A stretch of DNA of 42,878 bases. Source: Acidimicrobiales bacterium (GTDB lineage: Bacteria > Actinomycetota > Acidimicrobiia > Acidimicrobiales > VFJN01). The stretch covers positions 1 to 42,878 of the forward strand of contig DATHJB010000168.1 in the NCBI GenBank assembly GCA_035316325.1. Reading direction: 5' to 3'. Positions 1-42,878 of the stretch are shown here, piece after piece. Below the pieces are notes generated by a model. The model worked only from the letters and a program-made list of their open reading frames with translations, was not told the origin of the DNA and made no database searches. A program made the translations under genes and the position numbers. Position 1 is the stretch's first letter; every line of letters starts with the position of its first letter.

Positions 1-6
1 CGTCTC

Positions 7-333
7 GTGGCTTTGAGTCAGCGGCACCGGAGCGAGATCTACAATGTGTGGGCCCCACAGCTCGGCGAGGAGGTGGCCGAAGCCTTGATCTCCCACTTCC
101 CCTCCCGCGACCTCGACGAGCCCGTCACGAAGGAGTTCGTCGAGGTGAAGGTCTCCGAACTCCGCTCCGAGTTGCACCAGGGTTTCGGCGAGATCCGTGA
201 CGAGATGCACAAGGGGTTCACGGAGCTTCGTCGAGACTTCGACTCGCGGATGCAGCAGATGACCCTCTGGCTGGCGGGCATGGTCGTCGCCCTGGCTGGG
301 GTAGGAGTCAGCATTGCCCTCGCCTTCGGCTGA
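7..333 (+). CDS. Small coiled-coil protein with C-terminal membrane anchor
   Basis: A 108-residue protein of unknown function. Residues ~45-82 are charged and helical-looking, with a repeated 11-residue pattern (HQGFGEIRDEM, HKGFTELRRDF) typical of coiled coils. A single hydrophobic segment follows at ~87-106 (LWLAGMVVALAGVGVSIALA), ending two residues before the stop. This resembles the loosely defined DUF1640-type group of coiled-coil plus one transmembrane helix, so it is probably an inner-membrane protein with a cytoplasmic coiled coil. The GTG at 7 is the first possible start, but only six bases precede it, so a start outside the window cannot be excluded. A second tiny membrane ORF follows 13 bases downstream. 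Confidence 0.65.
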   Translation: MALSQRHRSEIYNVWAPQLGEEVAEALISHFPSRDLDEPVTKEFVEVKVSELRSELHQGFGEIRDEMHKGFTELRRDFDSRMQQMTLWLAGMVVALAGVGVSIALAFG

Positions 334-346
334 GACAGGAGATCCT

Positions 347-460
347 GTGGCAGAGCGGAGCCTCTACGACGATTACCCCTGGTTCAGGCCCCTCATGGTC
401 GGGTCTCTCGCCGTCACGTGGCTGGCGATCATCGTCACCGTCGTCCGCGCCCTCAGCTGA
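347..460 (+). CDS. Predicted 37-residue single-pass membrane peptide
   Basis: A short ORF, GTG to TGA, translating to a charged N-terminus (MAERSLYDDYPWFRPL) and one hydrophobic helix (LMVGSLAVTWLAIIVTVV) ending RALS. An AGGAG-like ribosome binding site (ACAGGAGATCCT) sits just upstream of the GTG. It begins 13 bases after the coiled-coil membrane gene on the same strand, so the two may be co-transcribed and work together at the membrane. No family is recognised. Support is the codon-position bias to C/G, the binding site and a coherent membrane-peptide sequence. It could still be a non-coding leader of the radical SAM gene. Confidence 0.45.
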   Translation: MAERSLYDDYPWFRPLMVGSLAVTWLAIIVTVVRALS

Positions 461-506
461 GATCGACGACCAGGCAGTAGGCGAGGTTCGGGGGCGGAGG
501 GTGGGG

Positions 507-2516
507 ATGGCTACCCTGGACAGGGACATGCGGCAACCGACGCGGGACATCTGGACAGAGCTCGAACCTCACCTCGCCGACGTCGAGAAGCCGGCTCGCT
601 ACATCGGGCTGGAGCTCGGCGCCCAGACCCCCGAGCACGCGCCGCACAAGGTGTCCTGGCTGCTCACCTACCCCGACACCTACGAGGTCGGGCTCCCCAA
701 CCAGGGCCTCCAGATCCTCTACGAGATCCTCAACGAGCGCGACGACGCCGTCGCCGAGCGCTCGTACGCGCCGTGGACCGACCTCGAGGCGGTCCTCCGC
801 CGCGAGAGGATCCCGCTGTTCTCGGTCGACACCCACCGGGCCGCCGGCGAGTTCGACGTCCTCGCCTTCAACCTCTCGGCCGAGCTGACCTTCACCAACC
901 TGCTCAACTGCGTCGACCTGGCCGGCATCCCCGTCCGGGCCCGCGATCGCCACGGCGACCACCCGCTGGTCGCCGCCGGCGGCCACTGCACCTACAACCC
1001 CGAGCCCATCGCCGACTTCCTCGACTTCGTGGTCCTGGGCGACGGCGAGGAGGCGGTCGGCGACATCACCGAGGTGCTCCGGGAGTGGAAGGCGGAGTCC
1101 CGCCGCACGCCCGAGAGCCGCCACAACGTCCTCCGGGAGCTGTCGCACGTCGAGGGTGTGTACGTCCCGTCGATGTACGAGGTCGACTACGACGGCCCGG
1201 TCCTCAAGGCCGTCCGCCCCCGCTACCCCGACGTGCCCGCGCAGGTCGAGAAGCGCACGATCGCCGACCTCGGCCAGTGGCCCTACCCCCGCAACCAGCT
1301 GGTGCCCCTCACCGAGGTGGTCCACGACCGGCTCAACGTCGAGGTGTTCCGGGGCTGCACCCGGGGCTGCCGCTTCTGTCAGGCCGGCATGATCACCCGC
1401 CCGGTGCGGGAGCGTCCGGCCGACCAGGTCCGGACCATGGTGCAGGAGGGCCTGCGCCGCACCGGCTACGACGAGGTGGCGCTCACCAGCCTCTCCACGG
1501 CCGACTTCTCCGGCATCGAGGGCGTCGTCAAGAGCATCGTCGACGGCAGCAGCGACGACCCCACCAGCTGCGGCAACGTGTCGGTGAGCCTGCCCAGCCT
1601 CCGGGTCGACGCCTTCACCGTCGGCATCGCCGCCCAGATCCAGAAGGCCCGCCGCACCGGCCTCACCTTCGCCCCCGAGGCCGGTACCTGGCGGATGCGC
1701 CAGATCATCAACAAGCTCATCCGCGAAGAGGACCTGTACGGCGCGGTCGACAGCGCCTTCAGCCAGGGCTGGCGCCGGGTGAAGCTGTACTTCCTCACGG
1801 GCCTGCCGTCGGAGACCGACGCCGACACGCTCGGCATCGTCGACCTGGCCCGCAACTGCGTCGAGCTGGGCAAGAAGCACAACCGCAACGTGCAGGTGAA
1901 GGCGTCGGTCGGCGGCTTCGTGCCCAAGCCCTTCACCCCCTTCCAGTGGTTCGGCCAGAACACGGTGGCCGAGCTGCAGCGCAAGGTGGGCCTGCTGCGC
2001 GACGCCGCCCGGGGCAGCCGGCAGCTCCAGCTCACGTGGCACGACCCCAAGGCCACGCTGGTGGAGGGCCTGATGTCCCGCGGCGACCGCCGGCTCGGCC
2101 CGGTGATCGAGTCCGTGTGGCGCCAGGGCGGCACGTTCCAGGAGTGGAGCGAGCACTTCGACCTGGCCCTGTGGGAGAAGGCGATGGCGGAGGCCGGGCT
2201 CGAGCCCGACTGGTACGTCCACCGGCACCGCACCGAGGACGAGGTCCTCCCCTGGGACCACATCTCCGCCGGCCTCCACAAGGACTTCCTGTGGCAGGAC
2301 TGGCAGGACGCCCTGGCCGAGGTCGGCCTCCCCGATTGCCGCTGGACGCCCTGCTACGACTGTGGGGCATGCACCGGCTACGGCATCGAGCACGTCGTCG
2401 CTTCGCCGGTGCCCCCGGCGGGCGGCAGCCAGGGAACGGGTCAGGACCTCATGCGCGGCACCGGTGTGCCCGTCGCCCTGACCACCAAGCGACCCGTCGG
2501 CGTGGGCACACCATGA
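507..2516 (+). CDS. B12-binding-type radical SAM protein, TIGR03960 family
   Basis: About 669 residues. The N-terminal third (~residues 40-190) reads as a cobalamin-binding-like Rossmann domain (YPDTYEVGLPNQGLQILYE) without an obvious DxHxxG B12 ligand motif. The radical SAM domain carries the CxxxCxxC iron-sulfur motif as C284, C288 and C291 (RGCTRGCRFCQAGM). The C-terminus has a second cysteine cluster (CRWTPCYDCGACTGYG) that could bind another Fe-S centre. The family is widely conserved but its reaction is unknown. A GTG at 501 abuts the GGAGG at 496-500, while the ATG at 507 is six bases from it, so 507 is preferred. The stop overlaps the start of the TIGR03936 gene (ATGA), the usual partner, which is often fused to it in other bacteria. 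Confidence 0.9.
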   Translation: MATLDRDMRQPTRDIWTELEPHLADVEKPARYIGLELGAQTPEHAPHKVSWLLTYPDTYEVGLPNQGLQILYEILNERDDAVAERSYAPWTDLEAVLRRERIPLFSVDTHRAAGEFDVLAFNLSAELTFTNLLNCVDLAGIPVRARDRHGDHPLVAAGGHCTYNPEPIADFLDFVVLGDGEEAVGDITEVLREWKAESRRTPESRHNVLRELSHVEGVYVPSMYEVDYDGPVLKAVRPRYPDVPAQVEKRTIADLGQWPYPRNQLVPLTEVVHDRLNVEVFRGCTRGCRFCQAGMITRPVRERPADQVRTMVQEGLRRTGYDEVALTSLSTADFSGIEGVVKSIVDGSSDDPTSCGNVSVSLPSLRVDAFTVGIAAQIQKARRTGLTFAPEAGTWRMRQIINKLIREEDLYGAVDSAFSQGWRRVKLYFLTGLPSETDADTLGIVDLARNCVELGKKHNRNVQVKASVGGFVPKPFTPFQWFGQNTVAELQRKVGLLRDAARGSRQLQLTWHDPKATLVEGLMSRGDRRLGPVIESVWRQGGTFQEWSEHFDLALWEKAMAEAGLEPDWYVHRHRTEDEVLPWDHISAGLHKDFLWQDWQDALAEVGLPDCRWTPCYDCGACTGYGIEHVVASPVPPAGGSQGTGQDLMRGTGVPVALTTKRPVGVGTP

Positions 2517-3259
2517 GCGGCCCGACCGCACCCCGCAAGCTCCGGGTCCGCTTCACCAAGACGGGGAAGGTCCGCTTCACGAGCCACCGTGACGTGGCGC
2601 GCATCTGGGAGCGGGCGCTGCGACGGGCCGGGCTTCCCGTCGCCTACTCGGAGGGCTTCTCGCCGCGGCCGCGGCTCAGCTTCGGGCTGGCGCTGTCGAC
2701 CGGGCACGAGTCGCTCGGCGAGTACCTCGACGTCAACCTGCGGGAGGACGCGCCCGGAGGCGACGTGGCCTGCGAGTTGTTCGCCCTACAGGTCAACCCG
2801 GCGCTGCCGGTCGGCCTGGAGGTGCAGGCCGTGGAGCCCCTCGCCGCGGGGGCCGACTCGCTGCAGCAGGCGGTGACGAGCTCCACCTGGCACTTCGAGC
2901 TCTCGGGCCTCTCGGACGACGCGCTGGCGGCGGCGATCGCCCGCACGATGGCCACCGACGAGATCGTGGTCACCCGGGAGCGGAAAGGCCAAGAAGTCAC
3001 CGAGGACATCCGGCCATGTATCCTCGCCTTGCAGGTGCTGCCCCCTGGCACAGGATGCGGGGTGGCAGAGGCCGAGCTGGCGACCCAGCCCAGAAGTTTG
3101 CGACCAGCCGAGCTGGTCGACGCGCTCGACCCGGCATTGCATGCCGATCGGGTCGTGCGCATGCATCAATGGACGCTGGTCGGCGGCGCCCGGCAGGAGG
3201 TCATCCCCCTCCCCCCGGCAGCGACGCTGGCCCCGCACGCCCAGGCGCGTGCGTCATGA
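2513..3259 (+). CDS. TIGR03936 family (DUF2344) radical-SAM-associated protein
   Basis: A 248-residue protein starting at the ATG that overlaps the stop of the radical SAM gene by four bases, so the two are translationally coupled. The N-terminus has the hallmark start of this family (RVRFTKTGKVRFTSHRDVAR) followed by RAGLPVAYSEGFSPRPRLSF. The family is defined by its association with TIGR03960 radical SAM proteins, either as a separate gene or as a C-terminal fusion. Its function is not established. Position upstream of RNase E and ribosomal protein genes suggests RNA or ribosome metabolism, which is inference only. Length is normal and no defect was seen. Confidence 0.88.
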   Translation: MSGPTAPRKLRVRFTKTGKVRFTSHRDVARIWERALRRAGLPVAYSEGFSPRPRLSFGLALSTGHESLGEYLDVNLREDAPGGDVACELFALQVNPALPVGLEVQAVEPLAAGADSLQQAVTSSTWHFELSGLSDDALAAAIARTMATDEIVVTRERKGQEVTEDIRPCILALQVLPPGTGCGVAEAELATQPRSLRPAELVDALDPALHADRVVRMHQWTLVGGARQEVIPLPPAATLAPHAQARAS

Positions 3260-3274
3260 GAAGGGAATCGATAG

Positions 3275-5392
3275 ATGTCAGAGACCGAGGCACGGTCGGA
3301 GGCGCCTCAGCGCCCTGAGCCGTCCCCGTCCACCGACGATGCGCAGGTTGCACCCACAACCGGCGACGCGACGGCGGCGGGAGAGACTTCAAGCGAGGCG
3401 GCGTCGTCTGACGCCTCTCGCAAACGCCGGCGGCGCGGTTCACGCGGTGGTCGCAAGCGGTCCAAGCCGCGCAGCGAGGGCGGCGACGGCGCCGGTAGCG
3501 GCGACGAGGACGATAGCGACGACGGCGACGACGACGAGGGCCCGCCGAGCGACAACGGCAGGTCCCGCAGCTCCCGCAGCAGCCGGGAGCCCGACGAGCT
3601 GCCCGACCCGCCGAACGAAGGCCGTCCGTCGGTCGAGGCGGCGGAGAAGGCGCTGGTGCGCAAGGCCGCCCCGTCGGGCGCGCCCAACCGGCCGAAGATC
3701 GGCGACACCATGCCCGCACCGGCTGCGGCGGCCGCGCAGGCCGACGCGGACGCCAAGGAAGGCTCGGGTGGCGGACGTCGGCGCCGGGGTCGCGGCGGGC
3801 AGTCGAAGACAGGCGCCGTCGTCGGCGCCGGTTCCGGCGCGGGCGCACCGGCCGACGACATGGCCGCCCGCAGCAGTGGCGGCCGCAACAGCGGTGGCGG
3901 TGGCGGCGATCGCGCCGGCGATGACACGGGCGCCAAGCGGAAGCGCCGTCGCCGGGGCCGCGGCGGCACTGGCACTGGCAGTGGCAGTGGCCAGGGCAGC
4001 GGCTCCAGCCGTCCGGCGGGCCAACCGGTCGAGATGCTCGCGGGCGTCCCCGTCGAGGTCGACGAGGAGACCCTGGAGCGCCGGCGGGGCCGCGAGCGCA
4101 AGGGCCGCCCGGTCGGTCGCTACATGATGTGCGTGCACGTCAGCGACAAGGCCACCCAGATCGCGGTGCTGGAGGGCCGGGCGCTCATCGAGCACTACGT
4201 GTCCCGCCCGTCCGACGACGTCTCCCAGATCCACGGCAACATCTACCTGGGCAAGGTCCAGAACGTGCTGCCGGGCATGGAGGCGGCGTTCGTCGACATC
4301 GGCACCCCCAAGAACGCCGTGCTGTACCGGGGCGACGTCCACTTCGAGAGCGAGGACATCGAGCGCAGTAGCGGCAAGGAGCGCCACCTGCGCATCGAGC
4401 AGATGCTGCGGGCCGGTCAGACCATCCTCTGCCAGGTCACCAAGAACCCGATCGGTGCCAAGGGCGCACGCCTCACCCAAGAGGTGTCGCTGCCCGGCCG
4501 GTTCGTGGTGCTGATCCCCAACTCGTCGACCTACGGCATCTCCAAGCGCCTCCCCGACGACGAGCGCAAGCGCCTCCGCCAGGTGCTCGACCGGGTGAAG
4601 CCGGCGCAGCACGGCATCATCGTGCGCACCGCGGCCGAGGGCGTCACCTCCGACGAGATCGAGAACGACGTCCGCCGCCTGCTGCGCCAGTGGGAGCAGA
4701 TCGACAGCCTGGCCAAGCGTTCCAAGGCGCCCGCCATGCTCTACCGCGAGCCCGACATGGCCGTCCGGGTGATCCGCGAGGAGTTCAACCAGCACTACCG
4801 GGGCGTCGTGATCGACGACCGGGAGCTCTACGAGCAGGTGCGCGACTACGTCGGCTCGATCAGCCCCACGCTGGCCGACCGGGTGGAGTACTACGACCCC
4901 TCGGCCGAGGACCTGCCGCTGTTCGAGAAGCACCACGTCCACGAGCAGCTGCACCGGGCGCTCGACCCCAAGGTCTGGCTGCCGTCCGGTGGCTCGCTGA
5001 TCATCGAGAAGACCGAGGCCCTCACGGTCATCGACGTGAACACCGGCAAGAACGTCGGCAAGTCGAGCCTCGAGGAGACGGTCTTCAAGAACAACCTCGA
5101 GGCCGCCGTCGAGATCGCGCGCCAGCTGCGGCTGCGCGACATCGGTGGCATCATCGTGGTCGACTTCATCGACATGGAGCGTCGCGACAACCGCGACGAG
5201 GTGGCGCACGTGTTCCGCGACGCCTTGTCCCGCGACAAGACCCGCACTCAGGTGTTCGAGATCTCCGAGCTGGGGCTCTGCGAGATGACCCGCAAGCGCA
5301 TCGGCGAAGGGCTGCTCGAGTCGTTCTCGACGCACTGCCCGATGTGCGAAGGTCGTGGGGTCCTGGTCGACAAGGAGCTGTTGCCGGACTAG
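3275..5392 (+). CDS. rne: Ribonuclease E/G family endoribonuclease
   Basis: A 705-residue single-strand-specific endoribonuclease for rRNA/tRNA processing and mRNA decay. Residues 1-~275 are a low-complexity extension: acidic stretches alternate with basic Arg/Lys clusters (KRRRRGSRGGRKRSK) and Gly/Ser runs. The S1 RNA-binding domain starts near 282 (HGNIYLGKVQNVLPGMEAAF). The catalytic DNase-I-like site is intact: D587 in VIDVNTGKN and D630 in VVDFIDM, 43 residues apart as in E. coli RNase E (D303/D346). The Zn-link motif CPMCEGRG is near the C-terminus. There is no long C-terminal scaffold, so the disordered region is at the N-terminus, as in other actinobacteria. The ATG lies behind AGAAGGGA, 15 bases after the previous gene. 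Confidence 0.95.
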   Translation: MSETEARSEAPQRPEPSPSTDDAQVAPTTGDATAAGETSSEAASSDASRKRRRRGSRGGRKRSKPRSEGGDGAGSGDEDDSDDGDDDEGPPSDNGRSRSSRSSREPDELPDPPNEGRPSVEAAEKALVRKAAPSGAPNRPKIGDTMPAPAAAAAQADADAKEGSGGGRRRRGRGGQSKTGAVVGAGSGAGAPADDMAARSSGGRNSGGGGGDRAGDDTGAKRKRRRRGRGGTGTGSGSGQGSGSSRPAGQPVEMLAGVPVEVDEETLERRRGRERKGRPVGRYMMCVHVSDKATQIAVLEGRALIEHYVSRPSDDVSQIHGNIYLGKVQNVLPGMEAAFVDIGTPKNAVLYRGDVHFESEDIERSSGKERHLRIEQMLRAGQTILCQVTKNPIGAKGARLTQEVSLPGRFVVLIPNSSTYGISKRLPDDERKRLRQVLDRVKPAQHGIIVRTAAEGVTSDEIENDVRRLLRQWEQIDSLAKRSKAPAMLYREPDMAVRVIREEFNQHYRGVVIDDRELYEQVRDYVGSISPTLADRVEYYDPSAEDLPLFEKHHVHEQLHRALDPKVWLPSGGSLIIEKTEALTVIDVNTGKNVGKSSLEETVFKNNLEAAVEIARQLRLRDIGGIIVVDFIDMERRDNRDEVAHVFRDALSRDKTRTQVFEISELGLCEMTRKRIGEGLLESFSTHCPMCEGRGVLVDKELLPD
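3965..4000 (+). repeat. Imperfect hexanucleotide tandem repeat inside rne
   Basis: Six tandem GGCNNN hexamers (GGCACT x2, GGCAGT x2, GGCCAG, GGCAGC) encode a Gly-Thr/Gly-Ser run (GTGTGSGSGQGS) in the disordered N-terminal extension of RNase E. The in-frame period of six would let the tract change length by slippage without a frameshift. Confidence 0.6.
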
Positions 5393-5406
5393 GGGAGGCG
5401 ACGAGG

Positions 5407-5871
5407 GTGGGCGAGCTGGTTCCGGAAGAGCAACAGAGGCAACAACAGCCGGTGGTGGCCCGGCGCGACATGCGCGTGTCCGACGAGGACCGCCACGCCG
5501 TGGTCGACGAGCTGCGGGTGCACTTCAGCCTCGGCCGGATCGACCTGGCCGAGCTGGAGGACCGGGTGACCGGCGCGCTCGAGGCCAAGGTGCGCGGCGA
5601 CCTCGAGCCGCTGCTCACCGACCTCCCCGAGCTGCGGCCCACGTCCAACTACAACGGCCCGCCCATCCGGGAGCGCGACCGGCCCGAGGGCGAGGCGTTC
5701 CGGGCGCACTTCTACCTGTGGGCCGTGCTGTCGGTGTTCTTCGTCGTGATCTGGGCCGGCACCGCGGCCCAGGCCGACGGCGACGTGCCGTTCTGGCCCG
5801 TCTTCCCCATCGCGGGGATCGGCCTGACGGTCGGGGTCCACGCGGCGCTGCGCAAGGCGACCGAGAACTAG
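5407..5871 (+). CDS. DUF1707 and 2TM domain membrane protein
   Basis: A 154-residue protein. Residues ~22-75 match the DUF1707 pattern (MRVSDEDRHAVVDELR...GRIDLAELEDRV...AK...DLEPLLTDLP). Two hydrophobic segments follow near ~100-118 (YLWAVLSVFFVVIWAGTAA) and ~127-146 (FWPVFPIAGIGLTVGVHAAL), the '2TM' arrangement often found with it. The family is actinobacterial and of unknown function, possibly membrane-associated sensing. The GTG at 5407 follows GGGGAGG at 5392-5398 with eight bases between; an ATG at 5470 would begin exactly at the domain but lacks such a site. It is 14 bases downstream of rne and probably co-transcribed. Confidence 0.82.
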   Translation: MGELVPEEQQRQQQPVVARRDMRVSDEDRHAVVDELRVHFSLGRIDLAELEDRVTGALEAKVRGDLEPLLTDLPELRPTSNYNGPPIRERDRPEGEAFRAHFYLWAVLSVFFVVIWAGTAAQADGDVPFWPVFPIAGIGLTVGVHAALRKATEN

Positions 5872-5892
5872 CCCCTCCGCGGCTGGGCTCGG

Positions 5893-5919
5893 TAGGCTGG
5901 CGCGCCGCCTTCCCGGCGG
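5893..5919 (+). promoter_or_regulatory. Possible promoter box and hairpin in the rplU leader
   Basis: A TANNNT-type box (TAGGCT, 5893-5898) is followed by a short perfect hairpin, CCGCC (5905-5909) and GGCGG (5915-5919) with a TTCCC loop, about 28 bases before the rplU start. It could be a promoter with a structured ribosomal-protein leader or a weak terminator of the previous gene. No good -35 box is visible, so support is weak. Confidence 0.25.
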
Positions 5920-5946
5920 AACCCCCTGAGTAGGTAAGGCTCTCGC

Positions 5947-6252
5947 ATGTACGCAGTCATCAGGACCGGTGGCAAGCAGCACCGGGTGGAAGAGGGACAG
6001 ACGCTCGACATCGAGCTGATCGGCGACGACGACAAGGTCGAGCTGAAGCCGATCCTGCTGGTCGACGGCGACACCGTGCTGGCCAAGCCGAGCGAGCTGA
6101 CCAAGGCCACCGTCAGCGCCAAGGTGCTGGGTGAGACCAAGGGCCCGAAGATCAACGGGTTCACCTACAAGAACAAGAGCAACAACAGCAAGCGCTGGGG
6201 TCACCGCCAGCGGTACACCACCATAGAGATCACCGGGATCTCCAAGGGCTGA
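5947..6252 (+). CDS. rplU: 50S ribosomal protein L21
   Basis: A 101-residue large-subunit protein that binds 23S rRNA. The sequence shows the canonical start ([17 protein letters not shown]), the central [12 protein letters not shown] stretch and the basic C-terminal end ([20 protein letters not shown]) that matches the family signature. Length is normal. It is followed by rpmA after 13 bases, the near-universal L21-L27 pair, and then by obg. The start has only a weak upstream TAAGG, which is common for ribosomal genes with structured leaders. Confidence 0.97.
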
Positions 6253-6265
6253 ACGGGAGGCCGAC

Positions 6266-6520
6266 ATGTCGAAGACCAAGGGCGCCGGTTCAACTCGAAA
6301 CGGCCGCGACTCACAGAGCAAGCGCCTCGGCGTCAAGGCGTTCGACGGCACCGCCGTCCACGCCGGCACGATCATCGTGCGCCAGCGGGGCACCCGGTTC
6401 CACCCGGGCGAGAACGTCGGACGGGGCGGCGACGACACGCTGTTCGCCCTGATCGACGGCAAGGTGAAGTTCGGCCAGCGACGCGGTCGCAAGCTGGTCG
6501 ACATCCTGCCCTCCGAGTAG
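6266..6520 (+). CDS. rpmA: 50S ribosomal protein L27
   Basis: An 84-residue ribosomal protein whose N-terminal tail reaches the peptidyl transferase centre. Family motifs are clear: [19 protein letters not shown], then [19 protein letters not shown]. The tail reads MSKTKGAGS, with Ser-Lys where many species have Ala-His-Lys-Lys. A GGGAGG site precedes the ATG by a normal distance. The TAG stop at 6518-6520 is in the same frame as the downstream obg gene, with only 11 codons before the likely obg start. Confidence 0.97.
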
Positions 6521-6535
6521 CCCGGCCACCGCGCC

Positions 6536-6544
6536 GAGGCGAGG
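6536..6544 (+). promoter_or_regulatory. Ribosome binding site that places the obg start at an ACG
   Basis: GAGGCGAGG contains two GAGG cores. The second (6541-6544) lies nine bases before an ACG codon at 6554 that begins the conserved Obg N-terminus. No ATG, GTG or TTG lies in frame between the rpmA stop and codon 24 of Obg, so this site argues for initiation at the ACG. Confidence 0.5.
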
Positions 6545-6553
6545 TACACCGCC

Positions 6554-7828
6554 ACGTCACAGCAACAGTTCGTCGACGAATGCAACCTGCACGTCAAAGG
6601 CGGTGATGGCGGGGCCGGGGCGGTGGCGTTCCGGCGCGAGGCCCACGTCCCCAAGGGCGGGCCCGACGGTGGTGACGGCGGCAACGGCGGCGACGTCTGG
6701 CTGGTCGCCAACCGCAACGTCGCCTCGCTCCTGTCGTTCAAGGACACGCCGTTCCGGCGCGCCACCAACGGCACCCACGGCCAGGGCAAGGGTCGCCACG
6801 GGCGAGCCGGCAGCGACATGGTGGTGATGGTGCCGGAGGGCACCCAGGTGCTCGACCGCGACGGCGTCGTCATCGCCGACCTGGTCCACGCCGGCGACCG
6901 CTACCTGGCGGCCGCCGGTGGCCGTGGCGGGCGGGGCAACGCCAAGTTCCTGTCCAACAAGCGCCGCGTGCCGGGGTTCGCCGAGCAGGGTGAGATCGGC
7001 GAGGAGCACTGGCTGCGGCTGGAGCTGAAGCTGCTGGCCGACGTGGCGCTCGTCGGGTTCCCCAACGTGGGCAAGTCGACGCTGATCAGCCGCATGTCGG
7101 CCGCCAAGCCGAAGATCGCCGACTACCCGTTCACCACGCTGGAGCCGCACCTCGGGGTCGTCCGGCTGGAGGACACCTTCGAGTACGTGGTGGCCGACGT
7201 GCCGGGCCTCATCGAGGGCGCCAGCGAGGGGAAGGGGCTGGGCCACCGGTTCCTGCGCCACGTGGAGCGGGCCCGGGTGCTGTGCGTGTTGATCGACCTG
7301 GCCCCGGTCGCCCCGGCGCCGCCCGCCGAGCAGCTGGCGGTGCTCCTGCACGAGCTGGAGGCCTACCAACCCGACCTGCTCGCCCGCCCCCGCCTGGTCA
7401 TCGGCAGCCGCGTCGACCTGGAGGAGTCGGGTTCTGACGGGTCCGACGACCCCGGGGTCGAGCTCGACCTGCGGGTGTCCGCCGTGGTCGGGACCGGGGT
7501 GGCGGAGCTGCGGGGTCGGCTGGCCGACGCCGTGCGGCTGGCCCGGGAGGAGCTGGCGGAGCCGACCCAGTTCGTGGTCCATCGGCCGATACGGCAGGGC
7601 TACGAGGTGGTGCGCGACGGCGACCGCTGGATGGTGGAGGGACGTGAGGTGGTGCGGGCGGTGGCGCTGTCGGACCTCACCCGGCCCGACGCCCTGGCCG
7701 AGGCCCACCGCCGCCTGAAGAAGCTGGGAGTCGACCGGGCCCTTGCCCGAGCGGGAGCCCAGCAGGGCGATACGGTGCAGATCGGCGGACTGGCATTCGA
7801 GTACTCCGACGACGACATATCAACATAG
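6554..7828 (+). CDS. obg: GTPase Obg/CgtA
   Basis: About 424 residues; a ribosome-associated GTPase needed for 50S assembly. The glycine-rich Obg fold begins FVDECNLHVKGGDGGAGA. The G domain has G1 at 168-176 (GFPNVGKST) and G3 at 215-218 (DVPG). The G4 position reads GSRVD (S285-D288) instead of NKxD. G5 is SAV. A C-terminal OCT domain follows (FVVHRPIRQGYEVVRDGDR). The conserved N-terminus has no ATG, GTG or TTG: the codon expected to be the start is ACG at 6554, behind GAGGCGAGG. The first canonical start, GTG 6623, would delete 23 residues of the Obg fold. An unusual ACG start or a base error is likely. It sits 33 bases after rpmA. Confidence 0.93.
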   Translation, partial: TSQQQFVDECNLHVKGGDGGAGAVAFRREAHVPKGGPDGGDGGNGGDVWLVANRNVASLLSFKDTPFRRATNGTHGQGKGRHGRAGSDMVVMVPEGTQVLDRDGVVIADLVHAGDRYLAAAGGRGGRGNAKFLSNKRRVPGFAEQGEIGEEHWLRLELKLLADVALVGFPNVGKSTLISRMSAAKPKIADYPFTTLEPHLGVVRLEDTFEYVVADVPGLIEGASEGKGLGHRFLRHVERARVLCVLIDLAPVAPAPPAEQLAVLLHELEAYQPDLLARPRLVIGSRVDLEESGSDGSDDPGVELDLRVSAVVGTGVAELRGRLADAVRLAREELAEPTQFVVHRPIRQGYEVVRDGDRWMVEGREVVRAVALSDLTRPDALAEAHRRLKKLGVDRALARAGAQQGDTVQIGGLAFEYSDDDIST

Positions 7829-7868
7829 GAAGACGAGGATGAGGCGGTAGGACAAGGGTGACGTACTC

Positions 7869-8960
7869 GTGATCGTGGTCGCCAAGATCGGCAGCTCTTC
7901 GATTACCGACGAATCAGGTCACATCGACAAGTCGGCCGTCGCCAAGTTCTGCACCGAGGTGGCGGCGTTGTGGGAGATCGGCCATCGGGTGGTGGTCGTG
8001 ACCAGTGGTGCGATCGCCGCGGGCCTCCCCGCCCTGGGCCTCGACCACCGTCGCACCCGTGACGCGGTCACCCTGCAGGCGGTGTCGGCCATCGGGCAGA
8101 GCCGGCTCATGCGGGTGTACGACGCCGCGCTGGGCGAGATGGGCCTGGTCGGGGGACAGATCCTGCTGGCCCCGCTCGACTTCATGATGCGCCAGCAGTA
8201 CCTCCACGCCCGGTCGACGCTGAACCGGCTGCTGGAGCTGGGCGTGGTGCCGGTGATCAACGAGAACGACGCCATCGCCGACGACGAGATCCGCTTCGGC
8301 GACAACGACCGTCTGGCGGCCCTGGTGGCCCACCTGCTGAAGGCCGACCTGCTGGTGCTGCTCACCGACCAGCCCGGCCTGCTCACCGCCGACCCCCGCT
8401 TCGACGCCCAGGCGTCGCTGATCGAGGAGATCGTCGAGCTGGACCACACGCTCGACGCCGTGGTCGGCGGGGCGGGCGACCGGGGGAGCGGCGGCATGGC
8501 GTCGAAGCTGGCGGCCGCCAAGATCGCCGCCTGGTCGGGTGTGCGGGCGGTGATCGCCCAGGCCGACCGGCCCAACGTGCTGGTCGACGCGGTCCACGGC
8601 GCCAACGGCGTGGGCACCGTGGTGGTGCCCCGGGGACGTCGCCTGGGGGCGCGCAAGCTGTGGATCGCCTTCGCCGTCGGGTCGACGGGCACGATCGTGG
8701 TCGACGAGGGCGCCCGGACCGCCGTGTTCGGGCGGGGCAAGTCGCTGCTGCCGGCCGGAGTGGTGGAGGTGAAGGGCAGCTTCGAGGTCGACGCTCCCGT
8801 CGAGATCGCCACCAAGGATGGTCAGGTGTTCGCCAAGGGCCTCACCCGGATCGACGCCGCCGGCCTGCGGGCGGTGGCCGGCCAGCGCACCCCCGACCTG
8901 CCCGAGGGCGTGCCCCACGAGGTCATCCACCGCGACGACCTCGTCGTCCTCCCGCGGTAG
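7869..8960 (+). CDS. proB: Glutamate 5-kinase with PUA domain
   Basis: A 363-residue enzyme that phosphorylates L-glutamate in the first step of proline synthesis, in the cytoplasm. The amino-acid kinase domain (~1-250) carries VAKIGSSSITD, VVTSGAIAAG, VVPVINENDAIADDEI with FGDNDRLAALVA, and the nucleotide-site GSGGMASKLAAAKIAA. The C-terminal ~90 residues form a PUA-like domain (RLGARKLWIAFA...). The start is GTG 7869, with AAGGG about ten bases upstream. proA, the next pathway gene, is not adjacent but about 16 kb downstream on the same strand. Feedback inhibition by proline is usual for the family. Confidence 0.95.
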   Translation: MIVVAKIGSSSITDESGHIDKSAVAKFCTEVAALWEIGHRVVVVTSGAIAAGLPALGLDHRRTRDAVTLQAVSAIGQSRLMRVYDAALGEMGLVGGQILLAPLDFMMRQQYLHARSTLNRLLELGVVPVINENDAIADDEIRFGDNDRLAALVAHLLKADLLVLLTDQPGLLTADPRFDAQASLIEEIVELDHTLDAVVGGAGDRGSGGMASKLAAAKIAAWSGVRAVIAQADRPNVLVDAVHGANGVGTVVVPRGRRLGARKLWIAFAVGSTGTIVVDEGARTAVFGRGKSLLPAGVVEVKGSFEVDAPVEIATKDGQVFAKGLTRIDAAGLRAVAGQRTPDLPEGVPHEVIHRDDLVVLPR

Positions 8961-8968
8961 GGGTGTCG

Positions 8969-9457
8969 GTGGGCGAGGGTGTGGATCCGACGTCGGGCGA
9001 CGGGTTCGTCCTGGTCGCGGACGGGACCGCACGGTGGGGCCTCTACGGCGCCGCCGGGTTGCTGGTCCGCCACGTCGACGCGGCCACCGGGGCAGCGTCG
9101 ATCTTCGTGGCGCTGCGCTCGCAGTGGACCCACATGGGCGGCAAGTGGGCGGTCCCCGGCGGGGCGCTCGCCCTCGGCGAGACACCGGTGGAGGCGGCGC
9201 TCCGCGAGTTCCGCGAGGAGATCGGGATGTCGCTGCCGGCCGAGCGGGTGGTCGAGATCCACGAGGACGACCACGGCGGCTGGTCGTACTGGACCGTCGT
9301 CCTCGACGTCGACGAGCCTTTCCCCCTGCCCACGGGCATCAACTGGGAGACCGCCGAGGTCCGCTGGGCCGTGGCGCACGAGCTCCACGACCTCGCGCTC
9401 CTCGAACCCTTCCGCGCCACCCTGATCCGCTTGGCGCTCCTGCCCGGGCCCGGCTGA
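8969..9457 (+). CDS. NUDIX hydrolase
   Basis: A 162-residue protein with a perfect Nudix box: GALALGETPVEAALREFREE followed by IGM fits GX5EX7REUXEEXGU at about residues 69-91, giving the metal-binding glutamates. It should hydrolyse a nucleoside diphosphate linked to another moiety; the substrate cannot be read from sequence. Three in-frame GTG starts exist (8963, 8969, 8981). 8969 is preferred because AGGGG at 8959-8963 lies five bases upstream. It follows proB by eight bases and probably shares its transcript. It ends at a hairpin facing pspA. Confidence 0.88.
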   Translation: MGEGVDPTSGDGFVLVADGTARWGLYGAAGLLVRHVDAATGAASIFVALRSQWTHMGGKWAVPGGALALGETPVEAALREFREEIGMSLPAERVVEIHEDDHGGWSYWTVVLDVDEPFPLPTGINWETAEVRWAVAHELHDLALLEPFRATLIRLALLPGPG

Positions 9458-9466
9458 CGGCCGGGC
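9448..9466. terminator. Hairpin between convergent NUDIX and pspA genes
   Basis: GCCCGGC (9448-9454) pairs perfectly with GCCGGGC (9460-9466) around a five-base loop that contains the NUDIX stop codon. Its place between two converging genes suits a bidirectional terminator. There is no T-tract, as is common in high-GC actinobacteria. Confidence 0.5.
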
Positions 9467-9475
9467 GAAGGCCGC

Positions 9476-10273
9476 TCAGCTCCCCTCGGGCTTCGCGGCC
9501 TCCTCCTTCTCGGTGGCGGGGATCTCGGGGACGTCGTCGGTGACGGACGGGGCGCCGATGCCGAGCTGGTCCTTGATCTGCGACAGCCGGGCCTGGGCCT
9601 CGACGTTCATCGACGCCGACTCGACCTCGAGCATCCGTGACTCGACCGAGGTGTCGGTGAGCTCCGACATGCCCTTGGCCTTGGCGTAGCGGGCCTCGAT
9701 CTTGTCGCGCACCTCGTTGAGGGTGGGCACGTCCTCGCCGACCGTCTCCGACAGCGACGACATGGCCTTGTTCATCGTCTCCTGCATCTTGGCCTGGTCG
9801 AGCTGCGACAGGAGCTTCTGTCGCTCGGCCAGCTTCTGCTGGAGGGCCATGGCGTTCTGCTCGACGGCCTTCTTCGCCTGGTTGGCCGCGTCGGTCGACT
9901 GGAGGTGCATCTGCTTGAGGTCGTCGACCTCCTTCTCCAGCTGGATCAGGCGGTTGGCGAAGGCCTCGGCCGTGGACGTGAACTGCGCCGACTTGGTGGC
10001 GTCGCCGGACTTCGCCGCGTCGTCGGCCATCCGCACCGCCTGCACGGCGTTGCCGTTGACCTTCTCGAGCTCGCCCATGGTGCGGTTGAGCCGCATCTCG
10101 GTCTGCTTCTGGTGCGCGATGACGTTGGCCGCCTGCTCCTTGAGCCGGCGCTGCTGGTCCTGCGCCTCGGTCAACGCCTGCTCCAGCTGGACCTTGGGGT
10201 CGGCCCGCTCGCTGAACGACGATGACAGCTTCGCCGTCATGTACTTCCACCACCGCCGGATCAGTTTCAACAT
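9476..10273 (-). CDS. pspA: PspA/IM30 family membrane-stress protein
   Basis: A 265-residue, almost entirely helical protein. It begins with an amphipathic helix (MLKLIRRWWKYMTAKLSSSF) and continues with long coiled-coil helices (~25-215) rich in Gln, Glu, Lys and Ala (ALTEAQDQQRRLKEQAANVI). The last ~30 residues are acidic and disordered (EIPATEKEEAAKPEGS). PspA/IM30 proteins form ESCRT-III-like oligomers on the inner membrane and protect it under envelope stress. No PspB/PspC or clgR-type partner is adjacent. The start ATG is preceded six bases away by TAGGGT, suggesting a leaderless transcript. It is divergent from the MFS gene. Confidence 0.9.
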   Translation of the reverse strand: MLKLIRRWWKYMTAKLSSSFSERADPKVQLEQALTEAQDQQRRLKEQAANVIAHQKQTEMRLNRTMGELEKVNGNAVQAVRMADDAAKSGDATKSAQFTSTAEAFANRLIQLEKEVDDLKQMHLQSTDAANQAKKAVEQNAMALQQKLAERQKLLSQLDQAKMQETMNKAMSSLSETVGEDVPTLNEVRDKIEARYAKAKGMSELTDTSVESRMLEVESASMNVEAQARLSQIKDQLGIGAPSVTDDVPEIPATEKEEAAKPEGS

Positions 10274-10279
10274 GCGACC

Positions 10280-10306
10280 ACCCTACGCTAGAGCTGTGAC
10301 AGTCAA
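10280..10306 (-). promoter_or_regulatory. Predicted leaderless promoter of pspA
   Basis: On the minus strand TTGACT (10301-10306) and TAGGGT (10280-10285) form a -35/-10 pair with 15 bases between, then six bases to the ATG. Transcription starting about seven bases after the -10 would begin at the start codon. The 15-base spacer is short, so the -35 assignment is the weaker part. The -35 overlaps the first copy of a direct repeat. Confidence 0.4.
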
Positions 10307-10369
10307 GGCCGCGCAGCGTCTTGACCCCGCTTGGGGCTGCGGCGGGTGGTTGGAGGGCCGTGACAGTCA
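10296..10369. repeat. Direct repeat in the pspA-MFS divergent region
   Basis: GTGACAGTCA occurs at 10296-10305 and again at 10360-10369, with similar flanks (GCTGTGACAGTCAAG and GCCGTGACAGTCAGG). The first copy covers the predicted pspA -35 box. Two copies 64 bases apart, about six helical turns, between divergent genes could be a pair of operator sites. No regulator is known for them. Confidence 0.35.
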
Positions 10370-10434
10370 GGACTCCGGGTCGTCGGCCTTAGCCTCGGGG
10401 GATCGACTCGGATCTGCGGCTGGCCCGTCGTGCC

Positions 10435-11646
10435 GTGGCGGCGGTGTTCTTCGTCAACGGTGCGCTGTTCGCGAACTGGGTGACGCGCGTCCCGGCGGTG
10501 AAGGACGCCGTCGATACCGGCACCGGACCGCTCGGCGTGGCCCTGCTGGGCATCGGGGCGGGGTCGCTGCTGTCGATGCCGTTCTCGGGCCGGCTGTGCG
10601 AGCGCTACGGCAGCGGGCGGATCGTCACCGCCAGCGGCCTGGGGATGTCGGCCGTGCTGCTCCTGCCCGCCTTCGCCCCCGACGTGGTGACCCTCGGCCT
10701 GTGCCTGCTGTTCTACGGCGCCGGCTTCGGCCTGCTCGACGTGTCGATGAACGTCCAGGCGGTCGCCGTGGTGAAGCGGCTGGAGCGGCCGATCATGCCG
10801 TGGTTCCACGCCGCCTTCAGCTGCGGCGGCCTGGCCGGCGCCGCCACCGGAGGCCTGGCCGCCCAGGCCGACCTCGGCCCCGCGCCCCACTTCGCCCTGG
10901 TCGGCTCCGTCATGGCGGTGGTCGTGCTGTGGGCGGATCGGCACCTGTTGCCGGACCCCGACCCCGTGCCCGAGCCCGCACCGAAGCCGGAACCCGAGCC
11001 CGACCCGACGCTGCAAGGCCGAGATGGCGACGGCGACCGCGACCGCCGGACCCGGCGGTTGAACCCCTACGTGATCGGCGTCGGGGCCGTCGCCGCCTGC
11101 GCCGCGCTGGGCGAGGGCGTGATGGCCGACTGGTCCACCCTGTTCCTCCGCGACGTCCGTGACGTCGACGCCGGCCCCGCGGCCGCCGGGTTCGCGGCGT
11201 TCTCCGTCGCCATGACCGCCGGTCGCCTCGGCGGCGAGGCCGCCATCCGCCGCCTCGGTGCCACCAGGGTCCTGCAGGTCGGCGGGTCGACCGCGGCCGC
11301 CGGCGTCGTCCTCGCCGTGACCGTGCCGTCGCCCGTCGCCGCCGTCGTCGGCTTCCTGCTGGTGGGCCTGGGCCTGTCGTGCGGCTTCCCCCTGGCCATC
11401 AGCGCCGCCGGCGAGAGCGGGTCCGGGTCGGGCAGCAACGAGATCGCCACCGCCTCGATGATCGGCTACCTGGGCTTCCTCCTCGGCCCGCCCCTCATCG
11501 GACTGCTGGCCGAGGTCGTGGGCCTGGGCCCCGCGCTGCTCGCCATCGCCGTCTCGTCGGCGGGCCTCGTCGCCCTGGCCCCGATCCTCGGGACCGCCGA
11601 CCCGGCCGCTACCGGCCCAGACCCGGTAAGGGCAGGCGCGCGGTGA
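10435..11646 (+). CDS. Major facilitator superfamily transporter
   Basis: About 403 residues with ~12 hydrophobic segments, resembling YbjJ-like MFS proteins (FFVNGALFANWVTRVPAVKD near the N-terminus, GFGLLDVSMNVQAVAV, AAFSCGGLAGAA). The substrate is unknown. The central loop (~residues 183-205) is an unusual Asp/Glu-Pro string (PDPDPVPEPAPKPEPEPDP) before the second half. The start is uncertain: GTG 10435 falls inside the first helix and has no ribosome binding site. The same frame continues upstream with a plausible basic N-terminus (DSDLRLARRAVAAV) to an ATC at 10402 that lies six bases after TAGCCT (10390-10395). The 3' end overlaps the 3' end of murJ by 38 bases. Confidence 0.82.
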   Translation: MAAVFFVNGALFANWVTRVPAVKDAVDTGTGPLGVALLGIGAGSLLSMPFSGRLCERYGSGRIVTASGLGMSAVLLLPAFAPDVVTLGLCLLFYGAGFGLLDVSMNVQAVAVVKRLERPIMPWFHAAFSCGGLAGAATGGLAAQADLGPAPHFALVGSVMAVVVLWADRHLLPDPDPVPEPAPKPEPEPDPTLQGRDGDGDRDRRTRRLNPYVIGVGAVAACAALGEGVMADWSTLFLRDVRDVDAGPAAAGFAAFSVAMTAGRLGGEAAIRRLGATRVLQVGGSTAAAGVVLAVTVPSPVAAVVGFLLVGLGLSCGFPLAISAAGESGSGSGSNEIATASMIGYLGFLLGPPLIGLLAEVVGLGPALLAIAVSSAGLVALAPILGTADPAATGPDPVRAGAR

Positions 11647-13567
11647 GCGCGGCGGCCTCGGGGACCTGCAACCAGCGCGTCATCACCAGGTAGACGACCC
11701 CGGCCGGGCCGAGCACCAGCGGCGCCAGCAGCAGCGCCGGCCAACTGTTCGGCAGCACGGTGACCAGGCCGAACGCCACCGTGGCGGACACCGCGCACGA
11801 CGCCGCGATCGGGTTGAGCCAGCGCCCGGCCATCCGGGTGCGCCCGATCCGCCAGGCGACCGCCCGCGCCAGCATCCGGTACTCGACGATCGCGGCGACG
11901 GTCGCGCCGATGGCGAAGGCGATCAGCCCCAGGTGGACGAACTCGGTGTTGAGCCGCACCGAGGACGGCAGCGGCCCGACGGCCCAGAAGTCGTCCCAGC
12001 CCTGCACGCCGTTCGACCCGATCGTCAACCGGTCGAGCGGGAACATCACGGCCAGGCTCACCACGGTCGACACGACCACCCGGATGACCGACAGCCGCGG
12101 CGGCGTCTTGGGGTCGTCCAGGGCGTAGAGGCCGTTCTGCAGCAGCCGCGACGACGTCGTCGCCGGTAGGCCGATGGCGAACACGGCCAGCGCCAGCCAG
12201 ACGCCCCAGGTGTCGTCCCAGCCGAACTTGCCCCGCTGGAAGATGGCACCGACGATCACGTCGCCCACCACGACGTACATGGTGGCGATGGGCAGCACGT
12301 AGAAGGCGATGCGGGCCATGCCGTCTTCCAGGCGCCGCCGGAACAGCCGGCGGGTCTCGGGGTCGTGCACCGACACCTGCGACAGGTCGGGCAGCTCGGC
12401 GGCGGCCACACCGAGGCCGAACATCGAGATCGGCAGCTGGTACAGCAGCAGGGCGTAGAACAGCGACGACACCGCCCCGGTGGCCAGGAAGCTGGCCAGC
12501 CACAGGTCGATGTAGATGATGAACTGGACGATGCCCTTGCCCACGATGACGGGCATGAAGCGGGTCACCACGCTGCGGACCGGGGCGCTGCGGGTGTCGA
12601 GGCTCAGGCGCATGTTGCGGCCCAACAGGCCCAGCACCGGGCGCAGTTGCACCAGCAGCTGGAGCAGACCACCGACCAGCACGCCCCAGGCCAGGGCCGT
12701 CGCCATCCGCCACTGGCTCTGATGGGTGAGGCCGGCGGCGAACAGCGCCGCGATCTGGGCGGCGTTCCACAGCACCGGCGCGATGTAGGACAGGAAGAAC
12801 TTGCGGTGGCTGTTGAGCACCCCGAGGCACCAGGCCGACAGCACCAGGAAGCCGATGCCGGGGAACATGATGCGGACGAGCCGGACGGTCAGTGCGAACG
12901 TCTCGCCCTCGAAGCCGGTGACCAACACCCGGGCGATCGGCTCGGCGAACATCACGCCGACGAGGCTGATGATGCCGGTGATCACCAGCAGCAGGCCGGC
13001 GATGGCCCCGGCCAGGCGGCCGGCCTCGCGCTCGTTGCCCTCGTCGCGCAGCCGGGCGTACACCGGGATGAACGACGCCGACAGCACACCTTCGCCCAGC
13101 AGGTTCTGCAGCATGTTGGGGATGCGCAGCGCCGCCTTGAAGGCGTCGGCGGCGGGGCCGGTGCCCAGGAAGGAGGCGATCACCGTCTCCCGCACGAGGC
13201 CGGCGCAGCTCGACAGGAAGATGGCGATGGCGACCAGCCGCGACGACTTCGACGACGACGGCTGCTCCTCCTCCTCGGGCGGCGGCTCCGGGGGTGGCGG
13301 GCGACCCGGCCGAGGGGGAGAAGGGCGGCGGGTCGGACGGACCTGGTCGTCGGCCCGGGTCCGCAGGCGAGGCCCCGACTGCTGCAGGAGCATCTCGTCG
13401 AGGATCGGCATCTCGATGGTCGGCGCGTCGGGCTCGTACCACCCGGGCTCCGGCTCCGGCCCGTCCTCGGCGTAGGGGGAGTGCGGACGCGGCGCGTGCC
13501 GCTCGCGCTCGTAGGGGTCAGCCCGCAGCCAGGGGTCCTGGTCGTGCTCGTCGTTGCCGGTCGTCAC
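11609..13567 (-). CDS. murJ: Lipid II flippase MurJ (MviN family)
   Basis: A 652-residue membrane protein that moves the peptidoglycan precursor lipid II across the inner membrane. The conserved start of the MOP-fold domain is visible after residue ~108 (VRETVIASFLGTGPAADAFK, then RIPNMLQNLLGEGVLSASFI), with about 14 hydrophobic helices to the end. A disordered N-terminal extension of ~108 residues precedes it, rich in Asp, Glu, Pro and Arg (PPPPEPPPEEEEQPSSSKSS). Such extensions are a known actinobacterial feature (MviN of mycobacteria has extra domains). The ATG overlaps the stop of the upstream coiled-coil gene by four bases. The stop lies inside the 3' end of the MFS gene. Confidence 0.93.
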   Translation of the reverse strand: MTTGNDEHDQDPWLRADPYERERHAPRPHSPYAEDGPEPEPGWYEPDAPTIEMPILDEMLLQQSGPRLRTRADDQVRPTRRPSPPRPGRPPPPEPPPEEEEQPSSSKSSRLVAIAIFLSSCAGLVRETVIASFLGTGPAADAFKAALRIPNMLQNLLGEGVLSASFIPVYARLRDEGNEREAGRLAGAIAGLLLVITGIISLVGVMFAEPIARVLVTGFEGETFALTVRLVRIMFPGIGFLVLSAWCLGVLNSHRKFFLSYIAPVLWNAAQIAALFAAGLTHQSQWRMATALAWGVLVGGLLQLLVQLRPVLGLLGRNMRLSLDTRSAPVRSVVTRFMPVIVGKGIVQFIIYIDLWLASFLATGAVSSLFYALLLYQLPISMFGLGVAAAELPDLSQVSVHDPETRRLFRRRLEDGMARIAFYVLPIATMYVVVGDVIVGAIFQRGKFGWDDTWGVWLALAVFAIGLPATTSSRLLQNGLYALDDPKTPPRLSVIRVVVSTVVSLAVMFPLDRLTIGSNGVQGWDDFWAVGPLPSSVRLNTEFVHLGLIAFAIGATVAAIVEYRMLARAVAWRIGRTRMAGRWLNPIAASCAVSATVAFGLVTVLPNSWPALLLAPLVLGPAGVVYLVMTRWLQVPEAAALTARLPLPGLGR

Positions 13568-14400
13568 CCGGCGGGGCCTTGGGACATCCCACCCGTCGAC
13601 GTGCCGTGCGTGCCGTGGGTCTCCTCCAGGGCCAGGCGGAGGGCCTCCATGTCGCTGACCATGCTGTCGACGTCGGTGGACAGGCTCGACACCGACGCGT
13701 TGGAGTCGGCCTGGGCCGAGAGCTCCAGCGCCCGCACCACGGCTTCGCCCATGCGGGCGTCGAGCAGCCGCAGCTGGCTGCGCGCCTGCTCGATGACCCG
13801 GTCCATCCGCTGGGCCGTCGCCTGCTGCACCTCGAGCGACTCGATGGTGCGGGCGACGCTCTCGTCGCCGGGGGAGGCGTCGCGGGCCTGGGCGGCCTCG
13901 GCCAGGTCACGGCCGATGTCGGCGGTGTCGATGCGACGCCGGGTCTGCACCAGCGACTCGCCCCGGTTGGCGATCTGCCACGTCTCCTGCACCAGGGTGT
14001 CCATCTGGCCGGCGATGCTCTGCAGGGTCTCCTGCAGCGGACCGGACCGGGTGCGGCTGACCGCCTCGTGGAAGCGGGCCCGGGCGGCGACGGCGTCCTG
14101 CACGGCCCGTCGCCACGGCTCCTGGAGGGTGAACGGGTCGATGCGGTCGCCCCGGGCCCGGCCGCCCCCGGTCATGGCGGCGCCGACCCGCACGGCCCAC
14201 GCTCCCGCCCCGACCACCACGGCGCCGACGATCGGCAGCCCGAGGGCGATGCCCACCGCGGCCCCACCCCCGGCGGCGAGGATGCCGACGGGCGACATCA
14301 TGGCCCGCGCCACCTTGGGCGTGAAGAAACGATCGCGCAGAGAGAGCCCCACGGCCTCAGAGTAGTTGTGGGGTCGCGTGACCAGGGGGAGCCAGTCCAT
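13564..14400 (-). CDS. Predicted membrane-hairpin and coiled-coil protein upstream of murJ
   Basis: About 278 residues from ATG 14400. Residues ~38-75 form two glycine/alanine-rich hydrophobic segments (VGILAAGGGAAVGIALGLPI, VGAVVVGAGAWAVRVGAAM). The remainder is helical, charged and coiled-coil-like (TIESLEVQQATAQRMDRVIE, RSQLRLLDARMGEAVVRALE), ending in a Gly/Thr-rich tail. No catalytic motif was seen and I do not recognise a characterised family; the RLLDARM region is loosely reminiscent of XpaC-like proteins. An in-frame start at 14463 would run into the divergent lipoprotein gene, so 14400 is preferred. It is translationally coupled to murJ (four-base overlap), suggesting a role in envelope assembly. 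Confidence 0.7.
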   Translation of the reverse strand: MDWLPLVTRPHNYSEAVGLSLRDRFFTPKVARAMMSPVGILAAGGGAAVGIALGLPIVGAVVVGAGAWAVRVGAAMTGGGRARGDRIDPFTLQEPWRRAVQDAVAARARFHEAVSRTRSGPLQETLQSIAGQMDTLVQETWQIANRGESLVQTRRRIDTADIGRDLAEAAQARDASPGDESVARTIESLEVQQATAQRMDRVIEQARSQLRLLDARMGEAVVRALELSAQADSNASVSSLSTDVDSMVSDMEALRLALEETHGTHGTSTGGMSQGPAG

Positions 14401-14436
14401 TCGCTTCGCGTCCAGGTTCCGTTCACCCGACGGCTG

Positions 14437-14442
14437 TAGGGT
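14437..14442 (+). promoter_or_regulatory. -10 box for the ABC importer operon
   Basis: TAGGGT lies eight bases before the GTG start of the first binding-protein gene, in a 50-base divergent gap. It suggests a leaderless or nearly leaderless transcript for the operon. No convincing -35 box is seen. Confidence 0.35.
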
Positions 14443-14450
14443 CCCGGCCC

Positions 14451-15878
14451 GTGGGAGGAGCACGCCGAGCGTGGGTCGTCGCGGCGGCGACGGGGCTGCT
14501 GGTCGCGTCGTGTGGCGGTGGCGACGACGACGGCGCGTCGGGCGACGACGAGGGCGACGAAGCGGCGACCACGGAGCTGCCCCCCTGCCCGCTCGACGCC
14601 CTCGACGACGCCACCGAGCCGGTCGAGATCGTCTACTGGCACGGGATGACCCGGGTCGCCGAGGACGCCCTGAAGGCCCTCACCGACGAGTTCAACGCCT
14701 CGCAGGACCGGGTGCAGGTGAAGCTGGTGAACAACTCCAGCGGCAATCAGCACGACAAGTACCTGGCCGGGCTCCAGACCGGCGACCTGCCCGACGTGAT
14801 CCAGCACGACGCCACCCTGCTGCAGCAGATGGTCGACACGCAGACCGTGGTGCCGGCCGAGTCGTGCATCGCGGCGATGGAGGAGCGGGGCGACGAGTTC
14901 GACGAGGCCGACTGGGTGGAGCGCAGCCTCGTGTACCACCAGCTGGACGGGGTGCAGTGGGCGCTGCCGTTCGGCGTCGCCAACCCGGTGCTGCTCTACA
15001 ACAGGGCGGCCTTCACCGAGGCGGGGCTCGACCCCGACGACCCGCCCGCCACCCTCGACGACTACCGGTCCGCCGCCGAGGCCCTGGTCGACGCCGGCTA
15101 CCGCTACGGCGCCGCGGTGGCGATCGAGGCGTGGCACTTCGAGGAGTTCCTCGCCCTGGCCGGTGAGACCTACGTCGACCAGGGCAACGGCCGCACGGAC
15201 CGGGCCACGCAGGTGACCTTCGACGGCGGGTCCGGCGAGGAGCTGTACGCCTTCTTCGACCAGCTGGTCGACGACGGCCTCGCCGTGACCAACCCCCGCG
15301 AGGGGCCCGACGGCATCAACAACCTGCTGGCCATTGGCAACGGCGACGCCGGGATGACGGTGGTGTCGTCCTCGGCGCTGGGATCGGTGCTGGAGGTGCT
15401 CGGGTCGGACCAGTACACCGACGTCGAGCTGGGCGTGGGCCCGATGCCCGGGTTGACCGAGGACGGGGGTGTCGTCGTCGCCGGTGGAGGCCTGTCGATC
15501 ACCGCCCGCGACCCGGCCAAGCAGGCCGCCGGCTGGGAGCTCATCCAGTTCCTCACCAGCCCCGAGAGCCAGGCCACGTGGGCCGCGGCCACCGGCTACG
15601 CCCCGGTGCGCCAGTCGTCGGTCGACCTGCCCGAGCTCCGGCAGCGCTGGGAGGAGGAGCCCGGCTTCCGCATCTCCTACGACCAGCTGGTGGAGGGCGT
15701 CGAGAACGAGGCGACCGCCGGCCCGATGGTGGGCGACATGGCCGCGGTGCGGACCGCCGTCGAGGAGGCGCTGACCGCCATGTTCGTCGCCGACCTGGCC
15801 CCCGACGAGGCGCTCGCCGAGGCCGCCCAGGTCTCGAACGACGCGATTGCCTCCTACAACGAGCGCCTCGGTGGGTAA
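14451..15878 (+). CDS. ABC importer substrate-binding lipoprotein, copy 1
   Basis: A 475-residue extracellular solute-binding protein of the family that captures sugars or glycerol-phosphate-type compounds (UgpB/MalE group). The signal peptide ends in a lipobox (VASC, Cys21), followed by an acidic Gly/Asp linker. The mature part starts CPLDALDDATEPVEIVYWHG and contains LPFGVANPVLLYNRAAF and AKQAAGWELIQFLTSPESQA, typical of these proteins. Two cysteines (CPLDAL and AESC) are conserved in all three paralogues of this locus and may form a disulfide. GTG 14451 follows a TAGGGT box. A hairpin and the ATPase gene follow. Copy 1 is the most divergent of the three. Confidence 0.9.
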   Translation: MGGARRAWVVAAATGLLVASCGGGDDDGASGDDEGDEAATTELPPCPLDALDDATEPVEIVYWHGMTRVAEDALKALTDEFNASQDRVQVKLVNNSSGNQHDKYLAGLQTGDLPDVIQHDATLLQQMVDTQTVVPAESCIAAMEERGDEFDEADWVERSLVYHQLDGVQWALPFGVANPVLLYNRAAFTEAGLDPDDPPATLDDYRSAAEALVDAGYRYGAAVAIEAWHFEEFLALAGETYVDQGNGRTDRATQVTFDGGSGEELYAFFDQLVDDGLAVTNPREGPDGINNLLAIGNGDAGMTVVSSSALGSVLEVLGSDQYTDVELGVGPMPGLTEDGGVVVAGGGLSITARDPAKQAAGWELIQFLTSPESQATWAAATGYAPVRQSSVDLPELRQRWEEEPGFRISYDQLVEGVENEATAGPMVGDMAAVRTAVEEALTAMFVADLAPDEALAEAAQVSNDAIASYNERLGG

Positions 15879-15881
15879 CGT

Positions 15882-15903
15882 CCGGGGTCGCCGCCGGCCC
15901 CGG
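15882..15903 (+). terminator. Intercistronic hairpin after the first binding-protein gene
   Basis: CCGGGG (15882-15887) pairs with CCCCGG (15898-15903) around a ten-base loop, four bases after the stop codon and 37 bases before the ATPase start. In binding-protein operons such hairpins often attenuate or protect mRNA so that more binding protein than transporter is made. Here that is inference. Confidence 0.4.
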
Positions 15904-15939
15904 CGCGTGGCGGAAGCGGAAGCGGATGAGGAGTAGTTG

Positions 15940-17066
<1,127 letters not shown>

Positions 17067-17067
<1 letters not shown>

Positions 17068-17960
17068 TGGCCGGGCGCACCCGGCGTGCGCAGCGTCGGC
17101 GGGAGGCGCTGCTGGGCTACCTGCTGGTGGCCCCGGCGCTGGTCGTGTTCGCCGTCTTCGTCTTCTACCCCTTCGCCAAGAACTTCCAGCTGGCCTTCTA
17201 CCAGGACCCGCTGTTCAACCTCCCCGGCAAGCGCTACGTCGGCTTCGACCAGATCAGCGACGTCCTCTCGTCCGAGGACTTTCGCCACAGCCTCTGGACG
17301 ACGATCGCGTTCGCCCTGCTCTCGGTGCCCGCCGGCATCCTGCTAGGCCTGGCCCTGGCCGTCGCGGCCCACCAGAAGCTGCGGGGCATCGGCATCTACC
17401 GCACGATCTTCGCCTCGACGGTGGCCAGCTCGGTGGCGGTGGCGGCGGTCATCTTCGGGACGCTGTTCAACCCGGTGATCGGCTGGCTGCCGTGGCTCGG
17501 CATCGAGCCCCAGCCGCCGTTCCTGCAGAACCCCGACTGGGCGCTGCCCGCCGTCGCCCTGGTGACGATCTGGCAGAGCATCGGCCTGTCGTTCATCGTG
17601 ATGTCGGCGGGCCTGCAGGCCATCCCCGAAGAGGTGCTGGAGGCGGCCGAGCTCGACGGTGCCCGTCCCTGGCGGCGGTTCTGGCGGGTGACGGTGCCGC
17701 TGCTGTCGCCCACGATCTTCTTCGCCGTGGTGGTCGGGTCGATCTTCGCCTTCCAGGCGTTCGCCCAGGTGGAGATGCTCACCAAGGGCGGCCCGATCGA
17801 CCGCACCAACGTGCTGACCTACAACATCTTCGTCACCCTGCGGGAGAGCCAGGACGAGGGCCGGGCGGCGGTGCTGTCGATCGCTCTGTTCCTGGTCACG
17901 CTGCTGCTGACCCTGTTCCAGATGCGGATCCTCGAGAAGCGGGTGCACTATGCGTCGTAG
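17067..17960 (+). CDS. ABC sugar importer permease, MalF/UgpA type
   Basis: A 297-residue inner-membrane permease with about six hydrophobic helices after a basic N-terminus (MAGRTRRAQRRREALLGYLL). The EAA loop that docks on the ATPase is seen near residues ~190-218 (EEVLEAAELDGARPWRRFWR, VTVPLLSPTIF). FYPFAKNFQLAFY in the first periplasmic part is typical of UgpA-like proteins. The start codon overlaps the ATPase stop by one base, and the gene's end overlaps the second permease by 11 bases, so all three are translationally coupled. Confidence 0.93.
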
Positions 17961-18786
17961 CGGTGGCCGGCCCGGGCTCAGGAAGTTCGCCCGCTACCTG
18001 CTGTTGACCGCCCTGGCGTTCGTGGTGCTGTTCCCCATCTACGTGACGGTCGTGGGGTCGCTGCTGATGCCCGAGCAGCTCACGTCGCGCCCGCCCACGC
18101 TGATCCCGGACCACCCGCAGTGGAGCTCCTACAGCGACGCCTGGAGCGGCGGCCACTTCTCCACCTACCTGCGCAACAGCGCGGTGATCACCGCGCTGAT
18201 CACCGTCGGGCAGCTCGTCACGTCGATCCTCGCCGGGTACGCCTTCGCCCTGCTGGAGTTCCCGTTCAAGCGGACGATCTTCGTGGTGTTCCTGGCCACG
18301 ATGATGGTGCCGTTCGAGGTCACGATCATCACCAACCTCCAGACCGTGACCGACCTCGGTTGGTACAACAGCTACGCCGGCCTGGCGGTGCCGTTCCTGG
18401 CGACCGGCTTCGGGGCGTTCCTCATGCGCCAGGCGTTCCTGCAGATCCCGCACGACCTGCGCGACGCGGCCACGATCGACGGCTACGGCCACCTCAAGTT
18501 CCTCGGCCGCGTGGCGGTGCCGCTGGCGCGCCCGTCGATCGCGGCGCTGGCGGTGTTCTCGTTCCTCGGCGCCTGGAACCAGTACCTGTGGCCGCTGCTG
18601 GTGACCAGGGACGACGAGTACCGGACCGTTCAGATCGGCCTCAAGCAGCTGCGCAGCACGCAGCTCGACGAGATCAACGTGACGCTGGCCGGCACGATCC
18701 TGGCGGCGTTGCCGCTGGTCGTGCTGCTGATCCTGTTCCAGAAGCAGCTCATCCGCGGGCTCACCACCGGGGCGGTGAAAGGTTGA
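17950..18786 (+). CDS. ABC sugar importer permease, MalG/UgpE type
   Basis: A 278-residue partner permease with six hydrophobic helices. It has the MalG/UgpE-type opening (FARYLLLTALAFVVLFPIYV), the GFGAFLMRQAFLQIPHDLRD segment and an EAA loop (DLRDAATIDGYGHLKFLGRV, AVPLARPSIAALAVFSFLG). It overlaps the first permease by 11 bases and is followed after four bases by a second binding-protein gene. With the first permease it forms the heterodimeric channel of the importer. Confidence 0.93.
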   Translation: MRRSGGRPGLRKFARYLLLTALAFVVLFPIYVTVVGSLLMPEQLTSRPPTLIPDHPQWSSYSDAWSGGHFSTYLRNSAVITALITVGQLVTSILAGYAFALLEFPFKRTIFVVFLATMMVPFEVTIITNLQTVTDLGWYNSYAGLAVPFLATGFGAFLMRQAFLQIPHDLRDAATIDGYGHLKFLGRVAVPLARPSIAALAVFSFLGAWNQYLWPLLVTRDDEYRTVQIGLKQLRSTQLDEINVTLAGTILAALPLVVLLILFQKQLIRGLTTGAVKG

Positions 18787-18790
18787 TGGA

Positions 18791-20200
18791 ATGTTGAAGC
18801 CCCTCGCGGCGGCCACCTCGGCGCTGCTCCTCCTCGTGGCCTGTGGCGGAGGCGACGACGACTCGGGCGACTCCGGGGGCTCGGGCGACGGCGACGGCGG
18901 CGGCGACCTCGCCGACTGCCCGGTCGACGCGCTCGACGACGCCACCGCACCCGTCGAGATCTCGTTCTGGCACCCGATGGTGCGGGCCAACGAGGAGGCC
19001 CTGATCGCGCTGACCGACGCCTACAACGCCTCGCAGGACGAGGTGGAGGTGTCGCTGGTCAACAACACCACCTACGACGACCAGCAGGACAAGTACCGGG
19101 CCGGCCTCACGTCCGGCGACCTGCCCGACGTGTCGATGCAGCAGGACATCTACCTGCAGCAGCTGATCGACACGCAGACCGTGCTGCCGGCCCAGTCCTG
19201 CATCGACGCCACCAGCAACTTCCCCACCGACGACTTCACGGCCCGCACGCTGGAGTACTACCAGGTGGGCGACGTGCAGTGGGGCCTGCCGTTCAACGTG
19301 TCGAACCCGGTCTTCTACTACGACAAGGCGGCGTTCCGGGCGGCCGACCTCGACCCCGAGGCCCCGCCCGCCACCTTCGACGACGTGAGGGCCGCCGCCG
19401 AGGCGATCACGGCGTCGGGCTACCCGGCCGGGTTCGGGCTCAAGGTCGACTCGTGGTACTTCGAGCAGCTCGTGGCCCTGCAGGGTGGCGAGCTGGTCGA
19501 CAACGGCAACGGCCGCGACGACCGGGCGTCGGCGGCGACGTTCGACAGCGAGGCCGGCGCGGCGGTGTTCGACTTCTTCGGCGCGATGGTGGCCGACGGG
19601 CTCGCCACGCCCAGCCCCCGTGAGGGCCCCAGCGAGTTCGACAACCTCCTCGGCATCGCCAACGGCCAGCACGCCATGACCTTCGACACCTCGGCGGCGC
19701 TGGGCACGATCGTCGAGCTGCTGGCGTCCGGCCAGTACACGAACGTCGACCTGGGCGTGGCCCCGCTGCCGAAGGGCGACCCTGACGCCGAAGGTGGCAT
19801 CGTGGTGGGCGGCGCCGCGCTCTACATCTCGGCCACCGAACCGGCCAAGCAGGCCGCGGCCTGGGACTTCATGCAGTACCTGACCACGCCGGAGAGCCAG
19901 TCGCAGTGGGCCGCGGCCACCGGCTACATCCCGGTGCGGGCGTCGGCCACCGAGCTGCCGGAGATCACCGCGCGCTGGGCCGAGGTCCCCGGCTTCCGGG
20001 TGGCCTACGACCAGCTGGTCGACGGCGCCGACACCACCGCCACCAACGGCGGGGTGATCGGCGACTTCGAGGGTGTGCGGGCCGCCATCGAGGACGCCGA
20101 GGACACGATGTTCCTCGACGGCGGGTCGCCCGACGCCGCCGTGGCCGACGCGGCGACCGCCGCGTCCGCCGCCATGGAGGCGTACAACACAAGACTGTGA
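18791..20200 (+). CDS. ABC importer substrate-binding lipoprotein, copy 2
   Basis: A 469-residue paralogue of copy 1. The lipobox is LVAC (Cys18), followed by a Gly/Asp/Ser linker. The mature part begins CPVDALDDATAPVEISFWHP and has the same landmarks: YLQQLIDTQTVLPAQSCIDA, GLPFNVSNPVFYYDKAAF, AKQAAAWDFMQYLTTPESQS. The AQSC and CPVDAL cysteines match those of the other copies. It is closer to copy 3 than to copy 1 (shared MVRANEEAL, DTQTVLPAQSC, ATELPEI/V), suggesting a later duplication. It lies four bases after the second permease. The ligand is unknown; these receptors may supply the single transporter with related substrates. Confidence 0.9.
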   Translation: MLKPLAAATSALLLLVACGGGDDDSGDSGGSGDGDGGGDLADCPVDALDDATAPVEISFWHPMVRANEEALIALTDAYNASQDEVEVSLVNNTTYDDQQDKYRAGLTSGDLPDVSMQQDIYLQQLIDTQTVLPAQSCIDATSNFPTDDFTARTLEYYQVGDVQWGLPFNVSNPVFYYDKAAFRAADLDPEAPPATFDDVRAAAEAITASGYPAGFGLKVDSWYFEQLVALQGGELVDNGNGRDDRASAATFDSEAGAAVFDFFGAMVADGLATPSPREGPSEFDNLLGIANGQHAMTFDTSAALGTIVELLASGQYTNVDLGVAPLPKGDPDAEGGIVVGGAALYISATEPAKQAAAWDFMQYLTTPESQSQWAAATGYIPVRASATELPEITARWAEVPGFRVAYDQLVDGADTTATNGGVIGDFEGVRAAIEDAEDTMFLDGGSPDAAVADAATAASAAMEAYNTRL

Positions 20201-20210
20201 GGAGCGCACG

Positions 20211-21611
20211 GTGAGGACACGAACGGGTCTGGTCTGGCTGACGGCGGTCGCTCTCCTGGGCGCCGCCTGCAGCGGTGGCGACGACGACGCCGGTGGTGGG
20301 GGAGGTGGCGGGGGCGGCGGTGACCTCCCGGAGTGCCCGCTCGACGCCCTCGACGACGCCACCGAGCCGACCGAGATCACGTTGTGGCACACGATGGTGC
20401 GGGCCAACGAGGAGGCCCTGGTCACCCTCACCGACGCCTTCAACGCGTCGCAGACCGACGTGAAGGTGAACCTGGTCAACAACAACGACAGCAACGACCA
20501 GCACGAGAAGTACCTGTCCGCCATCAGCACCGGCGGCGAGCTGCCCGACCTGGTCCAGTCGCAGGAGTTCTACCTCCAGCAGCTGGTCGACACGCAGACC
20601 GTGCTGCCGGCGCAGTCGTGCCTGGACGCAGAGAACACCAGCACCGAGGACTTCGTCGACCGCACACTTGCCTACTACGAGATCGCCGACGTGCAGTGGG
20701 GGCTGCCGTTCGCCGTCTCCGAGCCGATCCTCCTCTACAACCGCACGGCGTTCACCAACGCCGGGCTCGACCCGGACAACCCGCCCGCCACCTTCGAGGA
20801 CCTGCGCACCGCCGCCCAGGCGCTGGTCGACGCCGGCCACGAGGGCGGCCTCGGCCTCAAGCTCGACGCCTGGCACCTGGAGCAGATGCTGGCCTGGCAG
20901 GGCGAGCCGTTCGTGAACAGCGGCAACGGGCGCGAGGAGCGCGCCACGGAGGTGGCGTTCGACACCGACACCGCGGTGGAGACGTTCGCGTTCCTCAAGG
21001 GCCTGGTCGACGACGGCCTGGCGATCACCAGCCCGGCCGATGGCGAGGGCGGCTTCGACAACCTGCTCAGCGTCGGCACCGGCAAGGTGGGAATGACCAT
21101 CGACGCCTCGGGCTCCCTGGGCACGATCATCCAGGTGCTGGAGAGCGGCCAGTACGCCGACGTCGAGCCGGCGGTGGCGCCGGTGCCGGGCCGGGAGGAC
21201 GACGGCGGCGTGCTCGTCGGCGGCTCCGGCCTCTACGTCTCGGCCCAGGACCCGGCGAAGCAGGCCGCGGCCTGGCGCTTCGCCGAGTTCCTGACGTCGG
21301 CCGAGAGCCAGTCGCAGTGGGCCGCGGCGACGGGGTTCGTCCCGGTGCGCGAGTCGGCCACCGAGCTGCCGGAGGTCCAGCAGCGCTGGCAGGAGATCCC
21401 CGGCTTCCGGGTCGCCTACGACGAGCTCACCGAGGGTGCCGAGAACGACGCCACCGCGGGTCCCGCCATCGGCGACTACCGGACCGTGCGGCGCGTCGTG
21501 CAGGAAGCCGAGGCGAAGATGTACCTGGAGGACATGTCCCCCGAGGACGCCGTCGCCGAGGCCGCGGAGAAGGCGAACGACGCGATCTCGTCGTACAACT
21601 CCCGCATCTGA
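20211..21611 (+). CDS. ABC importer substrate-binding lipoprotein, copy 3
   Basis: A 466-residue third paralogue. GTG 20211 follows GAGGAG at 20199-20204 with a six-base spacer, overlapping the end of copy 2's stop. The lipobox region is LLGAAC (Cys20), followed by a ten-glycine linker. The mature domain begins CPLDALDDATEPTEITLWHT, with YLQQLVDTQTVLPAQSCLDA, GLPFAVSEPILLYNRTAF and AKQAAAWRFAEFLTSAESQS. It differs from copies 1 and 2 around the expected ligand-contacting loops, so ligands may differ. It is the last gene of the operon, ending at a long hairpin. Confidence 0.9.
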   Translation: MRTRTGLVWLTAVALLGAACSGGDDDAGGGGGGGGGGDLPECPLDALDDATEPTEITLWHTMVRANEEALVTLTDAFNASQTDVKVNLVNNNDSNDQHEKYLSAISTGGELPDLVQSQEFYLQQLVDTQTVLPAQSCLDAENTSTEDFVDRTLAYYEIADVQWGLPFAVSEPILLYNRTAFTNAGLDPDNPPATFEDLRTAAQALVDAGHEGGLGLKLDAWHLEQMLAWQGEPFVNSGNGREERATEVAFDTDTAVETFAFLKGLVDDGLAITSPADGEGGFDNLLSVGTGKVGMTIDASGSLGTIIQVLESGQYADVEPAVAPVPGREDDGGVLVGGSGLYVSAQDPAKQAAAWRFAEFLTSAESQSQWAAATGFVPVRESATELPEVQQRWQEIPGFRVAYDELTEGAENDATAGPAIGDYRTVRRVVQEAEAKMYLEDMSPEDAVAEAAEKANDAISSYNSRI

Positions 21612-21616
21612 GGCCC

Positions 21617-21682
21617 GACCCACCGAAATTGCGTGGCTGGCGGTCGCTCTGCGACCAGCAGCCACGCAATTTCGGGTCGGTC
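21617..21682. terminator. Long bidirectional hairpin between convergent operons
   Basis: A 17-base perfect inverted repeat, CCGAAATTGCGTGGCTG (21623-21639) with its complement at 21659-21675, encloses a second stem GGTCGC/GCGACC (21642-21647, 21651-21656) with a TCT loop. GACC/GGTC outer arms extend it. It lies between the stop of binding protein 3 and the stop of the opposing vWA gene, so it should end transcription from both sides. The AAATT in the stem is unusually AT-rich for the region. It could also be a genome-dispersed repeat. Confidence 0.75.
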
Positions 21683-23510
21683 AGAAGTTGGAGATCACGT
21701 TGTTGAGGACCCGGTCGATGGTGGTCGGGTCGGAGGCGTCGTAGGCCGCGGCCGACGTGGCCTCGGCGATCTGGCGCAGGGTCGACTGGTCGGCGTCGCC
21801 GCCGTAGCCGATCGGGAACACCCGCACCGGCCGGCTGGCCACACCCTCGCTCGACGACTCCAGTGAGTCGATCAGCGAGGCGAGCTGGTCGCGGTCGTCG
21901 GTGTTGTCGCCGTCCTGGTTCATGCCGTCCGACAGCACCACCACGGCGTTGATCCGGCTGGGGTCGAAGGCCTCCAGCGCGGCGTCGTACGCCTCCTGGG
22001 TGGCCTCGTACAGCGGCGTGTTGGCCACCGGCGCCAGGTCGCGGATCTGGCCGGCGAGCTGCTCGCGCACGTCGCCCACCCGGGCAGGCTCCTGCAGCTT
22101 CAGGATGTTGTCGGTGCCCTGCGGGCCGAGCTCGGTGGAGAACGTCCACAGGCCGACCTCGTCGTCGTCCTTGAACAGGTCGAGTGCCTGGGCCGCGGCC
22201 GTCTTCGCCAGGTCGAGCTTGGTCTCGCCGGTCTCCGGGTTGCCCGGGTCGCCCATCGAGCCGGACACGTCGACCAGCAGCAGCACCCGGGCCGACTTGC
22301 GCTGCGTCTGCCAGTCGGCGAGCAGGTCGGCCAGCACGGGGGGCTCGGGCACCTCGAGCAGCGTGTCGGGCGTGGCGGGGTTGACGCCGTTGTCCTCGGT
22401 GATGGGGGCGCCCACCGCCACGTCGGGGTTGCCGGGGCGGAAGCCGTACTCCAGCACCTTCTCCTGGTTGTCCGCGGTGCCGGCGAAGTCGACGAACAGC
22501 TGCGCCGCGTCCTTCTCCTCCTGGCTCACCCACTCGGCGTCGAGCACGAACAGCGGGTGGTCGGAGTAGAGGGTGCCTTCCTTGGGATAGATGGCGACCA
22601 GCGGCTCGCGGGGCGGGCGGGCCTCCTCGCCGGCGTCGAGGATGCCGTCGGGGTTGCCGGTGTTGTAGTCGATCACCGACTTCTCCTCGACCGCCACGGC
22701 CGACACGTACTGGAACGGGTTGCCGCGCTGGTCGGCCCGGTACCAGTTGTTGAGGAACGTGAGGGTGGTGTCGCCGTAGTGGACGACCGCCGACTCGACG
22801 GCGCTGGCGAACTGGGCGACCGCGGGGTTGTCGAGGTCCTCCGACGACAGGCCGCTGGACTTGTTGGTGGCCGCGTAGGCCTGGGCGATGAGCGCGGAGA
22901 GTCCGCTGGTGGAGAAGTTCGGGTTGGTCTTGCCCAGGCGGAACGCACCCCACTCGGGGTGGCCCTTGCCGGCCCAGCCCTGGGTGTCGCGGGCCAGGGC
23001 GAGGATGTCGGCGAAGCCCACGGGGGTATCGGGCCAACCCAGTGCGTCCGCCATCGGCCGGGGCATGGCGATGACCAGCGGGCTGAGCATGAAGCGCTCG
23101 GCGGCGGGGTCGGTGATCGCCGTGCCGGTCTGCTGGTTGAGCACCGTGCCCCAGGTCGACGCGGCGGGCGACCAGATCACCGGCCGCGGCCCTTCGAGGT
23201 TCTCGTCCCAGCCCTCGGCCAGCAGCGACTCGGCGAAGCCGGACGACTTGCTCTGAACCCGCACGAAGGCGCAGTCGCCGCCGTCCATGTCGGCGGCGTC
23301 GGAGCCGTTGAAGTCGTCGGCCAGGTCGGTCATCAGCTCGAGCTTCTCGGGCGACGACGCCAGGTCGACCGGCACGCAGTCGCCGGGGTCCTCGAGGCTG
23401 CCCTCGTCACCGCCGTCGTCGTCGTCATCGCCGCCGCCGCACGCCGCCGCCGTCACGACCAGCGCCGATGCCAGGAACGCTCCCCACCACCGCCAAGTCC
23501 GCCGGGTCAT
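21681..23510 (-). CDS. Lipoprotein with binding-protein-like and von Willebrand A domains
   Basis: A 609-residue secreted lipoprotein. The signal peptide ends TAAAC (Cys24), followed by an acidic Gly/Asp linker. Residues ~45-380 look like a type-2 solute-binding domain (ERFMLSPLVIAMPRPMADAL, HPEWGAFRLGKTNPNFSTSG). A vWA domain fills the C-terminal ~200 residues with a complete MIDAS: DVSGSM at 414-419, the NTPLYEAT threonine and the VVVLSDGMN aspartate. vWA domains bind proteins through a metal ion. Similar 'substrate-binding and VWA' proteins are annotated in actinobacteria without a known role. GGAGG lies nine bases before the ATG. The gene follows the next anchored binding-like protein by 31 bases, probably in one operon. 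Confidence 0.85.
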   Translation of the reverse strand: MTRRTWRWWGAFLASALVVTAAACGGGDDDDDGGDEGSLEDPGDCVPVDLASSPEKLELMTDLADDFNGSDAADMDGGDCAFVRVQSKSSGFAESLLAEGWDENLEGPRPVIWSPAASTWGTVLNQQTGTAITDPAAERFMLSPLVIAMPRPMADALGWPDTPVGFADILALARDTQGWAGKGHPEWGAFRLGKTNPNFSTSGLSALIAQAYAATNKSSGLSSEDLDNPAVAQFASAVESAVVHYGDTTLTFLNNWYRADQRGNPFQYVSAVAVEEKSVIDYNTGNPDGILDAGEEARPPREPLVAIYPKEGTLYSDHPLFVLDAEWVSQEEKDAAQLFVDFAGTADNQEKVLEYGFRPGNPDVAVGAPITEDNGVNPATPDTLLEVPEPPVLADLLADWQTQRKSARVLLLVDVSGSMGDPGNPETGETKLDLAKTAAAQALDLFKDDDEVGLWTFSTELGPQGTDNILKLQEPARVGDVREQLAGQIRDLAPVANTPLYEATQEAYDAALEAFDPSRINAVVVLSDGMNQDGDNTDDRDQLASLIDSLESSSEGVASRPVRVFPIGYGGDADQSTLRQIAEATSAAAYDASDPTTIDRVLNNVISNF

Positions 23511-23541
23511 CCGTCACTACCTCCACTCACCGAGAACACGT

Positions 23542-24585
23542 TCATACCAGCTGCTGCCAGCGTTGCAGCAGCACCCGCAGGACGTCGCCCCGGGGGATGC
23601 CGGGGTCGTCGGGCAGTTCGACGTCGGCGTCGAGGCCTTCCGCGAGGTCGCGGCCATCGACGCGCCAGCCGGCGGCGGCGAGGGCGTCGCGCAGGGCGTC
23701 GTCGTCGGCGAGGTCGGGGGCGGCGTCGCTGTCGTCGCCCTCGTCGGTCACAGGCACGGCGACCAGGTCGGCGGTCACGATCGGCTCGGGCACCACCACC
23801 TGCACGCGGTCGCTCTCCAATGCCCGGTCGGCGTCGGCTTCGACGGTGCCGAGCACCGCCAGCAGCCCGGGGCCGCCGGTGATCATGGCGTCGACGGCGT
23901 CGGGCCGGTCGGCGGTCCGGGCCTCGGCGGCCAGGCGGGAGAGCCAGTTGTCGAGGCCGCCGTCGAAGTCGTTGCTGGCGTAGCCGGCGTCGTCCAGGTA
24001 GTCGGCGGCGGCCGCGCCCAGGGCGACGAGTCCCGGCCCGGCAGCGGGACGGGCGATGCCGGCCTTCACCGGGCCCCAGTTCGCCTGACCGCCGGCCGCC
24101 GTCCAGGGCCCGGCGGCGACGTCGCCGACGCACTGCCAACCGATCTCGCCGCCGCACGCGCCCGACGTGGCCAGGGCCTCGGCCCGGTTCTCCTGCACCA
24201 CCAGCACGACGGGGGAGCGGGCGATCGTGGCGCTGGCCTCGCCCAGCACGGCCGGCTGGTTGGCCAGCTCGCGGGCGGCGCTGACGGCCTCGGCCCAGGA
24301 CCGGGGCACCAGCCACACGTCGGCGTCGACCGCGTCGGCGGTGCGGGCCGCGGTGAGGGCGTCGGCGGTCACGACGGCGTCCTCCACCCGGACCGTGTAG
24401 TCGTCCTCGAACCGGTCGCAGACGTCGGCCAGCTCGGGCGGGCAGACCAGCGTGGTGCCGTCGCCGTCGCCCCCACCGGAGCCGCCGCCACCACCGTCGT
24501 CGTCCCGGCCCCGGATGAACAGCGCCAGCCCCACGAGGCCGACCGACACCCCGAGCGCCAGGACCCGTCGGGCGTTCTCGTTCAC
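23542..24585 (-). CDS. Membrane-anchored binding-protein-like protein
   Basis: A 347-residue protein with an N-terminal anchor helix (~6-24, RRVLALGVSVGLVGLALFIR) rather than a lipobox, then a Gly/Asp linker. The body (~45-347) shows features of a type-2 solute-binding fold (VDADVWLVPRSWAEAVSAAR, ARSPVVLVVQENRAEALA, NWGPVKAGIARP). These parallel the vWA neighbour (LSPLVIAMPRPMADALG, EWGAFRLGKTNP), so the two look related. Three cysteines (VCPPELADVC region) could be disulfide-bonded. GTG 24585 overlaps the GNAT stop by four bases. Function is unknown; there is no adjacent permease, so a role in sensing or protein assembly rather than import is possible. Confidence 0.72.
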   Translation of the reverse strand: MNENARRVLALGVSVGLVGLALFIRGRDDDGGGGGSGGGDGDGTTLVCPPELADVCDRFEDDYTVRVEDAVVTADALTAARTADAVDADVWLVPRSWAEAVSAARELANQPAVLGEASATIARSPVVLVVQENRAEALATSGACGGEIGWQCVGDVAAGPWTAAGGQANWGPVKAGIARPAAGPGLVALGAAAADYLDDAGYASNDFDGGLDNWLSRLAAEARTADRPDAVDAMITGGPGLLAVLGTVEADADRALESDRVQVVVPEPIVTADLVAVPVTDEGDDSDAAPDLADDDALRDALAAAGWRVDGRDLAEGLDADVELPDDPGIPRGDVLRVLLQRWQQLV

Positions 24586-25178
24586 GCCGCCTTCGGCTCC
24601 CGCCACATGGGCCACAGCGGCGGGCCGTCGGGTAGCTGGATCTCGGCCGTCACGGCGAAGCCGTAGCGGGCGTAGAACGCGATGTTCCGCTCCTTCGACG
24701 ACTCGAGGTAGGCGCCCAGGCCCTGCTCGTCGCAGCGGTCGAGGATCGGGGCCATGAGGTCGGCGCCGACGCCCGTGCCCTGCGCCGGCGGGTCGGTCCC
24801 CAGCACGGAGAGGTACCAGTGCGGTGCCCGGGGGTGGGCCTGCTCGATCACCGACAGGCCGCGCACCGCCCGGAACACGCGGGGGCCGACGGCAGGCGCC
24901 ATCACGGGCAGCGACCGCAGCATGTCGACCCACTTCTCCTTCCAGCGGTCGGGCGGGTCCCAGAAGGCGCCGCCCAGGTGGCCGTCGGTGGTGAGCACCT
25001 CGCCCTGCACGCCGTGGCGGCGGGCCTCGAGGGCGAAGAACCGCCGGAGCCGCTTCAGCCGGCGCTCGTCGTGGGGGCCGAAGAGCCAGGTCATCACCGG
25101 GTCGTCGGCGAAGGCGCGGGCCAACGCCGCGGCCAGCGGCGCGATGTCGTCCGGTGTCGCGGTCCGTGCCCTGGTCAC
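24582..25178 (-). CDS. GNAT family N-acetyltransferase
   Basis: A 198-residue cytoplasmic acetyl-CoA-dependent acyltransferase. It starts TRARTATPDDIAPLAAALAR and has acetyl-CoA motif A at ~128-146 (LGTDPPAQGTGVGADLMAPI), then the family's LESSKERNIAFYARYGFAV stretch. The acceptor cannot be predicted. GTG 25178 is the chosen start. It is the first gene of the operon leading into the two binding-protein-like genes, with a four-base overlap. It is divergent from proA across a 59-base gap. Confidence 0.9.
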   Translation of the reverse strand: MTRARTATPDDIAPLAAALARAFADDPVMTWLFGPHDERRLKRLRRFFALEARRHGVQGEVLTTDGHLGGAFWDPPDRWKEKWVDMLRSLPVMAPAVGPRVFRAVRGLSVIEQAHPRAPHWYLSVLGTDPPAQGTGVGADLMAPILDRCDEQGLGAYLESSKERNIAFYARYGFAVTAEIQLPDGPPLWPMWREPKAA

Positions 25179-25224
25179 GGCCGGAAGCCTGCCACAAACC
25201 CTCTGGGGATCAGACGCCGGCCAA

Positions 25225-25230
25225 TACCAT
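25225..25230 (+). promoter_or_regulatory. -10 box placing proA on a leaderless transcript
   Basis: TACCAT is followed by seven bases and then the ATG at 25238. This TANNNT spacing matches that of several other genes here. An alternative in-frame ATG at 25229 lies inside the box, which argues for 25238 as the start. No -35 match is obvious. Confidence 0.35.
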
Positions 25231-25237
25231 GGCCCCC

Positions 25238-26476
25238 ATGTCGACCATTCCTGAGCTGGGGCGCCGAGCCAAGGCCGCCGGGCGGGTGCTGGCCACCGCG
25301 TCGACCGAGGCCAAGGACGCCGCCCTGCTCGGGGCCGCCGACCTGCTGGTGGAGCGCACCGCGGACCTGCTCCGAGCGAACGCCGAGGACGTCGCCCGGG
25401 AGGAGGGCGCGGGCGTCAGCCCCACCGTCGTCGACCGCCTGCGGCTGACCGCGGCCCGGGTGGAGGGGATGGCCGGCGGTCTGCGCCAGGTGGCCGCCCT
25501 GCCCGACCCCGTGGGTGGCATCACCGAGGGCTGGACGCGCCCCAACGGCCTGCGCATCCACAAGGTGCGGGTGCCGCTGGGCGTGGTGGCGATCATCTAC
25601 GAGAACCGCCCCAACGTCACCAGCGACGCCTTCGGCCTGTGCCTCAAGTCGGGCAACGCCGCGTTCCTGCGGGGCTCGTCGGGGGCGATCCGGTCGAACA
25701 TGGCCATCGCCGGGGTGCTGCGGGAGGCGCTCGCCAAGGCGGGCCTGCCGGAGGACGCCCTGGTGCTGGTGGAGGACACGTCCCGCGAGGCGGCGGTCGA
25801 GTTCATGCGCCAGCGCGACAGCATCGACTGCCTCATCCCCCGGGGCGGCCCGTCGCTGATCAGCTCGATCCTCGACAACGCCACCGTCCCCTACGTGATC
25901 GACGGCGACGGCAACTGCCACGTGTACGTCGACGCCGCGGCGGACCTGGGCATGGCGCTCGACATCCTCGACAACGCCAAGACGCAGCGGCCCTCGGTGT
26001 GCAACGCCGCCGAGACGGCGCTGGTCCACGAGGCGGTCGCCGAGGCGTTCCTGCCGCGGCTCGCCGAGCGGCTCGACGGCGTCGAGCTGGTGGGCGACGA
26101 GCGGGTCGCCGCGGCGCTGGGCGTGCCGCTCGCCACCGAGGACGATTGGGCGCACGAGTTCCTGGCGCTCAAGCTGGCGGTGCGGGTGGTGCCGTCGCTC
26201 GACGCCGCGGTCGACCACGTGGCCCGCTACGGCTCGGGTCACTCGGAGGCCATCGTCACCGGCGACCTGGCCGCCGCCGAGCGCTGGACCGACGAGGTCG
26301 ACGCCGCCGCGGTGCTGGTCAACGCCTCCACCCGGTTCGTCGACGGCGAGGAGTTCGGCTTCGGCGCCGAGATCGGGATCTCCACCCAGAAGCTCCACGC
26401 CCGCGGCCCGATGGGCCTCCGCGAGCTGACCACCGAGAAGTACGTGGTCCACGGCACCGGCCAGGTCCGCCCCTAG
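25238..26476 (+). CDS. proA: Glutamate-5-semialdehyde dehydrogenase (gamma-glutamyl phosphate reductase)
   Basis: A 412-residue NADPH-dependent enzyme that reduces the gamma-glutamyl phosphate made by ProB, in proline synthesis. Family landmarks: VPLGVVAIIYENRPNVTSDA, CLKSGNAAFLRGSSGAIRSN, IDCLIPRGGPSLI, the catalytic Cys255 in KTQRPSVCNAAET, and the C-terminal RFVDGEEFGFGAEIGISTQK. An ATG at 25229 would add three residues; 25238 is favoured by the TACCAT box seven bases before it and the lack of a ribosome binding site. In many bacteria proA abuts proB; here about 16 kb with 13 genes separates them. Confidence 0.95.
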   Translation: MSTIPELGRRAKAAGRVLATASTEAKDAALLGAADLLVERTADLLRANAEDVAREEGAGVSPTVVDRLRLTAARVEGMAGGLRQVAALPDPVGGITEGWTRPNGLRIHKVRVPLGVVAIIYENRPNVTSDAFGLCLKSGNAAFLRGSSGAIRSNMAIAGVLREALAKAGLPEDALVLVEDTSREAAVEFMRQRDSIDCLIPRGGPSLISSILDNATVPYVIDGDGNCHVYVDAAADLGMALDILDNAKTQRPSVCNAAETALVHEAVAEAFLPRLAERLDGVELVGDERVAAALGVPLATEDDWAHEFLALKLAVRVVPSLDAAVDHVARYGSGHSEAIVTGDLAAAERWTDEVDAAAVLVNASTRFVDGEEFGFGAEIGISTQKLHARGPMGLRELTTEKYVVHGTGQVRP

Positions 26477-26495
26477 CTGCCGCCCCACCGAGCGG

Positions 26496-27044
26496 TTAGG
26501 GCTTCCGGCCCAGGAAGGCGAGCATCCGGGTCTGGACGTCGGCGTCCGGGGGCACCGGCACTTCGGGGCCGATGGCGCCCGACGACCGCATCATGTCGCC
26601 CAGAGCCGAGGCCCGGTCGAGGATCCGCTGGGCGTCGCCGGGGTCGATCGTCTCGTCGACGCCGGCGGCGCGAGCCAGGTCCCAGCCGTGGACGACCAGG
26701 TCGAAGTTGAGGAACCCGTCGACCCCTTCGTCCCAGCGGGTGGGGCCGCGGAAGCCCTCGTACTCCGCGCCGGCCCGCTCGGGGTCGTCCAGGTCGGCCT
26801 GGATCACGGCGCTCGCGGCCTTCCAGGCACCCGACGGGTCGTCGTCGACCGAGGGGATGTCGCCCAGCTCGCGCCCCACGAAGCCGAGGAACAACCCCTG
26901 GGTGTCGACCACGTGGCGGACCAGCTCACGGGTGGTCCAACCGTCGCACGGCGACGGGCCGTCCCAGCGGTCGGCGGGCACGGCGTCGACCTTGGCGGCG
27001 AACTCGGACGAGAGGCGGCGGTAGCGGTCGGCGATCTCACTCAT
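26496..27044 (-). CDS. TIGR03086 family metal-binding protein (DinB/mycothiol-type fold)
   Basis: A 182-residue protein beginning YRRLSSEFAAKVDAVPADRW and containing SPCDGWTTRELVRHVVDTQG, which is the conserved opening of the family. The later histidine is in FDLVVHGWDLARAAG. The histidines suggest the DinB-like metal site. Members resemble mycothiol-dependent maleylpyruvate isomerase; the actual substrate is unknown. The presence of the family fits an actinobacterium using mycothiol. It is divergent from the AraC-type regulator across 63 bases, so that regulator may control it. Confidence 0.88.
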   Translation of the reverse strand: MSEIADRYRRLSSEFAAKVDAVPADRWDGPSPCDGWTTRELVRHVVDTQGLFLGFVGRELGDIPSVDDDPSGAWKAASAVIQADLDDPERAGAEYEGFRGPTRWDEGVDGFLNFDLVVHGWDLARAAGVDETIDPGDAQRILDRASALGDMMRSSGAIGPEVPVPPDADVQTRMLAFLGRKP

Positions 27045-27094
27045 ACGAGAAGGTTGCCCGTTCCTGCCACGCACAGTCTTGAAGGAACACGACA

Positions 27095-27100
27095 TAGCCT
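27095..27100 (+). promoter_or_regulatory. -10 box of the AraC-type regulator gene
   Basis: TAGCCT lies seven bases before the GTG at 27108, again the leaderless spacing. A TTGAAG at 27079-27084 is too close to be a normal -35. Confidence 0.3.
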
Positions 27101-27107
27101 GCGGTCC

Positions 27108-27914
27108 GTGGCCCCACCGGTCTCCGAGAGCACCCGCGGGATCATCGACCCCATGCGGGCCCGCACCCGCTTCGACCACCAGCGCTTCGACCCGTCGCCC
27201 CGGGTGGCCCGCTTCGTCACCTGGTACGCCGCGCTGAGCTGGGACCTGGGCGCCGACGTCCACGACCAGCAGATCCTCAGCCACCCGGTGGCGAACCTGG
27301 TGTTCGGGCCCGAGGTGGTCAACGTCACCGGGCCGTGCCACACCCGGGTCACCCGCCGCCTGGAGGGGCGCAGCTGGGCGCTCGGCGTGATGTTCCGCCC
27401 CGCCGGGTTCCGCCCGCTGCTCGACGGCCCGCTCACCGGGCTCACCGACCGCACGCAGCCGGCGGGCGACGTGCTCGGCGCCCCGGTCGACGCCGTGCAG
27501 CGCCAGGTGGCGGCCACCGACGAGTGGTCGGCGCGGATCGCCCTGGTCGACGCCTACCTGGACGCCCGGCTGCCCGACGAGCTGCAGCCCTCCGAGGCGA
27601 CCACCTCGATCGTCGAGCGCATCGCCGCCGACCGCACGTTGTTGCGGGTCGACCACCTCGCGGCCGAGTGCGACACCGGCGTCCGCCGGCTGCAGCGCCG
27701 CTTCGCCGACCACGTGGGCGTGAGCCCCAAGTGGGTGATCCAGCGCTACCGGCTGCACGAGGCGGCCGAGACGGCGGCGGCGGGCGGCGACATCGACTGG
27801 GCGCAGCTCGCGGCCGACCTCGGCTACAGCGACCAGGCCCATCTGGTGCGCAGCTTCACCCGCGCCATCGGCGTCCCACCCGACCGTTACGCCCGTGAGA
27901 ACACTCGTGGGTAG
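27108..27914 (+). CDS. AraC-family transcriptional regulator
   Basis: A 268-residue DNA-binding protein. The N-terminal half (~20-150) matches the DUF6597-type sensor seen in this subgroup (WDLGADVHDQQILSHPVANL, GVMFRPAGFRPLLDGPLTGL). The C-terminal ~100 residues hold the two helix-turn-helix motifs: LRVDHLAAECDTGVRRLQRR then FADHVGVSPKWVIQRYRLHE, and AQLAADLGYSDQAHLVRSFT with RAIGVPPDRYARE. GTG 27108 follows a TAGCCT box by seven bases; ATG 27153 is a later alternative. The divergent TIGR03086 gene is the obvious candidate target, which is inference. Confidence 0.9.
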   Translation: MAPPVSESTRGIIDPMRARTRFDHQRFDPSPRVARFVTWYAALSWDLGADVHDQQILSHPVANLVFGPEVVNVTGPCHTRVTRRLEGRSWALGVMFRPAGFRPLLDGPLTGLTDRTQPAGDVLGAPVDAVQRQVAATDEWSARIALVDAYLDARLPDELQPSEATTSIVERIAADRTLLRVDHLAAECDTGVRRLQRRFADHVGVSPKWVIQRYRLHEAAETAAAGGDIDWAQLAADLGYSDQAHLVRSFTRAIGVPPDRYARENTRG

Positions 27915-27926
27915 ACGTTCCAAAGA

Positions 27927-27957
27927 TTGACCCTGCGGTCAAGTCGGCCGGTAACCT
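27927..27957 (+). promoter_or_regulatory. Promoter of the MoxR-vWA operon, leaderless
   Basis: TTGACC (27927-27932) and TAACCT (27952-27957) are separated by 19 bases, and the ATG of the MoxR gene follows after six bases. The match to -35/-10 consensus is the best in the window. Transcription should start at or next to the A of the ATG, giving a leaderless mRNA. Confidence 0.55.
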
Positions 27958-27963
27958 GGCCCG

Positions 27964-28902
27964 ATGGAGTCGCAGGCGTACCGTTTCGAGTCCGTCCCCG
28001 CCGTGCGCGAGTCGCTGCGCAAGGTCGACTACCTGGCGGACGAGGGCATCGCCGGCGTGGTCTACCTCGCCGATCGCCTCGGCAAGCCGGTCCTGGTCGA
28101 GGGCCCGGCCGGCACCGGCAAGACCCAGCTGGCCAAGTCGGTGGCCGACATGACCGGGTCCCGCCTCATCCGCCTGCAGTGCTACGAGGGCCTCGACGAG
28201 TCGAAGGCGCTCTACGAGTGGAACTACAAGAAGCAGCTCCTCCGCATCCAGGCCGAGCGCAACGACGGCGCCTCCTGGGCCGAGATCGAGGACGACATCT
28301 TCTCCGAGGAGTTCCTGCTCACCCGGCCGCTGCTGGAGGCCATCCGCGCCGAGGAGCCGGTGGTGCTGCTGATCGACGAGGTCGACCGGGTCGAGGTCGA
28401 GACCGAGGCGCTGCTCCTGGAGATCCTCTCCGACTACCAGGTGTCGATCCCGGAGCTGGGCACGGTCGTCGCCACCCAGATCCCGCTGGTGTTCCTCACC
28501 TCGAACAACACCCGTGAGCTGTCCGAGGCCCTCAAGCGCCGCTGCCTCTTCCTCCACGTCGACTACCCCGACCTGGAGCGCGAGCGTCAGATCGTCCTCG
28601 CCAAGGTGCCCGACATCACCGAGGGCCTGGCCGAGCAGGTCGCCCGCATCGTCCGCTCGATCCGCCAGCTGGAGCTGAAGAAGCCGCCGTCGGTGTCGGA
28701 GACCATCGACTGGGCCCGGACGCTGCTGCTGCTCGGGGTCGAGAAGGTCGACGCCGAGGTCGCCACCAGCACCGCCAACATCCTGCTCAAGTACCAGACC
28801 GACATCGCCAAGGCGGTCAAGGAGCTGGCTCAGGACGACTCGCTCGGCGGCGAGGGCGCGGCGTCGGGAGCTCCCGGCAAGCCCTGGCAACGGACCTCTT
28901 GA
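27964..28902 (+). CDS. MoxR-family AAA+ ATPase
   Basis: A 312-residue ATPase. Walker A is at 47-54 (GPAGTGKT), Walker B is VVLLIDEVDRVEVETEALLL, and sensor 1 lies in VFLTSNNTRELSEALKRRCL. MoxR proteins act as chaperones for the assembly or metal loading of enzymes and usually pair with a vWA-domain protein. The partner is immediately downstream: its ATG overlaps this gene's stop. No carbon-monoxide dehydrogenase or other obvious client enzyme is in the window. A leaderless promoter precedes the ATG. Confidence 0.92.
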   Translation: MESQAYRFESVPAVRESLRKVDYLADEGIAGVVYLADRLGKPVLVEGPAGTGKTQLAKSVADMTGSRLIRLQCYEGLDESKALYEWNYKKQLLRIQAERNDGASWAEIEDDIFSEEFLLTRPLLEAIRAEEPVVLLIDEVDRVEVETEALLLEILSDYQVSIPELGTVVATQIPLVFLTSNNTRELSEALKRRCLFLHVDYPDLERERQIVLAKVPDITEGLAEQVARIVRSIRQLELKKPPSVSETIDWARTLLLLGVEKVDAEVATSTANILLKYQTDIAKAVKELAQDDSLGGEGAASGAPGKPWQRTS

Positions 28903-30413
28903 TGGCCGGAAGCGGCATCGCCGGCAACGGCGCCGCCCTCACACGCGAGGCGATGGGGGCGGGGGTCGCGCTCACCGAGCTGCTGTCGGGCTTCATCTCC
29001 GAGCTGCGCACCGCCGGCCTGCCGGTGAGCCTCACCGAGAACCTCGACGCGATGGAGGCGGTGAAGCACATCCCCATCGAGGACCGCGAGGCCTTCAAGT
29101 ACGCGCTCGCCGCGACCCTGGTGAAGAACGCCTCGCACTGGCGGGTGTTCGAGACGGTCTTCGAGGTGTACTTCTCGCTGCGGGGCAAGGACTTCGCCCT
29201 GAACGACGAGCAGGCCGGGGGCATGCCCGACCTCGACGAGCTGCTCGGCGAGCTGGCCGACCAGCAGCGGGGCGACCAGCCGGGCGGCAACGGCTCGGGC
29301 GACATGATGACGCCCGAGGAGCTGGCGGAGATGCTCTACCGGGCGCTCCAGCAGGGCAACGAGGCGATGCTCCAGGCCCTGGCCCGCCAGGCCGTGCGGC
29401 GCTACGCCGGCATGGAGCCGGGTCGCCCGGTCGGCGGCACCTACTACCTGTACCGCACGCTGCGGAACCTCGACCTCGACGGCCTGCTCGACAAGCTCAT
29501 GCAGGAGGCCCGCGAGGGCGCCGACGACCAGCTCTCCCCGCTGGAGGAGCGCCTCGAGCGCGACGAGTACGAGTCGCGCATCGACAAGCTCCGCAAGCAG
29601 ATCGAGGCCGAGATCCGTCGCCGCCTCGTGGCCGACCGCGGCGTCGACGCCATGGCCCGCACGCTGCGCAAGCCGCTGCCCGAGGACGTCGACTTCATGC
29701 ACGCCAGCCGCGAGGAGATGGCGTCGCTGCGCAAGGCGATCTACCCGCTGACCCGCAAGCTCGCGGTGCGCCTGGCCCGCAAGCGCCGCCACGGCCGCAA
29801 GGGCCCGCTCGACTTCCGGTCGACCATGCGGCACTCGCTCAGCTACGGCGGCGTGCCGGCCGACCCCAAGTTCCGCTACCCGCGCCCGTCGAAGCCGGAG
29901 ATCGTGGTGGTGGCCGACATCTCGGGCTCGGTGGCTGCCTTCGCCCGCTTCACCCTCCACCTCGTCTACGCCATCAGCAACCAGTTCTCGAAGGTGCGGG
30001 CCTTCGTGTTCATCGACGGCATCGACGAGGTCACCCGCCTGTTCGAGGGCACCGAGGACATCGCCGAGGCGGTGCACCGGGTGAACACCGAGGCCGACGT
30101 GATCTGGGTCGACGGCCACTCCGACTACGGCCACGCCTTCGAGGAGTTCTGGAAGCGCTGGGGCCGGGAGATCGGGCCGAAGTCCACCGTGCTGCTCCTG
30201 GGCGACGCCCGCAACAACTACCACGCCTCCCAGTCGTGGGTGCTCAAGGAGATGGAGCACCGGGCCCGCCACCTCTACTGGCTGAACCCGGAGCCGAAGA
30301 GCTACTGGAACACCGGCGACTCGATCATCGGCGAGTACTCCACGTTCTGCGACGGTGTGTTCGAGTGCCGCAACCTGCGCCAGCTGGAAAAGTTCGTCGA
30401 TCATCTCGTATAA
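28902..30413 (+). CDS. CoxE-like von Willebrand A domain protein
   Basis: A 503-residue cytoplasmic protein without a signal peptide. The N-terminal ~120 residues (ELLSGFISELRTAGLPVSLT) resemble CoxE-type proteins. The middle is helical and charged (ELAEMLYRALQQGNEAMLQA, ERDEYESRIDKLRKQIEAEI). The C-terminal vWA domain starts with MIDAS motif DISGSV at 339-344, preceded by FRYPRPSKPEIVVVA. The last MIDAS position is in TVLLLGDARNN. It is expected to work with the MoxR ATPase, whose stop overlaps its ATG. An in-frame TTG at 28899 is less likely. The MoxR/CoxE client here is unknown. Confidence 0.88.
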   Translation: MAGSGIAGNGAALTREAMGAGVALTELLSGFISELRTAGLPVSLTENLDAMEAVKHIPIEDREAFKYALAATLVKNASHWRVFETVFEVYFSLRGKDFALNDEQAGGMPDLDELLGELADQQRGDQPGGNGSGDMMTPEELAEMLYRALQQGNEAMLQALARQAVRRYAGMEPGRPVGGTYYLYRTLRNLDLDGLLDKLMQEAREGADDQLSPLEERLERDEYESRIDKLRKQIEAEIRRRLVADRGVDAMARTLRKPLPEDVDFMHASREEMASLRKAIYPLTRKLAVRLARKRRHGRKGPLDFRSTMRHSLSYGGVPADPKFRYPRPSKPEIVVVADISGSVAAFARFTLHLVYAISNQFSKVRAFVFIDGIDEVTRLFEGTEDIAEAVHRVNTEADVIWVDGHSDYGHAFEEFWKRWGREIGPKSTVLLLGDARNNYHASQSWVLKEMEHRARHLYWLNPEPKSYWNTGDSIIGEYSTFCDGVFECRNLRQLEKFVDHLV

Positions 30414-30452
30414 CGTGCCCCCTCTTGCGGTGGGACGAGCTGGGAGGTCGTG

Positions 30453-31256
30453 ATGAGTGATCCGTGGCAACCGGGAGGTGGGCAGCCGCCGCCGTCGGCA
30501 CCGCCGCCGCCAGGGTCGGGTGGCTTCCCGCAGCAGCCCGGCTACCCGCCGCAGCAGCCGCCGCCGCCCGGGTACCCCTCGCCGCCGGGTGGGTTCCCGC
30601 CTGCGCCGGCCGGTGGGCCGGGGTGGTCGCCGCCGGGCGGCGGCCAGGGCACCGACGGCTTCGCGATCGCCGCGTTGGTGCTCGGCATCCTGTCGTGCAT
30701 CCCACTGGGGATCATCTTCGGGATCATCGCCCTCAACCGCATCGGCCGGTCGGGGCAGAAGGGCCGGGGCCTGGCGATCGGTGGCATCGTCGCCTCGGTG
30801 GTGTGGGGCGCGCTGGTGGTGGGCGCCGTGGCGCTGGGCGGCGACGACGCCGAGCGCGACGACGAGGGCACCATCACCGATGCCGGCTCCGAGGACGTCT
30901 TCGACCTGGGAACGGGTGACTGCATCAACAACCCCACGGAGGAGTCGGAGCTCGAGACCGTCGATGCCGTCCCCTGCACCGAGCCGCACGACGCCGAGGT
31001 GTTCGCCGAGTTCGACATGAGCGCCGCCGGCGACACCTACCCGGGCGTGCCTGCCGCCCAGCAGGAAGCCCAGACGGGCTGCTCCGAGCAGTTCGAGGGC
31101 TTCGTCGGCATGCCTTTCGACGGCACGGCCCTCAACCTGTACTACCTGTATCCCACGCAGGACTCGTGGGACCGGCTCGACGACCGGCAGATCACCTGCC
31201 TCGTGTCCGACCCGGCCGGCCCCACCACCGGCACCCTCGAAGGCGCCGCCCGGTAG
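30453..31256 (+). CDS. DUF4190 membrane protein with septum-formation-type domain
   Basis: A 267-residue protein. The first ~65 residues are Pro/Gly/Gln-rich and disordered (PPQQPPPPGYPSPPGG). Two hydrophobic helices follow (AIAALVLGILSCIPLGIIFG and AIGGIVASVVWGALVVGAVA), the DUF4190 pattern. The outer domain (~135-250) has regularly spaced cysteines (GDCINNP, VPCTEPHDAEVFA, TGCSEQF, ITCLVSD) typical of the Septum_form domain of actinobacteria; the C and EPHDAEV motif is characteristic. Role is unproven, possibly linked to cell division or the envelope. GGGAGG at 30442-30447 lies five bases before ATG 30453; a GTG at 30450 is too close. Confidence 0.85.
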   Translation: MSDPWQPGGGQPPPSAPPPPGSGGFPQQPGYPPQQPPPPGYPSPPGGFPPAPAGGPGWSPPGGGQGTDGFAIAALVLGILSCIPLGIIFGIIALNRIGRSGQKGRGLAIGGIVASVVWGALVVGAVALGGDDAERDDEGTITDAGSEDVFDLGTGDCINNPTEESELETVDAVPCTEPHDAEVFAEFDMSAAGDTYPGVPAAQQEAQTGCSEQFEGFVGMPFDGTALNLYYLYPTQDSWDRLDDRQITCLVSDPAGPTTGTLEGAAR

Positions 31257-31273
31257 CTCGTCAGCGAGGAGGC

Positions 31274-31311
31274 GCGATCGGCGGACAGCGCCAGCTCGGC
31301 CCGCCGATCGC
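31274..31311 (+). terminator. Hairpin after the DUF4190 gene
   Basis: GCGATCGGCGG (31274-31284) pairs perfectly with CCGCCGATCGC (31301-31311) around a 16-base loop, 17 bases after the stop codon. Position and strength suit a factor-independent terminator without a T-tract. Confidence 0.6.
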
Positions 31312-31343
31312 CCTCACCCTCGCCTCAACCGGCTGCAAGACAG

Positions 31344-31379
31344 GACGAGCGCCCCAGCCGTGCCGCTGGAGCGCTCGTC
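31344..31379. repeat. Second hairpin of the gene-free region
   Basis: GACGAGCGC (31344-31352) pairs with GCGCTCGTC (31371-31379), then after a C/A mismatch CCAGC (31354-31358) pairs with GCTGG (31365-31369) around a CGTGCC loop. The 14-pair stem could be a back-up terminator or part of a structured RNA. Confidence 0.5.
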
Positions 31380-31424
31380 GAGTGCCACCCGACCGAGGTT
31401 GCCCTCTTGGGGAGGGTGAGGATC

Positions 31425-31464
31425 CACGCCCCGGGGCCGGCGGGGGGAGCCGACCCGGGGCGTG
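31425..31464. repeat. Third hairpin of the gene-free region
   Basis: CACGCCCCGGG (31425-31435) pairs perfectly with CCCGGGGCGTG (31454-31464), with a G-rich 18-base loop that contains CGGC/GCCG and a run of six G. It may be a terminator for the opposite direction, an RNA element or a protein-binding inverted repeat. Confidence 0.5.
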
Positions 31465-31661
31465 AGAACTTCACTGGCATCACGGTAGGCGCGCGATGTT
31501 GCGCACCTGTCACCTCTGGATCAGGGGAGCGTGGCCAGATTCTGAACGTCGGGTGAACCCGCCCGCCGCAACACGATCGCCCCGGGGCGTACGACGATCC
31601 CACCGTTGAGTGGCCGTGGAGGCGCTCCGCGTTGCGTTCTCGTGACGGCTATGGGCGATCC

Positions 31662-31690
31662 TTGACGCTCGCGTCACGGCTGACCAGCAT
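31662..31690 (+). promoter_or_regulatory. Weak candidate promoter before the GT2 gene
   Basis: TTGACG (31662-31667) is followed after 17 bases by CAGCAT (31685-31690), a poor -10. It lies within the CGTGACG/CGTCACG inverted repeat. The start codon is 37 bases downstream with GGAGGAAGG between. Confidence 0.25.
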
Positions 31691-31727
31691 GTCGAAGTTG
31701 GGTTAGGCGGAGGAAGGCGCGGGGAGC

Positions 31728-33323
31728 ATGGGGCATCGTATTGCCACCGTGAGTGGGCGCGTGGCGGGCGCGCTCGCCTTGGGTGCTGCCCTCGCGCTCG
31801 TCTGGGGAGGCACCGCGGGTGCCACCGATGGGGACGAGCCCTCGGAAGGGACGTTGCTGCCACCCGAGGGCGGCGTTTCGATCGTACCCACCGACCAGGC
31901 GCCGGATCAGCCGGTACCGGCGCCAATCTCGGACGATCCCCAAGAATCCTCGGGCCTGCTCGACCTCGGTGACGTCGGCGCCCTGGAAGCCGTCGGCTGG
32001 GCCTTGGCCGCCCTCGCCTCGCTGGCCGCGACGGGCATCGGCATCACCCGCCTCACCCGGATGCTCTACGTGTGGCGCTCGCCGGCCTCGCTGGCGGCGT
32101 CGGGCTTCGGGCCGGTGAACGGTCACACGTCCACCAGCTTCTCGCTGCTCGTCCCCACGTCCCGCCGCCACCCCGGCGACCTCGACGCCACCCTCGACGG
32201 GTTGGCCCGGCTCGACCACCCGTCCTACGAGGTGGTCGCGGTGGTGGCCTACGACGACATCGCCAACCGCTCCGTGGCGGCCGAGGCGGAGGCCTGCTAC
32301 CCCGGTCGGGTCCGGGTGTTCGTCGACCGCAACCTGCGCCGCGGTCGGGCCGCCAGCCTCAACGCCGCGCTCGACGAGTGCCGTGGCGAGGTGGTCGGGG
32401 TGTTCCAGCCCGGCGACCAGGTGCACCCCCGCCTGCTGCGCCACGTCGACGCCTGTCTCGCCGACCCGGCGGTCGGGGCCGTGCAGGGCGGTGTCCGCCA
32501 CGTCCTGCACGCCCGACGCTGGTTCGCGGCCCGCAGCGTGGTCGACCAGTACTTCTGGTCGCGCAGCCGGCTGCAGTTCCACGCCCACCAGCACTTCACC
32601 CCGCTGGAGCCGACCACGTCGTTCGTGCGGGGCCAGGTGCTCCGCGACGTGGGCGGCTGGGACGAGCGCGGCGTCGACGAGGCCCGCGAGCTGGGCGTCC
32701 GGCTGTCGGTGCTGGGCATCCCGGTGACCGCGGCCTACGACCCCGAGCTGGCGACCCGCACCGCGGCGCCCGCCACGCTGCGCGCCCTGCTCCGCCTGCA
32801 CCACCAGCGCATCCGGGGCTACCTCCAGGTGCTCCGCAAGGGCGTGTGGCGCCGGCTGCCGACCCGGCGGCAGCGCCTGCAGGCCCGGGCGATGCTGGCC
32901 CGCCCGCTGGTGGAGGCGACGACCACCCTGGCCGTGGTGTCGGCGCTCGTCGGCGTTGTCGTCGCCGGCGCCTCCACCGCGGCCGTGGTGCTGGCGGTGC
33001 TCCCGGCGCTGCCGGTGCCGGTGGTCGTCGGCGCCGAGCTGGCGGGCCTCGCCGAGCTGGGCCGACTCGAGGGACACCGCGTGCGGGCCCGCGACCGGCT
33101 GCGGCTCGTGGTCTCCTTCCTGCCCTACGACCTGCTCGTCAGCCTGGCCGCTCTGGCCGCGCTGCCGGGCTTCCTCACGCGGGGCACGGACGCCCGACAG
33201 CCGTCCGTGCCCATCGCGCCCTCCCAGGACCGGCACTCCCGCCTCGACGGCCTGACCGCGGACGTCGTCGACCTCTCCGACCACCGCCCCCAACTCCGCG
33301 CCGTGGGCGACCCCCGGCGATGA
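31728..33323 (+). CDS. Membrane GT2-type glycosyltransferase, atypical
   Basis: A 531-residue protein. It starts with a cleavable-looking signal (GALALGAALALVWGGTAGA, AxA near residue 32), an acidic Pro-rich stretch and a membrane helix (~88-107). A family-2 glycosyltransferase domain spans ~136-370 (FSLLVPTSRRHPGDLDATLD, VRVFVDRNLRRGRAASLNAA). The acidic motif region reads VFQPGDQVHP rather than DxD/DAD, the ED motif region reads DEARELGVRL, and the final QxxRW is HQRIRGYLQV. C-terminal helices lie at ~385-425 and ~465-485. Family GT2 enzymes of this shape make or extend polysaccharides at the membrane; the changed motifs make activity uncertain. GGAGGAAGG is ten bases before the ATG. A GT-C gene follows after 13 bases. 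Confidence 0.82.
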   Translation: MGHRIATVSGRVAGALALGAALALVWGGTAGATDGDEPSEGTLLPPEGGVSIVPTDQAPDQPVPAPISDDPQESSGLLDLGDVGALEAVGWALAALASLAATGIGITRLTRMLYVWRSPASLAASGFGPVNGHTSTSFSLLVPTSRRHPGDLDATLDGLARLDHPSYEVVAVVAYDDIANRSVAAEAEACYPGRVRVFVDRNLRRGRAASLNAALDECRGEVVGVFQPGDQVHPRLLRHVDACLADPAVGAVQGGVRHVLHARRWFAARSVVDQYFWSRSRLQFHAHQHFTPLEPTTSFVRGQVLRDVGGWDERGVDEARELGVRLSVLGIPVTAAYDPELATRTAAPATLRALLRLHHQRIRGYLQVLRKGVWRRLPTRRQRLQARAMLARPLVEATTTLAVVSALVGVVVAGASTAAVVLAVLPALPVPVVVGAELAGLAELGRLEGHRVRARDRLRLVVSFLPYDLLVSLAALAALPGFLTRGTDARQPSVPIAPSQDRHSRLDGLTADVVDLSDHRPQLRAVGDPRR

Positions 33324-33336
33324 GGGGTGGGGACTT

Positions 33337-35067
33337 GTGAGCGCCGCGACCACGCCGGCGTTCGCCCGGGACGGGCCGGGCTGGCGCTACCGGGTGGAGT
33401 CGCTGCCCGTGCGGCGCATCCAGGACTTCGCCATCGCCGCCACCGTCGTCGCCGCGGGGGCCGCGGTCCACGCGGTGCACCTGGCCGACGCCCCCGGCCG
33501 CACGACCGGCGAAGGCGTGCTGGTCGGCCGGGCCTGGCTGCTCGACGGCGGGCTCCGCACCCACGTCACCGACTGGTACGACCACCCGCCGCTCGGCTGG
33601 CTGCTGCTCGGCCTGTGGACGTCGCTGACCTCGGCCTTCGAGCGCGCCCCCACGGCGATCGGGGCGGGTCGGGAGCTGATGCTGGTGGCCTACGTGGCGT
33701 CCGCGGCGCTGCTGTGGATCCTGGGCCGGCGCCTCGGCCTGCGCCGCTGGGCCACCGCCGTCGCCCTGGTGGTGTTCGGCCTCGTGCCGCTGGCGGTCGA
33801 GCTGCACCGCCAGGTCACCCTCGACAACCTGGCCGTCCCCTGGCTGCTGGCGGCGTTCGCCCTGGCCAGCAACCCCCGGCGGCCGCTCGTCGCCTACGCC
33901 GGCAGCGGCGCCTGCCTGGCCGCCGCGGTGCTCACCCGGGAGACGGCCCTGCTGTTCCTGCCGCTGCTGGTGTGGCACCTGCGCCGCTCCAGCGTCCCCT
34001 CGACCCGGCGCTACGCGCTGGTGGTGAGCGGCACGCTGTTCGTGCTGGTGTGCGCCGCCTACCTGGTGCCGGTGGCGGCGTCGGGCGAGCTGGCCGCCAC
34101 CCAGGACCACCCGGGCCTGCTCGACGGCATCGGCTACCGGCTCCGCCACCTGGGCGGCGACGAGGCGGCCGCGGGCCTCGTGGTGATGCTCCTGCCGGCG
34201 GCGGCGCTGGCCGTCGGGGGGCTGGCGCAGACCGCCTGGCACCGTCGCGGCGCCACCGACCGGCCCCACACCCCGCTCCTGGTCGTGGCGGCGGTGGCGG
34301 CGACCACGGTCGTCGCCTGGTGGGGCGTCGAGCACCGCCTGCTCGTCCCCGACGAGGCCCGCGCCGACGTCGAGCCCGTGGTGCAGGCCGAGGCGTGGGT
34401 GCACGCCAACCTGGCCGAGTCGCCCGTGCGCCTCGTGGTCGACGACGCCGTGTGGGTCGACCTGGTGGAGGCCGGCATCCCCGTCGAGCGGCTGACGGGC
34501 CACGAGGCGATCGCCCTCCCCGACGACGTCGGCCGCCCCCGACCGGGGGAGGGAGCCTGGGCCGACCACCAGGTGGTGCTGGTGACCCCGGCGCTGCGGG
34601 CCGCCGCGCCGCCGGACGTCCTGCAAGGTGCCGTGCCGCTGGCCACCTTCGGCTCGCACGACGACCGGGTGGAGCTGGTGCGCATCGGCGCCCCGCCCGG
34701 GGCCGTGCACGACGGGACCGCCGCCGCCGGCCAGGGCGCCGAGCTCGCCGACAACCCGTCGGTGCAGATGACGACCGAGGTCCGCCGCGTGCTGGTCGGG
34801 GGCCGGGTCGACCTGCGCCTCATGACCACGCTCGTCGCGCTGGGCACCGCCCGCCCCTACCAGGTCACCGCCTTCCCGGCCGACCCCGCCGAGGTCGAGG
34901 CCGGCGCACCGCGGCGGGTCGCCGAGCTGCGCTTCGCCACCCCCGGCGACGCCCTCCTCGCCGCCGACATCCTCCGCGTCCAGCAGCCGCCCTACCAGCC
35001 GGCCGACGTCGAGGTCATCGACGACGTCCAGGTCACGGTCACTTACGAGCCGGCACCGCTCGGCTGA
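33337..35067 (+). CDS. GT-C family membrane glycosyltransferase (ArnT/PMT-like)
   Basis: A 576-residue multi-pass protein. After the first helix (~31-50) a catalytic-type first outer loop reads THVTDWYDHPPLGWLLLG, with D79 and D82-HPP. This matches lipid-linked-sugar transferases of the GT39/ArnT class, which act on the outer face of the membrane. About nine helices follow to ~residue 330, then a soluble C-terminal part of ~230 residues (LVVDDAVWVDLVEAGIPVER). Acceptor and sugar are unknown. GTG 33337 is the start, behind a GGGG-rich site. It is probably in one operon with the GT2 gene upstream and the DUF4397 gene 24 bases downstream. Confidence 0.85.
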   Translation: MSAATTPAFARDGPGWRYRVESLPVRRIQDFAIAATVVAAGAAVHAVHLADAPGRTTGEGVLVGRAWLLDGGLRTHVTDWYDHPPLGWLLLGLWTSLTSAFERAPTAIGAGRELMLVAYVASAALLWILGRRLGLRRWATAVALVVFGLVPLAVELHRQVTLDNLAVPWLLAAFALASNPRRPLVAYAGSGACLAAAVLTRETALLFLPLLVWHLRRSSVPSTRRYALVVSGTLFVLVCAAYLVPVAASGELAATQDHPGLLDGIGYRLRHLGGDEAAAGLVVMLLPAAALAVGGLAQTAWHRRGATDRPHTPLLVVAAVAATTVVAWWGVEHRLLVPDEARADVEPVVQAEAWVHANLAESPVRLVVDDAVWVDLVEAGIPVERLTGHEAIALPDDVGRPRPGEGAWADHQVVLVTPALRAAAPPDVLQGAVPLATFGSHDDRVELVRIGAPPGAVHDGTAAAGQGAELADNPSVQMTTEVRRVLVGGRVDLRLMTTLVALGTARPYQVTAFPADPAEVEAGAPRRVAELRFATPGDALLAADILRVQQPPYQPADVEVIDDVQVTVTYEPAPLG

Positions 35068-35091
35068 CAGAACGACAGGAGCAACGGAGAC

Positions 35092-36018
35092 ATGCGCAAC
35101 AGCGTGAAGGACCATTCCGATCCAGGAGCACGGTGGCGCCGCGCGGCGCCGTTCGCCGTGCTCGCGGCGCTGGCCGCGGTCCTGACGGTCGTGACACCGG
35201 CCGGGGCGCAGGAGGCGAACGCCCACATCCGCCTGGCCCACTTCTCGCCCGACACACCGGAGATGGACGTCTACGTCGCCGGCTTCGACGGTGAGGAGAC
35301 CCGGGTGCTCGAGGGTCTCGGCTACGGCGAGGTCTCCGACTACGCCGCGCTGCCGGCCGGCAGCTACACGTTCCTGCTCCGACCCATGGGCGCCCCGGCC
35401 GAGAGCGCGCCGGCCGTCACCGCCTCGGCCGACCTGGCCGAGAGCGCGGCCTACACGTTCGCAGCCATGGGCCCCAACGCCGAGCTCCAGAAGGCCCTGC
35501 TCACCGACGACATCGCCCCGCCGCCGGCCGGCAAGGCGAAGGTGCGCCTCATCCAGGCGTCGAGCACGGCGGGTGAGGTCGACGTCACCACGGTCGACGG
35601 GCCCGCGCTGGCCGAGGACCGGGCGTTCGCCACCGCCACGGGCTACGCGGCCATCGACGCCGGGGCGTACACGGTCCAGGTGTCCACCAGCAGCGGCACC
35701 GAGCTGGAGCGCCGCCTCACCCTCGACGCCGGCACCGTGAACACGCTGGCGGTGCTGGAGAACGCGGCGGGCGAGATCGAGCTCACCCGGGTGGTCGACG
35801 CCACCGGCACCGACGTGTCGTCGGACGGGCCGCTGGGAGCGCGCCAGGCCACGCCGCTGGGCGGGGTCGACACCGGCGGCGGCGGTCTCGCCGAGCTGGT
35901 CGTCGGCGACGCCGACACGCAGGGCAGCGGGTCGTCGATGCCGCTGGTGGCCGGGATCGGCGCGGCGCTGGCCGTGGCCCTGGCCGGAGCGATCCTGGTG
36001 AGCCGCCGGAGCGCGTGA
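35092..36018 (+). CDS. Secreted DUF4397 protein with C-terminal membrane segment
   Basis: A 308-residue cell-surface protein. A basic N-terminus and hydrophobic signal (FAVLAALAAVLTVVTPAGAQ) end at an AxA-type site. Two DUF4397-like units follow: AHIRLAHFSPDTPEMDVYVA at ~43 and KAKVRLIQASSTAGEVDVTT at ~150. After a Gly-rich linker, a hydrophobic segment (~285-303) ends with a basic tail (SRRSA), the layout of a sortase sorting signal. No LPxTG is present; the nearest sequence is SGSSMPLVAG. The class F sortase gene starts inside this gene's stop codon region, so the protein is its likely substrate or partner. AGGAG and GGAG sites precede the ATG. Confidence 0.85.
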   Translation: MRNSVKDHSDPGARWRRAAPFAVLAALAAVLTVVTPAGAQEANAHIRLAHFSPDTPEMDVYVAGFDGEETRVLEGLGYGEVSDYAALPAGSYTFLLRPMGAPAESAPAVTASADLAESAAYTFAAMGPNAELQKALLTDDIAPPPAGKAKVRLIQASSTAGEVDVTTVDGPALAEDRAFATATGYAAIDAGAYTVQVSTSSGTELERRLTLDAGTVNTLAVLENAAGEIELTRVVDATGTDVSSDGPLGARQATPLGGVDTGGGGLAELVVGDADTQGSGSSMPLVAGIGAALAVALAGAILVSRRSA

Positions 36019-36821
36019 GCCGCGCACGCGACCACGCTCCTCGCCATCGCGCGAGCGGCCGTGGACCGTCGTCGGCGGGGCGTCCGGCGACGGTCCCGGT
36101 CGACCGCTACGTCCCCCGGCACGCAGCCGGGGGACGAGGTCGTCGGCCCCGCCGGCGCGGCGGGCCGCCCGTGGCGCTGCTCCTCGCCGTGGCGGGGCTG
36201 CTGGTGGCGGGGGCAGTAGCCGGCGTGGCCGTGGTCGGGCAGTCCTCCGACCGCCGTCCGAGCGTCGAAGCCGTAGCCGGTGACGGGGCCATCGCCCTCC
36301 CCGAGGTCGAGCGGCCGGCCCGCCCGACCGGTGCCGGGGCGCCGGAGCTGGTGGTGCCGGCCCCGTCGCCGCCGGCGCGGGTGGTCATCCCGGGGATCGG
36401 CGTCGCTTCCGACCTGGAGGATCTGGCGATGGGCGACGACGGCAAGCTGCGCGCCCCGGTCGACTACCGCGTGGCGGGCTGGTTCGCCGCCGGGACCCAG
36501 CCCGGTCAGCCGGGGCCGGCGGTGATCGCCGGCCACGTCGACTCGCCGGACGGGCCGGCGGTGTTCGCCCGGCTCGCCGAGCTGGCCCCCGGCGACGAGG
36601 TGCTGGTCGACCGGGCCGACGGCAGCCAGGTGCGCTTCCGGGTGACCGGCGTGGAGAGCTACCCGAAGGAGCAGTTCCCGACCGCCGGCGTGTACGGTCC
36701 GGTGCCCGGCGCCGAGCTGCGCCTCGTCACCTGCGACGGGGCCTTCGACCGCTCGATCGGCCACTACCTCGACAACCTCGTGGTCTACGCGGTGGTCGAC
36801 GGCACGCCGGTGCTGGGATGA
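36015..36821 (+). CDS. Class F sortase
   Basis: A 268-residue membrane-anchored transpeptidase. A basic disordered start and a single helix (~53-73, VALLLAVAGLLVAGAVAGVA) are followed by the sortase barrel (~120-268). Catalytic residues: His174 in IAGHVDS, Cys240 in LRLVTCDGAFD, and a candidate Arg246 just after. The start PARVVIPGIGVASDLEDLAM and the GHYLDNLVVYA ending are class F features. These enzymes attach or process surface proteins in actinobacteria. GTG 36015 overlaps the DUF4397 stop by four bases, so the two are translationally coupled. Confidence 0.92.
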   Translation: MSRARDHAPRHRASGRGPSSAGRPATVPVDRYVPRHAAGGRGRRPRRRGGPPVALLLAVAGLLVAGAVAGVAVVGQSSDRRPSVEAVAGDGAIALPEVERPARPTGAGAPELVVPAPSPPARVVIPGIGVASDLEDLAMGDDGKLRAPVDYRVAGWFAAGTQPGQPGPAVIAGHVDSPDGPAVFARLAELAPGDEVLVDRADGSQVRFRVTGVESYPKEQFPTAGVYGPVPGAELRLVTCDGAFDRSIGHYLDNLVVYAVVDGTPVLG

Positions 36822-36836
36822 ACCCCCAAGGACCCG

Positions 36837-37313
36837 ATGCCTGACCCGACCGCCGACGTCGTGGCGCTGTGGCGCCTGCAGCACGCCTACGCCGACATCG
36901 TGACCCGCCGCGCCTGGCCCGAGCTCCACGACCTGTTCCTGGCCACCACCACGGTCCTGGTCGACACGGTGACGGCGCCGGCCCGCACCTTCACCGGCCC
37001 CGACGAGCTGGGCGGCTTCATCGGGGCCGCCATCGAGCGCTACGACCACTTCGCCTTCGTGATCCTCAACGCCGTGGTCGACGTGGAGGGCGACGATCGC
37101 GACGCGGCCACCGGTCGCATCTTCATGACCGAGATCCGCCACGAGGCCGCGACGGACGACTGGCACCAGGCCTACGGCCTCTACCAGGACGACTACCAGC
37201 GGGTCGACGGTCGCTGGTGGTTCGCGGCGCGCCGCTACCGCTCGCTGGCCCGCACCGGCCCGGTCCCCGCCGTGCCCGGCCTCCCGTCCGACCTGCCTCC
37301 GGCGAGCCGGTAG
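36837..37313 (+). CDS. NTF2-like/SnoaL-type protein
   Basis: A 158-residue protein with the SnoaL-like cone fold pattern: LWRLQHAYADIVTRRAWPEL near the start, LVDTVTAPARTFTGPDELGG, and YQDDYQRVDGRWWFAARRYR near the end. Members include small enzymes (isomerases, hydratases) and ligand-binding proteins, so the reaction is open. It lies 15 bases after the sortase gene on the same strand. Its role in a surface cluster is unclear and it may be only a passenger. Confidence 0.85.
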   Translation: MPDPTADVVALWRLQHAYADIVTRRAWPELHDLFLATTTVLVDTVTAPARTFTGPDELGGFIGAAIERYDHFAFVILNAVVDVEGDDRDAATGRIFMTEIRHEAATDDWHQAYGLYQDDYQRVDGRWWFAARRYRSLARTGPVPAVPGLPSDLPPASR

Positions 37314-37316
37314 GTT
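37311..37316 (+). promoter_or_regulatory. -10 box of the DUF2207 gene
   Basis: TAGGTT overlaps the stop codon of the NTF2-like gene and lies six bases before the ATG at 37323, with no ribosome binding site. A weak TCCGAC at 37287-37292 is 18 bases upstream. This predicts a leaderless transcript. Confidence 0.4.
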
Positions 37317-37322
37317 CGTCCG

Positions 37323-39062
37323 ATGCAGCCCAAGAGCCGTCGGCGCCTCGACGCGGCCGTCCTCGCCGGTGGCGGCCTGCTGGTGGGCGCCGCGGGCCTG
37401 GCGGGTGCGGCGCTCGGCGACCAGGAGCGGATCGCGTCGCTGTGGGTGCTGGCCGACGTCGGCACCGACGGGCCGGCGCAGGTCACCGAGGTCGTCGACT
37501 ACGACTTCGGGGCCCTCGCGGTCGACAAGCACGGCCTCCGCCGCATCGTGCCCGACCTCGACCCGAACGCACCGATCACGGTGGAGTCCGACACCGCGCC
37601 CGACGACCTGGCAGTGACCCGCGAGCCGGGGGGCACCCAGCTGCGGGTCGGCGACGCCGCCCGCACGGTGACCGGGCGGCACCGCTACCGCATCGGCTTC
37701 CCCCTGCCGGCGATGCTGCAGGGCGACGAGATCAACTGGAACGCGGTGGGCACCGAGTGGGAGGTCCCCATCGACGAGGCCGAGGTCCACCTCGTGTCCG
37801 ACACCGAGTTGCTCGACGTGCGCTGCTTCGTCGGCGACGCCGGCTCCGAGACGTCCTGCGACGACGATCTGCAGGTCATCGCGCCGGGGCACGTCGCGGT
37901 GACGGTCGAGGACCTGAGCAAGGGCGAGGGCGTGTCGTTGGAAGCCCGCACCGGCAACCCGGTCGTCGGCCCGGTGGTCGCCCCGTCGCCGCCCACCGAG
38001 ATGCCCGCCGAGCCGGGCACCGGCCTGCTGCCGCCCGCGGCCGCAGCTGCCGCCGCGGCGCTGGTGGCCGCGGTCCCCGCGAGGTGGTTGGTGCGCCGCG
38101 CCGGGCGCGAGCGCGTCGCGGTCGGCGGTGCGGCCGACGCGGCCTGGTCGTCGGCCAACCCGGTCGGCGAGGTGCGCGTCGACGCCGACGAGCTGGCGCA
38201 GATGGCGACCACCGAGTTCGCCCCGCCCGAGGACCTGAGCCCGTCGCACGGCGGCATCGTCCTCACCGAGACGGTCGCGCCCGAGCACAAGGTGGCGTGG
38301 CTCATCGACGCCGCCATCGACGGCGCCGTCGAGCTGGTGGAGGAGGACGGCCGGGCGGTCCGCCTCGTGCGCAAGGACGGCTCGACCGAGCACTCGGCGG
38401 TCCTCGACGTCGCCTTCGACGGGCGGGACGAGATCGACCTGGGCAGCTACGACCCCCAGTTCGCCGCGGCCTGGAGCCAGCTGGGGACGGAGCTGGAGCG
38501 GTGGCGCGACCAGTGCGGCCTCTGGGACGCCGCCGCCGACCGGCGGCGCGTCACGGCGCTCCTCCTCGGCATCGTCGGTGTGGTCGTCGGCGTGGTGGTC
38601 GCCGGTGTGGGCGCGGCGCTGGCCAACATGAACGGCAGCGGCTTCCTCGTGCCGGTGGCGCTGGGCGGCGTGATCGCGGGTGCCGGCCTGGCGACCGCGG
38701 TCACCGGATGGGAGCTGCGGGTGCGCACGCCCGCGGGCTCGGCGGCGTGGCTGCGGGTCGAGTCGTTCCGGCGGTTCCTGGCCGAGTCCGAGGCCTTCCA
38801 CGCCGAGGAGGCGGCGAAGCGGGGCGTGCTCCGCGAGTACACCGCCTGGGCGGTGGCCACCGGCGAGGTCGACCGCTGGTCGCGTGCGGTGCAGACCTCC
38901 ACCGCGATCCCCAGCAGCGCGGGCCTGTCCTACGTCTACCTGGCTCCGCTGCTGATGGCCTCCACGATGGCGACGGCGACGGCCCCCTCGTCGTCGGGCG
39001 GCGTTGGTGGTGGTGGCTCGGTCGGGGGCGGCGCCGGTGGCGGTGGCGGCGGCAGCTGGTGA
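37323..39062 (+). CDS. DUF2207 membrane protein
   Basis: A 579-residue membrane protein. It has an N-terminal hydrophobic segment (~9-31), an outer beta-rich domain (~35-230) with DUF2207 features (VTEVVDYDFGALAVDKHGLR, HRYRIGFPLPAMLQGDEINW, NAVGTEWEVPIDEAEVHL), then an Ala-rich helix (~237-258). Two further helices lie at ~417-460 (VTALLLGIVGVVVGVVVAGV). The C-terminus is Ser/Gly-rich and ends GGGGGGSW, common in this family. Function is unknown; members are predicted surface membrane proteins. A TAGGTT box six bases before the ATG suggests its own promoter. Confidence 0.88.
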   Translation: MQPKSRRRLDAAVLAGGGLLVGAAGLAGAALGDQERIASLWVLADVGTDGPAQVTEVVDYDFGALAVDKHGLRRIVPDLDPNAPITVESDTAPDDLAVTREPGGTQLRVGDAARTVTGRHRYRIGFPLPAMLQGDEINWNAVGTEWEVPIDEAEVHLVSDTELLDVRCFVGDAGSETSCDDDLQVIAPGHVAVTVEDLSKGEGVSLEARTGNPVVGPVVAPSPPTEMPAEPGTGLLPPAAAAAAAALVAAVPARWLVRRAGRERVAVGGAADAAWSSANPVGEVRVDADELAQMATTEFAPPEDLSPSHGGIVLTETVAPEHKVAWLIDAAIDGAVELVEEDGRAVRLVRKDGSTEHSAVLDVAFDGRDEIDLGSYDPQFAAAWSQLGTELERWRDQCGLWDAAADRRRVTALLLGIVGVVVGVVVAGVGAALANMNGSGFLVPVALGGVIAGAGLATAVTGWELRVRTPAGSAAWLRVESFRRFLAESEAFHAEEAAKRGVLREYTAWAVATGEVDRWSRAVQTSTAIPSSAGLSYVYLAPLLMASTMATATAPSSSGGVGGGGSVGGGAGGGGGGSW

Positions 39063-39069
39063 TCCGGGC

Positions 39070-40269
39070 TCAGGTCGGCGCGACCGGGCTGGCGACCGGC
39101 GAGAACCGCACCGGCATCGACTCGTAGCCGGAGATGAAGTTGGCGGCGCGGTAGCCGGGCTCGGCGGCGTCGACGAGCTCCAGGTCCGGTAGCCGGCGGA
39201 GCAGCTGCTCGAACATCACCTTCAGCTCCAGCCGGGCGAGGCTGTTGCCGAGGCAGAAGTGGGTGCCGAACCCGAAGGCGACGTGGTCGTTGGGCGCGCG
39301 CTCCACGTCGAACCGGAAGGGCTCGTCGAACACGTCCTCGTCCCGGTTCGCCGACGGGTAGAGCAGCAGCACGTTGTCGCCCTCGTGGATCTCCTGGTCG
39401 CCGAGCACCACGTCACGGGTGGCGGTGCGGTTCATGTTCTTGATCGGGCTGACCCAGCGCAGCATCTCCTCCACGCCCGTGGCCAGCCTGGCCGGGTCGG
39501 CCCGCAGCGCCTCCCACTGCGAGCGGTCGGACAGGAGCTGCCACGCTCCGCCGGAGATCACGTGCCGGGTGGTCTCGTCGCCGCCGATGAGGATCAGGAG
39601 CGACTCGTGCACCAGCGAGTCGTGGTCGAGCCGGTCGCCGTCGACCTCGGCGTGGCACAGCACGCTCATCAGGTCGTCCTGCGGCTCGGCCTTGCGGTCG
39701 GCGATGACGCGGGTGGCGTAGTCGCTGTAGCCGACGAACGCGTCGGCTGCGGCGCCCATGGTCGCCGGGTCGCCGGTCAGGCCGCTGAGCATCGCGTCGC
39801 TCCAGGCCAGCAGCTGCTCACGGTCCTCGGGGGCGACGCCGAGGTCGTTGCCGATCATGATCAGCGGCAGAGGAGCGGCGATGTCCCACACGAAGTCGCA
39901 CTCGCCCTTGTCGGCCACCCGGTCGATGATCCCGTCGCACACCCGCCGCACCTCGTCCTCCCGCTCGCGCACGCGGCGGGGGGTGAACCCCCGATTGACG
40001 AGCTTGCGGCGCCGCACGTGCTCGGGGTCGTCCATGTCGATCATCATCGGGATCGCCATCGCGTCGGGCCGGATGCCCTGGGCGTTGGAGAAGGTGGCGG
40101 TGTCGGTGGAGATCGCCTTGAGGTCGGCGTAGCGGGTGATGCCCCAGGCCCGGCCGTCGAAGTAGACGGGGGCGTTGGCCCGCATCCAGGTCAGCGCCTC
40201 GTGCGGGTCGCGGCCCCAGAACTCGCCGGACACGAGGTCGATGTCGTCGCGGGTGGGGTGGTCGGCCAC
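39070..40269 (-). CDS. Cytochrome P450
   Basis: A 399-residue haem monooxygenase of bacterial soluble type. The haem-ligand loop is FGFGTHFCLGNSLARLE with Cys339. The I-helix oxygen-activation motif is ILIGGDETTRH, and the ExxR motif is in GVEEMLRWVSP. Other landmarks are MDDPEHVRRRKLVNRGFTPR and LYPSANRDEDVFDEPFRFDV. The substrate is unknown. GTG 40269 is chosen because GGAGGA lies four bases upstream. A GTG at 40299 would add ten residues but abuts a -10-like CAGAAT (40300-40305). No ferredoxin or reductase is adjacent. It converges on the DUF2207 gene with seven bases between. Confidence 0.93.
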   Translation of the reverse strand: MADHPTRDDIDLVSGEFWGRDPHEALTWMRANAPVYFDGRAWGITRYADLKAISTDTATFSNAQGIRPDAMAIPMMIDMDDPEHVRRRKLVNRGFTPRRVREREDEVRRVCDGIIDRVADKGECDFVWDIAAPLPLIMIGNDLGVAPEDREQLLAWSDAMLSGLTGDPATMGAAADAFVGYSDYATRVIADRKAEPQDDLMSVLCHAEVDGDRLDHDSLVHESLLILIGGDETTRHVISGGAWQLLSDRSQWEALRADPARLATGVEEMLRWVSPIKNMNRTATRDVVLGDQEIHEGDNVLLLYPSANRDEDVFDEPFRFDVERAPNDHVAFGFGTHFCLGNSLARLELKVMFEQLLRRLPDLELVDAAEPGYRAANFISGYESMPVRFSPVASPVAPT

Positions 40270-40322
40270 GGCGTCCTCCAGAACCTGACAGGCCGTCACA
40301 TTCTGTCAGCCTCGGGCCGCCC

Positions 40323-42110
40323 CTACTCGGTGCGACGGCGCAGCGCCCCACCCCGGGAGTCGCGCAGGTGGGTGGCGCTGTCGACCAGGGCCACGTGGCT
40401 GAACGCCTGCGGGAAGTTGCCGAGCATCCGCCCCGCCACCGGGTCGTACTGCTCCGACAGCAGCCCCACGTCGTTGCGCAGCGCCAGCAGCCGCTCGAAC
40501 AGCGCCGTCGCCTGCTCGACCCGCCCGGTCATCGCCAGGCAGTCGACCAGCCAGAACGTGCACAGCAGGAAGGCGCCCTCCTTCCCGCCCAGCCCGTCGA
40601 CCTCCACCTTGGGCTCGTAGCGCCACACGAAGCCCGACTCGTCGGTCAGCTCGGTGGCGATGGCGTCGACGGTGGCCCGCACCCGGGGATCGCGGGGCGG
40701 CAGGAAGCCGGTCAGCGGGACCAGCAGCAGGCTGGCGTCGAGGTCGGTCGACCCGTACGACTGCACGAACGCGCCCCGCTCGTCGACGCCGTTGGCGCAC
40801 ACGTCGGCGTGGACCTCGTCGCGCAGCGCCCGCCAGCGGTCGGCCGGGCCGTCGAGCCCGAACGACTCCACCGACCGCACCGCCCGGTCGAAGGCCACCC
40901 AGGCCATCACCTTGGAGTGCGTGAACTGCCGGCGTGGGCCCCGCACCTCCCAGATGCCCTCGTCCGGGTCCTTCCAGGCGCCCTCGAGGTGGTCGAGCAG
41001 CGCCCGCTCCAGCTGCCAGGCGTCGTGCGACGCCGCCAGCCCGGCCCGGCGCCCCGAGTACAGGGCGTCGAGCACCTCGCCCCACACGTCGAGCTGCAGC
41101 TGCGACGAGGCGCCGTTGCCGATCCGCACGGGCCGCGACCCCTCGTAGCCGGGCAGCCACGGCAGCTCCTGCTCGTCGAGGCGACGCTCGCCCGCCGGCC
41201 CGTACATGATCTGCAGCGACGCCGGGTCGCCGGCCACGGCCCGCAGCAGCCAGTCACGCCACCGCTGGGCCTCCTCGGTGTAGCCGCACTCCAGCAGCGT
41301 GAGCAGGGTGAACGTGGCGTCGCGGAGCCAGCAGTTGCGGTAGTCCCAGTTGCGCCCGCCGCCGATCGACTCGGGGAGCGACGTGGTGGCGGCAGCCACG
41401 ATGCCACCGGTCGGGTGATACGTCAGGCCCTTGAGCACCACCAGCGAGCTGCGCAGTGCGTCCTCCCACGGCCCCTTGTAGGTGCAGCGGTCGATCCACT
41501 CGTTCCACTGGTGCTCGGTGCGCGCCATGGCCTTGAACGGGTCGACGGCCTCGGGCATGGGGTGGTGCGACGGGTGCCACTGCAGCTCGAACGGCAACCG
41601 GTCGCCGGGGCCCACCGAGAAGTCGGCGACCGTGTGCTTGTTCTCGCCCCGCAGCGCCACGGGCGTGGTCAGCACGAGGGCGTCGGGCCCGGCGACGGCG
41701 TGCCAGCGGCCCTCGATGTTGCGCACCCAGGGGACGATCGAGCCGTAGTCGAAGCGGACGGTCAGGTCGAGGTGCATCGGCACGGTCCCGCTCCGGCCCT
41801 CGACGATGCGGATCAGGTTGGGCCGCTCGTCGCGCAGCGGCATGCCGTCGATCACGGCGACGGTGCCGTCGTCGGTCTCCCACACGGTCTCGAGCACCAG
41901 GCCGGCGCGGTAGCGGCGCGTGGTCTTGCGGATCTCGCCCGCCGGGCGGATCGACCAGCGGCCGTTCTCCTCGGTGCCGAGCAGCGCGGCGAAGCAGGCA
42001 CCCGAGTCGAAGCGGGGGAGGGCCAGCCAGTCGACCGACCCCTCCTTCGACACCAGGGCGGCCGTCTCCGTGTCGCCGAGCAGCGCGTAGTCCTCGATGG
42101 GAGCAGGCAC
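40323..42110 (-). CDS. Glycoside hydrolase family 15 protein (glucoamylase/trehalase-like)
   Basis: A 595-residue enzyme. The N-terminal beta domain (~1-240) starts PAPIEDYALLGDTETAALVS, followed by KEGSVDWLALPRFDSGACFA, diagnostic of this group. The (alpha/alpha)6 barrel holds GGGRNWDYRNCWLRDATFTL. The likely general acid is Glu388 in DEGIWEVRG and the general base Glu553 in LSEQYDP. Mycobacterial relatives hydrolyse trehalose; other members cut terminal glucose from alpha-glucans, so the substrate is open. No signal peptide is seen, so it acts in the cytoplasm. GTG 42110 starts nine bases after the aldose 1-epimerase gene, indicating a shared transcript for glucose release and mutarotation. 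Confidence 0.92.
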   Translation of the reverse strand: MPAPIEDYALLGDTETAALVSKEGSVDWLALPRFDSGACFAALLGTEENGRWSIRPAGEIRKTTRRYRAGLVLETVWETDDGTVAVIDGMPLRDERPNLIRIVEGRSGTVPMHLDLTVRFDYGSIVPWVRNIEGRWHAVAGPDALVLTTPVALRGENKHTVADFSVGPGDRLPFELQWHPSHHPMPEAVDPFKAMARTEHQWNEWIDRCTYKGPWEDALRSSLVVLKGLTYHPTGGIVAAATTSLPESIGGGRNWDYRNCWLRDATFTLLTLLECGYTEEAQRWRDWLLRAVAGDPASLQIMYGPAGERRLDEQELPWLPGYEGSRPVRIGNGASSQLQLDVWGEVLDALYSGRRAGLAASHDAWQLERALLDHLEGAWKDPDEGIWEVRGPRRQFTHSKVMAWVAFDRAVRSVESFGLDGPADRWRALRDEVHADVCANGVDERGAFVQSYGSTDLDASLLLVPLTGFLPPRDPRVRATVDAIATELTDESGFVWRYEPKVEVDGLGGKEGAFLLCTFWLVDCLAMTGRVEQATALFERLLALRNDVGLLSEQYDPVAGRMLGNFPQAFSHVALVDSATHLRDSRGGALRRRTE

Positions 42111-42119
42111 CCCGTGGTT

Positions 42120-42878
42120 CTACAGCCCGGGGAGGCGCCCCACGTGCAACGAGAACCGGGCGGTGAGCGCGTCGCCCGGGGGGACGAGGAAGCAGGTGCC
42201 GTCGACCAGGGCGTTCACGGGTGCGGTCATCGGCTCCAGGCACACGAAGTCGCTGCCCTCGGGGGCGAAGACCTGGGCGTACGGGTAGCCCTCGTCGAGG
42301 GTGAGCGTGACGCTCCGGCCCTCGCCGGTGAAGCCCAGCGCGGCCCCGTGGTCGCCCACCTCGTAGTGGTCGTCGAAGGTGCTGTCGCCCAGCGGCTCGT
42401 CCTCGGCCGGCTCGTCGTCGACGTCGCCGGTCGGCAGGTACCGGGCGTCGAGCTGCAGGTGGCGACGGGCCGGCAGCCGCAGGCGCGCGGTGCGGTGCAG
42501 GCGGAGGTAGGGGTGGTAGCCGAACGACACCGGAACCCGCCGGTCGCCGGTCGCCTCCAGGGTCGTCGCCAGCCCGAGCGTCGCGCCGTCGACGGTCACG
42601 TCGATCGTCAGCCGGTGGGGGAACGGGAACGACGCGAGCAGGTCGTCGTGGGCGGCGAAGTCGAAGGTCGCGGTCAGCCGCGCCGGCTCGTGCCGGACGA
42701 CCTCCCACTCCGGCCGGTGCATCAGCGTGCCGTGGATCGGCAGCCCGTTCGGGTCGGTGGGCAGGTCGAGCCGCTCCAGGTCGACGACGACGCCGTCGAC
42801 CGCGTACCGCCGGTCGCCCAGCCGGTTCGCCCACGGTGCCAGGAACGGCAGCCCTTCCGGTCCGAGGAGCTCCTCGCC
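42120..42878 (-). CDS. Aldose 1-epimerase family protein, 5' end outside the window
   Basis: At least 252 residues in frame to the window edge; the N-terminus is missing. The visible part begins EELLGPEGLPFLAPWANRLG and continues GLPIHGTL, SFGYHPYLRLH and CLEPMTAPVNAL. These supply the sugar-binding Asn-Arg, the two catalytic-site histidines and the catalytic glutamate expected for galactose mutarotase-like enzymes. The role is interconversion of alpha and beta anomers of a hexose. It is upstream of the GH15 gene on the same strand. The ATG at 42722 is internal, since conserved family sequence continues upstream of it. Confidence 0.9.
   Translation of the reverse strand, partial: GEELLGPEGLPFLAPWANRLGDRRYAVDGVVVDLERLDLPTDPNGLPIHGTLMHRPEWEVVRHEPARLTATFDFAAHDDLLASFPFPHRLTIDVTVDGATLGLATTLEATGDRRVPVSFGYHPYLRLHRTARLRLPARRHLQLDARYLPTGDVDDEPAEDEPLGDSTFDDHYEVGDHGAALGFTGEGRSVTLTLDEGYPYAQVFAPEGSDFVCLEPMTAPVNALVDGTCFLVPPGDALTARFSLHVGRLPGL

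Follow-up and report, generated by a model that had tools for sequence, protein, structure and literature searches.

A paired extracytoplasmic binding-protein module genetically linked to PspA and an AAA+ ATPase in Acidimicrobiia and related Actinomycetota

RESULTS

Two adjacent genes in a 42,878-nucleotide stretch of an Acidimicrobiales genome (here called the window) encode related extracytoplasmic binding-like proteins, SBPL and VWA, and we see an even chance that they form a paired extracytoplasmic module of a PspA-centered envelope-stress or membrane-remodeling system of Acidimicrobiia and related Actinomycetota. Because the pair is always coinherited and is usually found in one operon with PspA and an ATP-driven motor, it is probably the outside sensor of a so far undescribed membrane-stress system in actinobacteria, most of them uncultured, and not a stand-alone oddity.

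SBPL and VWA are encoded on the minus strand, downstream of a GNAT acetyltransferase gene, and all three reading frames of the original prediction were recovered. SBPL (23542 to 24585) is a 347-amino-acid protein with an N-terminal transmembrane anchor (approximately residues 7 to 25), a degenerate type II substrate-binding domain, and four near-invariant cysteines (C48, C56, C144, and C152). VWA (21681 to 23510), the gene for which starts 31 nt downstream of SBPL with a GGAGG ribosome-binding site, is a lipoprotein (lipobox C24) in which an SBP_bac_11 domain (approximately residues 45 to 400) is fused to a vWA domain (residues 405 to 609). The predicted fusion was borne out by Pfam, as both the SBP_bac_11 match (PF13531, 3.3e-12, 47.1 bits versus a gathering cutoff of 25) and the VWA match (PF00092, 1.3e-10, 42.2 bits versus 23.8) exceeded their cutoffs. 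Moreover, the metal ion-dependent adhesion site (MIDAS; DxSxS...T...D) was intact, and its five residues, D414, S416, S418, T498, and D528, were identical in 90/90 VWA homologues. So perfect a motif makes metal-dependent protein contact by the vWA domain plausible.

Sequence landmarks had been reported to be shared by the two outer proteins. Landmarks alone were weak evidence, since SBPL of the window had no significant Pfam match and BLASTP did not match SBPL to VWA (E = 0.12), and homology was visible only with family profiles. When the two family profiles were compared with hhalign, they aligned with a probability score of 92.5 and an E value of 4.8e-7, with LARSPxVLV in register with TPLVIAMP and WGxVxxG in register with WGxFRLG. 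Consistent with a real relationship, a whole-genome search with the VWA HMM recovered an SBPL gene at an E value of 1e-18, and an SBPL orthologue at another locus (L163) scored 29.1 bits on PF13531, above the cutoff. The predicted structure of SBPL (pLDDT of 88) was that of a type II binding protein, with a Z score of 20 to a sulfate-binding protein, and the two proteins belong to the same fold family. The AlphaFold model of VWA, made from a 14-row alignment, had a pLDDT of 64 overall and a poor SBP domain with no readable pocket. Profile searches of the PDB returned no match for SBPL and only vWA domains for VWA. We conclude that the homology of SBPL and VWA is real.

The outer proteins are also inherited together, and the co-conservation on which the original proposal was staked was thus observed. 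Neighborhood mining found SBPL adjoining VWA in all 75 loci that had enough upstream sequence, with a median overlap of 4 nt. Among 148 genomes of the class, the core VWA protein was encoded by 17, spanning 12 families, and SBPL accompanied it in 17/17; among the genomes without core VWA, the only trace of SBPL was a 120-amino-acid remnant. Three genomes (G031, G113, and G156) had lost the pair jointly and kept AAA-C4-MurJ-PspA, one of which (G156) retained a 120-amino-acid stub of SBPL. We conclude that a complex of two related extracytoplasmic binding-like proteins, as originally proposed, is well supported by co-conservation, joint loss, gene overlap, and fold family. The proposal that the complex is an isolated one for sensing or assembly did not hold up as well; the data agree better with sensing that is linked to envelope maintenance by PspA.

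The conserved unit is larger than the GNAT-SBPL-VWA operon first described, of which only the pair was retained. The conserved gene order is AAA+, SBPL, VWA, C4, an optional MurJ, and PspA, where C4 is a two-transmembrane coiled-coil protein. C4 was found in 70/73 loci, AAA+ in 46/60, and PspA in 39/51, and no permease or ABC ATPase was found within the conserved block across loci. The block including PspA was present in 12 loci that lacked proA, proB, and obgE neighbors, and it therefore reflects more than inherited synteny. Linkage of VWA, C4, and PspA persisted in a more distant genome (L058), a further locus (L065) had a VWA-248 aa-PspA arrangement, and "Candidatus Microthrix parvicella" (L089) was among the carriers of the operon with PspA. 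The outer pair can also be encoded without PspA and AAA+ nearby, as some loci (L118, L133, L145, L121, and L130) had neither gene close to the SBPL-VWA core. The AAA+ domain scored best with SpoVK, EccA, and CbbX models and carried AAA_lid_6, and its N-terminal region had no Pfam match even at an E value of 10. A TerB-like fold for that region, suspected by eye, found no support, and a profile comparison of C4 with PspA found no relation that would make C4 an ESCRT-III/PspA relative.

The MurJ gene, which separated C4 from PspA in 26/52 loci and overlapped its neighbors, raises the alternative that the pair, C4, and MurJ constitute a cell wall assembly or division complex. The outer pair would then scaffold peptidoglycan or lipid II handling, MurJ would flip lipid II, PspA and the AAA+ protein would shape the membrane at growth sites, and stress sensing would be secondary. 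Grouping of the AAA+ protein with SpoVK, a sporulation protein, is consistent with such a complex, as is the role in cell shape ascribed to RsmP, a corynebacterial PspA, in PMC11237479. However, where sequence was sufficient, half of the loci lacked MurJ and still had C4 and VWA, and a scaffold would need no conserved ligand-type SBP domain. We therefore consider a cell wall complex rather unlikely.

Another alternative is suggested by the vWA domain of the LapA adhesin, which was among the closest solved vWA relatives. If the locus were a surface adhesion or conflict module, the lipoprotein would grip extracellular proteins and PspA would merely protect the membrane. However, no variable effector regions were seen, the SBP domain was more conserved than the vWA domain, and PADLOC matched none of the outer proteins, C4, MurJ, or PspA, such that an adhesion or conflict role seems improbable. 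Antiphage defense was likewise rejected, as the PADLOC matches were weak and were to AAA+ models only, for the AAA+ protein.

The window genome carries a broken-up version of the operon. On the minus strand, C4 (13564 to 14400; two-transmembrane hairpin and coiled coil, no Pfam family) overlaps by 4 nt a gene of the MurJ/MviN lipid II flippase family (11609 to 13567), and the gene that is last in the conserved operon encodes a PspA/IM30 family protein (9476 to 10273; PF04012, 104.5 bits versus a cutoff of 33.9). The PspA gene is 11 kb from the outer pair, on the same strand and not contiguous with it: an ABC-type sugar transporter operon (14451 to 21611, plus strand; three SBPs, an ATPase, and two permeases) parts VWA from C4-MurJ, an MFS gene stands between MurJ and PspA, and AAA+ is encoded on a different contig. 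The absence of a permease or ATPase from the operon, as originally noted, thus holds for the window and fails for the conserved version, which includes the CbbX-like AAA+ ATPase. No permease or ABC ATPase is encoded inside the window operon, but the sugar transporter operon converges on it, and a 25-nt inverted repeat between the two (21623 to 21675; 92% complementary, 3-nt loop) is a probable bidirectional terminator.

Given that adjacency and the SBP_bac_11 domain, SBPL and VWA could be orphan binding proteins that feed the neighboring sugar transporter or another permease. The transporter operon already encodes three binding proteins, however, and converges on the pair with a strong inverted repeat in between, and the other loci have no such operon next to the pair; moreover, the conserved S/T loops of VWA are lost from SBPL. 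The neighborhoods largely refute a feeding role, which we hold to be very unlikely, and we conclude that the sugar transporter operon is not part of the system. Least credible of all is the idea that GNAT, SBPL, and VWA make up a self-contained complex for sensing or assembly, with GNAT modifying a partner: the stop of the window GNAT gene (24582 to 25178, minus strand; Pfam Acetyltransf_1) overlaps the GTG start of SBPL by 4 nt, but only 11/53 loci have a related GNAT nearby, where it lies on the proA side and beside AAA+ instead of SBPL. The displacement of the AAA+ gene from its usual place is all that brings GNAT next to SBPL in the window, and we regard GNAT as a lineage-specific neighbor whose proposed activity on a partner is unsupported.

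DISCUSSION

PspA is described as a membrane remodeler of the ESCRT-III superfamily (PMC8281802), and two questions bear on the operon reported here: how PspA polymers are disassembled without a Vps4 partner, stated as open in PMC11237479, and how damage on the outer side of the membrane is perceived by PspA. The operon, which many actinobacterial families inherit together with PspA, offers concrete candidates for both in a putative extracytoplasmic ligand sensor and a dedicated AAA+ ATPase, and it gives an orphan SBP-vWA protein family a testable context. Neither SBP-vWA proteins nor PspA with vWA or MurJ had an earlier description in the main texts of the openly available papers searched; one paper (PMC13293324) lists a cooccurrence of SBP_bac_11 and VWA, in a table only.

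We infer a ligand, contacts, a direction of signaling, and an action of the AAA+ protein on PspA as follows. In the lipoprotein, the strongly conserved SBP domain would bind a small ligand, which is probably an anion or a metabolite of the envelope, while the MIDAS would grip a protein, the simplest choice being SBPL or part of an envelope protein. SBPL, which is fast evolving, cysteine braced, and membrane anchored, may have arisen by duplication of the SBP domain, degenerated, and become the fixed partner of VWA. Occupancy would be signaled across the membrane to C4, with its two transmembrane helices and cytosolic coiled coil, and C4 would recruit or release PspA at the inner leaflet. The CbbX/SpoVK-like AAA+ protein could then use ATP to remodel PspA assemblies, or C4, and MurJ may couple the response to cell wall precursor flux in many lineages. 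In full, a ligand-gated bacterial ESCRT-III machine, in which an envelope metabolite is sensed on the outside by the SBP-vWA lipoprotein together with its anchored, degenerate twin and a two-transmembrane coiled-coil adaptor controls PspA polymerization powered and recycled by a CbbX-class AAA+ ATPase, is a tentative possibility.

Known systems resemble the operon in part. Like the PSP systems surveyed by Ravi et al. in 2024 (PMC11237479), it joins a PspA_IM30 protein to operonic membrane partners, and among the PspA operons of that survey are some with AAA+ ATPases and a solute- or peptidoglycan-binding PBPB-OmpA protein; its main text, however, describes no vWA, SBP-vWA lipoprotein, CbbX-like single AAA+, or MurJ partner. 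As in ESCRT-III/Vps4 (Cdv) systems, one operon encodes an ESCRT-III superfamily protein and an AAA+ ATPase, but the latter belongs to the CbbX/SpoVK/EccA clade, with an unrecognized N-terminal region, and is not Vps4 (16.5 bits on the CdvC model versus a cutoff of 650); nor do those systems have a counterpart of the extracytoplasmic pair. Among solved structures, the AAA+ domain is most closely related to EccA of type VII secretion and the rubisco activase CbbX, but it scored far under equivalog cutoffs (TIGR03922, 230.4 versus 466.65 bits), and no ESX or rubisco genes were recognized in the operon. Both outer proteins share the fold and family of ABC substrate-binding proteins of the SBP_bac_11 (ModA/sulfate) type but have no adjacent cognate permease and ABC ATPase genes in the conserved block, one being fused to vWA and the other membrane anchored and degenerate. 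MoxR-vWA chaperone systems, such as RavA-ViaA and the ternary systems (PMC7159879), share the theme of AAA+ plus vWA, but here the vWA domain is extracytoplasmic on a lipoprotein and the AAA+ protein is CbbX-like with AAA_lid_6, not MoxR. A separate MoxR/CoxE-vWA pair is encoded near the outer pair in the window (27964 to 30413).

Two adjacent envelope proteins are related and co-conserved

The original prediction was a coupled operon of three genes, and minus-strand reading frames were found at the claimed coordinates for GNAT (24582-25178), the TM-anchored binding-like protein SBPL (23542-24585), and the lipoprotein VWA (21681-23510). Pfam assigned SBP_bac_11 and VWA domains to VWA, both above curated cut-offs, in agreement with the proposed fusion of a binding-protein domain to a vWA domain. 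The lipobox cysteine C24 is conserved in the family alignment, and the vWA metal site (MIDAS; D414, S416, S418, T498, and D528), predicted to be intact, is identical in 90 of 90 aligned homologues. SBPL on its own had no convincing family match. It is fast-evolving (mean modal frequency 0.36; SBP domain of VWA, 0.73), but four of its cysteines are near-invariant.

Pairwise BLASTP detected no relation between SBPL and VWA (E 0.12). When their family alignments were compared by hhalign, the two aligned with Prob 92.5 and E 4.8e-7, and both pairs of sequence landmarks originally noted as shared fell in register. In whole-genome searches, the VWA profile matched the SBPL genes of G399 (E 1.1e-18) and G406 (E 3.7e-18), and the SBPL profile matched the SBP domain of VWA proteins in return; one SBPL orthologue passed the PF13531 cut-off. 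Moreover, the AlphaFold model of SBPL (pLDDT 88.2) has a type II periplasmic binding protein fold (Z 20.0 to a sulfate-binding protein over 262 residues; rmsd 4.1), a fold related to the SBP_bac_11 domain of VWA. Because SBPL lacks the S/T-rich loops SSEK, SKASG, and GKTNPNFSTSG that are conserved in VWA, it is probably a degenerate duplicate.

To determine gene neighborhoods, the loci of the best 80 of 235 VWA relatives from a GTDB genome scan were retrieved and annotated using family HMMs and a gene caller based on a codon model; almost all of these loci carry Acidimicrobiia or other Actinomycetota labels. Consistent with the predicted co-conservation, a six-frame search placed SBPL beside VWA in 74 of the 75 loci that extended far enough; in the remaining one, L115, SBPL was present in the gene-level listing. 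The conserved order was AAA+, SBPL, VWA, C4 (a two-TM protein), optionally MurJ, and PspA, with median gaps of -1 (AAA+/SBPL), -4 (SBPL/VWA), 35 (VWA/C4), and -4 nt (C4/MurJ); the gap preceding PspA has a median of 42 nt when MurJ is its neighbor and 14 nt when C4 is. Among loci in which the gene position fell within contig ends, C4 was found near VWA in 70/73, AAA+ in 46/60, PspA in 39/51, and MurJ in 26/52. In most loci the block was flanked by proA on one side and proB-obgE on the other; in 12 loci, a few on short contigs, a block including PspA lacked these neighbors. In L174 and L175, a LivJ-like type I binding protein (~380 aa by eye) was inserted between C4 and PspA. In L058, which carries a more distant relative of the SBP-vWA type, a C4-like gene and PspA remain adjacent to it; other distant relatives, including those of large actinomycete genomes, stood alone. 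At L058 753-7139, beside PspA, two genes for SBP-vWA proteins are interleaved with a C4-like gene and a further TM gene, which suggests that the VWA-C4 unit was duplicated.

The operon behaves as two units joined by C4

Core VWA was present in 17 of 148 class genomes, in 12 families, and both SBPL and C4 were present in 17/17 of these. Two further genomes (G451 and G471) carried a lower-scoring VWA paralogue without SBPL, and the only SBPL outside VWA-bearing genomes was a remnant of 120 residues in G156. AAA+-C4-MurJ-PspA was kept, and VWA was absent, in three genomes from a single family (G031, G113, and G156), with SBPL gone or a stub. The G156 stub (L173 8693-9055; 120 aa) lies between MurJ and C4, comprises the TM anchor and about 90 residues, and could be a pseudogene or a shortened form that still functions. 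Reciprocally, L118, L133, and L145 kept SBPL-VWA-C4 in a different setting without AAA+ or PspA. The genomes are related by descent, such that presence and linkage counts are not independent events, and the spread over 12 families together with the joint losses is a stronger argument than the raw counts. From the joint losses and reciprocal retention, we conclude that SBPL and VWA behave as one unit and AAA+/PspA as another, and that C4 acts as the hinge between them.

The AAA+ proteins contain AAA and AAA_lid_6 domains; their best models were SpoVK, EccA, and CbbX, all scoring below equivalog cut-offs, and their closest solved structures were CbbX and EccA1. C4 has two hydrophobic helices near its N terminus flanked by basic residues, followed by a probable coiled coil, and it matched no Pfam family and had no detectable relation to PspA. 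MurJ and PspA are clear members of their families.

The simplest model is that the operon would be a system for envelope stress or membrane remodelling, equipped with a sensor of its own. In view of the TM anchor and lipoprotein signal, the conserved SBP domain, and the fully conserved MIDAS, SBPL and VWA may form a sensing, protein-gripping pair outside the membrane. C4 would bridge the pair to the cell interior; there, PspA, which belongs to the ESCRT-III superfamily (PMC8281802), and the AAA+ ATPase would act. The main rival, a role in cell-wall assembly, is favored by the lipid II flippase family member MurJ in the operon. Ravi et al. 2024 described AAA+ ATPases and a PBPB-OmpA protein in PspA operons and linked remodelling to solute handling, but the main text of that study names no vWA, MurJ, or CbbX, and that of Popp et al. 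2022 (PMC9239133) names no partner of the von Willebrand, solute-binding, or MurJ type. Among main texts, no description of the AAA+/SBPL/VWA/C4/MurJ/PspA operon was found, and a listing in supplementary tables is possible. We conclude that the system is of the PspA kind and that SBPL and VWA are its distinguishing part.

The system is scattered in the window

C4 (13564-14400), MurJ (11609-13567), and PspA (9476-10273) lie on the same strand as VWA, but an ABC sugar operon on the plus strand (14451-21611) separates them from it, and the block is further interrupted by an MFS gene (10435-11646). The AAA+ gene stands alone on another contig of the genome (C85, about 16691-18070; 61% identity), and the whole operon is intact in a close relative (L086). 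GNAT, originally proposed as an operon partner, was found in just 11 of 53 loci within contig reach and did not hold up as one; its overlap with SBPL would reflect a displaced AAA+ gene rather than a conserved partnership.

The ABC sugar operon encodes a single ATPase and two permeases but three substrate-binding proteins, which are similar to one another (14451-15878, 18791-20200, and 20211-21611). Elsewhere, the window's genome encodes a second, separate PspA, which adjoins a gene for a 393-aa secreted protein, TPM-domain-like by eye (both within L169 1258-3393). The same genome also encodes a protein of 1183 aa that carries two CbbX-type AAA+ domains (L167 6272-9823). Finally, a MoxR AAA+/CoxE-like vWA gene pair at 27964-30413 of the window recurs in relatives beside the PspA block, toward proA, and is a second AAA+/vWA system next to it.
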